Of a DNA stretch of 64,000 nt, positions 1 to 64,000 are shown one piece after another; positions within the stretch are counted from its first letter, which is position 1; every line of letters starts with the position of its first letter. This DNA comes from Ulva prolifera. Lineage: Eukaryota; Chlorophyta; Ulvophyceae; Ulvales; Ulvaceae. The stretch lies in contig CM041198.1 of assembly GCA_023078555.1 (NCBI GenBank), positions 4,077,354 through 4,141,353 on the forward strand, in the 5' to 3' direction. The notes beneath the pieces were generated by a model that was given only the letters and a program-made list of their open reading frames with translations, made no database searches and was not told the DNA's origin. The translations under genes and the position numbers were made by a program.

Positions 1-2085
1 AACATTAGTGGACGAAGCCTTGCACCATGTTGTTGCATTGGAGCTAGGGCTGCTGATTACAGTGCACAGTTCCCAAATTAGCACGTCATTACAACATTGA
101 CTTTATGTAAGTTCAAAATTCCAATTTGACATGTTTGACATCACAATAACCGCTTCCTCGGTGTCAAATTTACATGTATTTAGGAATTAATCAACCGTTG
201 TCAATGTTGCTTGGACTTGTCTGTCGGTCGGCGTGTGCGGGTTCCACTGACCGAGGCACTGCCGTAGATGCTTACAGCACATTGCGTATCTCAAGATATG
301 TTGGTGTGCCGGCATACGTCATTTGCAACATCCTGTGAGTGCTGCAGCGGTGAGAGATCAGCTGGCCGCCCTCACATACGGGCAGTGCAGCACTGTCACT
401 GTGCATGCAGCAGATTCATCAGTAGACTGAAAGTGAAGTGGTTTGCACTCTTCGCCGCAAGCCACGATTTATGGCATGCCCATGTGTGCTGCAAAGAAGC
501 ATGAAAGCAGATGCAGCTAGGCCAAGGTAGCATTCAGCCTCGAGGCTGCAAGACACACATGCTCCACCTGTTGCAAAGTACATCGTTTAAAAGACTTGAT
601 TTGACTGCCTCGAGCCAGGAACAGGCACCATCTGTTAGCAGGAGTCCTGTCGTTGGCCTCCTCACTGGCCACGTCATTCGAGGGCAGTCACTGCTGCACA
701 AATGCAGCTGGCAGCTCCTTTACTTCTGCGGGCGCACCAGACCGGGGAACATGTTAACAGGCACTCTAGTCATGGTGGTGAAGCAACAGCAGCAAATACG
801 GGCAAGCGGCAGAGATCTGCAGGAAGATGCAGTGCTTCCAACAGCTTCATGTCAGCAAGTGCGGCCCATCAGGTCATGTGGCTGCCTTGTTACAGTCATT
901 ACATGTGCAGGTCTTGCTAGTTCACGTCGATGACTTGTTTTGCTTACACATCTCTTGAAAGAGACCATGCAGCTGGCACGAGCAGCTGCTTTGTGAAGCT
1001 GAGTGAACCACCGCACGTGCTAGCTACACACAATTGCACAGCTGAGAACTATCTGTGCCTACATTTGGTGAAATCTGAACGCTCGTTCGCAAAGGCTAGC
1101 TTCATAACTTGAAGAGGCAACAGCTGGGCAGCACAATTCCCGATCGACAGCACTGTCACACAGCAAACCAAATCGAGGCCTCACAGCATGTAGGCAGTGG
1201 TAGTATGTGGTTCTGTGAACCACTGTCGTGTGATGCTGTATATGGCATCGTAGCCAGAAGGACATGGGCTGCTTGTGCAGTGAAAAGCCATTCGGTGTGG
1301 CGAGAGCTCTGATGAAAGATAGTGCGCTATACCACATGGCTGACTCAGAGACAGCGGGTAAGTCGATCAGCTACAGTAGTGTGTTCCTGTGTTAAATGAC
1401 CTACAATGACGACAATTGTAATAGCAATCAGCGTTACGTAATTTGAATCCCAGTTAGTCTCGTACTTCGCAAAAACGTAATTTTGACGGCTTAAATCCCT
1501 GTAAATTTGTGCTTTAATTTGGGATTACTGTAATTCAGCAGCCCAAACTGACGCTCCTGATATACACCAGGCAGCTTGCCTACACTGGAACACAGGTCAT
1601 GCCTGCTCAAGACAGGAGAGATATTGTTAGTAGCACAGTTCTGCTGGGTGGCGCCCCAGCGTTCAAGCATTGGCTGTGCTTGCATAGCAAGTTATCAGTT
1701 GGCACATGTCAAGCTGCCATCAAATTAATGATTATTACGTTTCGCCTGTGGCCTATTTGAGTGCGATGTACATTTACGGTCATGTGTGCAACATTCTAAA
1801 CCTCGTCCGTAAGAAAGAGCAACTGAACTGGCCACCAGATCACAACAGGACACGTACATCAGCCTGAAGTGAGGCTTTTGCAATGGTCCACACTGTCCGC
1901 ACACTCAGCACGCCACACACACAGCAACATGCAAGGATACAAAGAAAAGCCCTCGGCTGCGTATCTGCCCACCGCCAGTGCAGTCACTGAAGCCATCCTG
2001 GCGCACAAACTGCAGTGCCAAAGAATGCTTACGTCACAGGGGAAGACTCTTCCCCATCGTCTTGTAGGCGTCTCATTGCGGCAAG
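1..2085. other. Region without a recognisable gene
   Basis: No reading frame here resembles a known protein, and none shows a convincing exon bounded by GT-AG signals. Base composition is mixed and less GC-rich than the exons further along. The part nearest 2085 is probably the 3' flank of the minus-strand isomerase gene. Confidence 0.5.
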
Positions 2086-3301
2086 TCACGGGCAGGACAG
2101 CTTGTGTATGCTGCCCCAGTCGGCCTGCTCCCCCGCAATCACCCCGTCTACGTCCTCCCACCACTTGTACAGGAAGTTCTGCGCTATGATCCGGAACCAG
2201 GGCGACCACCGGAGGCCATTCTCGGGGCGCATCATCTCCTTCAGTTCCTCAGGGCCCACATATTTCACTGCCTGGATCTCTTCCGGGTTCGGAGCTACTG
2301 TGAAGTCGCCCTTGGCAAAGAGGATGTAGTCCATCTCGTGTTCTCCCCAGCCTGTGGGCTCGCTGGTGGCTGGATCCGTGTCACCAGCACAGTATAGCAG
2401 TCTAGTGATGTAAGTGAACTGGGCAGCTTTGGTCTCCGAGGGCGGGATACCCAGCTCATGCTCGAGCTTCCGGATGGCAGCGGCAACAGCCCCCGGCGCA
2501 GAGCCCTGCTCGACCTGGTCGAGTCTATCTACTTCCTCTGGCACTTGACCATGCAGCTGGTGGCTGCAGCAGGTGTTTGTCCAAAGCTGCATGCACAGTG
2601 CTGTCAAGACCTCATACTGTAGCGGGCATGGGGCATGAGGACATACTGACGCTGGCCGTGCCTTGTAAGCCATGCATGATTTATGCGCTGCTTTCGAAAG
2701 AGCCGGAAATGCGATGCTGAAGTGTGATGTGCTACAAGCTTCTGTTTGACAAAGAAAACGGTGACAGCATCGATCGCAGAAGTTCTCAGCCTACGAACGC
2801 TCAGATGGATCCGGCGTCGATACAATAGGCTGACCAGGGGTGATGACTGTTGGGTGATATCTGTGTCAGGGCGTGCTGCGATGGTGGCTGACAACCGGGG
2901 CATCGCGATCAGTCGTTCATTGAAATTGTCATTATGAATGAGGATTGGCGGTAGCGTACATCAGGGAAGGTGATCTTGTCAGAGGCCCGTTGCTGTAGCA
3001 ATAGCTTGTTGTCATTGTTGAATAGGAACACGCTGAAAGCCCGGTGAAGATACCCATCGGGTGTACCTGGAATAAACTGGTGGCAATCCTTCTTCGACCG
3101 TGCGCCTTGAATTTGATCCTTCTGATCAACAGTGATGCAGGTATCGTGGACCAGGAAATCCTGCTGCGATAGCCCTTGTCCTGCAGGTACGGCTTGCCTT
3201 AGCTCCAATGCAGTACGCATTGAGTGCACTCCATCACATCTGCCCAGCAACAGAGGGGCACGAGAAGCCAAAAACATTCTCGCGTGAGATATGAGTTCCA
3301 T
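2086..3301 (-). CDS. IDI: Isopentenyl-diphosphate delta-isomerase, type I (Nudix fold)
   Basis: The enzyme interconverts isopentenyl and dimethylallyl diphosphate, the starter units of isoprenoid synthesis. Two exons are supported: 3301-2960 and 2586-2086, with a 373-bp GT-AG intron. The joined protein is about 280 residues. Exon 1 carries the family start LVHDTCITVD, KKDCHQF and HRAFSVFLF, followed by LLLQQRASDKITFPD. Exon 2 opens with WTNTCCSH, which holds the catalytic cysteine, then a Nudix-type helix (AIRKLEHELGI), then WGEHEMDY with the catalytic glutamate region, and ends in IHKLSCP. The ATG at 3301 is the most economical start and gives an arginine/alanine/serine-rich leader that could be a transit peptide. 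An alternative first exon from an ATG at 3593 cannot be excluded. Identity is near certain; the N-terminus and plastid location are inferred. Confidence 0.93.
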
Positions 3302-4817
3302 TGCGCAGACGCACCTGTCCACGTGGCCATAGCCTTGGGGGACGGCATTGCTCGGTCCTGATTTGCGCCAAACCTCACCGGGGCAAGCGGGTGTGCGAGC
3401 GCGAAATTCGCCCAGGCCCGCACCCCACTACAACCCCAGGAGGTAGATTGTGCCAAGGCCTTAATGTTTGAAGAGTGCCTCCGTTGCGAACTTGAACTGT
3501 ACTGGCGCAACTTCGTTGGCAGAGCGAACGGTGCAGTGGTATCAGTCGGGGACAGAGATGGTAGCAAGTACTGAAAATGAACACAGAGTGCATGAACGAC
3601 AAGCCCGTTGCCTGGGTTTCAGAGACGCTGTCGCAAAGGTGGTTTCACGATGGATCCCGCATCGATGTCCAAGCCCAAGTGTGGCAGGGGTGCGATCTGG
3701 GGTGATGCTGATGTGCGAGCTCAACAGTGCGCAAACGCTAAGACCGAGCCTCTACAGCCAGTCAGGCAGCTTTGTGCGGACAGCTTGTGCGTAGAGTACA
3801 CATGCTTCGCGGTGGGCAGTAGCAGTGCGTACACACTTATACACACGACAGAAATGCAGCCAGGTAGCGGTCTGCATGTTGCTGTGTAAGGAACTGATGA
3901 CATGCGCTCCGGCAGCATGACCCATTCTGGAAGGTCACTTCTGTTCGTAGACTGAGTCGGTGTGTAGCGCTATTGCGATGACCGCTCAGTCGGGCATTTC
4001 CATGCAAAACAAACATGGCACACAGGCCCCAGACAAAGAAGCTACTTTCAACATGATCTCGAGGTAACGACGCCACATATGTCGAATATCTGCTTGCACA
4101 CGTAAGTGACTGGTCCTGGCTCTGCTGTTCTTGCTCTCCGTCGCTGTGAGCACTCATTGTCATTTTAAAGCAGCCATGGCATCGCATCTGAAACTCGTGG
4201 CAGTGGGACGCCATCGCATCTCGTTGTATCTTTTTTGGGGCGGGAATCCATGGGGCTGTCATCCACTCACTAGCCACCTGCTTGGAGGGTGACATTGGCA
4301 CCTCCGCCAGTAAAACCTGTCACCTCCAGCAGTTGTGATGAGCAATCAACAACGTGCATCTGGTAATCATGCAGGAGTCCTGCTTATCAGTCGACATCCT
4401 CAGTCGGTCATGTCCACACCCTGGGTGTGTCCCATGAATTTGTTGTCCATGGGTATGCCCCAACCTCCAAACTCTCCATGGCACGGGAGCAGTGTGCCTC
4501 TGATTGACATGAAGCCTGTGGCCAAACTTCAGGCCACATGTATGCACCTTTCAGTCCCTGCACGCTGAGCAGCGTCTTTGCAACCCACCAATCAGGGGTG
4601 ATAGGCACCTTTCCGTGCCTTGATGACAACGAAGACCTCGCATGTCCTGTTTGATTGCGGAACCTAGTGGAATCGCTCCAGATACATGACATGCGCCATG
4701 ACTATCAGAGCCTGCAGGCGCTTCGTGTTGGCCTATATCTCAACAGCGAGGGCGGCAGCATCGCCAGGGCGACGACCCCAAAGCACACTGCCGCACTCAT
4801 ACAGGCAGCTCCTGCAG
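3302..4817. other. Intergenic region between two divergent genes
   Basis: The stretch lies between the start of the minus-strand isomerase and the first recognised exon of the plus-strand MATH gene. It may hold 5' exons of either gene, for example the ATG at 3593 (minus), and a missing first exon of the MATH gene. No independent gene is recognised. Confidence 0.4.
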
Positions 4818-5125
4818 GTTCGAGACTGCGAGGCAGCTGCGCCCGGGCTCGCGCATCTGCAGCGGCGAGTTCTCAGTCGCGGGCACAAACTTCCGCCTTG
4901 AGGTCTTCCCGACAGGTGTCGCGCACCCGGACTCAGACCCGTCCACAGGCGCCTCCACGGCCACCTTGGCAGGCCAGCCCGGCAGCAAAACCGCAGCTGA
5001 TGCTGCAGCTAACAGCCTCAGTGGCAGCAGCGCAGACCAGGGTGGCCACGTGGGCATCTTCTTGACATGCAGCGGCGGCCCTGCGAACGGGCAGCTGTTG
5101 CATGAGATCTCCATCCTTGACCCTG

Positions 5126-5160
<35 letters not shown>

Positions 5161-6323
5161 ATTGGCCCGCTGCTGCCGCGTAGTGTGCACGTTATGTGGT
5201 GTGCCTGCAACCCTGGTCCTCGGCTATGCCTTGCCTTGGCGCGTGTTCCGCATGGCTGCAGCAGCTGTGCGGCCTGTGCCGATTTCTCGTTCCGGGGATC
5301 GCCCAGCATATGTTGCCCCAGGCATGCCACAGATTCTGCATGCTCATGATTGCAAGGCCCTCTTTCTTCCCTGTCAACTCGTGGCGCCTTTCGTTTGCAT
5401 CATGCTTCACAGCAGCTGGAAGGCTAGCTTGAACGCACCCCGGGTACATGTACATGCACCAGCGCGATGCTGCTCCCGATGCTTCTGACTCCGTCTAGCG
5501 CCTACCCCAGCCTGCAGGTCTGGTTCTTGTGTTCGCTCAACGCGCCATGCCTGCCCCTCTCACAGGCCTGCGTCCATGCATGCAGACCGGAGGTGCAAAC
5601 GCTGTCACCCACCACGGCACCACCGACCTGCCGCCGCGGCCGCCACATCAGCGCTCCGTCGTTGTCGTCGCGCACCCGCAGTTCGCGCCGACCTCCGCGC
5701 TCCACCCCGCCCTTGTCCGGGACGATGCGTTCACCGTCCGTGCGGCGATCGGCCTCGTCTGCGGCGCCACCGACAACAGCCGCAGTGCCCCCGGCCACTA
5801 TATGCCGCTGCCCACACCGTGCGCTGCAGCTGCGGCGGCGCCACACGCGTTGTACGAGCGCGGCGCTGCATGCGAGCCTCAGCAGACGGCTTCAGCGGTG
5901 CCGCATGTGGTGGAGGTGGCGCAGCCAGGGGACTCGTGCAGGGCGGCAGCGGCATGTGGGGCACAGCAATGGCAGCACAGCCCGTGTGGGGGGAGGCCCC
6001 AGGGCTGCTGCGGAGGTGTATGCCCGGCAGCGTGGCGCGGGGGCATGCATGCGGCGCATGCTGCGGGATATGTGCCGTTCGGAACAGCCGAGTGCGGCGC
6101 ACGCATGCAGCAGCCACCTGGCGGGGGGCATTGGCCGGTCATGATGGTTCCGGTCATGCGTGTCGGGGGCCCAGGGTGTGGCGGTGGCGCCGCCGCCGTA
6201 TGCATGTGTCCCGGAGGCTGCAGGTCCGCGCCGTGGGTGCGTCTGCGCGCGGCGAACCAGGATAGGCAGTGCACCGCAGCCCCGGCGATGCGGCAGCAGG
6301 GCAGCGCGCCGACAGGGCGGTAG
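4818..6323 (+). CDS. MATH/TRAF-like domain protein (5' end missing)
   Basis: Two exons fit: 4818-5124 and 5586-6323, joined in phase 0. Exon 1 follows a CCTGCAG acceptor and reads like the first half of a MATH domain: RPGSRICSGEFSVAGTNFRL, then EVFPTG, then GHVGIFLTCSG. Exon 2 supplies what looks like the domain end (LVRDDAFTVRAAIGLV) and a long Ala/Gly/Cys/His-rich tail to a stop at 6323. MATH domains bind peptides, often in ubiquitin-ligase adaptors, but no BTB or other partner domain is visible, so no role is claimed. The exon starts one base into a codon, so an upstream exon with the first MATH strand and the ATG is missing. The intron (5125-5585) has a run of 31 C starting six bases after its first base. 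The tail is low complexity and may be over-extended. Confidence 0.5.
5130..5160. repeat. Poly-C tract, 31 bases
   Basis: An uninterrupted C run lies at the 5' end of the MATH-gene intron, just after the donor at 5125. The true length is uncertain, because such runs are prone to sequencing and assembly error. Confidence 0.95.
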
Positions 6324-7566
6324 TGTGGGTCCATGCTGCGTGCTGTGCTGCATGCGTGCGCATTCGTGGGCAGGAGTCGATGGCAGGTTGTGGGCGTTGG
6401 TGCATATGAGGTGTGCATGCAGCACAGCTGCTGTGCTGGTGGGCGCCGGTGGCGACGGATGCTGCAGTGGTGATGAATGAGAGGGGTCTGAAGTACACAC
6501 TTGGAGAACATCGAGAGGATTGTACAACGCCGTCGCGGGGCCTGGGGTGGGGAGCGGCGGATGTAGTGCCTCTCGGGACATCCGACTTGGCAGCCTTGGA
6601 CTAACGAATGGTGAGATGTGGTTCTGGGAGCAGGGCATAGGCCAACCCATCCAGTCATGAATGGGGTGGGACTTGGCATGAACATGCTGCTTTTGGCACC
6701 GTTGAACACTGTTTGTGGGAGAAGACGATGCCATGGTCACTACTTGGCTGAGGTCTACGTCACTTGGGCATGGAAGTTGGCGGCACAGAAAATGATGCAG
6801 TGAGACACGTTGATTTGGCGCCAGTCATGCTTCGTCCTGATGTGGTTCTCTGTGGTTCCGTGTCAAGGATAGCTGTTACATGGACCTTGTCAGAATGGTT
6901 GATATCATACTGGTGAGTAACAGCTAGCATTTGCACATAGCCCAATCATAATCAGAGACTGGATCCCACACGAACGGATAATGGTGTAGACACCGCGGCT
7001 TGGAATCTTTTGCGCAGCCGTGTGGTTTCCAAAACAAATGTGCACAGGTGGTGACTGCGTGCCGTCCAACGGAAGACCTCGGAGCCCACTCAGCGACCAA
7101 AGTGATCACGATTGTGACCTCATACAGCGTCATCATAGCTCGTTCAACGCTGTGCTGGCCTCCTGGAGCGTTCAAGCGGTCGCTCTTTACTGTCGTCGAC
7201 GTGCACGAGTGGCGCACCACACGCCACGATCGCCAAGGCCTCCGCCGGCTCCAACCGCATCTCGCGGGGCCTTGGGGGAAACCAGAAGAGCTACTTCAGC
7301 AGCAGATTTGGATGCTCGTTGGTTTCCGTCCGTGTTTGAATTTCACCAGTTTGCAAAGTGAATCTCGGAACGCACGTTGGAATGGCCCTGAAGGCCCCAT
7401 CCTGTCGACCAGGCAGATCGTTCGCTCTGTCGCGGCCTAGGTATGACGTCTGCGTGTCTGTAGTCATGGATAGCCTAGTTGTGCCGCCTCTATGCAGCAC
7501 GATGGTTGTTTGCCGAGCTGGCCCAGCTAGTCGCTACGTGCGCAGGATGGTCTGCAGCCCCTTTGA
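6324..7566. other. Region between MATH gene and helicase
   Basis: No known protein is recognised. The stretch includes the likely 5' end of the helicase. An ATG at 7466 begins a basic, hydroxylated stretch (MDSLVVPPLCSTMVVCRAGP) resembling an organelle transit peptide. It is in a different frame from the next helicase exon, so a small intron would be needed to join them. Confidence 0.35.
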
Positions 7567-10500
7567 AACTGGAACATTTCGTGCAGGAGACTACAGAATG
7601 CTAAGCCAGTGTATACGTGCGCGGCAGCGGAACGAACCGGTCAACAAGACGCCGTGCTAGATGTCAACCGCTTGCAGACGCAGCTGTCCAAGGCTGTCGC
7701 CGCAGAGGACTTTGCGCAGGCAGCGCAAATACGTGACCAACTGACAGACATGTGTGGCGATGAGAGCACCTCACGCACAGGCTGGACTGGCCTAGGCGTC
7801 CCCGACTGGCTAGCCGACCGCGCAGAGCGCCTGGGCTTTGTCATGCCCACGGACATACAGCACCGTGCCATCAAGCTCTTCCTCCTCGGCGCGGACGTGC
7901 TTCTCCGAGCTCACACCGGCTCCGGCAAGACGATGGCCTTCGTCATGCCAGTGCTGTCGATGCTGGAGTATCCCCCACTAGTGTATGTCATCAGGCCCCT
8001 CCGGGTCTTGTTCCTGTTGCCACTCCAGAACTGCACGCACCACGGCCACATCGCATACAACGGCCACGTTCTTTCACATTTTCATGGTGGACATAACATG
8101 ATTCCACCCATTGTCAGCCACCTGATCTCTTCGAGCGCCAGCTGTGCCCTAGACAGTGTCGGTTCAGTCAAATTGATCTGGGCATGCACGATGATACCAT
8201 GCACGTAACCCGAGCTTGACCAAAACAGCCGCATGTGTGTGTGCAGGTACGGAGAGGACCTGAAGGGCCCGCAGGCAGTGATCGTGGTGCCCCACCGCGA
8301 GCTCGGCGTGCAGATCTGCATGCTCATCTACCGCCTGCTCGGCGGCAGCGTCAACAAGGGCATACCGGGGGAGCGGGCAACGCTGTTCTCGTACTTCGGC
8401 CCCCGCGGCGTACAGGTAACCCCCCCCCTTTCCGAATCGGTCTTTTCCTGCCCATGTCTCAAGGGTTTGGGCCTCTTTAGACCTTGTTTGAAGTGGCCTC
8501 AGTCGTACCTCTGCCCCTTCAGCGGCCGTGTCAGCACACAATGAGCACCGCCTCACCTGCTTCACTCTCCCTTCTATCATTTCAATGTATATAGGAGCAT
8601 ACATAGCCATGTTCATCCGGGCATTCACAGCCGTGGGCGGTGTAGGTGAGGGGCATCCTAGACAAGGAGGAGGTGGTGCGGGCCAAGGCGGCAGGGTACG
8701 TCGCGGGCTGCCACATCGTCGTCGGCACACCGGACTGCCTCGCCGAGGTCCTCCAGGAGCCCGGGGCCCTCGAGATCATGCAGCACAGCAAGGTGCGCCC
8801 CCGCCCCTTGCATGCCGTGCATGCATGCTGCAGAGCAAGGCTGCCACGTCGTTCCCTATCGCAGCGTTTGGGTCAGTCCGCCGGTTGCGGGTCATCGGGC
8901 CTGCTCACATAGCACAATGCCTAAGCATCAGGCTGTCCAGCAGCCTTTCACAGGGACGACAAGGCCGAAGCTGACCTAACATCGCCTTTTGTAGTGCGTC
9001 AAGAAGGTGCCTATCCACCGCTCATGCACTAGGCACACCGTCTCGGCAACAGCACTACGTGCTGTGTCACATCGTGCTGTCGCCACGTGCTGCGCGCTGT
9101 GTGCTGCCCTGCGCAAGCGGGGGCAGGCGGTTGTGGCGGACGAGGCAGACTCGTGCTGGTAGCGTGCTCTGTGCTGCGTGTTGACATGAGCGCGGGCGGG
9201 TGCAGGCGGTTGTGGTGGACGAGGCGGACGCGTGCTGGTAGCGTGCTCTGTGCTGCGTGTTGACATGAGCGCGGGCGGGTGCAGGTGGTGGTGGTGGACG
9301 AGGCGGACGCGTGCTGGTGGCGGGCTCTGTGCTGCGTGTTGACATGAGCGCGGGCGGGTGCAGGTGGTGGTGGTGGACGAGGCGGACGCGTGCGTGCTGC
9401 AGCACCGCGACGCGATGCGCGCCGTGCTAGGCGCGGCGTGTCGCCAGGAGGACAAGCCGACGCTCGCCTTTGTTGGGGCCTCGATCAGCCAGGACTTCAA
9501 GGAGGAGCTCGTGCGGGAGCGGTGGCTGTCGTTCCCGGTGACGCTCGAGGGCGCGGGCGCGGGCCTCGTGCCCCCGGCAATCCAGCACAAGTGCGCATCC
9601 TCGCTGCCCCCTCACTCCTGGTACATCAGCCTTGTCAGTGACCGCGCCGCAGCAACCACGGCTGCAGCACAACGGCTTGTGCCTGGCCTTGTGCCTGACC
9701 CGCAGTGCATTGGACGGGCCGATGAAGTCCACGCTGACTGATGCGCACTCGTAGCAGCTCATGGAGGCTATATTGCCATACATCGTCCATAGCAGGGGAA
9801 ACACATTTGGTGGACACAATCACGAATTGTCCTGTGCATGTGGGGGTAGAATGCGATCGTCGAGCCCGTTGGTATGGAAATGTTAGGCCACCTGTTTCCA
9901 TACCGGACAGCGTTCATTGGATCACGCAACATGTGGTCCCGCTTACTCGGAGCTGTCACTGTCCATTTGGATACGGCTCAGTAAATTCAAATTTACTTTT
10001 TTTTACTTGACTTTACATAGATCACACATGTGTGGCTTGCTATGCCGTGTTCTCATGGGGCTCCCATGGTGCAGGTTTGTCGTGCTGCCGCAGGGCGTCG
10101 CGCGGGGGTCGGTGCTCGCGAAGCTGCTGCGGGGCATCCTGGAGGCCCGCGGCGAGGACGCGCCGTCGCCGCGCGTCATCGCGTTTGCCGCCGATGCGGC
10201 GACGGCGGACACGCTCGTGACGCCGCTGCGGGCCGCGCTCTGGGAGGAGTACCGCATCGGCCTCGTGCTGCCCGACGGCGAGCACCCGACCAAGATCCTC
10301 GAGGTGCGTTCTGTGCAGTAGTGTATGTTTGAAACAGGTTTGGGGCGGGGGGGAATCGGTGACTGTGTGTGGGCGATGGATGTGTGGTCGCATTGCATAT
10401 GCTGGCGCCGTCACGATGTGCGGCACGGCAGCAGTGCCCTACATGCTGGGCGGTTTCCCGGCAAATTTTGGAAAAACAAGATTTGGACGCGGCAATCATG

Positions 10501-11346
10501 CATGCGATGATGCCAGTGGCGATCCGGCAGGCGGCCGCTCCCACGCACTTGAACAGTATCTAAGCGCAAGGGGGTGCGTGCCGCGCACTTGCACGCGCAC
10601 ATATGCCGCTCGCACATCGCGCACCCGCCCCCCCTTGTGCGGAGGGCACAGCCGTGCCTGCTGCAGGGCCTTGAATGCAGCGAAACGGCGGCCACAGCAC
10701 GCCAGCCTTGCGCCCCTGCCATGCAGTGCTCTACAGGTGGATTGTTTCCTTGCGGGAAAACCAAGGAGTTTGCCAAAACTTTCGAAATCTGTCGGGAACA
10801 CAGTAGTTTTGCACCGCGAGACCCTTTGTGTCGGTCGGGAAACCGACGACTCGCTTCGCTGGCCGTCGGTGTTGTGCACGCCGCCGCCGCCGGTATCGGC
10901 CCTCTCCTCGTGGACGCAACACATCTTGCCTGTGCGTGCAGGACTTCCGGGACTGCAAGACGAGCATGCTGATGCTGACGCCGGAGCTCGCGCGGGGCCT
11001 CGACCTCCCCGAGGTCAGCCACGTCTTCAACTTTGACCTGCCGGCGACCGCGACCGAGTACCTGCACCGCGCGGGCCGCGTGGGGCGCATCGGGTCCGAC
11101 GTCGCGGGCGTCATGACGACCTTGATCACCCCCGAGGACGTCCCGCGGCTGCAAGCCATGGCGCAGGAGCTCGGGATCAAGGCACGGTCGGAGACTGTCG
11201 AGATCTCGACGCAGGCTCTGCAGGCGGAGCTGCTGGGGGATGGGGGTGATGCTGGGGAGGGGGGCACTACCGGGGGGGCCCCGGGGTCGCAGAAGGCGCT
11301 AGATAAAGCGAAGAAGCTGCTGGAGGACTTGTTTAATTTGTACTGA
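7567..11346 (+). CDS. DEAD-box RNA helicase with N-terminal UVR motif, RH58-like
   Basis: Six exons agree in frame: (7567 or later)-7967, 8247-8415, 8646-8792, 9364-9590, 10075-10303 and 10942-11346, coding about 520 residues. The N-terminal part has a UVR motif (LQTQLSKAVAAEDFAQAAQI), a helical hairpin known from UvrB/UvrC and Clp-type proteins. It is followed by a Q-motif region (GFVMPTDIQHRAIK), Walker A AHTGSGKT, motif Ia PHRELG, motif Ib VVGTPD, motif II VVDEAD, GAS in place of SAS for motif III, then ARGLDLPEVSHVFNFDLP and HRAGRVGR (motifs V and VI). The layout and the spliced FNFDLP segment match plant RH58, a plastid DEAD-box helicase. Plastid location is inferred. The start is unresolved. 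GAS and PHRELG are small departures from consensus; ATPase function still looks intact. Confidence 0.9.
9113..9392 (+). repeat. 79-bp tandem repeat duplicating an exon start (acceptor plus DEAD codons)
   Basis: GCAG acceptors followed by GTG-rich codons for VVVDEAD occur at 9123, 9202, 9281 and 9360, exactly 79 bp apart. Only the last runs into the full exon 4 of the helicase. Copies 1 and 2 reach a TAG within a few codons after the DEAD codons; copy 3 reads a little further before a stop. The first copy is the most diverged (VVADEADSCW). Because 79 is not a multiple of three, including an extra unit would break the frame. Confidence 0.9.
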
Positions 11347-11394
11347 GGTCGTCCGGCGTGTGTGTAACTGGGTGTATACCGGCGTCTGCGTGTG

Positions 11395-11471
11395 TTACAA
11401 GGACAAAGCAAGCAAGGCAGGTAGCACCGCGAGCAGCAACCAGGGGAACCGCACGCCACGCAACAAGCCAC
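11395..11471 (+). mobile_element. Short copy of a dispersed element with flanking imperfect direct repeats
   Basis: The segment begins TTACAAGGACAAAGCAAGC and closely matches the minus strand of 39994 downward, where a longer copy sits. It lies just past the helicase stop. It is flanked by 17-bp direct repeats (11378-11394 and 11472-11488) differing at two positions, both transitions, as expected for an old target-site duplication. No coding capacity. Confidence 0.6.
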
Positions 11472-11488
11472 ACCGGCATCTGTGTGTG

Positions 11489-12984
11489 GGGGGCAAGCTT
11501 TGCGGATGTCTGAAGTGGTGGTTTAGTGTTGCTATGAGGCCGCAGGCCTGCGGATTTAGAGTGTGTTTGGCGCACGCATGGCAAGAGACGCGCAGTGTAG
11601 CGTGGTTGCAGTGCAATGGGTAGCGAGTGCATTTGTGGCGTGCGTGCGCGGATGCGGTGAGTCCGCGTCTTGAGACACGAGACAACTGCGGCGGAAGAGC
11701 ATCCGATCCGCAGGGATGCTGTTGCCGAATCGCTGTCAGCCACCTGACCGCTGCTCTAGCGAATCCAATTCGGTTCGACACACCAACGTCTTCCCATTTA
11801 AGAGAGATTATGTAAGCATGTGGCATGGGCAAAGTGTGCGGCGTGGGCTGCTTGCAGCCAAGAAGTGCTGTAATTCGCAGTGTGACGAGTGTACCGCGCG
11901 CTATGACGACTGTCACACGTAGGATGGCCCATGGCGCCGTTGCCTGAGGCTTCGCCATGCTCTCTCGTCGCCGTGTTGTACCTCGGCTAGTTCATCGTTA
12001 GAAGCACACCGACAACTCGGGGATAATCAACAGCTTCAGTTCGGTGTCTCATCCAGCTGCTGCAGTACTTCTGGGCAAGCTCCTTCGTTCAGGGCACATC
12101 ATTCATCGGTAACACTGATGGGTGCTGAGCTACTGCTGTGTTATTGTCTCAGATGTAGTCATTTGCAAAGTTAAGCCGTTCGCAGCTTGCAGTCACTGAT
12201 CAGCCTGCGGGGGTTGGCACACGCAGCCCTTATCATCAGTTCTCCACGGCAAAGGCGAGCTAATTGTCTCCATATTCAGCCACAATGTCCCAGAAGAATA
12301 AGAAAGTGCCATCCAGGAGCATTCTGAAGGTATGGACTCCGATTCCTGATCGCTGTGCGCGGTCGCATATTCCGTTGGCCCTGAGAGACGACGCATATTC
12401 CCTCACGACGCCGTAGCTGTAAGAGAAGTAACATCTCATTTCCTCACTGCTGATGTGATTCTGCATGCCTTGGGCAAGTATACGTCGTTTGCCTGGTGTC
12501 AGGTCCCATTCGGCGACAAACTTTAGGAGCAACGGCTGTATGCAGCCGGTATAGCAGACGATACATGTGTCAAGGCTCTTTCCTCTCGGGACCTGGTCCC
12601 CTCGTGACTCCTCTACACATTGCCTCTCGAGTCCGCACGCCGTCCCTGTTTAGCCTAGACAACGTTTGTCTCCGCATCACATGCCCAATGCACACTGAAG
12701 GCACCTAGGGCGAATGCTATTATATGTTATGAACATGTAATTTATCGCAGCGGGCTGGATAGCCCCCAAGTCTACGCACGAGTGATCGAGTAGCCGCAAG
12801 AAATGCATACCTGATCACCACAGCACACGCTCTTCAGCCAAAATGGCTGATTCTGCACAGCATTAATTCAGTGAAACAAGCAAATGCTTTACACCCACAA
12901 GCGAGGTGGATACGTCATGTGGCAAGCGAGCCTTCCCTCAGCTGACGAGGCTTTGCACGGCCATCAAGTCCACGTGTTTTGCAG
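11489..12984. other. Region upstream of lipin gene, no gene recognised
   Basis: The first lipin exon, with the ATG and the first few N-LIP residues, should lie here but I could not place it. An AT-richer minus-strand frame at 12260-12532 resembles nothing I know and starts with TTG. Confidence 0.35.
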
Positions 12985-15900
12985 AGCCTCACGTATGGAT
13001 CGGGAGCTTTTCTATTTGACAGTTTCAATGCGTTTACACCGCATGGATCGGGCGCTGTGGACATCATGGCAGTTCGGCAAAAGGACGGTCAGATCAAGTC
13101 CTCTCCTTTTTATGTCCGATTTGGCAAGTACCAGTCCTTCAGGCGCAATCGACAGGTGATAATATGACCTCATAGCAAAACCGTACTCTCGTGTGTGGCA
13201 CCAGTGAGTCAAGTAGCAGCGCACGGGGGACGCATCTGCTCACTTGTGCAGGTACGGGTGAAAGTCAACGGAGTTCTCATGGACTTCCACCTGGAGCTAG
13301 GTCAGTATGGATCAGCTTTCTTCGCACACACACGTGATGAAGAGGTTCTATCTGATGGAGACCATGCAGCAGGTGCTGATTCGCAATCACTGTCTGCTCT
13401 ACACACCCAAGCAACCTGAACATCTCCGCTTGTTCCGCCTGCTCGCATCCGGTCTGCAAGAGCGTCTGGGGTCCTAAGCTGCAGCCGCATCTGAGGCACA
13501 TGTATGCACAGCTGTTCGTCTGCCTGCACTCAATCCTCCCAGTGCTGCCAGGCACCACGATGACACTGCACCCAGCACACCTGAAGCAGCATCACGCACT
13601 CCATCGCCTCCAAGCCTGCCACTCTCATCGTGTTCATATACCACCCCAGGCGCTGGCGCATTTCCAGTAGTCGGCAGGGGTGCAGTGTCGCATCACCGGC
13701 TGCTGCCCGTGAGCACTGTACCCCAAAAGCGACTGTTTGACACTGTGTCGCCAGCACCCATGTTCAACATGTATGCTGCTTCTGGCTTCCGCACTGACGA
13801 CATCCTAGGGGATGTGGCTTAGTCATCATGCACAGATATAAGTTGTGCTCTCTGGCAAGGCAGGGCTGCGCCATGGTGCATGGACGGCCGTGCACAATCG
13901 CCAGGGGCATGATCCATGCGGCCATCGTTTTATTTGATTCATCTCGGTTGCTGCACGCTGGGACGTACTTCAATTACCACGCGACAGCAGCACACAGACT
14001 CCGAAGAAGGCCACAGCGAAACACCCGGGTCGAACACATGCACATGAGAACGTTCGAAAATGTGATTGTTCTGAATTGCCTGGCAGTCTGTTATATTCTG
14101 TTCTGCTGGCCGCTGTGCAGGTGATGACGATGACCACAGCCTCGGCATGATGTCACCTGTGGCCGCATACGAGGCCGACTACATGAGCCTCGTCCAAGCC
14201 TCTGACCAGACACCCCCCCCACAGTCCGCCGCGCGGGCGGCGCCGCGTCGGTCCTTCTCCACAAACGGGTCCGCCGCCCCCGCGGCCGCTGCGTCCGCCT
14301 CCCCCCCCGTGCATCTCGACTCGCCCCCCGTCTGCGACTCGCTCCCGATGGCCCCCCACCGCGGTGCGGCCGGGAGCCGCGTGATGCGCTGCGCGTCCGG
14401 CCCCGCCGGCGCCCCCGGCGCGCTGCTCTCAGACATCGCCGCCTCCCCGCCAGCGCTCGCTGCCCCCACCGATTCTGGCACCCAACACGGCCGTGACGGC
14501 CCTCGCTGCGGCCATGACTGGCGGGACCTGGACCGCAGTTGCACGCCACGAGGGGATGCGGATGCTGTGGCTACAGGGGCCTCACAAGCCGCTGCGCGGA
14601 GCGTGGGAGGGTGGCGCGCGGAGGTGGCAAGACCGGTGCCGCCGCCGGAAATTGCGTGCAGAGAGTCGCTCGGCAGCTGCTCAGGGGAGATAAGGGCGGA
14701 GGACGTTCCGGATAGCGCGGCCGCGCTGCAGAACGCGGCGGAGCGGGCCGCGCGGGGCATGGACGACGCGTCTGTGCCGGACCTGCCACCTGTGTTGCGC
14801 CCGTCTATGGACGCAGTGCATCGACAGCTAGGGTTTGAGGCGCGCCGATCCACAGCCCCGGCGGCTGTGCAAGCGGCCGGGAATGAGGGCACCCCTGTTG
14901 AGCGCGGGCTGGTGGTGCGGCTGCAGGTGGACCTCGCGGAAGCGCCAGACGTGCAGCAGTACGTGAGAGTCATGATTTTCCCCTGGGTGCGATGCTGTTC
15001 CCTGACTGCTTCCGTCTGCATGCTGCTGTCTACGGCACGAGGGGCACGTTGTTGCGCCTAACGCATGCATATGTTGGGCCCTGGTTGCGGCTGACCATCG
15101 AGACCTGTGGAGCATGTGGGTGCCTCTCAACGCCACCGCAGCCGGACGCCTGCTCTACCTGCGCTTGTGCCAGCCTGCGGACAGCATTTTCTACTCGCAC
15201 TGGTGGTCAACGCCCACTGAGTGGGGCGTGTACCCGGCCTGCGTTTTTCCATCGAAGCACGAAATGCTCTGCTTGGGGAGGCACGCTGTGGCTGCCTGCC
15301 AAAGTGTTGATCTGCAGGCTTGAACCGTTCTGGTTGCAGTGCCGTCTTGCACTGCGATGCCATGGCTTTGGCCGTCCTGTCATTTATCCGACAATGTGCA
15401 GACCCGGAACGTGAGCCTCATCTCCGCGGCCGGCCTGACAAGCATACACACATCGCTCGACCGCACCACGAGCGCCGGCAAGGCTGCCCTCACCGGTGAC
15501 CCGAGCATCGACTTCGCAGCCGCCGCGGCGGCGCATGCCTCCGGTGCCGCACCGATGGCCTCGATCGCCGGCCGCGCCACCGCAGCATCCACGCAGGAGC
15601 GCACCGCCTCGGAGGACCCGAGCAACGCCACCGATGAGTCATCGCTCGACGACTCGTCTGACGAGGACGACGCGACCAGTCGCCCCCGGCAGCCGGTGGC
15701 AGCAGGGGCAGATGTAGGCGGAGCGGGGGAGGTGGCTACGGGGGTGCCAAGCCGGCCGCAGCACGGGCGGCACGAGCGGCACGCGTCGTTTCAGGCGTGG
15801 GCGGGGAGCTATGCGGGGCCGCCCAGCAGAGGGACGGACGATGACGATGGAGACATCGTGATGGCGTCGTCGCCGCATGCCGAATGCATGCAGATCGGCG

Positions 15901-18900
15901 CGGGTGCCATGCACGACGAGGAGGTGCGGAAGTCGATGGAGGCGGCGCGGCTGGTGGAGGCCCTGGAGGCCACCGGGTTGCAGGAGGGTGGCGTTACTGC
16001 GGCGGAAGGGGTCGGAGGGGCCGGGGGGCTCCTGGAAGGTGGGGAGCTGGAAGGCGAGGGCGGCGTGCGTGGCAGCTCGGGCGGTGGTGCTGCCCCACAG
16101 GGTACGGCTCAGCCTCTATTGCTGCATCTTCTTCGTGCAAGCAACCGTGGAGTCCTTCTGTGCGCATTTGTGCCTGCATCTGCATCTTATCTGTGGCCGT
16201 TGCCTGGGGTGCATGCGAGTCCACACGTGTTGCCGCCCACCTTGATACAGTAGCACAATGCTGGATTCTCTGACTCCGCCCCCCTCGTGCCACATCAACG
16301 TCAGCTCATGGTACGGCCGCTTGACTCCCGCCCCATCTGAACGGCATACACAGGCGGACGCACCGTCTGCAATTGGTGCGATCAATCAGAGGAGAGGGCC
16401 CACATGTCCTCAGGGCCGGTTCAGCTTTGCGTCGGTGCTTCGCCATGACATGGCCTGAGCCCATGCATTCGACGTTTTTCCTCGGCAGCGCCCATAGGGT
16501 TTCCAAGTGCGGTGGCTGCCTGCAGGTGAGGCGGGGCCGGAGATCGCGATCGCGGCGTGCGCGCACTTGCTCTCCCCGGACGTGCCGCCCTCCGCTGTCG
16601 CGGCGGCCTTTGAGCAGAACCGCCTGCCCGCCGCCGACGTCGCGGAGCGCGGCCTCGCGGCGCTGCAGCCAGAGCGCCTCGCCGTGCGCATCGACGGATT
16701 CGTGTACCGGTGCGCGCGTTTCTGCTTTCCCCGTTCTTCTTGTGATACTGTAGTGATGATGTCCGCGCTCGCCATGCATGCGTGCGGGAGTGTGCCGCTG
16801 CTTGCGCCCTGCCGCAGTACACCCTGTGATTCTGCAGATCCTGCGCTGATTCGATGGCCGTGCGATGGGCCGTGCCGACATCTTTTGTTGCTCGCCTCCT
16901 CTGAGCCTGACGCTGCGTGTGAGGTGCCCTGTGCATGCGTGTGTGCGCGCTGGCTGCGGCCGCGTCGCTGTCGGGCCATGGCGAGTCGTGCTTTAGGCGC
17001 TGCGCGGGTGTGCCCGCCAGCGTGCACGCACCCTGATGCACACATTACCACAGGCCCCGGGCTCCCCAAATCGGTTCTTACGACAGATTGTTGCAGTCTT
17101 GCAGTTGCCGGTGGCTGCATGGCCGGGGCAACGGTGCGTGCATGGATCATGGCATGTGCGGATTGTGCGTGGTCCTTGTCGCTCGTCACGTGCCTGGGCC
17201 GTCTGTGATGTGTTGCACGGACAGCGTCGGAGAGGTAGGTAGCACCGCGGGCGTCGAACGCGTGAGTCACGGGGGGTGGGAGGCGTGCAGGTACGCGGAC
17301 GCGGCGCCGCTGCTGCTCGCGCTGCAGGTCTTCGGCGGCACCCTGAAGCAGTGGCAGAAGCTCGTCCCCACCGAGAGCTACGAGTGCCCCAAGCCACAAA
17401 GCACCGACAAGCAGGTCCGCTCCCCCACGCCTCCTTTGTCATTTGCATGTGCCCCGTCGGGTGCACCTGGGTGCCGAACAACACACCTTAGTTCTTACTG
17501 GCCACTCGTCAGTGAACACATTTTGTGTCAGCAAGGGACGCCGCCTCCGATCCACTACAGCTGCTCGGGGAGACGGATTGGAGCGTTTGCATCTACCCAT
17601 GCATGCTGAACATGCGTGTGGATGCAGATGAAGCGGCGGCGCACGTGGTGGGCATCGATGTTCTGGGGCGCCTCGAGCCGCGACGCGACAAGGGCCACAG
17701 CCGGGGCGCTCCCCCGCAACCCTTCCGCCACCGCGGCCGCCGCCGCCGCCGGCCTGACCGGGGATGACTCACTGGACCTGGAGGAGGCGGCGGCCGCGGA
17801 GGCGGCGGATCGCGGCAGCTCGGCGGCGGCGTCGCTGCAGGGGGCTGACAGCCTGCAGTCATCGTCCAAGGCCCGCCAGCCGCCTCGCGTCAAGCGGTGC
17901 GCCCCGCTTGCGGTGCTTAAGCCACTCTGCATCCGCGCTCCGGCGGGGGGACGCGGCCGTGTGCTCAAATCGCTCATTCTTGTTCACACTCGCAGCAATG
18001 CGCCATTGCTCACTGCCTCAACCCGGCATCCCTCCCCAGGGCCATGCAAATCACAGCAAAGCTCCCCCAATCGAGCTGTGGTATCGATTTCTTTGTGTGG
18101 TCAGGCGGCACGACGCAGCGCAAAGTTCCCCGTGTCGTGCATCCCATCAGCTGCAGCACACCACATCACCCAAGTTCATGGCCGGTTCCTGTCTAGCCTG
18201 GCGGAACGGCGCAGCCAACAGCTCACGCCGAAATCGAGGGCTCGCCCGAGAGCCCCCGCGGCCGCGTGCAGGGTCCGCCACGTGAAGGTGCAGTCCACGC
18301 ACCCCACCTCCGAGCAGCTGCAAGCGATGGCGGAGCACCTGCAGCTCGGGCAGAACACGGTCGAGTTCAGCGTCGGGGGACAGCGGGTGCAGTCCTTCAT
18401 CCACCTCTTTGACTGGAACATCCGCCTCATCATCAGCGACATCGACGGCACGATCACGCGCTCCGACGTCCTCGGCCACGTGCTGACGCCCCTCGGCGTC
18501 GACTGGACGCACCCCGGCGTGACGCGGCTCTTCTCAAACGCCGCCGCGAACGGCTACCAGTTCGTGTACCTCAGCAGCCGCAGCATCGCGCAGAGCGGCA
18601 TCACCCGCGCCTTCCTCGAGACGCTCAGGCAGCAGGACCACGGCCTGCCGGCAGGTGCGTCGGCCGTGCTGTGCAATGCATGGCGTTCATGCATTAGAAC
18701 CATGCCGTCAGGATCGCCATGAGCTACATGTGAATCGTGAGGTGGACGTGGCCTGTTGCATGCCGTTTACGCATGTGTGCCATGAAACGTGATGTCATGT
18801 GCGGGGCGGACAGCTGCGCGTGTGTGGAGTGGACGTGAATGCCACCACATGTGGGGCGGCCCGCCCGCAGGGATTCACTCCGCTCTCGCCCGCTGGAGTG

Positions 18901-20363
18901 CATCGGGCCCCGGCCGAACCACGCACGCATGCATGCATCGAGGCGGCTGTCTCCCCACATGACCGACACACATGCATGCAGGCCCGGTGATCATCTCCCC
19001 GCACGGCATCATCCCGTCGCTGTACCGCGAGATGATCCTGAAGCGCCCGGAGGAGTTCAAGATGGCGGCGCTGCAGGGCATCCGCTCGCTGTTCCCAGAC
19101 GACTGGAACCCCTTCTACTGCGGCTTCGGCAACCGCGGCTCCGACGACATCTCCTACCTCCACGTCGGCGTGCCCCCTCACCGCATCTTCACCATCAACC
19201 CCGCCGGTGCGTTCAGTTTTTGTCCTGAAGCCTCCCACCGGGGCCGGTGCGGCTCGCGCCTTTTGGGCCGCGCCCCTCTTACTGGCCAAGCCGAAGCAAG
19301 CCCCCCTAATGATCTTCAAAGGGGCATCTCTATCATGCCCCCCTGCTCGCCAGTCTGTTGTTCAGCCATTCGATGCTTGTTTCGTTTGCCCCGCCTGTCG
19401 TCTGGGGATCATCTCCTGTGTGCGGCCCATGAGCTGTCCTGCCTGAAATATGCGGGGATCCCTGATCCTGCGATCGTGGGGTGGCGTGGAATGTGGCGCA
19501 TGTATAGATTTGCGGCTGCATCTGGTGGCTCAGCGTGCGTCTGCATGCATGTTCTGAGGGGACGTGGGGAGGGGAACCGTCCTTACGCCTCACCCCTGAC
19601 CATTCACCCACACAATGTTCTTGCGGCCGGCCGCTCCACCAGCGCCCGGCCACCTGTGTATGCTTGCACGTGAGTCCTCTCGCTGGCGTGGCTCTGACAC
19701 AGTGAGGGGAAAGTTGTGGTGGTGTGATGTGCGGAAATCCACTTGTGTGACGGATAAAGCATGACCTCGCCCTGTTGAGGAACCAGCGGCGCTGCAGGCC
19801 GTGTGCGCCAGTTGTCAGAGCCCGCCGGCTCCGGCCGCTTCAATAGCCTCAACAAGATCGACGACCACCTCGACCTCCTCTTCCCCGTCACCGAGACCGC
19901 CCGCCGCCGCCTCTTTGCTGCGCAGGCCTCCGGCAGCGCGCGCAACACTGCCGCCGCCGCGGCCGTCGCTGCGGCGTCCGCCGCCGCGGCCGCGTCGCTC
20001 ACGCCGGCGCTGCAGTCCGCCGCCGCCGCGGAGCCGAGCGACGTCGACCCGGAGGCGGCGGCAGCTGCCGCCGCGGCAGACGTTGTCGTGGCCGCGGCTG
20101 CGCCGCGGCCGGACGGTGCCGCCGCCGCCGGCAGCCGCCCGCCGCCGAGCCTCCTCGCCACGCAGCTCGTGCCGATGGAGTCGGCCGAGGCGGCGGTCCT
20201 GGCGCCGCGGCTGACCCGCGAGGGCTCGGATCACAGCTTCGACGCGCAGGTGGACGTCGACGCTCGCGACGAGTTCAACGACAACAACTTCTGGAAGGCC
20301 GGGATCTCGATGGACAGCACCGCGGCGGCGGAGCTGGAGGACCTTCTCGCCGGCGGCTGCTAG
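12985..20363 (+). CDS. PAH: Lipin-type phosphatidate phosphatase (PAH)
   Basis: The enzyme removes phosphate from phosphatidate to give diacylglycerol for storage and membrane lipids, acting at the cytosol/ER face. Ten exons join in frame: 12985-13155, 13252-13372, 14121-14962, 15402-16101, 16526-16709, 17291-17414, 17628-17896, 18272-18654, 18982-19206 and 19798-20363, giving about 1194 residues plus a missing first exon. Exons 1-2 are the N-LIP domain ([37 protein letters not shown]). The middle is disordered, rich in Ala/Ser/Asp. [10 protein letters not shown] and [19 protein letters not shown] match the segment before the catalytic domain of plant PAHs. LNS2 has TPTSEQL-like and [20 protein letters not shown] sequences, with the catalytic DxDGT intact, then [12 protein letters not shown] and [18 protein letters not shown]. 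The C-terminus ends [10 protein letters not shown] after a poly-alanine stretch. A shorter exon-2 end at 13300 would also keep the frame but would remove GSAFF. Confidence 0.93.
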
Positions 20364-22449
20364 CCACGCTGTGTGCTGCGACGGATCTGTGAAGGCGCAT
20401 GGCAAGCCTTTGTAGCCTCCCTACGCTGTCGAGCGTCCATTGATCGCGTTTCAGGCAGGATATCCCAAGTGCATCCCACTGCAAGGGCATGCAGATGCAT
20501 CATGAGCCAGCGCTGTCGGTGCAAATCCGAGCCCTCGACGGGAGCAGCCTGGACTGCGGCCCCGCCTTGCCCTTGGCGTTGCTGAGGTGTCACATTCGGC
20601 AGCGGCTGGATGTGCATCCTGTGACGCAGAGCCGTGAGTGTAGCAGCTGCCAGGATCGCGAGACCCGCAGCAGGGCTGCGTACGCTGGGCACGAGTGCAG
20701 CCTATGTCTGACCGTGTGCGCTTGTAGCACCCGCGTGCCTGGCTGTGTGCGCGTGTCTTGCTGCCTGGGTGATGTGGGTGTCCGGGCCGTGCATGATGTG
20801 TGTGCTGTATGTCGCAGCAACACACGGAGCGGCGCGGCACCGGTGCCTATCGGTTGTCAGCTGTCACGGCCGCCCCCCCCCCGCACGGGCCGCGCAACAG
20901 AGGAGCGACCGCCCCCTGCTTCGTGTTCTGGTGGCGGCGCCAGGCCTGACACTGAAGAGTATTGGGCACGGCTGCGTCAGCAGCGCAGGGGCATGGTAAT
21001 GGAGAGTAGATCACTGGTGGGTGTGGGTGGTTGGTAGCCTGATGTTGTATGCGGACGCTGACCGCTTGGGCGGCAGGTGTGGATCGGGGTGCCCGGGCGC
21101 TTGCGCCTCCTGCGGCAGCGGTTCTGCATGCCGCAGGGGCCTGTTGGGTTCGATGCCCACTGTGTGCGTAGAAGAGGGCTTTCTTTTCGTGAGTTTGCGA
21201 GGCTTTAAAAGGAGGGCACCGGGGTCTTGCGAGTTGCCGCATCTGTAGAGTAGCCCGCGCTGCTCCCTTCTGTAGACGTGATACGGGAAGTTATATTCAA
21301 CTGTCACAGCCAATGCTGACTCAGTATGCACAGGGACATGCCGCTGGGATGTAGTGCCGTTGCAGCAGAGTGGGGCCGTTGCCTGACGGCACACCGTTGC
21401 TCGATGTGGTTGTATTGCACGAGGCAATACCGCTTGTAAAGATGTACAATGGCGGCCCGAGGTTCTTTGGTGCACTGTGTACATGCCCTTCAAGTTGTCA
21501 GACAGACAATCAAGACACTTCTGGGAAAGTAGAATAGCTTGCAGGTAATACGCGCTCATGATGTGTGTGTGTGCGGTGGATGCTGAAGGCTGTGTCTGCA
21601 GTATCTCAACCTTGCGAGGGCTGGCGTGAAAAGGTATACCTTTGACTATGGGGCCGATATAGACGAGGAGCCATTTCTAGAGCCAGTGCGTGCCACAGGC
21701 GTCGGCGAATCGTTTGTAACACTTTTTTTTTTTCTTTCCAGTTCTCTGCCACATCTGGAGCTCCAATCATCAGGGGCAACTGGCAGTATACAGTACCACC
21801 TGTCGGCTCAAGCTGTGGCTCTCACGCAACACGTGATATTCGTACATGTTCATGGCTACCCGTTCCCAAAGTGAAAGCATGATGCAGTATCACTGAGCAG
21901 CAGCAGGCTGTCATGATCATGCTGTTACAAGTCCAGATTAACGCCAAGGGGTAAACCACCAAGAAACCCCCCCCATTCACAACCGCACACGAATCGCAGG
22001 GCATCTTCCTGCGCTAAGCGAGGTGGTCACATGCGGCTGTTCCCAATCACAGATTCTCTCAAGGTGAGTTAACACACGTTGAGGCCACGGAGCTCTGAAC
22101 AGGAGAACTCAAGACATGGCATCCCAACACTACACCACGGGCCCTCTCACTGAGGCTCTCAGCACCGGGCCCTGCGCACTTTATAGGCGACACCAGCCAC
22201 AAGCCCAACAAACAGCGCCACCTGCGCCACCCTCCGGACTCCACGCCAGAACACCTTCCTCTCAGGGTTGCCCTGCATAAGCACAGGCTGTCAGCCCTGT
22301 CGCCCCTGCGCCACAGCCCATGCACACCATGCACAGCCGTCACCACGCAGTATGCAAACAGACCCCCGCGACCGGCAGCCATCACAACTGCTCAAGCCTA
22401 CAGCGCACTCAGTACCAGCATACATGTCTGCAGAGACGGCGTGTCAGGG
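20364..22449. other. Intergenic region between convergent genes
   Basis: No known protein is seen. A stretch at 21602-21720, after a CTGCAG, reads acceptably on the plus strand (YLNLARAGVKRYTFDYGADI) and could be an isolated exon, but nothing adjacent supports it. The left part is lipin 3' flank and the right part is 3' flank of the minus-strand gene. Confidence 0.4.
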
Positions 22450-25400
22450 TCACACCTGGGGCGCGGCATGCGCAGCACGCGTAGCATGCAGAGCGGCATA
22501 CGTCATGACGACGGGCCGAGGGGCCAGCGTGGCCACGAGCGGCGTCTCCTCACCATCCTCCCCGTCGTACTGCGCCGAAATTCGCGGCGAGCGCATGCGC
22601 GCGCCCGCGGCCGCCGCCGCCGCCGCCTGTGCCTTCTTGCCGTCCACCGCGGCTGCGCCGTCGCCGTGCCGCCTGTGGGCCCCCACAGCAGCGCGGCCCC
22701 CGGCATCGGCCTCACCGGCCCCGCCCGCCGCGTCCCCGCCTGCGACGTCGCAGCAGCTGCTTCGATCATCACGGCCGCTGCGCGACAGCTCCATGACCGC
22801 CGGGGCCGGCACAGCTTCCGCAAGAGCCCCCGTGTGGAGCTCTCGCTTGCAAGCTCCTGGTTCATGGTGCGAACCGCAGCCGCTGCTGTCTGCGCAGGTG
22901 CCGGCGGCGCCTCCGTCCACCCTGCAGCTCGTGGCCGCGGGAGCTTCGAGTGCAACAGCCGGGGGTACGGAAGGCACTAGAGGTGCACAGATCGCAAGCA
23001 CCGGCCTCCCCCGCGGCGCCTCAGCCACGCACTTCCGCCGCATCCCGCTCACGTTGACCACTCCCGGCCTTGCGCCCTCGCGCCGGCGCGGCAGCCCCAC
23101 GGCCGCACGCTCGCGCGCGGTGCAGCCGTCCATGCGGGCGGCATCTTCGGTGAGCTCCAGAGCTGGCTGTTCGGCGGGGCCGCAGATAGCGAGCCGGGCT
23201 GCGATGCCCACGGAGGCTCGCGGTGTGCACCGGGACGACAACTGGCACGGCCCCATCGCGGGCTGCCGAGGCGCTCTCCAGCTTGGAGCGCGGCCAGTGT
23301 ATGGTACCAACGCTGCGGTATCATCCTCAAACCACACCCGCGACACCCACACATCCGGCCCGAGCTTCCAGGTCCACGCCGCGAGGCAGATCTGAAGAGT
23401 GTAGACCTCACCATCCTCCTTTCTTGGCACAAGCCCGAGGCACCCGATGTGGCTTGAGAGCCGCTGGTACGCGGAGACCCGGCCGCTTGCCAGCAAGTCC
23501 TCGGCGTGTTGGAACAGAGAGTGACAGCTCAGCGCCGTGTGCATCGCCGAGGCCCACGGCGCGGTGATGATGGACGCCGCGGCGGAGAGAATCAGCAGAT
23601 CCACCCCATGCAGCGCGACAGCCCCGGACGCCTTGACGACTGCGGTGTAGCAGAGCTTCTCGAGGGCAAAGTCGAGGTAGGTCTCCCAGTCGCCCCGCAT
23701 GATGCGGTCCTCCAGCCCGTCCCACTTGAACTCGCAGCAGCACGACGCAAAGAGCGTCCACGCCGCGAGGTGCAGCTCCTTGTGGCGCAGCATGGCGAGG
23801 TCAGCCTCCTGCTCGAAGCGTGCCACGCCCCACGCCGCATCGAGGCTGGGCAACCAAGCATTCAGCAGCGCGCTTGCTGCAACAGCGGACGTGGCTTAGG
23901 GGGTGCGGGAGGGTGCGGCTCCGGCGCGCAAGTGAATGCACGCAGAGGCGCAGTGCGTGTGACCCGGTCTTTATACAAGACTGAACGAGAACAGACAAAA
24001 ACAACTGAGGGGCGCAGTGTGCGTGAGTACGTGACCACGCACGCGTGCTCAGTGATGTACCGTTTGTCTGCTGGTGAGCTCAATGTAGGTAAGGGGGTGG
24101 CTGTTGCATGCATTAGAAGGCAGGGTGTGTGTGTGTCACACGGCGGCTTGACGCCCCTCGGACACAAGTGGACACGGCGGCGCCGCCTGAGCTTTCCGAC
24201 AGGCGCAGCGGTGCGCGCCATCCGAAACAGCTTAGGCACATGTTCGCGTCGTTGCAGGTCCAGAGATCTGCCAGATCACGGCAGCAGCGGTCATGCATAT
24301 GGCGCCATGTGATCACAGCTCAACCTGCGACCACATGTATGCCGAGTGTTGGAATGAAGCTTCGAAATATCCCCGCAGAGAAGCTCTGTCTGAAGAACCA
24401 CACCCATGACGCCCAATGTAGAAGTAAGGTCAAGCAGACTGAAATTTGCTGAGCCGTATCCTCAAGAGGACATTGACAACTCCGATGTATATACTAGTAG
24501 TACATGACATGGCACCGTCAGCGGCGCGGCGTCTCAAGGCAAGCACAGCACACAGCAGCTGCCGCAGCCATCGCGGGTCAGGGGACGGCGGCGCACGTGC
24601 GATGGCGACGCTGCCGTCGGCGATGTTGTCAAGCACGGCAGCTGGCCGCTCGTGCGCGCCGCCCGGCCGCCGGACGAGCACCGCCGCGGGAGTGATCTCG
24701 ATGCCGCGCACGCCCGCCTCCTGTAGGCACAGCAGGCCCCCGAAGAGCTGCTTTGCCAGCGACAGCGCCCCGCGGCGGGCTATCGGCTGGTCGAAGCGGT
24801 CTTTGAGGCTGGCCCCTTCGATTGGCGAGGCGGCTTTTTCGCGGTCGATGCCAAGGAGTCCTTGTAAAGGCCCTGCATGCCACGCGCTGCTGTGGACCAC
24901 GCGCGTACGCATGACGTAACGTCCAAACGCGACAGCTGCGCCAAACTGACTCACAACGTTTTCATGCGTCGGTCAAACAGCGGTGAGTTGTCCTGGCACA
25001 GATGTGGAATGAGCTCAGTATACGGCACACACACGAGCCGTGGTGGTGCATGGGCGATCTCAACATTTGGGCGGCGTGCACACGATGCAGCCTACCACAC
25101 ATACACACACCGCCACAGCCACACCCAGCCTACACCCCCCACCCCAACCCCTGGTGGTGGTCTTCCGCTGCTTACTGGTGTCGTGGTGCTGCCCGCCTTT
25201 ATCCTTGTGATACCCCAGCTCCTGACCCCCGCCCGCACTGTGCAGAACACAGCACATAGCACATAGCATACAGCAAGAGGGTGACGCACATGTCTCGGCG
25301 GAAAAGGTGATGCCGCACACATAGGGCCGCAGGAGCGGGCTGCCCTGGTCAATGATGACGCTGTCGCAGGGCATGACGGTGTGCGCAACAGCCGCGAGCG

Positions 25401-26603
25401 CGGGGACGTGCGCGGCGAACGATGCCGCACACGCAGCCCCGGCGGCCGCCATGTTGTACCACCGCAGGCTCAGCAGCTCGTCTGGAGTCAGCCCGAAGTG
25501 CTCCAGGGGGAGCGCGAGGAGCTCCGGCGGCGGCGCGGGCACAACAAACGCGTCCGCCGAGCGGGGCCGGTCGGCTCCGGCCTCGCGCATCCACTGCACA
25601 CAGCTTCGCGGGGGCGTCATGGCTGGCAGTGCGGTGCATGTGTGGCAGTGCGATGCATGGCTGGCAGTGCGGTGCATGTGTAAACGTGGCAGGGCCAAAG
25701 CTGGCCTTTGCCATGTTTGATGCAACGGCACACCCCGCTGAGCCGGGCAACACCGCGGGCAGAGTGGCTGGAAGAGCGCATACACCAAACCAACACGGCT
25801 GCAGCACATGTGCAGTCTGATATCCAGGCCGATTTAGGCGGGGGTGCCGTCATGCATGCACCCTGGGGTTCACCATGCAGCGGGCGACGGGGGCACAGGA
25901 GGTGCAGGCTGCAGCCACTACAGGGCGTGTGATGCTATAGTATGCAAGACCCTGCCCAGGGGTGCACGTGAACATGCATGCCAGGGCCATGCGGCACGGC
26001 ACTGACGCCATTGTAGCACAGCTGTCACACACGCACTGGCCATTTGCACGTTTGCACCCGCAGCTAGGCACCGTCGCCCATGCAACGCGCGTTACAGAGT
26101 GATGCGTGGTGCCCCTTGCGCCACACGCCACACGCGGTGCCATACACGGGCGCCGCACGGTGTCCAGGGCACCGTTCGACGCCTGCCAAAAGTGGGCGAT
26201 CCCCCCTTGTGGCAGCTGTAGTGCCCATGAAGTGCATGCATGAAGCAGGCACAACCACAGCTTCCGGGCATCACACCTGGATGTGGCGGGTGCCACATTC
26301 TGAGAGGCACCATGAGGGCGACATGCCGCCGCATCTGATGGCTTGCACTATCGGCTCCAGCGCGCCGTCATCCTCGGCTTCTTCGGTCCGAATGTGCCAG
26401 TTTGCGAGGCCGGGGGGGGCCTGGCGGAAGCCCGGCGGCGTCCTCGTGACGGCCCCGAGGTGGACAGTTGGGTAGAAGGGGCTGCGGCCCATCAGGAGGG
26501 GCACCTGCCACAGCTCCTTCGGGTGAGAGGCCCGGGGCTCGAGCTGCTGGAGCGAGGCGTCGGAGGATGTCGCGGTGTTGATTGCGGCGTTGAAGGCGGC
26601 CAT
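22450..26603 (-). CDS. Uncharacterised multi-exon protein, possible degenerate kinase fold
   Basis: Four minus-strand exons join with consistent phases: 26603-26349 (ATG in a good context, AGCCATGG), 25593-25290, 24935-24516 and 23876-22450. The total is about 801 residues if the last exon is uninterrupted. I do not recognise the family. Exon 3 has a kinase-like run: FGRYVMRTRVV, LQGLLG, EGASLKDRF, then LAKQLFGGLLCLQEAGVRGI and EITPAAVLV. This resembles the GSLxDRL...HRDIKPxNVLV layout, but the HRD and DFG residues are absent, so any kinase fold would be catalytically dead. Exon 2 is Ala/Pro-rich with LPLEHFGLTPDELLSLRWYN. Exon 4 begins LLNAWLPSLDAAWGVARFEQ, rich in Trp and Leu, then becomes low-complexity Ala/Gly/Arg; that tail may include intron or untranslated sequence. 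The fold reading is inference from a few motifs. Confidence 0.5.
25619..25681. repeat. Short 38-bp-period tandem repeat
   Basis: A 25-base segment starting ATGGCTGGCAGTGCGGTGC recurs 38 bases later, with a partial third copy between. It lies in the intron just upstream (minus sense) of exon 2 of the uncharacterised gene, close to the acceptor. Confidence 0.7.
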
Positions 26604-26891
26604 GGCTAGAGCGTGGGTTGGTGGGAGGATGCGTTGATCTGCACATGTGCTGTGGCCGTTGGAGAGACTTGGCGCTGAGTTAGCACTGACAGCTGTTCAC
26701 TGGCCGGGGGAAGGGGATGCGGTGTGACGTGCGGGAGGGCAAATTGCGGGAGGGCAAATTTAGATGGCACCGCAGAGACTGCCTGCGAACATTGCACGCG
26801 CCGCAGCTGTCACTTGACGCAGGACAGCAGGGCAGGATGTGATGATGGCTGCATGCTAGTGCTTGGCATGTGTGGATGTCAGTGTTGGGTC

Positions 26892-26919
26892 ATCAGGCCG
26901 GCCTGATCGGGCCCGATCA
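26892..26919. repeat. Two overlapping 16-bp palindromes
   Basis: ATCAGGCCGGCCTGAT (26892-26907) and TGATCGGGCCCGATCA (26904-26919) are both perfect and share four bases. Short perfect dyads of this size can bind dimeric proteins, but no adjacent gene start is recognised. Confidence 0.75.
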
Positions 26920-29394
26920 TATAGAAAAATTTCGAATATCCATATCCTGCAGGTCTGGTTTTTTGGGTGGTAGCCCTGAAAATGCTGCAAAGCGACCCAA
27001 CACTGGTGGATGTCGCCATGTATACATATATGTGGTGCTCCAAGCGAACGGTCGACCACTGTATTATTCAGCATGTTGCCTAGAGGTGCAGCTGTCGACG
27101 GAGTGAGTGTGGCTAGAGGGTGCACGTCGACTCGAAGGAGATCGGCGGCTGGCAACCGGGCATGATGACGTGGCGATGTTGCGTCACGCTTGAGTCCTTA
27201 CTAAGAGAGCCCTCAAAGTGCCACGTGGCATTGCACGTGAACGTAGCACTGGCGCAACGTCGTACACTGCGGCAGCGAGGTGTCGACGCTGCCAAGCCGA
27301 TAAAAGGCTAGAAAAAAGCCGGAAAACGTAGTGAATAGCCTCAGGATGTGCTGATGCCTTGGATCAGTTGCAGGGTTTAATGCCTGCCAGTGGGACGCAG
27401 TGCTCGCGATCGGCACCAGTGCCCGGCACGCTGATATCGCCAGGTGCACCGGAAACAAAGCATATTCCAGCTACAACTATGAGATCGACATACGCTTGAC
27501 TTGAAAACATGCTCGTGGGATGCTACAGCTACGTACCTGGCAAGAAACGGGCGACGAGCGTCGATCGTGTAGGAGGGTGTTGGAGTGAGGAAGGTGGGAA
27601 GGCTGAGGGCTGCTGTCAGGTGGCTCGATACAAGTTGCGGTAGTTGCGTAAAGATGCACTGGTGTCGTGACGGGGCTGCTTGGCGCTTAGATGCTGCGCG
27701 GAAGCCCGGGGTTTGCGACCATCGCGGAAAGCCAGGTAAGCTGCTACCTCCGGCGGTGACACGCCGCGCCATCCACATGCCGCAGTAGTGCATGTGAGAA
27801 ACGTGGACCCTGATGGAGCGTCAGCGAGATGCTCATGCATACATTCGCCGCGCAGGCACGATGCTTTTCTGGAGATAAGAAGGGAATCAGTTCATTGGAA
27901 TATGCGTGGCTCTAGATGTCGAGGTAGCTAGCACGCCGAGGCAGCGAATCATCCATCCTTGCCAACAACGGCTCTAGGATACGTCCGAGCCAAGCTTTGA
28001 TGATAGGGAACCTGGAGGTCAGGCCCGGTCTGTGCCGAACTTCCGTGTATGGAATGTCACCGGGAAGGTGTCGCTCGATTCCACTGAGGGGAGTGAGGGG
28101 AGGGCGAAAGATTCCTGACGCGTTTGCCATTGGTGCGTGGTACTTGCTGTCATTATGACCGCCCGGCGGGGCAAGTTTTCACAGTACAGCGCCGCGACGA
28201 GGAGCGTCCAGAGCGTGTCCAGAGCTACATTCACGGAAGAACCTGGCCTTATGGTCGAAGGATGAAGTAGATATGGTTTCACATGTGTTTCGATATCTCA
28301 ATCAAAGTGAGGTCCACCACATGAAGAGCAGTCGTCGGCTATACTGGAGTGGGTCGTACGACGTCGAGTGGCACAGGCAGGATCGTGCGGGCCACACGGC
28401 ACACAAGTACATGAGCTGGCCACTTGAGAGCATGTGGAGGCGCTGACGCGTGATTCTTATGCCTTTCTTGACACGCGCAGTTCCTGTTGGCACTCGTTTG
28501 AAGAGGTCGGTGCGTGGTGCAAGCTGTACATAGCGTCTTCACTACGGTCCACCGCTGCCGCGACCAGAATATGTGCAAATGTGGTCGCAGAATCTACAGA
28601 AGCCGTGCCGGTGCGGATCTGTTACGTCGTTCTGCAGAGGCCGTGATCTCTGCACATGCACTAGGCAGGTATCAAACCCGGTTGCCCAAGCATGGTGATT
28701 TAACCGACGATTGCATCACAGAGAGCCACGCCAGCTATATCAGAGATACAGACAATGACTCGCTAAACTTTTGCATTTTGGCAGTAATGGATCACGGAAT
28801 CGGATTCTTGCGCAATCTTGCGCTGGCCAGAATTGACCTCCACACGCAAATGAACACGAAGACAATCGCAAAAATATAATATATTCTGAGAAACATTCAT
28901 GCCCGGGTCACTGCGTGGCAAGGTGATTGTCGCTGAAACCCACATCAAGCAGTGTCACCGCTGGAGTGGCTGGCATATCAAGCAAGCGGTCCTTGCCCGC
29001 TACAACATGTACGGCAGACTTACAGACAGCTTGACAAGGTAGCGTCTGCCCGCACAAAGTCTGGCCTCAGGTATCTGGGAGACAGCACAGCACTTGCGTG
29101 GCCACACACATTCGTGTTCATGTCTCAAATTGTGGGACATTTGTCAACCAACAAAACAACTTCATTCGGGTGATGGACTCTCGATTCTTCCCGAATTCGT
29201 GAGCAACTGTTCATAATTTCAGCGGCAGCATACGCGGTCGCAATCAGTCAGCAACAGAGACTGTGACCCACGAAGGCGTCACATGGAGTCACGACTGCCC
29301 TGACCTGCTGAGCGTCTAGACGCCCCCAGACGTGTCACGCTAGCCACCAAAGACTGCAACAGCAGTGTAGATTGAGGCCAGCACAGTTGGCCAT

Positions 29395-29790
29395 GATTAT
29401 CCCTGTGGCAACGGCGAGCTGTCGTCGGTCCCAACTTGCACGCTCCACTGCTCCACATGCAACGCCAATCCCGTGAACCAACAAGGATCTCGGTCAAAGA
29501 AATAACTAAAATGTTCTGTGCTTGACCAAGTGCCACTGTAGGCGTGATACGCTCCACTGTGGCCCACTAGTAGCAGTAAAAGGTTGACACAGCGAGTAAC
29601 ACATGACCAGATGGACAGATCTGAAACCATTCTGCCTGAAGTGGCGACCAGTGTTCATGCCAGCATCACCAGTTGATTGAGCCTGCAACCAGGGCAGCCG
29701 ATGCATGCATCGTCCACTGCAGGGACTAAATCCGCAATGCGTGCAAGGCCACAATCTCTACCCTCTTGCAGTCGCTGCTACTAGCCTGCC
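29395..29790. repeat. Array-associated spacer repeats, leftmost copies
   Basis: Bases 29395-29480 match 34500-34590 and, more weakly, 42265-42345 (core: CCCTGTGGCAACxGCGA then CTGCTCCACATGCAACGCC). Bases 29690-29790 match 34745-34850 and 37995-38110 (core: CACTGCAGGxAC, CGTGCAAxGCxAC, CCTCTTGCAG). These lie 3' of array genes and show that the duplicated unit included intergenic DNA. Confidence 0.6.
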
Positions 29791-30130
29791 TGCCTTTCTT
29801 TTTCCCCCTCTGCCTTTGCAGCAGATCGTTCAAAAGTCGAAGTGCATGTAATGGCTGCAAAGTGTGTCCTAAGGTGCATTGCAATCCGTCAACCTCGCTC
29901 CTTCAGACACCCTGGTCCAATGAGAGCAATGACTTCCATCTTGACAGACAAATGCGCAGATACATGCTCGCAATGGCCACGTGCCATGGCCGCATCTCTC
30001 TCCAAATCTCATCACCAGCTGGAAGCCTGCTCTCGCCAGACACGTCAACAATTTGTTTCCAGTCGGTCAGGCGGGCGGTTGTGGTGCCAGTGGTGCAATT
30101 TGCCTTGGTTGTTACCATGCACATGCACGT

Positions 30131-32481
30131 TCAAGCATCCTGTTGTGGGGCGGCCGGCACGACCCGCGACGCACGCTGGCCGATGCTGACTCTATTCTGA
30201 ACGCTCTGACCCGCCCGCCGCAGGATCGCGAGGAGCTTGCTCACTCCGAGCACGTTGATGCAGAAGCTGCAGACGGTGGTGCAGCAGGAGGCGAAGGCAA
30301 AGGCAGCTTCGCGGCGCAGCCGCTCACTGTCCCTGCCTTCCGGCAGCTGCATGGCAGAGAACACCTGCAGCAGAGTCATGGTGATGCCTCCGATCTCGAG
30401 GAGCATGATGGTTGTGTTGGCCGCCAGCACCAGCTTGAACCTGCACAGCCAGCGGTGGGGTTTCGCATTGTGCTTGTTGGAGAGGCTCGGAGGGGCGGAT
30501 GTCAATACTGCAGATGCTGTGTAGCTGCAATATCCCTCTCTTTGGGGGACTTCATGCCATAATACGAAATGGCATGGTACAACGCTCTGCAGCTGGTCGG
30601 ACCTCCTGGCACAGGCGGGCAGCCTGTGTGATGAGCTAAGCACTTGCCAAAGGTACCAGCAGATGAGTACTGCTAGACCAAGCCGGGCGGAGTCCTAAGG
30701 GCAAGAACAGATGCCCAGGCGTACGCAGAAAAGCTCAATCTGCGACGCTGACATGCCCAGGCAGGCTTCCTCCGACACATCGATCTCCCTAAGGGCAAGT
30801 ACAGATGCCCAGGGAGGCTTCCTCCGACACATCGATCGCCCGCTGCTTCATTCTCAGATGGCCAGCAGCAGGAGTCCAAGCCATCTTCTCAAAAAAATAC
30901 TGTATGACCAGCCTGGAGGTGCACAGCGCATGGCGGATAGGTTGCATAGACTGTTTAACAAGCATCGACCCATGAAGAAGAAGAGTGCGGAAGCATGAGT
31001 GGCCTCTGTGGCCCCTGCCATTCCACAGCAGCACCCTGCGGACCTTGTCCGGACTGGAACAGCATGAAGTGACAGGCGTCGAAAGATCACTATGCAAGTA
31101 GCAGAAGCAGAAATTACCGTTTTCCCGTGCTCTCAAAGAGAGAAAGTTGGCCCGTCGTTTGGAGTACAGCGATCATGAGTAGCAGGTTGCTGACAGAGAT
31201 GACGCCGGCGATGATGGCGAGGCGGGTGTAGTGCGTGCAGGGCACTGCCTCGCCATACCACACACAGTCCGGGTCCTGCACACATGCAACCACGATGGAC
31301 CTCATTCTGGAACATGCAGATCTCGAGATCGATAGTCCCCATTGCCGATACTGTACTGCTCCTCACTTGGCGCAAGCTCAGAAGAAATCATGTGGGCTTG
31401 GCGGAGGCGGGTGGTTGCTGCAGCTGTCTCTGGCCGCCATCCAAGTTGACATGTTGGTCGGATGATCTGATACCTGTGTTGTGACGCCGACGCGCTGCCT
31501 CGGCACACTGGGGAATAGTCAGTGCGACAGGTGCTGATGATCAGACTTTGCCCGCCACACATGAGAATCTGCAGCATGTCGACAACACCAAAGACTGACA
31601 CATTGGTGATTCTCAGTACCTACATAAAGCTCAATCGCAGCTTCTATTACCTCCTACTTGCCAACCTCACATGGTGCCATGGACACCCCCTATCCAGACC
31701 ATACACGCTGAGATTGTGTGGATTTAAAGGTGTTTGGGCATCACGGAACGTGCTGGCAGGGCCAAGAATGCCCACATGATGGCTGTGAAAGGTTCACCTG
31801 ATCGAGAAGAATTCGGACGAAGCCAATGTCAGTCAACCCGTCGACAAGCCGCATGGAAGAAAAAGCAGCGTTCTTCATGCCTGGCCAGATGGAAGTATAA
31901 GGTTGTGGGGGATGGTCCGCAGCGACACCTCCATACAGTGAATTCAACATCGTAGCAAAGACACCCACAGCCTCCCCAACAATGAAAGCCAAGCGATCGC
32001 CAAACGGAGAGTATGAGATAGGCCCAGTAAATACAGCAATCACGATGAACGAGCTTGCGAAACTCAGGCTGGCTGACGCTGCCTTGTAAGCGGGCGCTGT
32101 GGCTGCTGCAGGACCGAATCTCCATATCCACCCGGCCAAGAAGACATATGATACCACTGTGATCAGTCCGGGTATGTTCATGATCATGATTCCCCATGGT
32201 ACAGCCACGATGTGAACGACAACCACCGTCGCAACCGCCACAGAGACAGAACAAGTATACACGAGGCACCCGACATGTGGCTTGACATGTATTTTCGCCC
32301 AACCAGACGGCGCCTGTGATGACATGCCCAACTTTGCGCAAACTGCAAAGAAGTACTGTGTGTGCTGCCTCTCATGTCGCCCTTCCACATGCTTGATGAC
32401 CTCTGGTCCTTCATAGGTTGCGCCTGCCACAGTGCGTGCATACGGAGTAGCCGCTACAGAGGGCTCGGGAGCCTCCATCAT
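30131..32481 (-). CDS. Array gene A: multi-pass membrane protein, unknown family
   Basis: The exons are 32481-31798 (684 bp), 31275-31118 (158 bp) and 30440-30131 (310 bp), joined CAG|GT...AG|GAC and then ACG|GT...AG|G, coding 383 residues. Exon 1 starts at an ATGATG and has a short polar N-terminus, the block SSQAPSGWAKIHVKPHVGC, and four likely transmembrane helices, including a segment with IMNIPGLITVVSYVFLAGWI. It then has GPISYSPFGDRL and MRLVDGLTDIGFVRILLDQ. Exon 2 has DPDCVWYGEAVPCTHYTRLA and one helix. Exon 3 has a helix after FKLVLAANTTIMLLEIGG and another through CCTTVCSFCINVLG. Seven or eight helices in total are estimated by eye. Exon 2 starts DPDC where the other copies have GPDC. 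No enzyme motif is recognised. Intron 2 contains a 23-bp sequence repeated at a 52-bp interval (30763 and 30815). Confidence 0.85.
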
Positions 32482-32716
32482 AGATATGGAAAGGTACTGA
32501 TGTTTACACCGTAGCTTGAACAACGGGAATGCGTCACAAACAAGTCGATCGATCCAAGTGAACGTGAACTCAGTCTGCTTGATACACCTACGACTTTCCC
32601 GAGGTCGTGTACAAGCACCGATGAAAGTTGTTGGCAGACGACATTTTACGCGTAGCTTGGGATCTTAAGGATACATTTCAAACCTGTCCTGGCACAGCCC
32701 TGCCGTAACCGATCTT

Positions 32717-32734
32717 GAGCACCTATAGACATTC
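32717..32734 (-). promoter_or_regulatory. Conserved upstream element of array gene A
   Basis: On the plus strand it reads GAGCACCTATAGACATTC, 236 bp upstream of the ATG. Near-identical copies precede genes B-E. The surrounding block, about 32590-32735, is also shared, notably CTACGACTTTCCCGAGGTCG and GCGTAGCTTGGGATC. It could be promoter or 5' untranslated exon. Confidence 0.55.
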
Positions 32735-33289
32735 ACCCTTCATTGCAATCATGATGCAGTTACTTTGTGTCGATCGGTCCAGCCGCGATGGCCGGCGACC
32801 CGATTCAGACGCAATCCAAGGTATCTGCAGATGCACCATACATTGACCCACTCTCCGACGTCAACGTCGCAGTGCAGATCGCGTACTGCGTTATCCCGAG
32901 AGATGCATCGGTGCAATGAAACGCACATACAGCGTGCGCGTCACCATGCTCAGCAACAGCGACCGCATCCAATTTAAGTGTCAAATTCCAGAGAATAATT
33001 CCAGATGAACATTCATTAGGCCAGACTTTCAGGCTCGGACTTCACAACGGTTGCCATGCCAACGTGACGTCCTTCGATCCTTGCAAGCCCATCGACATCC
33101 AGATGTAGGGGAGCATACAGTTGTGCAACCACATTTATTGTCATGCAAATCAGCTTTGTGCAGCCTGAATGTCCGTCAAATCAGCATTGTCCAGCCGAGA
33201 TTGCTTGCTTTGTGTCAGTGGCATGCAGCCTCAATGAGTCTGAAAGTATTCAGACAATGCCGACTTCACTCGAACGGTCAGGCTGCCGT

Positions 33290-33560
33290 GTAAGCCAGAA
33301 CGCTGTACTCTTCACGGCTGCATTTATGGCCCTGTACGGCTGTGGGGGGAGGTCTGCAACTGTGCCTAGACCCAGTCCTGACAACATCATTGTTGTGAAA
33401 GCAGCCATTGTCTTCACGATGATGAGAGACAGCTAGCCGCGAAATGGAGACTATTGGACGGGCCGAGTGAACACCGCGATCACCAAGAACACCAACGCGA
33501 GAGTGGGCATCGGTGTTGCTCTGACCTATATAGGTGCAGCGACTCTGCCACGCCTCGATT
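33290..33560 (-). pseudogene. Relic of array exon 1
   Basis: Read on the minus strand, the stretch aligns with the third and fourth helix region of exon 1 of the intact copies (VFLVIAVFTRPV corresponding to FFVxAVFTGPI). It also matches the segment that reads GGCTGTGGGGG on the plus strand in copies D and E. Frame-breaking indels and stops are present, and no exon 2 or 3 partner was found next to it. Confidence 0.65.
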
Positions 33561-35188
33561 TTGAACAGCTGATGTGATGCAGCATCTCCCCAAGAAGTTC
33601 TGGCCTCAGGTAGCACAGCGACTGCATGGCCTTACGCATGTTCTCACATTGCAGCTTGTTTGCATGTCCTCACATTGCGGCTTTTTCAGCTGCTTAAACT
33701 CAAACAACTCCATTCGGAAGCTTGAATGTTTGTTTCATTCGGTGCAACTCTGTGCAGCTGTATACACGCCAGCGGCTGAGCGTGCAGCTGTTGCGGCCGC
33801 AGTACTGGCTTTGCAGCAGGAACCATCGACTGTGGCACAGCGTTCCCATGTCGGCATAGCTGCTGGCAGCGCTGTCGTCTGTGAGAAATACCTGATATGC
33901 GGAGTTGATCTGAAAGCTGTGCAGCACAACATCGCACGCGGTAAGCCTAGATTAGGAATGTGGCACAGATGTTGTAGCACCAACATAGACAACAGGCGTA
34001 CATACATGGATGTTGTACACAGTGACCCATTGAAGCCATGCAAGATGTCATCATTGGTACGTGCGTACTGTTTGAGTGAAACACGCTCATTTCAAACATG
34101 TGCGCACTGTCATGTAAAGGGCGCCACTGATTTCAAAACGCCCCTTTCACCATTTCATGTAGCAAGCGTGCATATGGATGCAGAGCGAGCACGCATTTGT
34201 TCAACTCTGCTGAAGCAGAAGCCGCCAGTTTACAAAGCAGGCCTTATTGTGAACAGCAAGTGGGAACTCTGTATGTGGACGGCACATCAGGCTCGACCAG
34301 AAACGATATACAATGAGCCAATCATGTTCGTAGCCGCTACAACCGCAGCCAGACCAGAAGACCGCCACCCAGACTCAAATTACATGATAGCATTGCTGCC
34401 TATATCTGCTGCAAGTCTAGGTTTCTAGATTTCCCCCGGATGGCTTGTTGATTGGTACCAGGGCCTGCAGATACACTGTGTAGCCCCAATCGAGTTGACA
34501 CCAGCACGCGTTGGCTGTCCCTGTGGCAACAGCGACCTGTTGCATGGTCCAGCTTGCAGCCTGCACTGCTCCACATGCAACGCCGTTGCCAAGGGTCTTC
34601 AAATGTTCCTCAAAGTAAGTTCAACTTTGCTCTGCTTTACCAGTTGTCGCTGCAGGCCTGGTGCACTTCACTGCGCCCCACACATAACCGGACGAGTTGA
34701 TTTAAATCCATACTGCCTGATTGACGAATAGCGCCTCTGCCAGAAACGCAGGATGATCGCGCATGGCGGCCAATTCCTGATGCTCCACTGCAGGAACCAG
34801 CCCCGCAAAGCGTGCAATGCAACGATGCCTCCTCTGCCAGTTAGTGCCACCGGCCAGTCAGCCATTGCGTTTTCAGCGCCTGGGTCAACAGTCGACGCAC
34901 GTGTACTTGCTGTCAATCATGTCGCAAGGCCTTGCCTAGGTGTACTCCATCAGCATTACTCTTCCACATGTACTGATTCAACCAGAGATGCAAGTACAGC
35001 CGGGACCAATGCACAATTACGTGCTCGGGACGGCCACAGTCCACTGCTGCCTCTTTCTGAAGACCCCCCCACCAGCTGGGCAGCTGCACTGACCAGACAC
35101 GTGCGTGCTCGTTCCGCTGATCATGCATTGGCAGTGCCAGCGGTGCTACCTGCTTGTCTGCCATTGACCTTGTCACACATGTGCACGT
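33561..35188. other. Array spacer between relic and gene B
   Basis: The stretch holds spacer repeats shared with other inter-gene regions (34500-34590 and 34745-34850). A plus-strand frame at 33574-34428 is open for 284 codons but resembles nothing known and is covered in part by repeat-derived sequence. Confidence 0.4.
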
Positions 35189-37128
35189 TCAAACATCCTG
35201 TTGAGGGTCAGCCGGCGCAATTCGTGATCCATTGTGGCTGGTATTGCCTCTGCTCCGCATGCGCTGACGCGCACTCTGCAGGAAGGAGAGGAGCTTGCGC
35301 ATGCCAAGCACGTTGATGCAGAAGCTGATGACGGTGGTGCAGCAGGAGGCGAAGGCAAAGGCGGCTTCACGGCGCAGCCGCTCACTGTCCCTGCCTTCCG
35401 GCAGCTGCATGGCGGAGAACACCTGCAGCAGGGTGATGGTGATGCCTCCGATCTCGAAGAGCATGATGACCGTGTTGGCTGCCACCACCATCTTGAACCT
35501 GCACAGCGAGCTGTGCATCCTTACGTTGTGCTCCATGGGTAGAGGTCATCGTTGGCGTCTCTCTATATTACATGACTCGGTTTGTAATGACGCTGTGATG
35601 ATGGTGGCAGGTTCTCGTGGAGGCCGGCAGCCTGTGTTCAACGTCATGCGTATGCCAAACCCACCAGGAAAGGTGTATTAGTCTTTAGCCTGCTGAAGGG
35701 CTTCAACCCAGCGCAGCAGGAAAGCTGAACTTGCCTCACAGACATGGCCACATGAGCCTCATCTGACAGCTTTTCCATGCCTGCTGCTACAGCCACAGAT
35801 GGCTGGCAGTGAACAATTAATTTAACCAGACATGCTCCTGCGCGTGGACCGCGGACCGCTGTGCCTGCTTATGTTTGCTTTAGTTTTAAATAATAGTTAG
35901 TGTATGAATAATTTGAATAATTGGTAGTTGTCAGCCGCCTCGAAGTGCTTGGAGATGCATCGAGCAGCAACATCTTTGCATGCACTGTTCAACATGTGCA
36001 GATCCATGACAGCGAGCGCGCAAGAATCATTTGCCTGTCTGGTTGTCCCGCTTGTTGCAACAGCGCTGTGCATGCCTGGACTGGAGTAGCATGGAAAAAC
36101 AATGAAAGGCATCAGAGACAAGTATGCTCGCAGGAATGGGGCGACACCGTCTTCCGGCACTCTCAAACAGGGAAAGTTGGCCTGTGATTTGAAGCAGAGA
36201 GGCCATGAGGACGAGATTGCTGACAGAGATGACGCCAGCGATGATGGCGAGGCGGGTGTAGTGCATGCAGGGCACTGCCTCACCATACCACACACAATCC
36301 GGGCCCTGCACACAAGCAAACATGGAAGCTGAATTTGGAACACGCCGATCCCAATATCAAGTGAATCGAAAGCAGGAATTGCATGCATTGTTGAGCATGC
36401 TGACTGGGCTGTGATCGTCCACATGATGGCAGTGAGACGCTCACCTGGTCGAGGAGAATTCGGACAAAGCCAATGTCAGTTAGACCATCAACCAGCCGCA
36501 TGGATGTGAAAGCAGCATTTCTAACAGCTGGCCACATAGTAGCGTAAGGCTCTTGCGGGTGGTCTGCAGCAATGCCGCCAGATAGTCCACTCAGCATGGT
36601 CGCAAAGATAAACACCGAGTCCCCGGCAATGAAAGAAAGGCGATCACCGAACGGGGAATATGAGATGGGCCCGGTGAACACAGCAGTCACGAAGAACATG
36701 CTTGTGAGAGTCACGACTGATGACGCTGCCAGGTACATGGGTGATGCAGCTGCTGCAGGCCCATGTCTCCATATCCATCCAGCACAGAAGCAGTAGGATG
36801 CCACTGAGATCAGTGCAGGTATGTTCATGATCGGAATTCCCCATGGAACAGCCGCAATGAAAACCACAGCCATCGTGGTGATTGCGACAGAAACAGCACA
36901 AGTGTATACGAGGCACCCGACATGTGGCTTGACATGTATCTTGGCCCACCCAGACGGCGCCTGTGACGACATGCCCAGCATTGCGGAGATGGCAAAGAAC
37001 GTTTCTCCCAGCTTTTGGTTGTCCTTTCGCATGTCGACATGCTCGATGACCCCTGGTGCTGCAGAAATGGTGCCTGCAGCGGTATGTACGTGCAGGCGAT
37101 CAGCTACAGACGAAGCAGAAGCCTGCAT
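35189..37128 (-). CDS. Array gene B: multi-pass membrane protein, unknown family
   Basis: The exons are 37128-36445 (684 bp), 36305-36148 (158 bp) and 35498-35189 (310 bp), coding 383 residues. Splice phases match the other copies. Intron 1 is only 139 bp, the shortest in the array, against 417-680 bp elsewhere. The start is the ATG at 37128; the preceding codon, ATG in copies A and C, is GTG here. Helix layout and signature blocks match gene A: SGWAKIHVKPHVG, IPIMNIPALISV, GPISYSPFGDRL, MRLVDGLTDIGFVRILLDQ, GPDCVWYGEAVPC and EAAFAFASCCTT. The third exon is very close to those of C and E. Function unknown; location in a membrane is inferred from hydrophobicity only. Confidence 0.87.
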
Positions 37129-37374
37129 CACAAGGGTAGTAGCCTATTGACTGAGAAGCATTGCGCTCATATCGCAAGAAGGCTATAAGGCAAGGGGATA
37201 CACGGCACAAACGAGTCCGAAGGGTCGACCTCAGTCCGACACAACTACGACACTCCGACATTATGCACAGATATTTGTGGCATGCGGTGGCCATGTAATG
37301 CGCACCTGCATGTTTGGCATCACAAGGATGCTACCTCAGCCTGTCCCCGCGCAGCGCTGCCAGAACAGAGCTTG

Positions 37375-37392
37375 AGCACCTGTAGACATTCC
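37375..37392 (-). promoter_or_regulatory. Conserved upstream element of array gene B
   Basis: On the plus strand it reads GAGCACCTGTAGACATTC, 247 bp upstream of the ATG. The flank at 37318-37374 (GGCATCACAAGGATGCTACC onward) is shared with the corresponding region of C. Confidence 0.55.
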
Positions 37393-38465
37393 CCCTGACA
37401 CACTACATAATTCACACTACATAATTCCTCAGTTGAGCTCAGTCCGTATGCAGATATCTCTGAGATGGTTGTGTGTGGATCTGTCCGGCCGCAATGACTT
37501 GTGGCCCGATTTAGGCACAATCCGAGTTATCTGTAGTTGTATGTATGGAGAACCTATGTATGGTGAACCATTTCTTCACTGCTCTCTGACAGCAACATGG
37601 ACATGCACACCATGCTCTGCGTTACACCGGTGAATGTAGCGGAACACACATCGAGTGTGTATGTCACCGTGTTCAGCAGTGGCCACCAGATCCTAGTAAC
37701 ATTGTGACCGTCGAGAGATCCTTCCAGATGATCATTCATCCGGCTAGCATGCCAAACTCTGACTGCACAACGGAAATCACTACGCCAGCACGAACTGGCA
37801 TGATCATATGTGATCCTTGCAAGTCAATCGACGCCCAAATGCAGCGGAGAATACGCTCGTGCAGCCATGTTCCCATCATGCATGCAACTCAGCTTGAATG
37901 TCGTTGTCCAGCCAACACAGCTTTCATTGTGGCAGTTCCATGCAGCCTCAACTAGTCTAGATGTACAACTCCAGCCAAACAGTCAACCTCCCACGTCAGA
38001 CCGCAATGATCGTGCATGGCAGCCATCTCCTGATGCTCGGCTGCAGGACCCATAGCCATGTGCACTTAGCGTGCAAGGCCACCATCTCGCCTCTTGCAGG
38101 ATGTGCCACTGGCATGTGTGCCAGTGCGTTTGCAGCGCATCGTTCAATGTCAAAGGGTGGGTGGTCGGTGCTAAGCGTGTCCCAAGATGCAATGCATTTT
38201 ACTCAACACATCAGCGTGGCCTGTCCAAATGAACTGGTCCGATCAGCTTCCGCTGCAGAGCAGACAGTGATCAACCCATGCGCGCTTCCATGCGTTCCAC
38301 GGCCGCCTCTCTACTTCTCCCAAGTCGTCAGAGAAGCTGCTCTCACCAGACACATGCACCTTTCAAGTGTCTTCTGCATGTCTTAATTATCTGTTCTTCG
38401 GGCGGAAACAGTGCATGCGGTGCTACCTGCTTGTCTGCCATTGACCTTGTCACACATGTGCACGT
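37393..38465. repeat. Array spacer between genes B and C
   Basis: Bases 37720-37960 are diverged copies of 33000-33240 (cores: TGATCCTTGCAAG, ATCGAC, GTCCAGCC, GCAGTTCCATGCAGCCTCAA). Bases 37995-38110 match 34745-34850. No gene recognised. Confidence 0.55.
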
Positions 38466-41067
38466 TCAAACATCCTGTAAAGGGTCAGCCGGCGCAATTC
38501 GTGATCCATTGTGGCTGGTATTGCCTCTGCTCCGCATGCGCTGACGCGCACTCTGCAGGAAGGAGAGGAGCTTGCGCATGCCAAGCACGTTGATGCAGAA
38601 GCTGCAGACGGTGGTGCAGCAGGAGGCGAAGGCAAAGGCAGCTTCACGGCGCAGCCGCTCACTGTCCCTGCCTTCCGGCAGCTGCATGGCGGAGAACACC
38701 TTCAGCAGGGTGATGGTGATGCCTCCAATCTCGAAGAGCATTATGGCAGTGTTGGCCGCCACCACCAGCTTGAACCTGCAAGGCAAGATATGTAGTTTCG
38801 CATTGTCCTTGATGGAGAGGATCAGGAAGGAATCTGCCACAATGTGAACGCTGGGCAGCCACGGCATCTCTCTTGTTGTGGGACTTCGTGGTGTGCCATG
38901 GCAAGGTACGTTCCTTCAGATCTGGCTGGCGCTTCTGCCACAGGTGGCAGCCTGGGTGCGCCACACTGCCAGAGCTACCAGCATAGCGGTACTCCTGTTT
39001 GTGAGCATGGATCTGTAGGTGTACTGCCAAGCTGGTCCAGGCAGGGTCTCAGGGCAAGTGGAAAGACATGGGCCTCATGATCAGCAGCGAGCTCACTTTG
39101 CCACGCTGACATGGCCACATGAGGTTCATCTGGCAATTTGACTATGCCCGCGAGAAGGCACGGTTTGTCATTGCATTAAAAATGAGATGCCCATGAGACG
39201 GTCGCAGCAATAAGCGTAGTAGGCATAACAACACATGAGCAATAGCAGCACGGCCCCCAAATAACCAGCAGCAGGAGTGCAACTGAAATGCAGACTTCCT
39301 CACACAAAATCTGCTTCACTCGTGAAGCGCTTGGAGTCACATGGAGCAGGATGTGGCAGCAGCATCGTGTGCACTCTTCCATAAGCACAGATCCACTGCG
39401 GGCAGTGTAACAGCACAAGTGGCATCTCCGATTGCCCCTCATTCCACACCAGCGCCCCGCAGAACTCCAGTGGACTAGCATGGAGTCTGATCATATGAGA
39501 TGTGTTGAAGAGAAAGTGCGCATGTAAGAAGGAGCAGGACAATACCTCCTTCCAGCACTCTCAAAAAGAGAAACTTGGCCCGTCATTTGAAGCAGAAAGG
39601 CCATGAGGAGCAGGTTACTCACAGAAGTGACGCCAGCGATGATGGCGAGGCGGGTGTAGTGCGTGCAGGGCACTGCCTCGCCATACCACACACAGTCCGG
39701 GCCCTGCACACATGCAACAACGATGGAGCTCACTCTGGAACATGCAGAGCTTTCCAAATGCCACTGCTAGGATGCTCATCATTGAACACATGCACATGAA
39801 AGCACTCACGTGAACGGGATGGGCGTGTGGGCATGGGCGTGTGTGTGGTTGTGTGGCAGTGTCGCTGTGTCCGGCGTGGGTGCTGCCGTTGCGTGGGTGT
39901 TTTGGTGTGCGCTTCGTGTGGCTTGCTGCGTGGTGTGCGTTTCCCCTGCTTCTTGCTTGCGGTGCTACCTGCCTCGCTTGCTTTGTCCTTGTAACACATG
40001 AAAGCACTCACGTGAACTTCAATAGAAATCCACCTACACTCTAATTGCCTAATTTGAATACAACAGCTGCGTCTTGACTGACCTCCGCAAGGTGGCAGGA
40101 TGAGCTGGTCAATCAGCATGCACCATGCTGCTGCAACACCACCCACTGTCTTACTGTCATACATGCGACAACTGCTTGAGCGGTGCATATACACACAACG
40201 AGGCACGACCAGGTGCCGTGTTTTGAAAAAAAACTCACAGTGCATCCACTGCACCTTAAATTTTGGAGCATTATCATAAATCACAAAGACCAACATCATA
40301 TGGAAGAGAACAATCATGCATTGTGGAGCATTCCAATTCCGGCCGGGGTGAGAACATACGCATGATGGCAGTAAAAGGCTGACCTGGTCGAGGAGAATTC
40401 GGACAAAGCCAATGTCAGTCAGCCCATCAACCAGCCGCATGGATGTGAAAGCAGCATTCCTTACGGCTGGCCAAATACTGTTGTAAGGCTGTGAGGGCTG
40501 ATCTGCAGCGATGCCTCCAAATAGTCCACTCAGCATTGTAGCAAAAATAGTCACCGAGTCCCCGACAACGAAAGCCAGGCGATCGCCGAATGGAGAATAT
40601 GAGATGGGCCCGGTGAAAACAGCAATCACAAAGAAGGTGCTTGCAAGAGTCAGGATTGATGACGCTGCCAAGTATGTGGGCGCTGAAGCCGCTGCGGGCC
40701 CGAATCTCCATATCCAACCAGCACAGAAGAGATAGGATATCACTGAGATCAGTGCAGGTATGTTCATGATTGGAATTCCCCACGGAACAGCCACAATGAA
40801 CACGACAGCCATCGTGATAATTGCGACGGAAACAGAACTAGTGTACGCGAGGCACCCGACATGTGGCTTGACATGCATCTTGGCCCAACCAGATGGAGCC
40901 TGTGACGACATGCCCAGTACTGCGCAGACTGCAAAGAACGACTGACCCAATGTCTTGCTGCCGTATCGCCCGTCGACATGCTCGATGACCTCTGGTGCTG
41001 CACAGGCTGTGCCTGCCGCAGCATGTGCGTTCAGACCATCGACGAGAGACGATGGGGAGGCCATCAT
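38466..41067 (-). CDS. Array gene C: multi-pass membrane protein, unknown family
   Basis: The exons are 41067-40384 (684 bp), 39703-39546 (158 bp) and 38775-38466 (310 bp), coding 383 residues with the array's splice phases. The exon-1 donor is GTCAGC rather than the GTGAGC or GTGAAC of the others. A long open frame continues through intron 1, but the conserved exon-2 block GPDCVWYGEAVPCTHYTRLA and the homology to the other copies show that the intron is real. Intron 1 (680 bp) carries a 179-bp insertion at 39816-39994 flanked by perfect 23-bp direct repeats. Protein blocks: SGWAKMHVKPHVGC, NIPALISVISYLFCAGWIWR, FTGPISYSPFGDRLAFVVGD, MRLVDGLTDIGFVRILLDQ and FKLVVAANTAIMLFEIGG. Function unknown. 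Confidence 0.88.
39793..40017 (-). mobile_element. Short non-coding insertion with 23-bp target-site duplication
   Basis: A perfect 23-bp direct repeat (39793-39815 and 39995-40017, core CATGAAAGCACTCACGTGAA) brackets 179 bp that the introns of the sibling copies appear to lack. On the minus strand the insert begins TTACAAGGACAAAGCAAGC, the same start as the segment at 11395. No open frame of note and no terminal inverted repeats. The long direct repeat suggests a short retroposed element, but class is not established. Confidence 0.7.
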
Positions 41068-41370
41068 CACATGTACCGCAGACTATTGCTTACAGATTCA
41101 CAGTTTGATGATTTGCAACAATGTCAAAGGCAGACAGACAACCATCATGAATTGCCGTAATGAAAGTGGGCCTCGCGATATCGGTGTTCCTGATAAATCT
41201 ACGATTCTCCTGAGGTCAGGCACGAGGAACCAGCATCTTGTTGTGGCGTCCAAAAGCTATACAATGGAAACCGAGATATGCGTAGCTTGGCATCACGAGG
41301 ATGTAGTTCAATCCTGTGACAGTATTCCTGTTCCTGCACATCGCGCCCAGGTCCCGTCTAGATTTAGCTG

Positions 41371-41388
41371 GAGCACCTGTAGCCATGC
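41371..41388 (-). promoter_or_regulatory. Conserved upstream element of array gene C
   Basis: Plus-strand GAGCACCTGTAGCCATGC, about 304 bp upstream of the ATG and slightly diverged from the others. The flank includes CTACGATTCTCCTGAGGTC (about 41198) and GCGTAGCTTGGCATCACGAG (about 41280), both shared with other copies. Confidence 0.5.
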
Positions 41389-41578
41389 ACCCCTCAGCTG
41401 AACTCGGTCCGCACGCAGATAGTGTGTATCGTCTAAGCGAATGTAAGAGCGCATAAAATTCTCACTCTGAAGGCCGTGTGCTTTCGCATGCCACTGCACG
41501 AAACTTCAGCACTGGGAGCGTGCAATCCGGCCAAGCACACGTCCAGGGGGACTGCGAGCACCTAGGCGTTCGAGTTCG

Positions 41579-41624
41579 AGCGTGCCTGGCGCTCGAGAGA
41601 GCTCTCTCGAGCGCCAGGCACGCT
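41579..41624. repeat. Perfect 46-bp palindrome without a loop
   Basis: The left arm (AGCGTGCCTGG then CGCTCGAGAGAG) is the exact reverse complement of the right arm, with the centre between 41601 and 41602 and no spacer. It lies between genes C and D, in spacer DNA. It could form a cruciform, or could be a fold-back artefact of library construction. Confidence 0.9.
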
Positions 41625-42964
41625 TTCCAGCAGCAGCATGTAGGGCCGCTGCACAGGCTTCAAACCTAATGTTGCACTATCTGTCAGACATCTGTACATC
41701 TGCACACGCCAAAAATTGCAAAATTGACCATTGCATAGAATGGTCGGGCCGCAGCATTCCCATGTTGGCATCATGATGACAACAAGCAGCGCTGTCATCC
41801 GCATGCGATGACTGTCTGCCTTATGTGCGGCATTGCTTGCATTCGCACGTGCCCCATGTTTGAGAGCAAGTCCGCGCACCGATAGGCCTACAGATTGTAC
41901 AGGGTTGAACCTGCTGATGCAGACTTTGCCAGTTTGCACAGTGGGCCTAGGCTAGGGGTGCGCAGCAAGTGGGCGCTGCCAGGTTGTACACGGAAGAGGA
42001 ACATCATGCTTGAACAAACATGGTGTCCAAGTTACTACAGTAAAGTATGATCTACACCGCATATTTATGAATGTGGCCATGGCCGCTGCAATTGCAGCCA
42101 GAGCCAAGCACGGTGACACGTTGTCACGATACATGAAACACTGCCGCCCATATCTTCCGCGGCCCCACACTGCGCAAGACTGTTGGCAAAGACCTGCGGC
42201 CGGCAAATCTACATAGTTCCGTACTGAAGTTTCTTTCAGGTGAAGGTGGCACCAGCACTCCGTGGCTCCGTGGTAGAGGCGAGCTGTCGCCGGGCCCAGC
42301 TTGCAGCCTCCCCACTGCTCCACTTGCACCGCCATCACCCACTGCCACAATTGTGGCCTGGTACGCTCCATGGCGGCCCACAAGTCCAGCACACATGACC
42401 AGATACATCCTCCTGAAGCCATCTGCCCGAACCTCCGGCTGGCGTCTTCGCCAGCATCGCAGGATGCTTGCAATACTCATGAGTATGGCATCCGGCACAT
42501 CTTCACCTCGCCTGCAAACACCATGTTTGCGACATGTGCAAGCCACAGTCTCACATGTTTCAGTCGATGCTAGCAATAGCAGCCTTGCTGCCATGACCTC
42601 TGTGGCACAACCTTCTGCAGCTGTTCATGTTAAGCGCATGCGATTGCCGCTGAGCGTGTGCCGATGTGCGATTCGGTTCATCGGCCTCGCACGTCCAAAA
42701 CTTGCATTGATCCAATGAGAGCCACAGCCCCAAAGGAGACACCAACTGAGCCAGGCGCAGGTGCATGCTCCGAATGGCCGCATCCCAAGGCCGTGCCTCT
42801 CTCAATTTCACTCCACGACCTGGGAACTTGCAATTGCTCTCGCCAAGCACGAACAGGGTTAATTATAGTTCTCTGCCTAGTTCTTCCGTCGTTCGAGCGC
42901 CTGCGGTACCAGATGTGCTGCCTACCTGCCCAAACTCTTTCAACCTTGCCGCGCGCATGCTGGT
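41625..42964. other. Array spacer between genes C and D
   Basis: The stretch includes a weak copy of the spacer repeat at 42265-42345. No gene recognised. Confidence 0.45.
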
Positions 42965-45208
42965 TCAAGCAGCCTGTTGTGGGTTGGCTGGGACGATCTC
43001 GGAGTCATCTGGGCCTGGGCTGACTCTGGTCAGTATGGTCTCACCCGCTCGCCGCAAGAGTGCGAGGAGCCGACGCATGCCGAGCACGTTGATGCAGAAG
43101 CAGACAGCGGTGGTGCAGCAGGATGCAAAGGCAAAAGCGGCTTCACGGCGCCGCCACCCGCTCGCTCTCGCTTCCGGCAGCTGCATCGTAGAGAAAATCT
43201 GGAGCAGGGAGATGGTGATGCCTCCCATTTCCAAGAGCATGATGGCGGTGTTGGCCGCCAGAACCAGCTTGAACCTGCACAGCGAGACGTTGAGCTTTGC
43301 GTTGAGTTTGACAAACAGGCTGAAAAAAACAAAGGGGGGTCTGATGTCACCGTTATGCATCCTAGCTGTGAAGCCACAGTATTTCTGTACGTCATTGCAT
43401 GCCATGGCATGTCACAATTCTCTGAAGCTGATATGAGCTGCTGGCACAATCGGGCAGTCTGTGTGCAGAGTCATGCTTTGCGAGACCCACCGGCACCGGT
43501 GCACTGCTACGCTGGCCCACGTTTGGTGAGTGTACACGATGTTGCTTGGTCTCAACGCAAGAAGAGAGGCCCGGGGCCTAGAAGAGAAGCACAAATTGCG
43601 ACACTGACATTGCCAAGCCGGCATCGTTCTACCTCTTCCCCACACCCGCTGCGGCAGCCTCAGATGGCCAGCAGCAGGAGTGCAAGTCAAACACCTGCTC
43701 CTGGCACAAGGACCGCTTCACCCGTGAACTGCTGGATGCTGCATGAAGCAGGATGTGGCGGCAGCACTGCAATGCTTGTGAGGCAGAGATCCACAGAAAA
43801 GGGCGTGCAAGCGTGAGTGGCCTTTCTGGCTGCCCCTCATTGCACAGCAGCACCATGCAGAGCTGGAGTGGGCCAGCATGGGATGTGAGCACAAGGCATG
43901 AGGCACACATGTGACATGGGTGCATACGGCAGGAGTAGGGCAATACCGCTTTCCGGCACTCTCGAAGAGAGGGATTTGGCCCATCGTTTGGAGTACAGCG
44001 ACCATGAGGAGCAGGTTACTCACAGAGATGGCGCCGGCGATGATGGCAAGGCGGGTGTAGTGTGTGCAGGGCACTGCCTCGCCATACCACACACAGTCCG
44101 GGCCCTGCACACATGCAACCACGACGGAGGATGAGTTCGGAACATGTAGATGCTAGAGGTCTCGAAGGTTTCCATGACCTGCTCAGAACTGCTCCTGAGC
44201 TGGCACGCACAAAGCTAGCAAGCACATGAACTACACATGGAGTTCATGAAGCGCTTGGCTGCTTCAGACGAGCCTCAGCAAATTGGCAGGATGAGCTGTA
44301 AAATTACAACACGTCATGCTGCAGATTGGCACAGCAGTGACTGTCAGTTGCCGTACACGGCTGGGCTGCCATCACACTTTCAGGGTGAGCATGCCACCCT
44401 GTATTGTGGAACCCCCTGATCCAGATCATGAACACTGAGATCATGTGGAACAGAAGCAGAATGTTTACGCTCGGGAGACGCTGACTAGGGTATCGAAGCC
44501 TGCATGGTAGAGGTGGCTCACCTGGTCGAGAAGCAGCCGGACCACGCCGATGTTAGTCAGACCTTCAACCAGCCGCATGGACGTGAAAGCAGCTTTCATC
44601 ACGGCTGGCCATATGGTGGTGTATGGCTGTGGGGGTTGGTCTGCAGCAATGCCTCCGAACAAGCCGCTCAACAGTGTTGCAAAGATACAGAGAGACGCCC
44701 CAATGAGGAACGACAGGCGATCGCCGAATGGAGAATACGAGGTGGGCCCAATGAAAACAACTGTGACAAAGAAGGAGCTTGCAAGAGTCAGGACTGATGA
44801 CGCTGCCAGGTACGTGGGCGCTGCAGCTGCCGCAGGCCCAAATCTCCATATCCACCCGGCCAAGAAGACGTAGGACACCACAGAGATCAGTGCCGGTATG
44901 TTCATGATTGGGATCCCCCATGGAACAGCCCCAACGTAAACGACAGCCATAGTGGTGATCCCGACAGAGACGGAAAAAGTGTACGTGAAGCGCCCGACGT
45001 GTGGCTTGACGTGTATCTTCGCCCAACCAGACGGAGCCTGTGAAGACATGCTCGTCCTCGCGCAGACTGGAAGCACAGAGATTCCCAACTGTTGGGAATT
45101 ACATCGCACGACGTCGTCATGCTCGATGACCTCTGGTACTGCACAGGGGGCGCTTTCCGCAGTACATCCATTCGGAGCAGCGGCTACAGACAATTCAGAA
45201 GCCTTCAT
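42965..45208 (-). CDS. Array gene D: multi-pass membrane protein, unknown family
   Basis: The exons are 45208-44522 (687 bp, one codon longer than the siblings), 44104-43947 (158 bp) and 43274-42965 (310 bp), coding 384 residues. This is the most diverged copy. The N-terminal segment has VLPVCARTSMSSQAPSGWAK where the others have FFAVCAxLGMSSQ. It has MRLVEGLTNIGVVRLLLDQ for MRLVDGLTDIGFVRILLDQ, GPTSYSPFGDRL for GPISYSPFGDRL, and MQLPEARASGWRRR for the otherwise constant MQLPEGRDSERLRR. All splice sites and the frame are intact, so it looks functional. Helix count and topology match the siblings. Confidence 0.86.
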
Positions 45209-45425
45209 CACATGAACCGTAGGCTATGATGTTCAGAGAGTTGCTCAATTGCTGCATTTATGTCGAGGGCCAGCGGAAATACGTCGACGAAGACTCCAAC
45301 GAACGGTGACATCAGACTTCTTGATACTTTCATCTAGAGACTCTCCAGGGCTCGGGAAAAAAACCTGATCTTGATTTGCACACCAACATATGATTCGTAG
45401 CTGGGCACAACAAGGATGCAAGCTC

Positions 45426-45443
45426 AAGCACCTGTAGACATTC
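45426..45443 (-). promoter_or_regulatory. Conserved upstream element of array gene D
   Basis: Plus-strand AAGCACCTGTAGACATTC, 218 bp upstream of the ATG. It is preceded by CGTAGCTGGGCACAACAAGG, the counterpart of the CGTAGCTTGGCATCACGAGG block of C. Confidence 0.5.
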
Positions 45444-45539
45444 ACTGCTGCTCGGTTCTCACGCAGACGCTATCGGGCCGGGTCTGGCGCTAGGCATGGA
45501 TGTGGCAACGGTAGGCACACCCGATGCACGTGCAAACGG

Positions 45540-45905
45540 GTTTCAGCAAAGGCGATGTCAGGCATCAACAATGCACATTATTGTGATAGCACCAAAGATC
45601 ACAGCTAGCCAGATGGTGGAAACAGGCTCAGGCGGGCAGTTTGCTGCTATACCTCCGAATTGTTGACACATCCTAGCAAAGATGGCCACGTACATCCACT
45701 CGTACCACAGTATACAGAAACCATCATGTGAACAGAGCACCTGTCAGAATGAACAGAGCATATCCAAGACCCATAAGCGCTTGGTACCCCAACGCTGCCT
45801 CTCTTTCAGGTCCACACGTCCATATCCAGCCAATCATGACAGACAATGATGCCACTGCGACGAGCGCAGGCAGACTGACGAGGTGAGGCCCCATGAAATC
45901 GATGC
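45540..45905 (-). pseudogene. Second relic of array exon 1
   Basis: Minus-strand fragments align with exon 1 of the intact copies in the correct order. LVSLPALVAVASLSVMIGWI corresponds to IMNIPALISVISYLFCAGWI, and GGIAANCPPEPVSTIWLAVI corresponds to GGIAADxPPQPYTTIWPAVR. The reading frame is broken between them and exons 2-3 were not found nearby. It is more decayed in DNA than in residue pattern, suggesting it was once coding. Confidence 0.7.
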
Positions 45906-46203
45906 TGCCACCCCATCTGCCTTCGCTATCGCGAAGCATTGTTCAGTAATAACGGTATGCATCACTTTCATGAGTGATTGCTGCTCAGTCCGTTCCATCA
46001 GCCCTGCTCTGCCACATGCACAGATCCAACCAGACCTTCTCCTCCAGAACAGACACTGGGATTGACCCATGCGTGAACTCATGGTCACATTCCAAAACGG
46101 CCACCTCCATCTCGAGTTCGCTCCACCAGCCAGGAAGCTGCCCGCACGGGGAATGCATGTATGTTTTGCCGGCCGGATGTTATGGTTCCAGCGACCAATC
46201 TGG

Positions 46204-48467
46204 CTATGACCTCATGTCACACGTAGATGTAAGAGCACCCTCTTCTGGGCCGGCCGGTGCAATCTGAGACCCATGCGGGCCATTGCTGACTCTGTTCTGC
46301 ACGCTCTGACCCAATCGCCGCAGGAGTGCAAGGAGCTTGCGCATGCCAAGCACATTCAAGCAGAAGCTGGCGACGGTGGTGCAGCAGGAGACGAAGGCAA
46401 AGGCGGCTTCACGGCGCAGCCGCTCACTGTCCCTATCTTCCGGCAGCTGCATGGCGGAGAACACCTGGAGCAGGGTGATGGTGATGCCTCCGATCTCGAG
46501 GAGCATGATGACCGTGTTGGCCGCCACCACCAGCTTGAACCTGCACAGCCAGCTTTGCATGTTCGCATTGTGCTTGATGGAGGGGCACAGACGGGCAGAT
46601 GCCACCAACGCGAACGCTCGGCAGCTGCGACATCTCTTGTAGGACGCTACGACACGGCATGCCGTGGCGCTACGACATGGCACGGTGTGATGCTCCGTTC
46701 ATTCGTGCGGCACACGGGAACTGTTCACCTGGTCCAGGCGGGACCTCAGGACAAGAGGAGAGGCCTGGGCACCATCATCAGCAAGCATATTCATTTTGCC
46801 ATCCTGTCACGGCCATACGAGCTCATCTGACAGTGGACCATGCTGGCTGTGTGAACCTCAGATGGCCAATGGCAGAGGTCCCACTCACACGATTCTTGCT
46901 CGCAGAAGGACCGCTTCACCCATGAGACAGTTGGTGCTGCACACATCAGAATGCAGCGAGAGCATTACATGCATGGCCCAAAGAGCACAGGCTTATAAGG
47001 TCAAGTGCAGAAGCATGAGTGGCCTCTCTGGTTGCACCTCATTCCACAGCAGCACCATGCAGAGTCTGAGTGGACCAGCACGAAATGTGAGCGGAGGCGC
47101 CAGCGATAGGTGTGCACAGACAGAAGGAGTAGGACGTTACCGTGTTCCAGCACTCTCAAAGAGAGCAACTTGGCCTGCCATGTGAAGTAGAGCAGTAATG
47201 AGGACTATGTTGCTGACAGAGATGACGCCGGCGATGATGGCGAGGCGGGTGTAGTGCATGCAGGGCACTTCCTCGCCATACCACACGCAGTCCGGGCCCT
47301 GCACGCATGCAACCACGACTGGAGCTCAGCCGTGCAGATCTCGAGATGCAGATCTCGAGATTCCAAGAATTCTCTGTGCCACGGATGGACTTCTCCTCAG
47401 CTGGCACGCGCACAGAAGCAATGAACTTGACCAAGGCTGTGTCTGATGTAGCTGTCTCAGACTGCCCTGGGCAGACTGATCTGGTGCTTTGAGCACTACG
47501 TGTTTTGGCGCCAACATACCGCTCCGTCAGAATCCAAAAAATGGTCACAGCGTTTGTGATCAGCCTATGCCCACCTACTTCGGAACCTAGAGCATAGTGA
47601 CCACGTCCCAGACCAGCACATTGGCGGCTAATTGTATCAACACGAGGCTGAACAGCCAACCCTCCAAAACAAACACCATCAAGACCCGACATCACACGAA
47701 CTGGATGTACAAGTTTGATGCATTGTGAGAATGACATGCTCACTGCGCTGAAACTGTGCGCATGATGGCTGTCAAAGGCTCACCTGGTCAAGGAGAATTC
47801 GGACAATGCCAATGTCAGTCAACCCATCGACTAGCCGCATGGCAGTGAAAGCAGCGTTCCTCACGGCCGGCCATATAGTGGTGTATGGCTGTGGGGGATG
47901 GTCCGCAGCGATGCCTCCAAGCTGTCCGCACAGCATCGTACCAAAAAGAAACACAAATCCCACAGCAGTGAGAGACAGGCGATCACCGAATGGAGTATAT
48001 GAGATGGGCCCGGCGAAAGCAGCAATCAGGAAAAACGCGCTTGCAGGAGTCAGAATGAAAGACGCTACCAGATACGTAGGTGCTGCAGCTGCTGCGGGCC
48101 CGTATCTCAACATCCATCCAGCACAGAAGGCAAAGCTTGACACTGAGATCAGTGCAGGTATGTTCATGACTAGGATTCCCCATGTCATAGCCCCGATGAA
48201 AACGATGGACATCGTGGTGAGAGCGATAGAAACAGCAACGATGTACGCGAAGCATCCGACATGTGGTTTGACATGTATCGTCGCCCAACCAGACGGCGCC
48301 TGAGAAGACATGCCCAGCATTGCGCAGACTGCAAAGAACCGAGCACCCAGTTGATGACTTTTGTTTCGCGCGTCGACCAGCTCGACGACCTCTGGTGCTG
48401 CACAGGTGGTGCCTGCCGCAGCATGAGCGTTCAGACCATCGCCTGTAGACCATTGGGCGGCCAGCAT
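46204..48467 (-). CDS. Array gene E: multi-pass membrane protein, unknown family
   Basis: The exons are 48467-47784 (684 bp), 47298-47141 (158 bp) and 46540-46204 (337 bp), coding 392 residues. Exon 2 reads GPDCVWYGEEVPCMHYTRLA with GEE for GEA and ends ESAGTR. The other copies stop after a QQDA/QDV-type end; here the frame continues nine more residues to CDMRS. Exon 1 keeps SGWATIHVKPHVGC (Ala-Thr for Ala-Lys), MNIPALISVSSFAFCAGWML, GPISYTPFGDRL and MRLVDGLTDIGIVRILLDQ. Function unknown. It is the first gene of the array in transcriptional order and has two copies of the upstream element. Confidence 0.87.
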
Positions 48468-48770
48468 CAAAAGTGCAGCAGGCTACCGCTTTGGAACAAG
48501 CAGCTCGACGTTCAAAACTTTCAAGAGCAGGTGGATCTGCGTCAAAAAGGGATTCAACGGAATGTGACCTTAGTCATCCCGACACATCTACGTTTATCTT
48601 CAGGTCGTGCACGAGCAGTTTTCGTCGAGCACCAAGGAATGTTCTCGGGCACCCAAAGTCCACACACAGGTACACCGACATATAGGTCATCTGATTTGGA
48701 AAGATTGCAGCCAAACCCCGTCGCTGCCCAGCGCGCCTAGGAATGGCATGGCCTCGCCGGAATCGATCTG

Positions 48771-48888
48771 GAGCACCTGTAGACATTTTCGATGTCCGTG
48801 ACCGCTAAATCGTCAAGAGATTCTTGTGCTAGGTCTGTCTACACCCTTTTACTCTTGTGCAACATATCTCGAGAACCTGTAGACATTG
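48771..48888 (-). promoter_or_regulatory. Duplicated conserved upstream element of array gene E
   Basis: Plus-strand GAGCACCTGTAGACATTT at 48771-48788 (304 bp upstream of the ATG) and a second copy, GAGAACCTGTAGACATTG, at 48871-48888. Sequence beyond the second copy (GGCCGCGATATACAG) resembles the flank beyond the single copy of gene A. Confidence 0.5.
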
Positions 48889-49857
48889 TATCCTCCTCAG
48901 CTGGGCCCATTCCCCATGCACACAGTCTGTGGATTGCTCTGGCCGCGATATACAGTACCCCGGTTCACGCGCGATGCGATAAAGTTATACAAAATTCAAG
49001 CTCAGATGTGCAGGTTGGCTTTGTACTTCGGAGGTGATCATTACTACAGTTTTCAACACGATGCATGTAGTGAAAACACACGCATGCATGTCAGCATGTA
49101 CGGGCAAGGTTGCTAGTATACTCTCTCAGACAGCCCAGCAACAAATATTTTGACTTGGAATATTTACAGTGTACACCACTGTGCGGTTGCCTTGTGTACA
49201 CAGCTTGACAGCACAAGCCTGCATCCTGGGACGATCATGTGTCGAGTGGCTGAGACGGTCCGTGGATCAAGGCTGTCTCAGGCATCACGATCTCAACAGG
49301 GCTGAAACAGTTCAGGCCCAACCCAAGGTGGATGCGACCTGTCACTTGGAAATAAATTGAGTTCTTGTCCTGCGTATAGTGCACGGCACTAAAACAACAA
49401 TGCAAGTAACAAACACTTCAGATGAAGCCTTGGCGTGTAACCACGTTTGAACAGGCAAACGCCCCTAGACCCCAGCTGCACTATCCAGACTGCCGTCTGC
49501 ATGGAACCTCACTAGCAGTAGGTTAGGAATGAGCTGCTCAATGGGCGACGCCACGCCAACGCGCATGGAAGAGATGCTCCACAGCTGGCCAGCTCGGCCC
49601 AGCATGCACCACTCAAATCGCTTTCAGCCTAACAGGCACAAACCCACGCACATCACACCACGACAGCCTGGACGTGGGGCAGATGATAGCCGCCAGCTGC
49701 TGCCCTCTGGGGGTGCGAGACCTGCCTTCACGCATCTGCATCGCATCAGCGAGCGCAGACCCATGCCCTCCCTTGTACCTTGGTCCACGTGCCTTCGTCT
49801 TCAGCACCGCCGTGAGCAGCCCCCTCGAGGCTGCTCTTCGGCAGCCCAGCGGGCCAC
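48889..49857. other. Region between array and reductase gene
   Basis: No gene recognised. It separates the upstream end of gene E from the 3' end of the minus-strand reductase. Confidence 0.45.
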
Positions 49858-51734
49858 CTAGAGCTTCGACAGCTCGTCCGCACGGTCAGCCGCTGCCACG
49901 ACAGCGTCCATCATCGCCGCGCGCAGCCCAGAGCGCTCCAGAGAGTGCACACCCGCAATCGTCGTGCCTCCCGGCGAGGTCACGAGATCCTTCAGCACGC
50001 CTGGGTGCATGTCCTTGTCAAGCACCATCTTTGCGCCACCCAGAACTGCACTCATGAGCTGTACGCGTGTGAGATGTCCCTGGGTTGAGCGTGTGTGCTA
50101 CGTGGATTTGCGGATGCGTGCCCATGGCTGCAATGCATCCAAGTCGGGCTTAGTGCTCTGCTACGCCACCGCCTGAGCTGATATGACTTGTCCCGCTCCG
50201 CACTCGCATGCCAAGCGCCTCAGCCACTGGGGCCTTGATGGAGCGAGCTACATGGTAAGCATGCAAATGAACGCAGCTGTGAAGCAGAGTCATGACCATT
50301 GCCTGTGGAGACCCTTCCCACCTCGGCCACCAGGTCATGCAGCTCTCAACGCGGCAGCGCTGCTGCAACCTCCGAGAGCTAGCGCTGAATGTGTGAACAA
50401 CAAAGCCTACCCAACAACATCGGTGTGCTGATGCGTGATGCACGATTTGTAGCTTTCGAATGCAGGAGCGGCCTGGGAGCCAAGAATCTGTTGCAGACAG
50501 GGTGGGCGTGAGACTGTATACTGACAGAAGCGTTGCCTTCCGCCTCGATTCTGGTCAGTGACAGCAGACACATACTCAAGGCACGTGTTGAGGCAGCACA
50601 GGATGCAAAGCACCTGTCTGTGCAGCCAGCTTGAGTGCTGTCGCCCGTGGCAGCCCAGCCCGGACACCCCCATCTGCCAGGCCCTCAATAATCAGGTAAA
50701 TGTAGGCGGGGCCGGACCCAGAGAGGCCTGTCACTGCAGAGATGAGGTACTCTGGCACCTGCTCGATCACACCGACAGCCTCGAAAAGTGCTCGAATGGT
50801 CGACGCGTCCTCGGCTGTAGCACCGCCACCTGTGTGACGAAACCAGGCATGAGTTGACATGTGGAGTCTGCACGAAAGAGGCATGAAGCATGCTGCCTTG
50901 GCCTCACGTGGCTACACAAACAATTTGTAGTGACGCTGTTGCGTCGCGCAGGACTGCCTTGCAATGGGGATGCTGTGTGGGTGGCAACAGTGTGTGGGGC
51001 GGCTGGTACAGCTGCCCCGGTTTAATACACAGCGTATAGCCTCGTCAGAGCCATGTCTTCTCAGCTCACTTGCACTTTACGGTGAATCAGTGCAGGCGCA
51101 CACCTGTACACATGGCAGCAGCAGATGCTCCTACCATACAAGGTGTGTTGGGCATCACCCGAATGACCCGAGCCTTGTCGTTACCCAGAGCATCGATCAG
51201 GTTTTGCAGTGTCTTGCCGGCAGCAATAGACACCACTAATGTATTCTTGAGTGCGTTTGCATTCTCGGACAGGACGGGGGCGACAACCTGTGGCTTGGTT
51301 GCCACGATCAAGATGTCCACAGTGTCACAGACCTGCACTTGCAGCTGGTCAGCAGTAGGCTGTATCGGCGAACCAACACATGGACACCGCCGACTTGGAC
51401 ATGCAGCGATGAAGAAGATCAGTTCGAAAGTGCATCGGAGCTGCAGTCGGTGGCCAATGCATCTTGATGGTCGCACTGCGCAGAAGCCTACATGAGCTCT
51501 GTTGGGCATGCCGGCTCAATGAGGTCGCAAATGATACTATTCTCATAGCCACACCTCTTTTCCCGTAGATATGAAATTCGCTCCCATGCCCTCAAATACT
51601 GGTTTACGTGCCTCGTTTGGGTCGGTGGCGTATATTTGCGAGCCGTTCACAACCCCTTTGGCAACCCATCCCCCCACAAGCGCTTCGGCCATAGCGCCCG
51701 CGCCTAGGAACCCGATCTTTTGAGACACAGCCAT
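49858..51734 (-). CDS. P5CR: Pyrroline-5-carboxylate reductase
   Basis: The enzyme reduces 1-pyrroline-5-carboxylate to L-proline with NAD(P)H, the last step of proline synthesis. Four exons join in frame: 51734-51555, 51332-51104, 50829-50614 and 50045-49858, coding 270 residues, the usual family length. Exon 1 carries the dinucleotide-binding glycine motif ([18 protein letters not shown]). Exon 2 has [11 protein letters not shown] and [13 protein letters not shown]. Exon 3 has [20 protein letters not shown] and [20 protein letters not shown], a substrate-binding and dimer helix region. Exon 4 has [20 protein letters not shown], the C-terminal family signature. The ATG at 51734 places the first strand at residue 6, as in bacterial and plant enzymes, so no long targeting peptide is present. 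Confidence 0.95.
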
Positions 51735-52678
51735 GGTACGTGCTTTGACAAGATGTGCACCAGGAAATTCAATCGCTGCGTTTGCTGATATGGCTGGACG
51801 GCGGTGATCGTCTCGAAAGCAGTCGGGCAAAGGCAAGCTGGGAACAAAGAGTTATCTTGATTGTGTAATTCAGCCTTCCATCCTCAGCAAAGTCCTGAGC
51901 GACCTAGACAATGGCCACGCATGGGCAGCATCTGCGAACGGTCCATCGCAGCGCCCTGCACGCAGCTGCAGTGCCCATCTCGTAATTGACAAGTTGGATT
52001 GTGGCCACCAGCCTCCGGACGGCAGAACATCCCCTTCAGGGCCCGGGTCCCAAACGTTTGGCCACTTCAACAAAATTCAGATGGCACGCATCCCAATGCA
52101 CACCCGCAGAAAAAAAAATGGAGAAAGAACGCTGCTGCACTCGTCTCATAAACCTCCCAGTCCTATGTCTCCGATTTTAAAACATTTGGATCGGCTGCAC
52201 ACAGTGCCAGCACCGACATGCAACAAATTGGGTTGCGCATCGGCCTGGCCAGAAACCATGGACAGGGAAAGCAGAGTGCTAGCCGACTGAAACAAACTTG
52301 AGATCGAACAGGCATGCACATACAATCCGGCAGATAGCTATGTGGAATTCTACTTGAAGCACACCTGTTCCCGTGTGACACTACCCCTCTGGCCTCGGCC
52401 TGAGTTCTGACCAACCACTCACGCAAGCACACATCATGCAGGAAATCTCAGGGTCCAGTAAAAAATCAGCTAGCGAATCAGCTTTGCTATACGTGCCTTG
52501 CATCATAGCGCCTGTCATACATGCAGTAAAGCGTTGCAATGCAGTGGCATTCACAGTGTCTACACATCACCTCGTCTCGTGCATGTCCTAATGCCTTCAG
52601 AGTCCATCATTTGATAATGGGCACTAGAATTCTTACAAGTCGCACCGTTCCTAAGGCGGCGGGGTGGACTGCGCTATG
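51735..52678. other. Region upstream of reductase gene
   Basis: Upstream region of the minus-strand reductase; no gene recognised. Confidence 0.45.
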
Positions 52679-53533
52679 CTACAATCTGCGGACATCTGTC
52701 CAGGAATTCACATCCTGCAGTTCCTCGTCAGCCTCTCCTCGGAACTCAACACATGGCAGCTGGGTGTGAAAGCAGGCTCCCTGAAGAGGTTGCCATGCGA
52801 AGAATTTTACCTCTTCATTTGGAATTTCAGTGCCTGACCCGAAGCTGTCAAGCAGGGATATGCAGTGGCGACCTCTGGTCCATTTGATGTACGGAGAGGC
52901 GACAGATGCTGCACCTACTGCGACCGGACCAACCCACGGGTCGAGGTGCACGCCTGCCTAGATAAGAAACACACCAGCATGAGAAAATGCAGAGTCATTC
53001 TGCCTGTCAGAAAGCCCCTGCTGATGGAATTCCGCAGGCTAGGCCAAGGTCCATGCAGGTTCAAATGCATCAACAAAAGCTACAGTGTACGCCGATGACG
53101 ATGATGTTCAATGATAGGTCGTCCCAGGTGCCAATACTTGATGTTCTCTGTGCCTCGGCTGTGGGCGACGTGCCTGGGTGATGGTGCAGCATGATGCAAC
53201 AACATTGTAGGCATGCCGATCGCGCACAGCTGGAAACAGATTCCAAGCATCAGTTTCTTCTCCAACAAGTGAGACAGATGTGCGGTGCCACCATCACCGT
53301 GGGCCACGCGCACGGGGGTGTGTGCGTTCTTCTTGGAAGGATTACCTCACTTGGTAGTCGTGAAGGATACAAGTGTATGTACTGCACAGGCATACGACTA
53401 AAGCCACGTTAAGTCGACACGTAGAACGCGGCCTGTTCTTGTATCGGCGCAGTGTGCAGTACAACTCTGCCGCATCCTGATCACCGATGCCCTTGCACCA
53501 CTCCTGGCAGTAGGTACTGGCCCAGCTGAGCAA
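52679..53533 (-). CDS. Possible uncharacterised gene, exons only partly resolved
   Basis: Two minus-strand stretches read like protein. One is near 53533-53420 (TYCQEWCKGIGDQDAAELYC then TLRRYKNRPR), ending at a GTGTCG that could be a donor. The other is 52951-52679 (LDPWVGPVAVGAASVASPYI, then LPCVEFRGEADEELQDVNSW, to a stop), following an AGGCAG acceptor. A middle exon near 53175-53095 is possible (SIGTWDDLSLNIIVIG), but the phases do not all agree. No family is recognised and no ATG is placed. It may be a real small gene, a decayed gene or chance. Confidence 0.3.
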
Positions 53534-53756
53534 GCAAACTCATACCGCTGTCACAAACAAACAAAATTTTACACTCAACATCACTGTGTCTCGATCAAGC
53601 TTACCAACTGCAGACGACACCGTTGAATTGTCACACTTCGTCAGCTTTCGTCCGCACGCTCAGCAGCAAGGGAGGATGCTTTGTCTACCACCATAAGTCA
53701 GCAGTAAATCATATGGCCACTATGTTCTCATCGTAGAGTTCCTTTACCTCTGTGCG

Positions 53757-56700
53757 ATGGTTCAGATGACCACGGATCGTCTTTCAACTGCATCGGTACT
53801 CGTGCCGTGGGCGGGGCTGGGAGCCATAGTCGCTTACGGAGCTGCGGCGAATTTTGTTCCCCAATGCTGGCCGACCCTTGGCGCTGGAATCTGGCTTATT
53901 TTCCTGCTGGGGAAGGGAGTGAACAATCTCAGCGAGCCAAACATTGTGCAGGTGTGTCCGGCATACACAGGGCGGAGAATGGTCCCCCCTCCTGCACTAT
54001 CACGATAAAATATGAATTGAATGAAAAGCTAGGCTGGTCAAGGTCATGTAGCGCGGTCTAATCATCGACGTTTGCAGGCGTGCATGTTCTTCATATCAGC
54101 GTTCTCATTTGTGACGTTGGTGCAAGTAGTTGAACCAACATTCAGCGGCTGGGCAGACGTTTTCTTCTTCTGTGGGAGAAGCTTCGAGTTTTGCAATTGC
54201 GACCTGACCTGGAATGCGTTAGGTGCGCAGCTGTGTGTAATGCGCAGCATGTGCACTGAGACTGGTCTCCAAGCACAACAAGTCAACACCAACAGCCCTC
54301 CACAGCTACCTAAGATTCCTCAATTTCACGCTGATGTGGTGTTCCTGCTCATCTTCCTTTGACCTGAACACGGCATTCATGTCTGCCCGTTGCATTGCAT
54401 TGCAGCTGTGGCGTGATGCTTCTGGAGGCCGTTGATAACGATTCCAACCTTGTGCAGGCTGGTACAAAGCAATTGTGCTGTGGCTATTCATAATCTGCTC
54501 TGCAGCAGGAGTAAGAAATCTGCTGGCACACATGCTGTTTGGAGGCCTGCTGCCTGGAGAAGAGTACATCGACCATGAGGCATTCCAGACCGTATTTGTC
54601 AGGCTGATTCCGTACTGGTTCAATCAATGGGAGCAGCAGTGGGGTGTTGAGTGCACATCCCTGCTGTTTGAGCTGCCGTACTTTGCGACAGAACTGCTGG
54701 TCATCCTCCCATTTGTCCAGGTTGGTGTCCTACGTCGCTCGAGGCACACCCCACTGCACAGTACAGCTACACATCACTTGTGCTGTCATGCCTGCTTGCA
54801 TCCATGGCATGCACTCGCGTGACTCTGAACATAGCACCCGTAGCTCGTTGCGCCGGTATAAACAGTTTGCCAGGCAAAGTTCGAGCAGCACTCAAAGAGG
54901 GCAATGCAGCAGCTTCAGGGCCTGATTCACAGCAGAGTGACAAGATCATCCAAGCGCAGCAACCCGGCATCCCAATTGTTGCGCAGTTCCAGCGCAGGCA
55001 CTTGTCACTCCTGCCCGTCGTCCTGCAGATCATCTGCCGCCGCCTCAAGCCACTCCTCGCCCGCCGCGCCCGCATGACCTCCCGTATCTCAGCCTCGCTC
55101 ACCAAGCTCGGCATCCCGCTCGCCACCGAGCCCGCCGCATACGCCGGCTACCACGGCCCCGACTCCGCACAGCACAGCGTGCACAGCGTGTCAGACCTCC
55201 TCGCGATCGACCCCGACCACGGCGAGTGGATGCTGGACGCGCGGCAGATCGCACTGTGGCCGCGGCTGCGTGCCAACCTCCCCATGGTCGTGATCTGTGG
55301 CTGCGTCGCGGCCGCGGCGGTCGCAAACGTCGCGACGATGACGGTCGCCGTGAACGGCGCCGTGGCTGCGAGCGCGCGCGCGCAGCTTGTGCACGTCGCC
55401 GCGATGGACCCCGGCATTGCGTCTGGTGCGCCACACGCCACCGCGACCCGGTCAATGAGTCAGGGTTCTGCCGCAGCATGGCGCGCTCACTCGGGCTGCA
55501 GAGCAGACGAGTCAACTTTTTCAGGATCACAGTCAAGCCCGATGTGTGTAGGTTACGCACATAAGATGCAGCGGCGCACCCCTTCAGCCCCGCCATTCTG
55601 CATCGCTTGAGTCATTTGTATAATATAGGAGTAGATTCCATTGTAGCAGTGGACTTCTTGGGGTGGCGATGTCCTCAGTGGTGTATGCCGGCTCCCCAGC
55701 TGCTCAGGCAAGCTTTGCAACATGAATGAAGTGCTGCGGTGCCACATTTTTGGAAGCAGCTGTTGCGCAGACCGCAGCCGCCACACTGTCACGCTATCCT
55801 GTTCCACATCGGCGCAGCGCATATGTTGTGATTGCCTATGCGTGTGCGCAGGACAACTGCAGCCGTGGCACCATCTTGTCGGCGACGGCCTCATCAGTGA
55901 GCTCGCTGCCTCCTCCGATGCCCTTGCGCCCTCCCACCCGGACAACGGCACCAGCCCCCACCCGGACGCCCACTTTGCGGCGCTTTTGCGCCAGAGCGCC
56001 TTCCTGCACGGCCAAACTGCCCTGCGCACGGCGGAGTGCGCCACCCACGCCACCACGCGCCCGCGCTTCTTCAACCTCCTGCCGCCCGTGCGGCCCGCGG
56101 CTGCTGTGCTCACCGCCGCCACGCGCAAGAACAGCAAGGTGCGTGGCCGTGATGGCGGTCTGTTTCTGCATGATCGTGTATGATGCATGCCGTGCATGCA
56201 TGAAGGGTGGCATGCACCGTGACCCGCTGGGCGGTGTGTGAGCGCCTGCACACGCATGCCGTGCAGCCATGACGCGCCAGTGTCCGATGTCTTTTCGGCG
56301 CTTCAGCTTGCGAGCACTTGCGCGCTGCCACCAGAGAGTGTGTGCCCGGGGAGGTTGGGGGATAGGTCGTGGAGGGATCGTCGACCGTGGGTCCGTGGGA
56401 TCATGCAGTGCCGCCGCGCCACCGGTGCCCTATAAGCAGCCCGCGCGCAACCTGCATGCATCAGGCGCCATGCAGCACAAGCCACCACGAGCGAGCGCAA
56501 GTCCGCGCGCCGCCATGGCATGATCCCTCGCCCATGTGCTCTGAGGCATTGCGTCAGCACAGCCGCCCCCCATTGTACACGCACGCCGAGCGCTTGATGA
56601 GACCGCACTGCAACCAGCTTGCGCTACCGCACTGCAAGGCCGCCCATCCACCCCCGTATCATGCAGCAGGACTAGGCGATCCTCTGCAGCACTCCCTCAA

Positions 56701-57263
56701 GGGCCAGTCCCGTATCATGCGTGGCTGCCGCAGTAATTGTCTTGGCCTCCCGGCAGCCCCTCCGAAACACACGTCAGCGCCCCCCCCCCCCCCCGCCTGC
56801 AGGAACTCGCAAAGATGCGCCACCGCCGGCACCAGCGCTTCGCGCTCACACTGGAGCTCGTGCTAGTGGCGATGCGCCTCTCCTGTGAGGGCTTCTTCGT
56901 CGTCATGGCCACCTATGCCGCGTACCTGCTCCGCGGGCCGCCCCGCCTCCTCGCCGCGGCCATCCGCGCCATGTCCGCGCTCTCCCTCACCCTACAGGGC
57001 GCGCTCAGCGTCTTCCCGGCCGTGTGCTGGGCGTACGGCGCCGGGCTCTTCTTCTCGACGTTCGTGAGCCTCGTGTTCTGGGGCGCGCCGGCGTGGGCCG
57101 CGTACGAGTTTGTCGCGGACAACCTCTTTGCGGTCGTGCCGGTCGGCGTGCGGCGCGCGGCACGCGGCGTGCAGGAACGCTCGGGGCCGCAGTGCGTGAT
57201 CTGCTGGGGTGCGTTTGCGGATGACAGGGGGGGCATGGACGATGGGTCGTCAGACGCGGGGTC

Positions 57264-57294
<31 letters not shown>

Positions 57295-58909
57295 TGCGAT
57301 GCAGATGGGAACGACGTACACGAGACGGACTCTGTGAATAGCGCGGAGGCGCAGGCTTGGGGGGAGGATGCAGAGGGGGGCGTTGCGGAGGGGGGGCCGG
57401 GCAGCAGCGGCGCGGCGAGCCCGGTTGTTCAACGAAGGGCGCGGCGGCGGTGGTTTCCCTTTGGGCGCCGAAAGGCGACTGCGGGCGGGGACGAGTCAGA
57501 GGATGAGGTGGCTTCGAGGCCGGTGTCATGTGAGGGTGGGGCGGCAGTGCTCGGCACACCCAGGCACAGCGCGCATGCTGCGGCAGAGCCAGCCGGGCAT
57601 GTGGAACCACGCCGCGGCAGCCCCATGGCACACGCGCTGGGCCCAGCTGCTAATTCTGGGAATGCAGAAGGCGAAGGGCCATCGGGGTCGGACGTGAGGG
57701 ACACGCTAGGGGACTGGGAGGACGAGCCTCCGACGACCCGTGGGCTGCGAGACAATGACGCGGTCGTGACGGAGTGCGGGCACGTGTTCCACCATGGCTG
57801 CCTCTCGCACTGGCTACAGCAGTGCATGGTGGGCATGCGTAGCACCGCGTGCCCGCTGTGCCAGCGGCAGATCGACGTGGACATCCAGCTCGACGCGCTC
57901 GGCCTGCTACGGCGGCTGCGGCGGCGGCTGTGGCAGCCAGCGCGGGGCGGCGGCGGCGGTGGGGAGCAGGGGGAGGCGGATGAAGGGGCGGACGGCGAGG
58001 TGTGGCTCCTGATGCGCCTCCTGACAGCATGCATCGGGGCCGCGTGTGCAGCCTTGCTGAGTGGTTCCTGGCACCATCACTGTGTATCTGTCTCGTTGGC
58101 AAGTCGTTGCGGTGCAAGGGCCCCGGCTCGTGTGTGTTTCCATTGCTGCGGTCGAGCGAGTTGCCACCTCTGCTGTGCGGTGGTTGGACTGCGGGTGGCC
58201 GCATTGTGCACCGCCATGATCGGTCCCATTGATGCTGGCTGCATCATTGTGTCTGTCGACAGGGAAGTGACCACCAGGGCGTCGCAACCTGCAGTGCTTC
58301 TGACTATGGCCATGCGCACCCAGTTGTCCGCGGCACTCTTTCAGACAGCCACTGCCTGGGACTACGGCCTGCAATGTTCAGCGAAAGCTTCGATGTCCTG
58401 TTGTTTCCGTGGCGGCGTTCTGCGACACCTCAACACATGAAGCACACAGCGTGCCTCTAGGTTACACTTCTGCTGCGCCACAGCATCAGAATCGCATCAA
58501 ATGCAAACTCAGGCTTGGCTTTGCATCCTTTAACAGCTCAGCGCAACCAGCAGTCGCCGCACCACATCGCTCCGGCCCCCTCAGCCCCCCTATCACCCTC
58601 GCTAGCGCCTCTCCAATGCACATGCCTGCATGTCCAGCATCAAACACGCAGCCCACGGTGCAGGTCGTGGCGGGCATGGTCGGCGCCGGCGCGCCACACG
58701 CCACCTTTGCGAGTGTCGACTTCCTGCGCGGCCACATGCCGCCCGCCGCGGAGCTCAACACCGGCTTCTACCAGACCGCGCAGCTCGGGGCGGAGGAGTC
58801 AGCGACGGTGCCATACATCACGCGCTGGGCGCACGACACGGCGCTGCTGCACCAGTGGGGCTACGGCGTCGGCGCCGACGACCGCGCCTCCGCGGTGACG
58901 TCCGGCTGA
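53757..58909 (+). CDS. Multi-pass membrane RING-H2 protein (probable E3 ubiquitin ligase)
   Basis: Seven exons agree in frame: 53757-53951, 54078-54222, 54458-54720, about 54933-55425 (acceptor uncertain), 55852-56138, 56803-57999 and 58664-58909, giving about 941 residues. The N-terminal third has several hydrophobic helices (AGLGAIVAYGAAANFVP, GIWLIFLLGKG, ACMFFISAFSFVTLV, IVLWLFIICSAAGV). More helices open exon 6 (LELVLVAMRLSCEGFFVVMA and others). A RING follows: QCVIC, then after 190 residues TECGHVFHHGCLSHWLQQ and CPLCQ, giving C-x2-C...C-x-H-x2-H-x2-C...C-x2-C. Membrane RING proteins of this type usually pass ubiquitin to membrane or ER substrates; that role is inferred. The insert between the second and third zinc ligands is Gly/Asp/Glu/Ser-rich. 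Exon 6 is preceded by a pure-C pyrimidine tract (56780-56794). The last exon is linked by phase only. Confidence 0.75.
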
Positions 58910-60504
58910 CGCGGCAGTGGTCCCATTGACAGGCACGCACGCCATGCATGCATGTGAATTTGTGCTGACAGACTGGGTCGGCCGGTGGTCGGTGTGCTGA
59001 TGCACGCGGAAGTGCAGGCCTGCTGGCATATGGTGGAGGGGGCGTGTCTCATGCATATGCACACCGGACAAGAAAAGCGCGCTGATGTGGCACGAGTGCT
59101 TGGCGTGCCGTGCATGCGAGCACTCTGCCCCTCGGGGCTGGGCACAGAATTGGGGCAGCTGTACCACAGGGTTTCATATGGGAAACGCCAGCCTGTGTGG
59201 CCTGTTCAAATGGGGCTGCGGTGCGGCCGCCAGTAGCCATACGGCGTTAATACATGCATGTGGTTTTGTGTGTGTGTCCATGATGACACTTGTTTTGGTT
59301 TGTGGTAGCGTGTGGTTTACGATGCAGCCGCGAGAACGGGGAACGATGAGCGTGTGTGGTGTAAACGCACACGGGGCTCACAGCGAGCCTGCAGCGGGGC
59401 CTGCCTGTGTGTCTGTTTGCATGCCTCAGTAGCCATATTCATAGGGACATTGACAGCTGCCAGACCCGCCTGTATCAGTGCCAAGGGCTGGGCTTGTGAT
59501 GGTGTGCTGTAACGTTTCCTGTGGCGGCTGGCCATCTCTTAACGCACAGTGGTTCGGAGAGGGGGGCTAGGTACGTGTGGCTTTCGGCCAACACAGTTGG
59601 GCTTGCAGATCTTGTTCAGGTTGATGAAGCTGTGCCTGTGAGGTGTTGTGGTGGCTGTTGCACCTTCCCAAGGGGTGTAAGGAACATGTGTATGTCCTCA
59701 ATGTTGTCAGTATGTGTGATTCACCTGGCGGGGAGAAGAGTCGGAAGGAAGGTGAAGCAGCAAATTCCACAGTAGTGCATGATGGTCAAAGCAACCGAGT
59801 CAACACGCAATAGCTCCAGGTGGCCAGTCACATACAGCATGCTTAGAACAGGATGTCGATGATCTAGCATATCGACATCGAACGACAAGTAGGGCAAAGG
59901 GGTTGTCTTGTGGGGGGGGGGGGGGGGGGGGGGTAGTGCCTCTCCTCGATGTACAGGACCGGCACCTTCAACGTCCCACACACAGGCCATGTCGTATGGT
60001 ATTTTTTTAAAACTCATGCTGTGATTGACGTCACCTGAAAATCTGATATGGCGGGTTTCGAGGTGCTGCAAGGCGGTCACGGGCTGCCTTTCAAACGCCA
60101 ACTGCGCTCCGCATTCAACTAAGCTGGACACGACAGCTGATCAGCGTTGCACATAGATCGTGTAAGAATCAAAGCTCAAAGGAACTGCTTCAAGGTGTGT
60201 GTATATTGTCGCCGTTCCACTCATGATTCTGCCGTAGCTGTCTCGCCGCATCTCAGCCACAACTGGGCACTGCACGCGTGCGAGCGTGGCACCTCTAGAT
60301 GCACAAGGCCAATAGCATTCAATGTCCGTGCCCCTGACCACCGCTTTGTGGTCGTATCACAGTGAAACGGATCCAGGCTTCCATTTCCTTGCATCATCGT
60401 TGAAAGTAGCGTGCGCTACCATCCAGGCACATAGCACTGACAGATCTGGACCAACAAGCGTGCGAGAGCAGCGAAGCTACTCTTGGGATACGAGCAGAGG
60501 AACT
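58910..60504. other. Intergenic region with a 22-G tract
   Basis: No gene recognised. A run of 22 G lies at 59912-59933. The right part is the upstream region of the thylakoid-lumen gene. Confidence 0.45.
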
Positions 60505-61980
60505 ATGGCCAGTTTATCAACACGCTCTGTGGGTAGCTCCCGTAGCCGAGCTGCTGCATGCTCGGCTTGTCCCTCTGCAGAACGGCCATCAGCTCGAACG
60601 GCACACGAGCTGCGAAGCACCGTGCAAAGGCTTGGCCAGGCCGCGGCTGCTGCCGGTGCAGCAGCGATGCTGTCATGCCCAGGTGTGAATCTCTCTTGGA
60701 TTTCTACATGCATCCAGTGCGGCAGGTACTGCAGCGTCAGTTGCTCTGACAAGTTGTCGCAGCAGTGAAACGCAACCTGGCCGGGGACGGCGTTGAACAG
60801 CACGAGACCAGAAGTATATACAGGAGCAATGGCAAGACCGGAGCCGGTGAATAGGCCAGATCTGTTGCCCAAGGGTGAGAAAACCTCTGTGATTGATGTT
60901 GCTGGGTTCCTGACAGATGGTGAGGTGAGTGCCCAGCCGACGCAATAATGAACGCCTTGGGATGTGCGCTTGTGACCTGTTCTGTTTGCTCTTTGCAATT
61001 CAAGTTTCAGCTCGAGCCGTTCATGGTGGCCAGTGCTGCTGTCGACCACTCATGGGGAGATCGTGTCCCCTCTTGGCACTGGGTGGTATGGTGCAGGAGA
61101 AGCGCATGAAAACACAGATCGAAGGCATAGAGCTGGACACCGGGTACAAGCTACGGGTACTGGCGCAGAGCTACCCAGAGACTCCAGGCCTTGCAATCCG
61201 TGACTACTGGGGTGTCGATGACAACACAATTGTGTTTGTCGCTGACCCAGGCTTCGGTGACATTCTCAATTTCAACGTCGGACAAGTCGTTGATCTAGAC
61301 GTGCGCCTCTGCTGCCACATCTGGCCTTGCCACGTCCCCAGTCTGCTTGTGACTGCTGGACACGTTTTGCCAGAAAGCCCCGATCGTGACTTCCCTGATC
61401 ACCCAGAGACCCGTGAACGGTCTACAAGACCATGCAACAGGTAGACATGGGCTCCTGGGGCGTGTTGGCCCGTGTTTGCGCTCATGTTGGCAGCAAGCAG
61501 CCGCTGTGTCCACTGGCATGCAGCACCACCACACACCGGCTGCTTGCTCAATGCTGATCTGCCGCATACCAGCGAACACACCACAGCACTGCGCTCCTGA
61601 ATAGGCCCTGATGGAAGTCCTGGCAGAATCACCGCATGCATGCACACTCACCTCCGCCGCACGAGGGGCCGCCTTGCCCCTCTGCGGAACCGTAGAGAAC
61701 AGATCGATCACTCCACGTGCTCAGGCCCGCGACCCCAGCCGCCAAATGCGCGACCCCGGTGCTGCAGGTCCCCCGCAGCTTCTGGTCCCGCCTCGCAGGC
61801 AAGTACGGGAACAAGTTCTACTGGCAGGAGAACGGCGAGCAGGCGAGCATCACGGCCGCCGTCAGCGCCATCAACACCTGCCTGCGCGAGCCCCCCGGCC
61901 GCTTCAAGTGCTCGCAGATCCAGAGCGCCGACCTCGCCGAGGCCCCCTCCTCCGGCAAGTTCGGGAAGTTCTTCAAGTAG
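60505..61980 (+). CDS. Thylakoid lumen 15 kDa-type protein
   Basis: Four exons join in frame: 60505-60682, 60824-60924, 61097-61300 and 61768-61980, coding 231 residues. The first 59 residues form a Ser/Arg/Ala-rich transit peptide (MASLSTRSVGSSRSRAAACS) followed by an alanine-rich hydrophobic stretch. The splice to exon 2 creates CPGAMA-RPEP, an A-x-A type cleavage site for import into the lumen. There is no twin arginine, so Sec-type import is more likely. The mature part has SVIDVAGFLTDGE, GYKLRVLAQSYPETPGLAIR, NTIVFVADPGFGDILNFNVG and RSFWSRLAGKYGNKFYW. These match, from memory of the family, the plant thylakoid lumenal 15.0 kDa protein 2 family. The biochemical role of that family is not firmly known. 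The C-terminus adds a short lysine-rich end. Confidence 0.9.
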
Positions 61981-63358
61981 CCGCCCCCTGCGCCGCCGCC
62001 GCCGCGCTGTGCATGCTGTGCGTCTCCGGCGACTCGTGCGGCGGTCGCGGCGGCTTCGTCGGCGGCGGCGCAGCCGCTGCGGCGCGGAAGCTCCGCGGCC
62101 GTGCGTGGCGTGGCCCTCGGACGGGCGGGGGCGTCGGCCTGGCGAGAGGCCGTCGGCCGGTGTGTGTTGCGTCACACCGCAACAGTGCGGGGTAGAGCAG
62201 GGAGGGGTACTGTAGAGCCGGGGGCCGGGGCGGGAGCCAACTGGCCTGCTCTCGCTCTGTGCACCTCGGCACGTGACCTGCTGTGCGCGCTGCCATCTGT
62301 GCTGTGATACGGCGAGGCCGGCTGACTGGGGGGTGTGTGTGGCTGGCGATGTAGATGTCTGGCTGGCGTGCGAATCCCCGGCTTTGTCGGGGCACCGTAG
62401 CCTGTGTGGCGCTGCAGCATGCATGGCGGGTACGCCTGCGTGGCCACCACCGGCGATGGAGTGGTGTGCAGTTAGGTGTGCTGCGTTTGGCGGAGGAGGG
62501 GGGGGGGGGGGGGGGGTGGGGGCACTGTCTGCACGGCTGGCACCAAAGTGGTGCACCAGCGTGCCCCTCCACATCCACCGCAGCAGCTGCAGCCTCTTTG
62601 CACATTCTTGGGCTTCGAGGCATGCACCACGCCCCATGTGCTCCTCATCGCTCACAGCGGGCACGTGTGCAATAGCTATCGCACAATTTTCATGGTCACT
62701 CCTCGGCTGATCATCCTCTAGAGAGTCTGTTGGAAGGATGTACAGGTGGAGCTGCGTTGAGGAGGTTGGCGCGCTGTCCAATGTCGAGCTGATGGGATGT
62801 AAATTCTGCAATGCAGTGTGCCGAATTCAACGCACGCTGTCTGCTCAGACTGCGGAATGCGTTGGAGGCACAGCATCGTTGAGGTGAGACCTCCAATGAG
62901 TTTTTGCCACCGACGCTGCAGTGAAGCGCTCTTTCAAATCCAGCATGGCATATCTGTCTGTGGAAGATGTTGTCAGTGCGCGCCAGCACAATGTAGATTC
63001 AGCAGCTTGCGCGTGGGTGTACTGGCCGGCTCCAGCTCTGGCTGTACATATCATCGCTTGGGTACATCTTGCATGGCGTGGCCACAGATGGCTCCGATGA
63101 GCTTCCGGCAAGCGCAAGTGCGTTCACTGCCTTGCGCGCCCAACGTCCTCGACTCAAGGTGACCAGGATACTAAAGTTTTCTAAGTTTGCTGCTAAATTT
63201 GACTCCATCTTGCGTATCAGTGTGATCTCTTACATGTGTAAAGGACAGCATCTCGGAGGAGCCGGTACAAGCAATTTGACCACTACTTGTTAAAGTTTAC
63301 GACCTCTTATATTTCTTTGGTGGTTTGGTGTTGCCGATCGCTTGTACAACTCGGGCTC
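61981..63358. other. Region downstream of thylakoid-lumen gene
   Basis: No gene recognised. It is GC-rich up to about 62700, with a run of 19 G at 62498-62516. Confidence 0.45.
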
Positions 63359-63487
63359 ATGAGTGTTTTGGCAACGACGTGGCAATGGACATCCAAAGCT
63401 GTGACAGCGTCGCTGATCGGGGCTTCCATCTGCCTGCTAGGAGCCAACATCGGAGCTATGTATGATCTTGGCTGCCATCTAGAGCAG
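63359..63487 (+). CDS. Possible first exon of a gene running right
   Basis: An ATG opens 43 codons ending CTAGAGCAG|GTGCGG, a donor of the type used throughout this window. The peptide has one hydrophobic helix (AVTASLIGASICLLGANIG). No following exon is identified in the remaining 513 bases, so the call rests on frame, donor and hydrophobicity alone. Confidence 0.3.
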
Positions 63488-64000
63488 GTGCGGACGTGTT
63501 GCCGTAGTGGTCCAGATCATCTGCACACCTGATCCATCTGCAGTGCACACCTTTGCCAACGCAGCACCGCAGGCAGTCGTAAACTCGCACACCTGTCTCG
63601 CAGAAACGAGTCGAGGGCCTGGCAAAAGAGGAGGAGCAGAAGTGACGATGATGTCCTAAACGTGTCCCAGCCAACGTGCAGTGTCAGAGGGACGAAGAGG
63701 CGCATGGGTACAGGACCTCGCTTGATGTTGTCCGGAGGCCAGTAGACGGTGTTCTACTGACAGAGTAGTCTTGACTACTACCGTGCGGGGCCTGTGAATC
63801 CATGGCACAGTGTTGTGGTCATTCGTCGCAAGAACTCAGCCCGAGAGGCAGGTAGGACCACAGGACAAAGCTGTGACTGGAGGAAGTGAGGTGCAGACAC
63901 GCCAGCGCTAGATTGTTTATGTGTTTTTGGCAGCAGCAGCACTGCATAGTACTTGCTCTGTCTGCATATCTCGCTGCCACGTTCCTCGCCCCTGTGCTGC
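63488..64000. other. Window end, nothing recognised
   Basis: No exon is identified. If the exon at 63359-63487 is real, this is intron or the gene continues past the window edge. Confidence 0.4.

Follow-up and report, generated by a model that had tools for sequence, protein, structure and literature searches.

A tandem array of five apparently working genes for a multi-helix membrane protein without a match in the family libraries searched

Membrane protein families that have grown large in a single lineage often reflect an organism's dealings with its surroundings. Eukaryotic multigene families evolving by birth and death are characterised by tandem clusters, relics, local homogenisation and a shared exon plan. 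GPCRs have seven helices with the N-terminus outside and the C-terminus inside, and members of the CREST superfamily (PAQR, alkaline ceramidase) carry conserved His residues.

The insect OR/GR, GRL and DUF3537 proteins are described, in excerpts of one report, as having seven helices, an inside N-terminus and 350–500 aa, with single related proteins reported in two green algae (PMC7746228). For the XK-related (XKR/CED-8) scramblases, excerpts describe XKR8 and XKR9 as having eight helices, charged residues within helices and a single conserved hydrophilic helix missed by hydropathy (PMC8500837, PMC8298096). TM3 of this family is given as hydrophilic with a conserved PQL motif (excerpt of PMC8298096), and the excerpted accounts describe two structurally related four-helix repeats.

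The window considered here is a stretch of 64,000 nucleotides of Ulva prolifera DNA. Rebuilding the gene models confirmed the five gene copies (A–E) noticed in the original prediction, in an array spanning exactly 30131–48467 on the minus strand (Table 1). The exon lengths (684 bp for exon 1, 687 in D; 158 bp for exon 2; 310 bp for exon 3, 337 in E), intron phases (0, then 2) and stop-free frames were all reproduced. GT...AG borders are present in 10/10 introns and all five coding sequences are open from an in-frame ATG to the stop. The encoded proteins are 64–84% identical, and the blocks singled out as invariant or nearly so are found in their alignment, several being nearly rather than fully invariant (NIPGLITV in A, GPTSY in D, WATIHVKPHVG in E). 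A–E are neighbouring, apparently working genes for a membrane protein without a match to a catalogued family in the libraries searched.

Table 1. Genes, relics and homogenised tract of the array (window positions).
Feature	Position	Strand	Description	Basis
Gene A	30131..32481	-	exon 1 31798-32481, exon 2 31118-31275, exon 3 30131-30440; 383 aa	model, alignment, dN/dS
Gene B	35189..37128	-	exon 1 36445-37128, exon 2 36148-36305, exon 3 35189-35498; 383 aa	model, alignment, dN/dS
Gene C	38466..41067	-	exon 1 40384-41067, exon 2 39546-39703, exon 3 38466-38775; 383 aa	model, alignment, dN/dS
Gene D	42965..45208	-	exon 1 44522-45208, exon 2 43947-44104, exon 3 42965-43274; 384 aa	model, alignment, dN/dS
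Gene E	46204..48467	-	exon 1 47784-48467, exon 2 47141-47298, exon 3 46204-46540; 392 aa, longer C-terminus	model, alignment, dN/dS
Exon-1 relic between A and B	33253..33525	-	TM3-TM5 part	33253-33432 E 2.7e-9; 33454-33525 weak, E 0.14
Exon-1 relic between D and E	45561..45942	-	TM2-TM5 part, split over two frames	45561-45743 E 1.4e-8; 45727-45942 E 1.4e-5
B copy of B/C-only tract	35139..35318	-	130-base end of exon 3 plus ~50 bases of 3' flank	
C copy of B/C-only tract	38416..38595	-	same stretch as B copy	

Purifying selection, suspected from the retained blocks, is borne out by dN/dS values of 0.29–0.48 (NG86) or 0.34–0.56 (ML) over all 10 A–E pairs. The ratio is below 1 in every region tested, with regional lows of 0.05 in the pre-TM1 and TM3–4 loop blocks and 0.12 in TM5, and is lower for TM5–8 (0.26) than for TM1–4 (0.44). 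Mismatches at codon positions 1, 2 and 3 occur at 0.178, 0.155 and 0.293, respectively. In a simple neutral simulation (2000 runs per rate, in changes per site per branch), five open frames survived in two runs at a rate of 0.05 and in none at 0.1 to 0.25; chance is a very unlikely source of the five open frames.

The introns of A–E had been called alignable, and their homology is upheld, but the BLASTN similarity is only patchy. Matches at E<0.01 are found for 10/10 intron-1 pairs and 10/10 intron-2 pairs, against 1/25 control pairings of intron 1 with intron 2, and intron 1 ranges from 139 to 680 bp. An exact 17-mer in an upstream element occurs at two genome sites, both within the array, a confinement expected from shared ancestry. 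Between the genes are two exon-1 relics; reading through the one between A and B (C3:4110591-4110896) meets four in-frame stops (1 TGA, 3 TAG). B and C share a tract in which 28–30 of 30 bases per window are alike, and B, C and E agree almost as closely over the opening ~180–200 bases of exon 3. Together, the relics and the homogenised exon 3 end of B and C indicate birth-and-death evolution. Clusters, relics, local homogenisation and a shared exon plan liken the family to others of this kind, whereas none of the libraries searched yielded a matching family for the protein itself.

The relics inside the array would also be expected if it consisted of decaying duplicates heading for pseudogenes, their open frames being merely young, and the highest dN/dS values do fall in pairs involving E (0.40–0.48). 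This explanation is extremely improbable, as dS among A–E has reached 0.31–0.60 yet all five frames are open, five open frames never survived in the 2000 neutral runs at a rate of 0.1 changes per site per branch, and some blocks stand at a dN/dS of about 0.05.

The suggestion of a local expansion stands for A–E themselves, which form one clade (support 100/100), but is incomplete since the family is genome-wide. In the same genome, 53 exon-1 loci were found on seven contigs, most of them again in two further searches; 48 lie elsewhere, beyond the five genes. A–E are paralogues in an expanded family of about 50 copies scattered over one genome, which spans near-identical copies down to members about 23% identical. 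A full three-exon protein was obtained from 13/18 attempted members outside the window, with junctions at most 15 bases from the expected places; as the splice search fixed phases at 0 and 2 and used windows around these places, the common gene plan of the distant members is partly built in. The 48 further loci, the two relics and the B/C tract were absent from the original account.

The view that the protein belongs to no known family holds for Pfam, NCBIfam, PHROGs and the PDB as searched. Pfam was scanned with 5 members, 14 members and 6 single exons, NCBIfam with 5, 14 and 6 sequences, PHROGs with 14, and profiles built from 5 and from 14 members were run against the PDB. These scans gave no strong profile match, no credible relative and no family matching more than two of the 14 members. 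The isolated weak matches were taken as chance. Strongest among them were those to prolipoprotein diacylglyceryl transferase NF000777 (D alone, E 0.0014, 46 exon 1 residues, 18.9 bits vs. a cut-off of 558), a PDB mitoribosomal S7 chain (E 0.0033, in a C-terminal low-complexity stretch) and, each in 1/14 members, NAD(P)H-quinone oxidoreductase subunit 4 (E 0.011), Patched (E 0.017) and DUF3087 (E 0.018). No relative turned up in viral, prokaryotic or phage collections; three of these searches were seeded by short peptide patterns, which distant relatives may escape. Among the papers listed by a literature search, no title or abstract opening describes the family.

Hydropathy gives seven strong helices and one charged segment, with TM5 falling under the threshold; together with the helix positions in a low-confidence model this supports the proposed count of seven to eight. 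Eight helices with cytosolic N- and C-termini are the layout favoured by hydropathy and charge. In this layout K+R, summed by hand, come to about 13.8 per sequence inside and 4.1 outside, and the N-terminal region and the C-terminal tail, each basic, are predicted inside, but the sub-threshold TM5 and a fairly basic outer TM7–8 loop (3.0 K+R per sequence) count against it. The model is of gene D, folded as one read-through frame with the introns (417 and 672 bases, multiples of three) kept as linkers. AlphaFold places helices at all eight positions with low confidence (mean pLDDT 42), and C exon 1 modelled with the other four exon 1s reached a mean pLDDT of 38, so the models are too poor for fold assignment and show neither packing nor path. 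Foldseek on the gene D model returned none at E≤0.001 among the 20 matches listed (best 1.1), which is uninformative either way given the poor model.

Conservation was scored over 14 members in gene C numbering. W61, P68, G123, P124, P194, C232, W234 and S332 are invariant, R211, D218, R223, C241 and Y244 are kept in 13/14, and all 14 have E, D or Q at position 296 and K or Q at position 306. The near-invariant Arg, Asp and Arg lie in TM5, the conserved acid-or-Gln and Lys-or-Gln positions in TM7, and the conserved Cys pair in an outer loop. Gene D has N at D218 and E at D214, indicating that those acids are dispensable in some copies. The conserved His residues of the CREST superfamily have no counterpart here: no His occurs in columns identical in at least 12 of the 14 members.

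The predicted eight helices, in-helix charges and single conserved hydrophilic helix recall the excerpted descriptions of XKR8 and XKR9, and the family could be a remote XK-related branch (PF09815). This is very improbable. The hydrophilic helix is the fifth rather than, as in those excerpts, the third, and TM3 lacks the PQL motif: it has no polar or Pro column common to at least 9 of the 14 members. No internal two-fold repeat was seen, hhalign of the halves doing no better than 15 shuffled controls, although sequence alone cannot exclude one. Pfam XK-related matched 0/14 members, HMMER filters hiding most matches above about 0.1, and the PDB gave no sensible match. A six-frame genome search with PF09815 was without a match, but control genomes were equally silent and absence is not shown by it.

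GPCRs have an outside N-terminus; the prediction for the A–E family is both ends inside. No GPCR family in Pfam matched the 14 members. The OR/GR/GRL/DUF3537 proteins (PF12056), as excerpted, are similar in length and N-terminal placement, but have seven helices against the eight predicted; no Pfam match to them was found with 5 members, 14 members or 6 single exons. A genome search with PF12056 also found nothing, as did its controls, so absence is again not shown. A chemosensory or surface-receptor repertoire, in which a variable TM1–4 binds ligand and a conserved TM5–8 signals, would account for the high copy number, tandem arrays and relics, for the variable TM1–4 and termini beside a conserved C-terminal half, and for a predicted N-in topology like that in the excerpted account of the insect superfamily (PMC7746228). 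Such a role is nevertheless unlikely, as eight helices are favoured over seven, dN/dS stays below 1 in every region tested, and Pfam receptor families gave no meaningful match (best 7TMR-DISM_7TM, exon 1 of B, E 0.24).

The best explanation, put forward tentatively, is that A–E are working paralogues of an expanded eight-helix membrane family whose charged TM5–8 core may form a translocation path (transporter, channel or scramblase); we infer a translocator rather than a receptor. The family would have grown and decayed through tandem duplication, decaying copies and local homogenisation. Helices 5–8 are the likely core, in which charged TM5 (R211, D218, R223) would face TM7 (E296, K306) within the membrane, the outer TM5–TM6 loop probably being pinned by a C232–C241 disulfide. 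This core could line a path for a polar solute, ion or lipid headgroup. Substrate or partner choice might be tuned between copies by the free termini at both ends and by the faster-changing TM1–4 module; faster change in TM1–4 may just be relaxed constraint on lipid-facing residues.

Buried salt bridges may also be purely structural, and the protein could be a scaffold, adhesion partner, enzyme-complex subunit or other structural or regulatory membrane protein in which the charges only hold helices together. In XKR8, changing some buried charges went with loss of expression (excerpt of PMC8500837). A structural role is also compatible with moderate dN/dS and fast-changing termini. It is somewhat unlikely, the TM5 charges being kept in 13/14 members, some only 23–29% identical to gene C, which suggests a direct role, though packing could have the same effect.

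A bolder form of the translocator reading is rather doubtful. It holds that the ~50 copies in one genome represent an undescribed superfamily of eight-helix translocators, with the TM5 R-x6-D-x4-R and the TM7 acid/Lys pair as a conduction or flipping path gated by the disulfide-pinned outer loop. The importance of the family would be much smaller if a wider eukaryotic search assigned it to a known one. As they stand, the motif set (W61, P68, G123-P124, R211/D218/R223, C232, W234, C241, Y244, S332) and the graded series of paralogues are ready material for functional tests.

The five minus-strand genes A–E (30131–48467), the family to which they belong, the selection acting on them and their conservation are established by this analysis. 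Models rebuilt from the minus strand contain exons of 684 bp (687 bp in D), 158 bp, and 310 bp (337 bp in E), with GT...AG introns in phases 0 and 2, and all five coding sequences begin at an in-frame ATG and read uninterrupted to the stop codon. Exon sizes, phases, coordinates, and stop-free frames match the original prediction exactly. The introns, which it described as alignable, are related only in patches; BLASTN (E < 0.01) links 10/10 pairs for each intron vs. 1/25 control pairs, and the length of intron 1 is between 139 and 680 bp. The proteins share 64–84% identity. A block around AATGTCTACAGGTGCTC is recognisable by eye ~230–330 bp upstream of the ATG of A–E and aligned in four of five copies; its exact 17-mer is found twice in the genome, once upstream of B and once upstream of E. 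The block is a possible promoter element common to the copies. Between C and D lies a perfect 46-nt palindrome (41579–41624) whose symmetry is lost at the very next base on each side.

The comparison of dN/dS between the copies, called for by the original prediction, gave 0.29–0.48 (NG86) or 0.34–0.56 (ML) across all 10 pairs, with dS of 0.31–0.60 (NG86). Mismatch is 0.178, 0.155, and 0.293 at first, second, and third codon positions. In a neutral simulation on a simple star tree (2000 runs per rate), all five frames stayed open in 2/2000 runs at 0.05 changes/site/branch and in 0/2000 at each of 0.1, 0.15, 0.2, and 0.25. Constraint is uneven along the proteins. Regional dN/dS (mean dN/mean dS, 8–10 usable pairs each) is lowest in the pre-TM1 block and TM3-4 loop (~0.05), followed by 0.12 in TM5, and is 0.26 in TM5-8 vs. 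0.44 in TM1-4, reaching 0.61 at the C-terminus and 0.82 at the N-terminus.

Among 14 members, W61, P68, G123, P124, P194, C232, W234, and S332 (gene C numbering) are invariant; G153, P159, P191, R211, D218, R223, C241, Y244, L305, and G346 are each present in 13, with D218 missing from gene D. Mean hydropathy over these members yields seven helices, and an eighth candidate segment (205–227) bears R211, D218, and R223. The predicted eight-helix, N-in topology places ~13.8 loop K+R per sequence inside vs. 4.1 outside, the latter becoming ~7.4 if this segment, TM5, is left out (hand sums); the basic TM7-8 loop (3.0 K+R) counts against the eight-helix topology. As the arrangement places C232 and C241 in the same outer loop, a disulfide between them is possible. 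A low-confidence structure model of gene D (mean pLDDT 42) shows a helix at each of the eight positions, and exon 1 of gene C modelled alone gave 38; such models bear at most on helix positions, not on the fold.

In agreement with the original prediction, which recognised no family with these blocks, profile searches of Pfam, NCBIfam, PHROGs, and PDB gave no credible match, and no relatives were found in viral, prokaryotic, or phage DNA, a negative that applies to these collections. XK-related scramblases, as described in excerpts of PMC8500837 and PMC8298096, have eight helices, the number predicted here, and likewise in-helix charges and one hydrophilic helix. However, theirs is the third rather than the fifth, TM3 here lacks a conserved proline or polar column, and the profile does not match; this identity is very unlikely. 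For GRL and DUF3537 proteins the excerpt of PMC7746228 gives seven helices, against the eight predicted here, and neither matches.

Eukaryotic genomes commonly carry tandem families of uncharacterised membrane proteins. From the in-helix charges and the regional constraint we tentatively infer a membrane translocator, in which TM5–TM7 would supply a charged core and TM1-4 a more variable module. A structural or regulatory protein is a serious but less likely rival to this reading, and a receptor, also serious, is slightly less likely still.

The window (C3:4077354–4141353) is one of several sites of the family in the 88.9 Mb, 44-contig genome. The gene C protein gave 109 matches containing at least 53 exon-1 loci (counted by hand, E 6e-146 to 1.1e-5), a lower bound; the A/B relic and a single place with exon 3 alone are left out of this count. 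C1 carries 2, C2 7, C3 18 (including A–E), C4 8, C5 14, C7 1, and C8 3, and two further queries recovered most of them. Six of the 53 rows contain a stop within the aligned stretch (one at two near-identical places), and four other loci are split over frames. Splicing of 18 members outside the window produced 13 full three-exon proteins, four truncated in exon 1 or in exon 3, and one failure. The script sought phases 0 and 2 close to the expected junctions, so this demonstrates the presence of such sites but not that the phases had any freedom to differ. In one member (C3:3139881–3141512) all three exon matches lie inside a single uninterrupted 586-aa frame; if kept in the transcript, the introns of this member could be translated.

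Relics of exon 1 and flanking open reading frames in the window
Feature	Position	Strand	Remark
Exon-1 relic between A and B	33253–33525	-	four in-frame stops
Exon-1 relic between D and E	45561–45942	-	broken over two frames
ORF, lipin-type LNS2 domain	17610–18719	+	
ORF, RING-H2 finger	56737–58437	+	

In a tree of the five genes and the 13 full outside models (18 rows), A–E form one clade (100/100). Nearest is a second tandem array at C5:7.53–7.57 Mb (93/94, not starred), followed by the pair C5b_1/C3_3924. Within the C5 array, a one-gene 2.1 kb stretch occurs in three copies (period ~9.8 kb) at 99.7–100% identity, hence the copies arose by very recent duplication or are an assembly repeat. 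B and C are 96% identical in exon 3 overall vs. 83% in exon 1. They agree at 28–30/30 bases per window over the final 130 bases of exon 3 plus ~50 bases of the adjoining 3' flank, compared with 16–20/30 for B/E and C/E (27 at the 5' edge window); past this stretch B and C drop to ≤14/30. As B, C, and E are nearly equally alike in the first part of exon 3, the special B/C likeness is limited to its end, which is best explained by conversion or by a recent partial copy. Taken with the nearly identical units at C5, the array history describes ordinary birth-and-death evolution.
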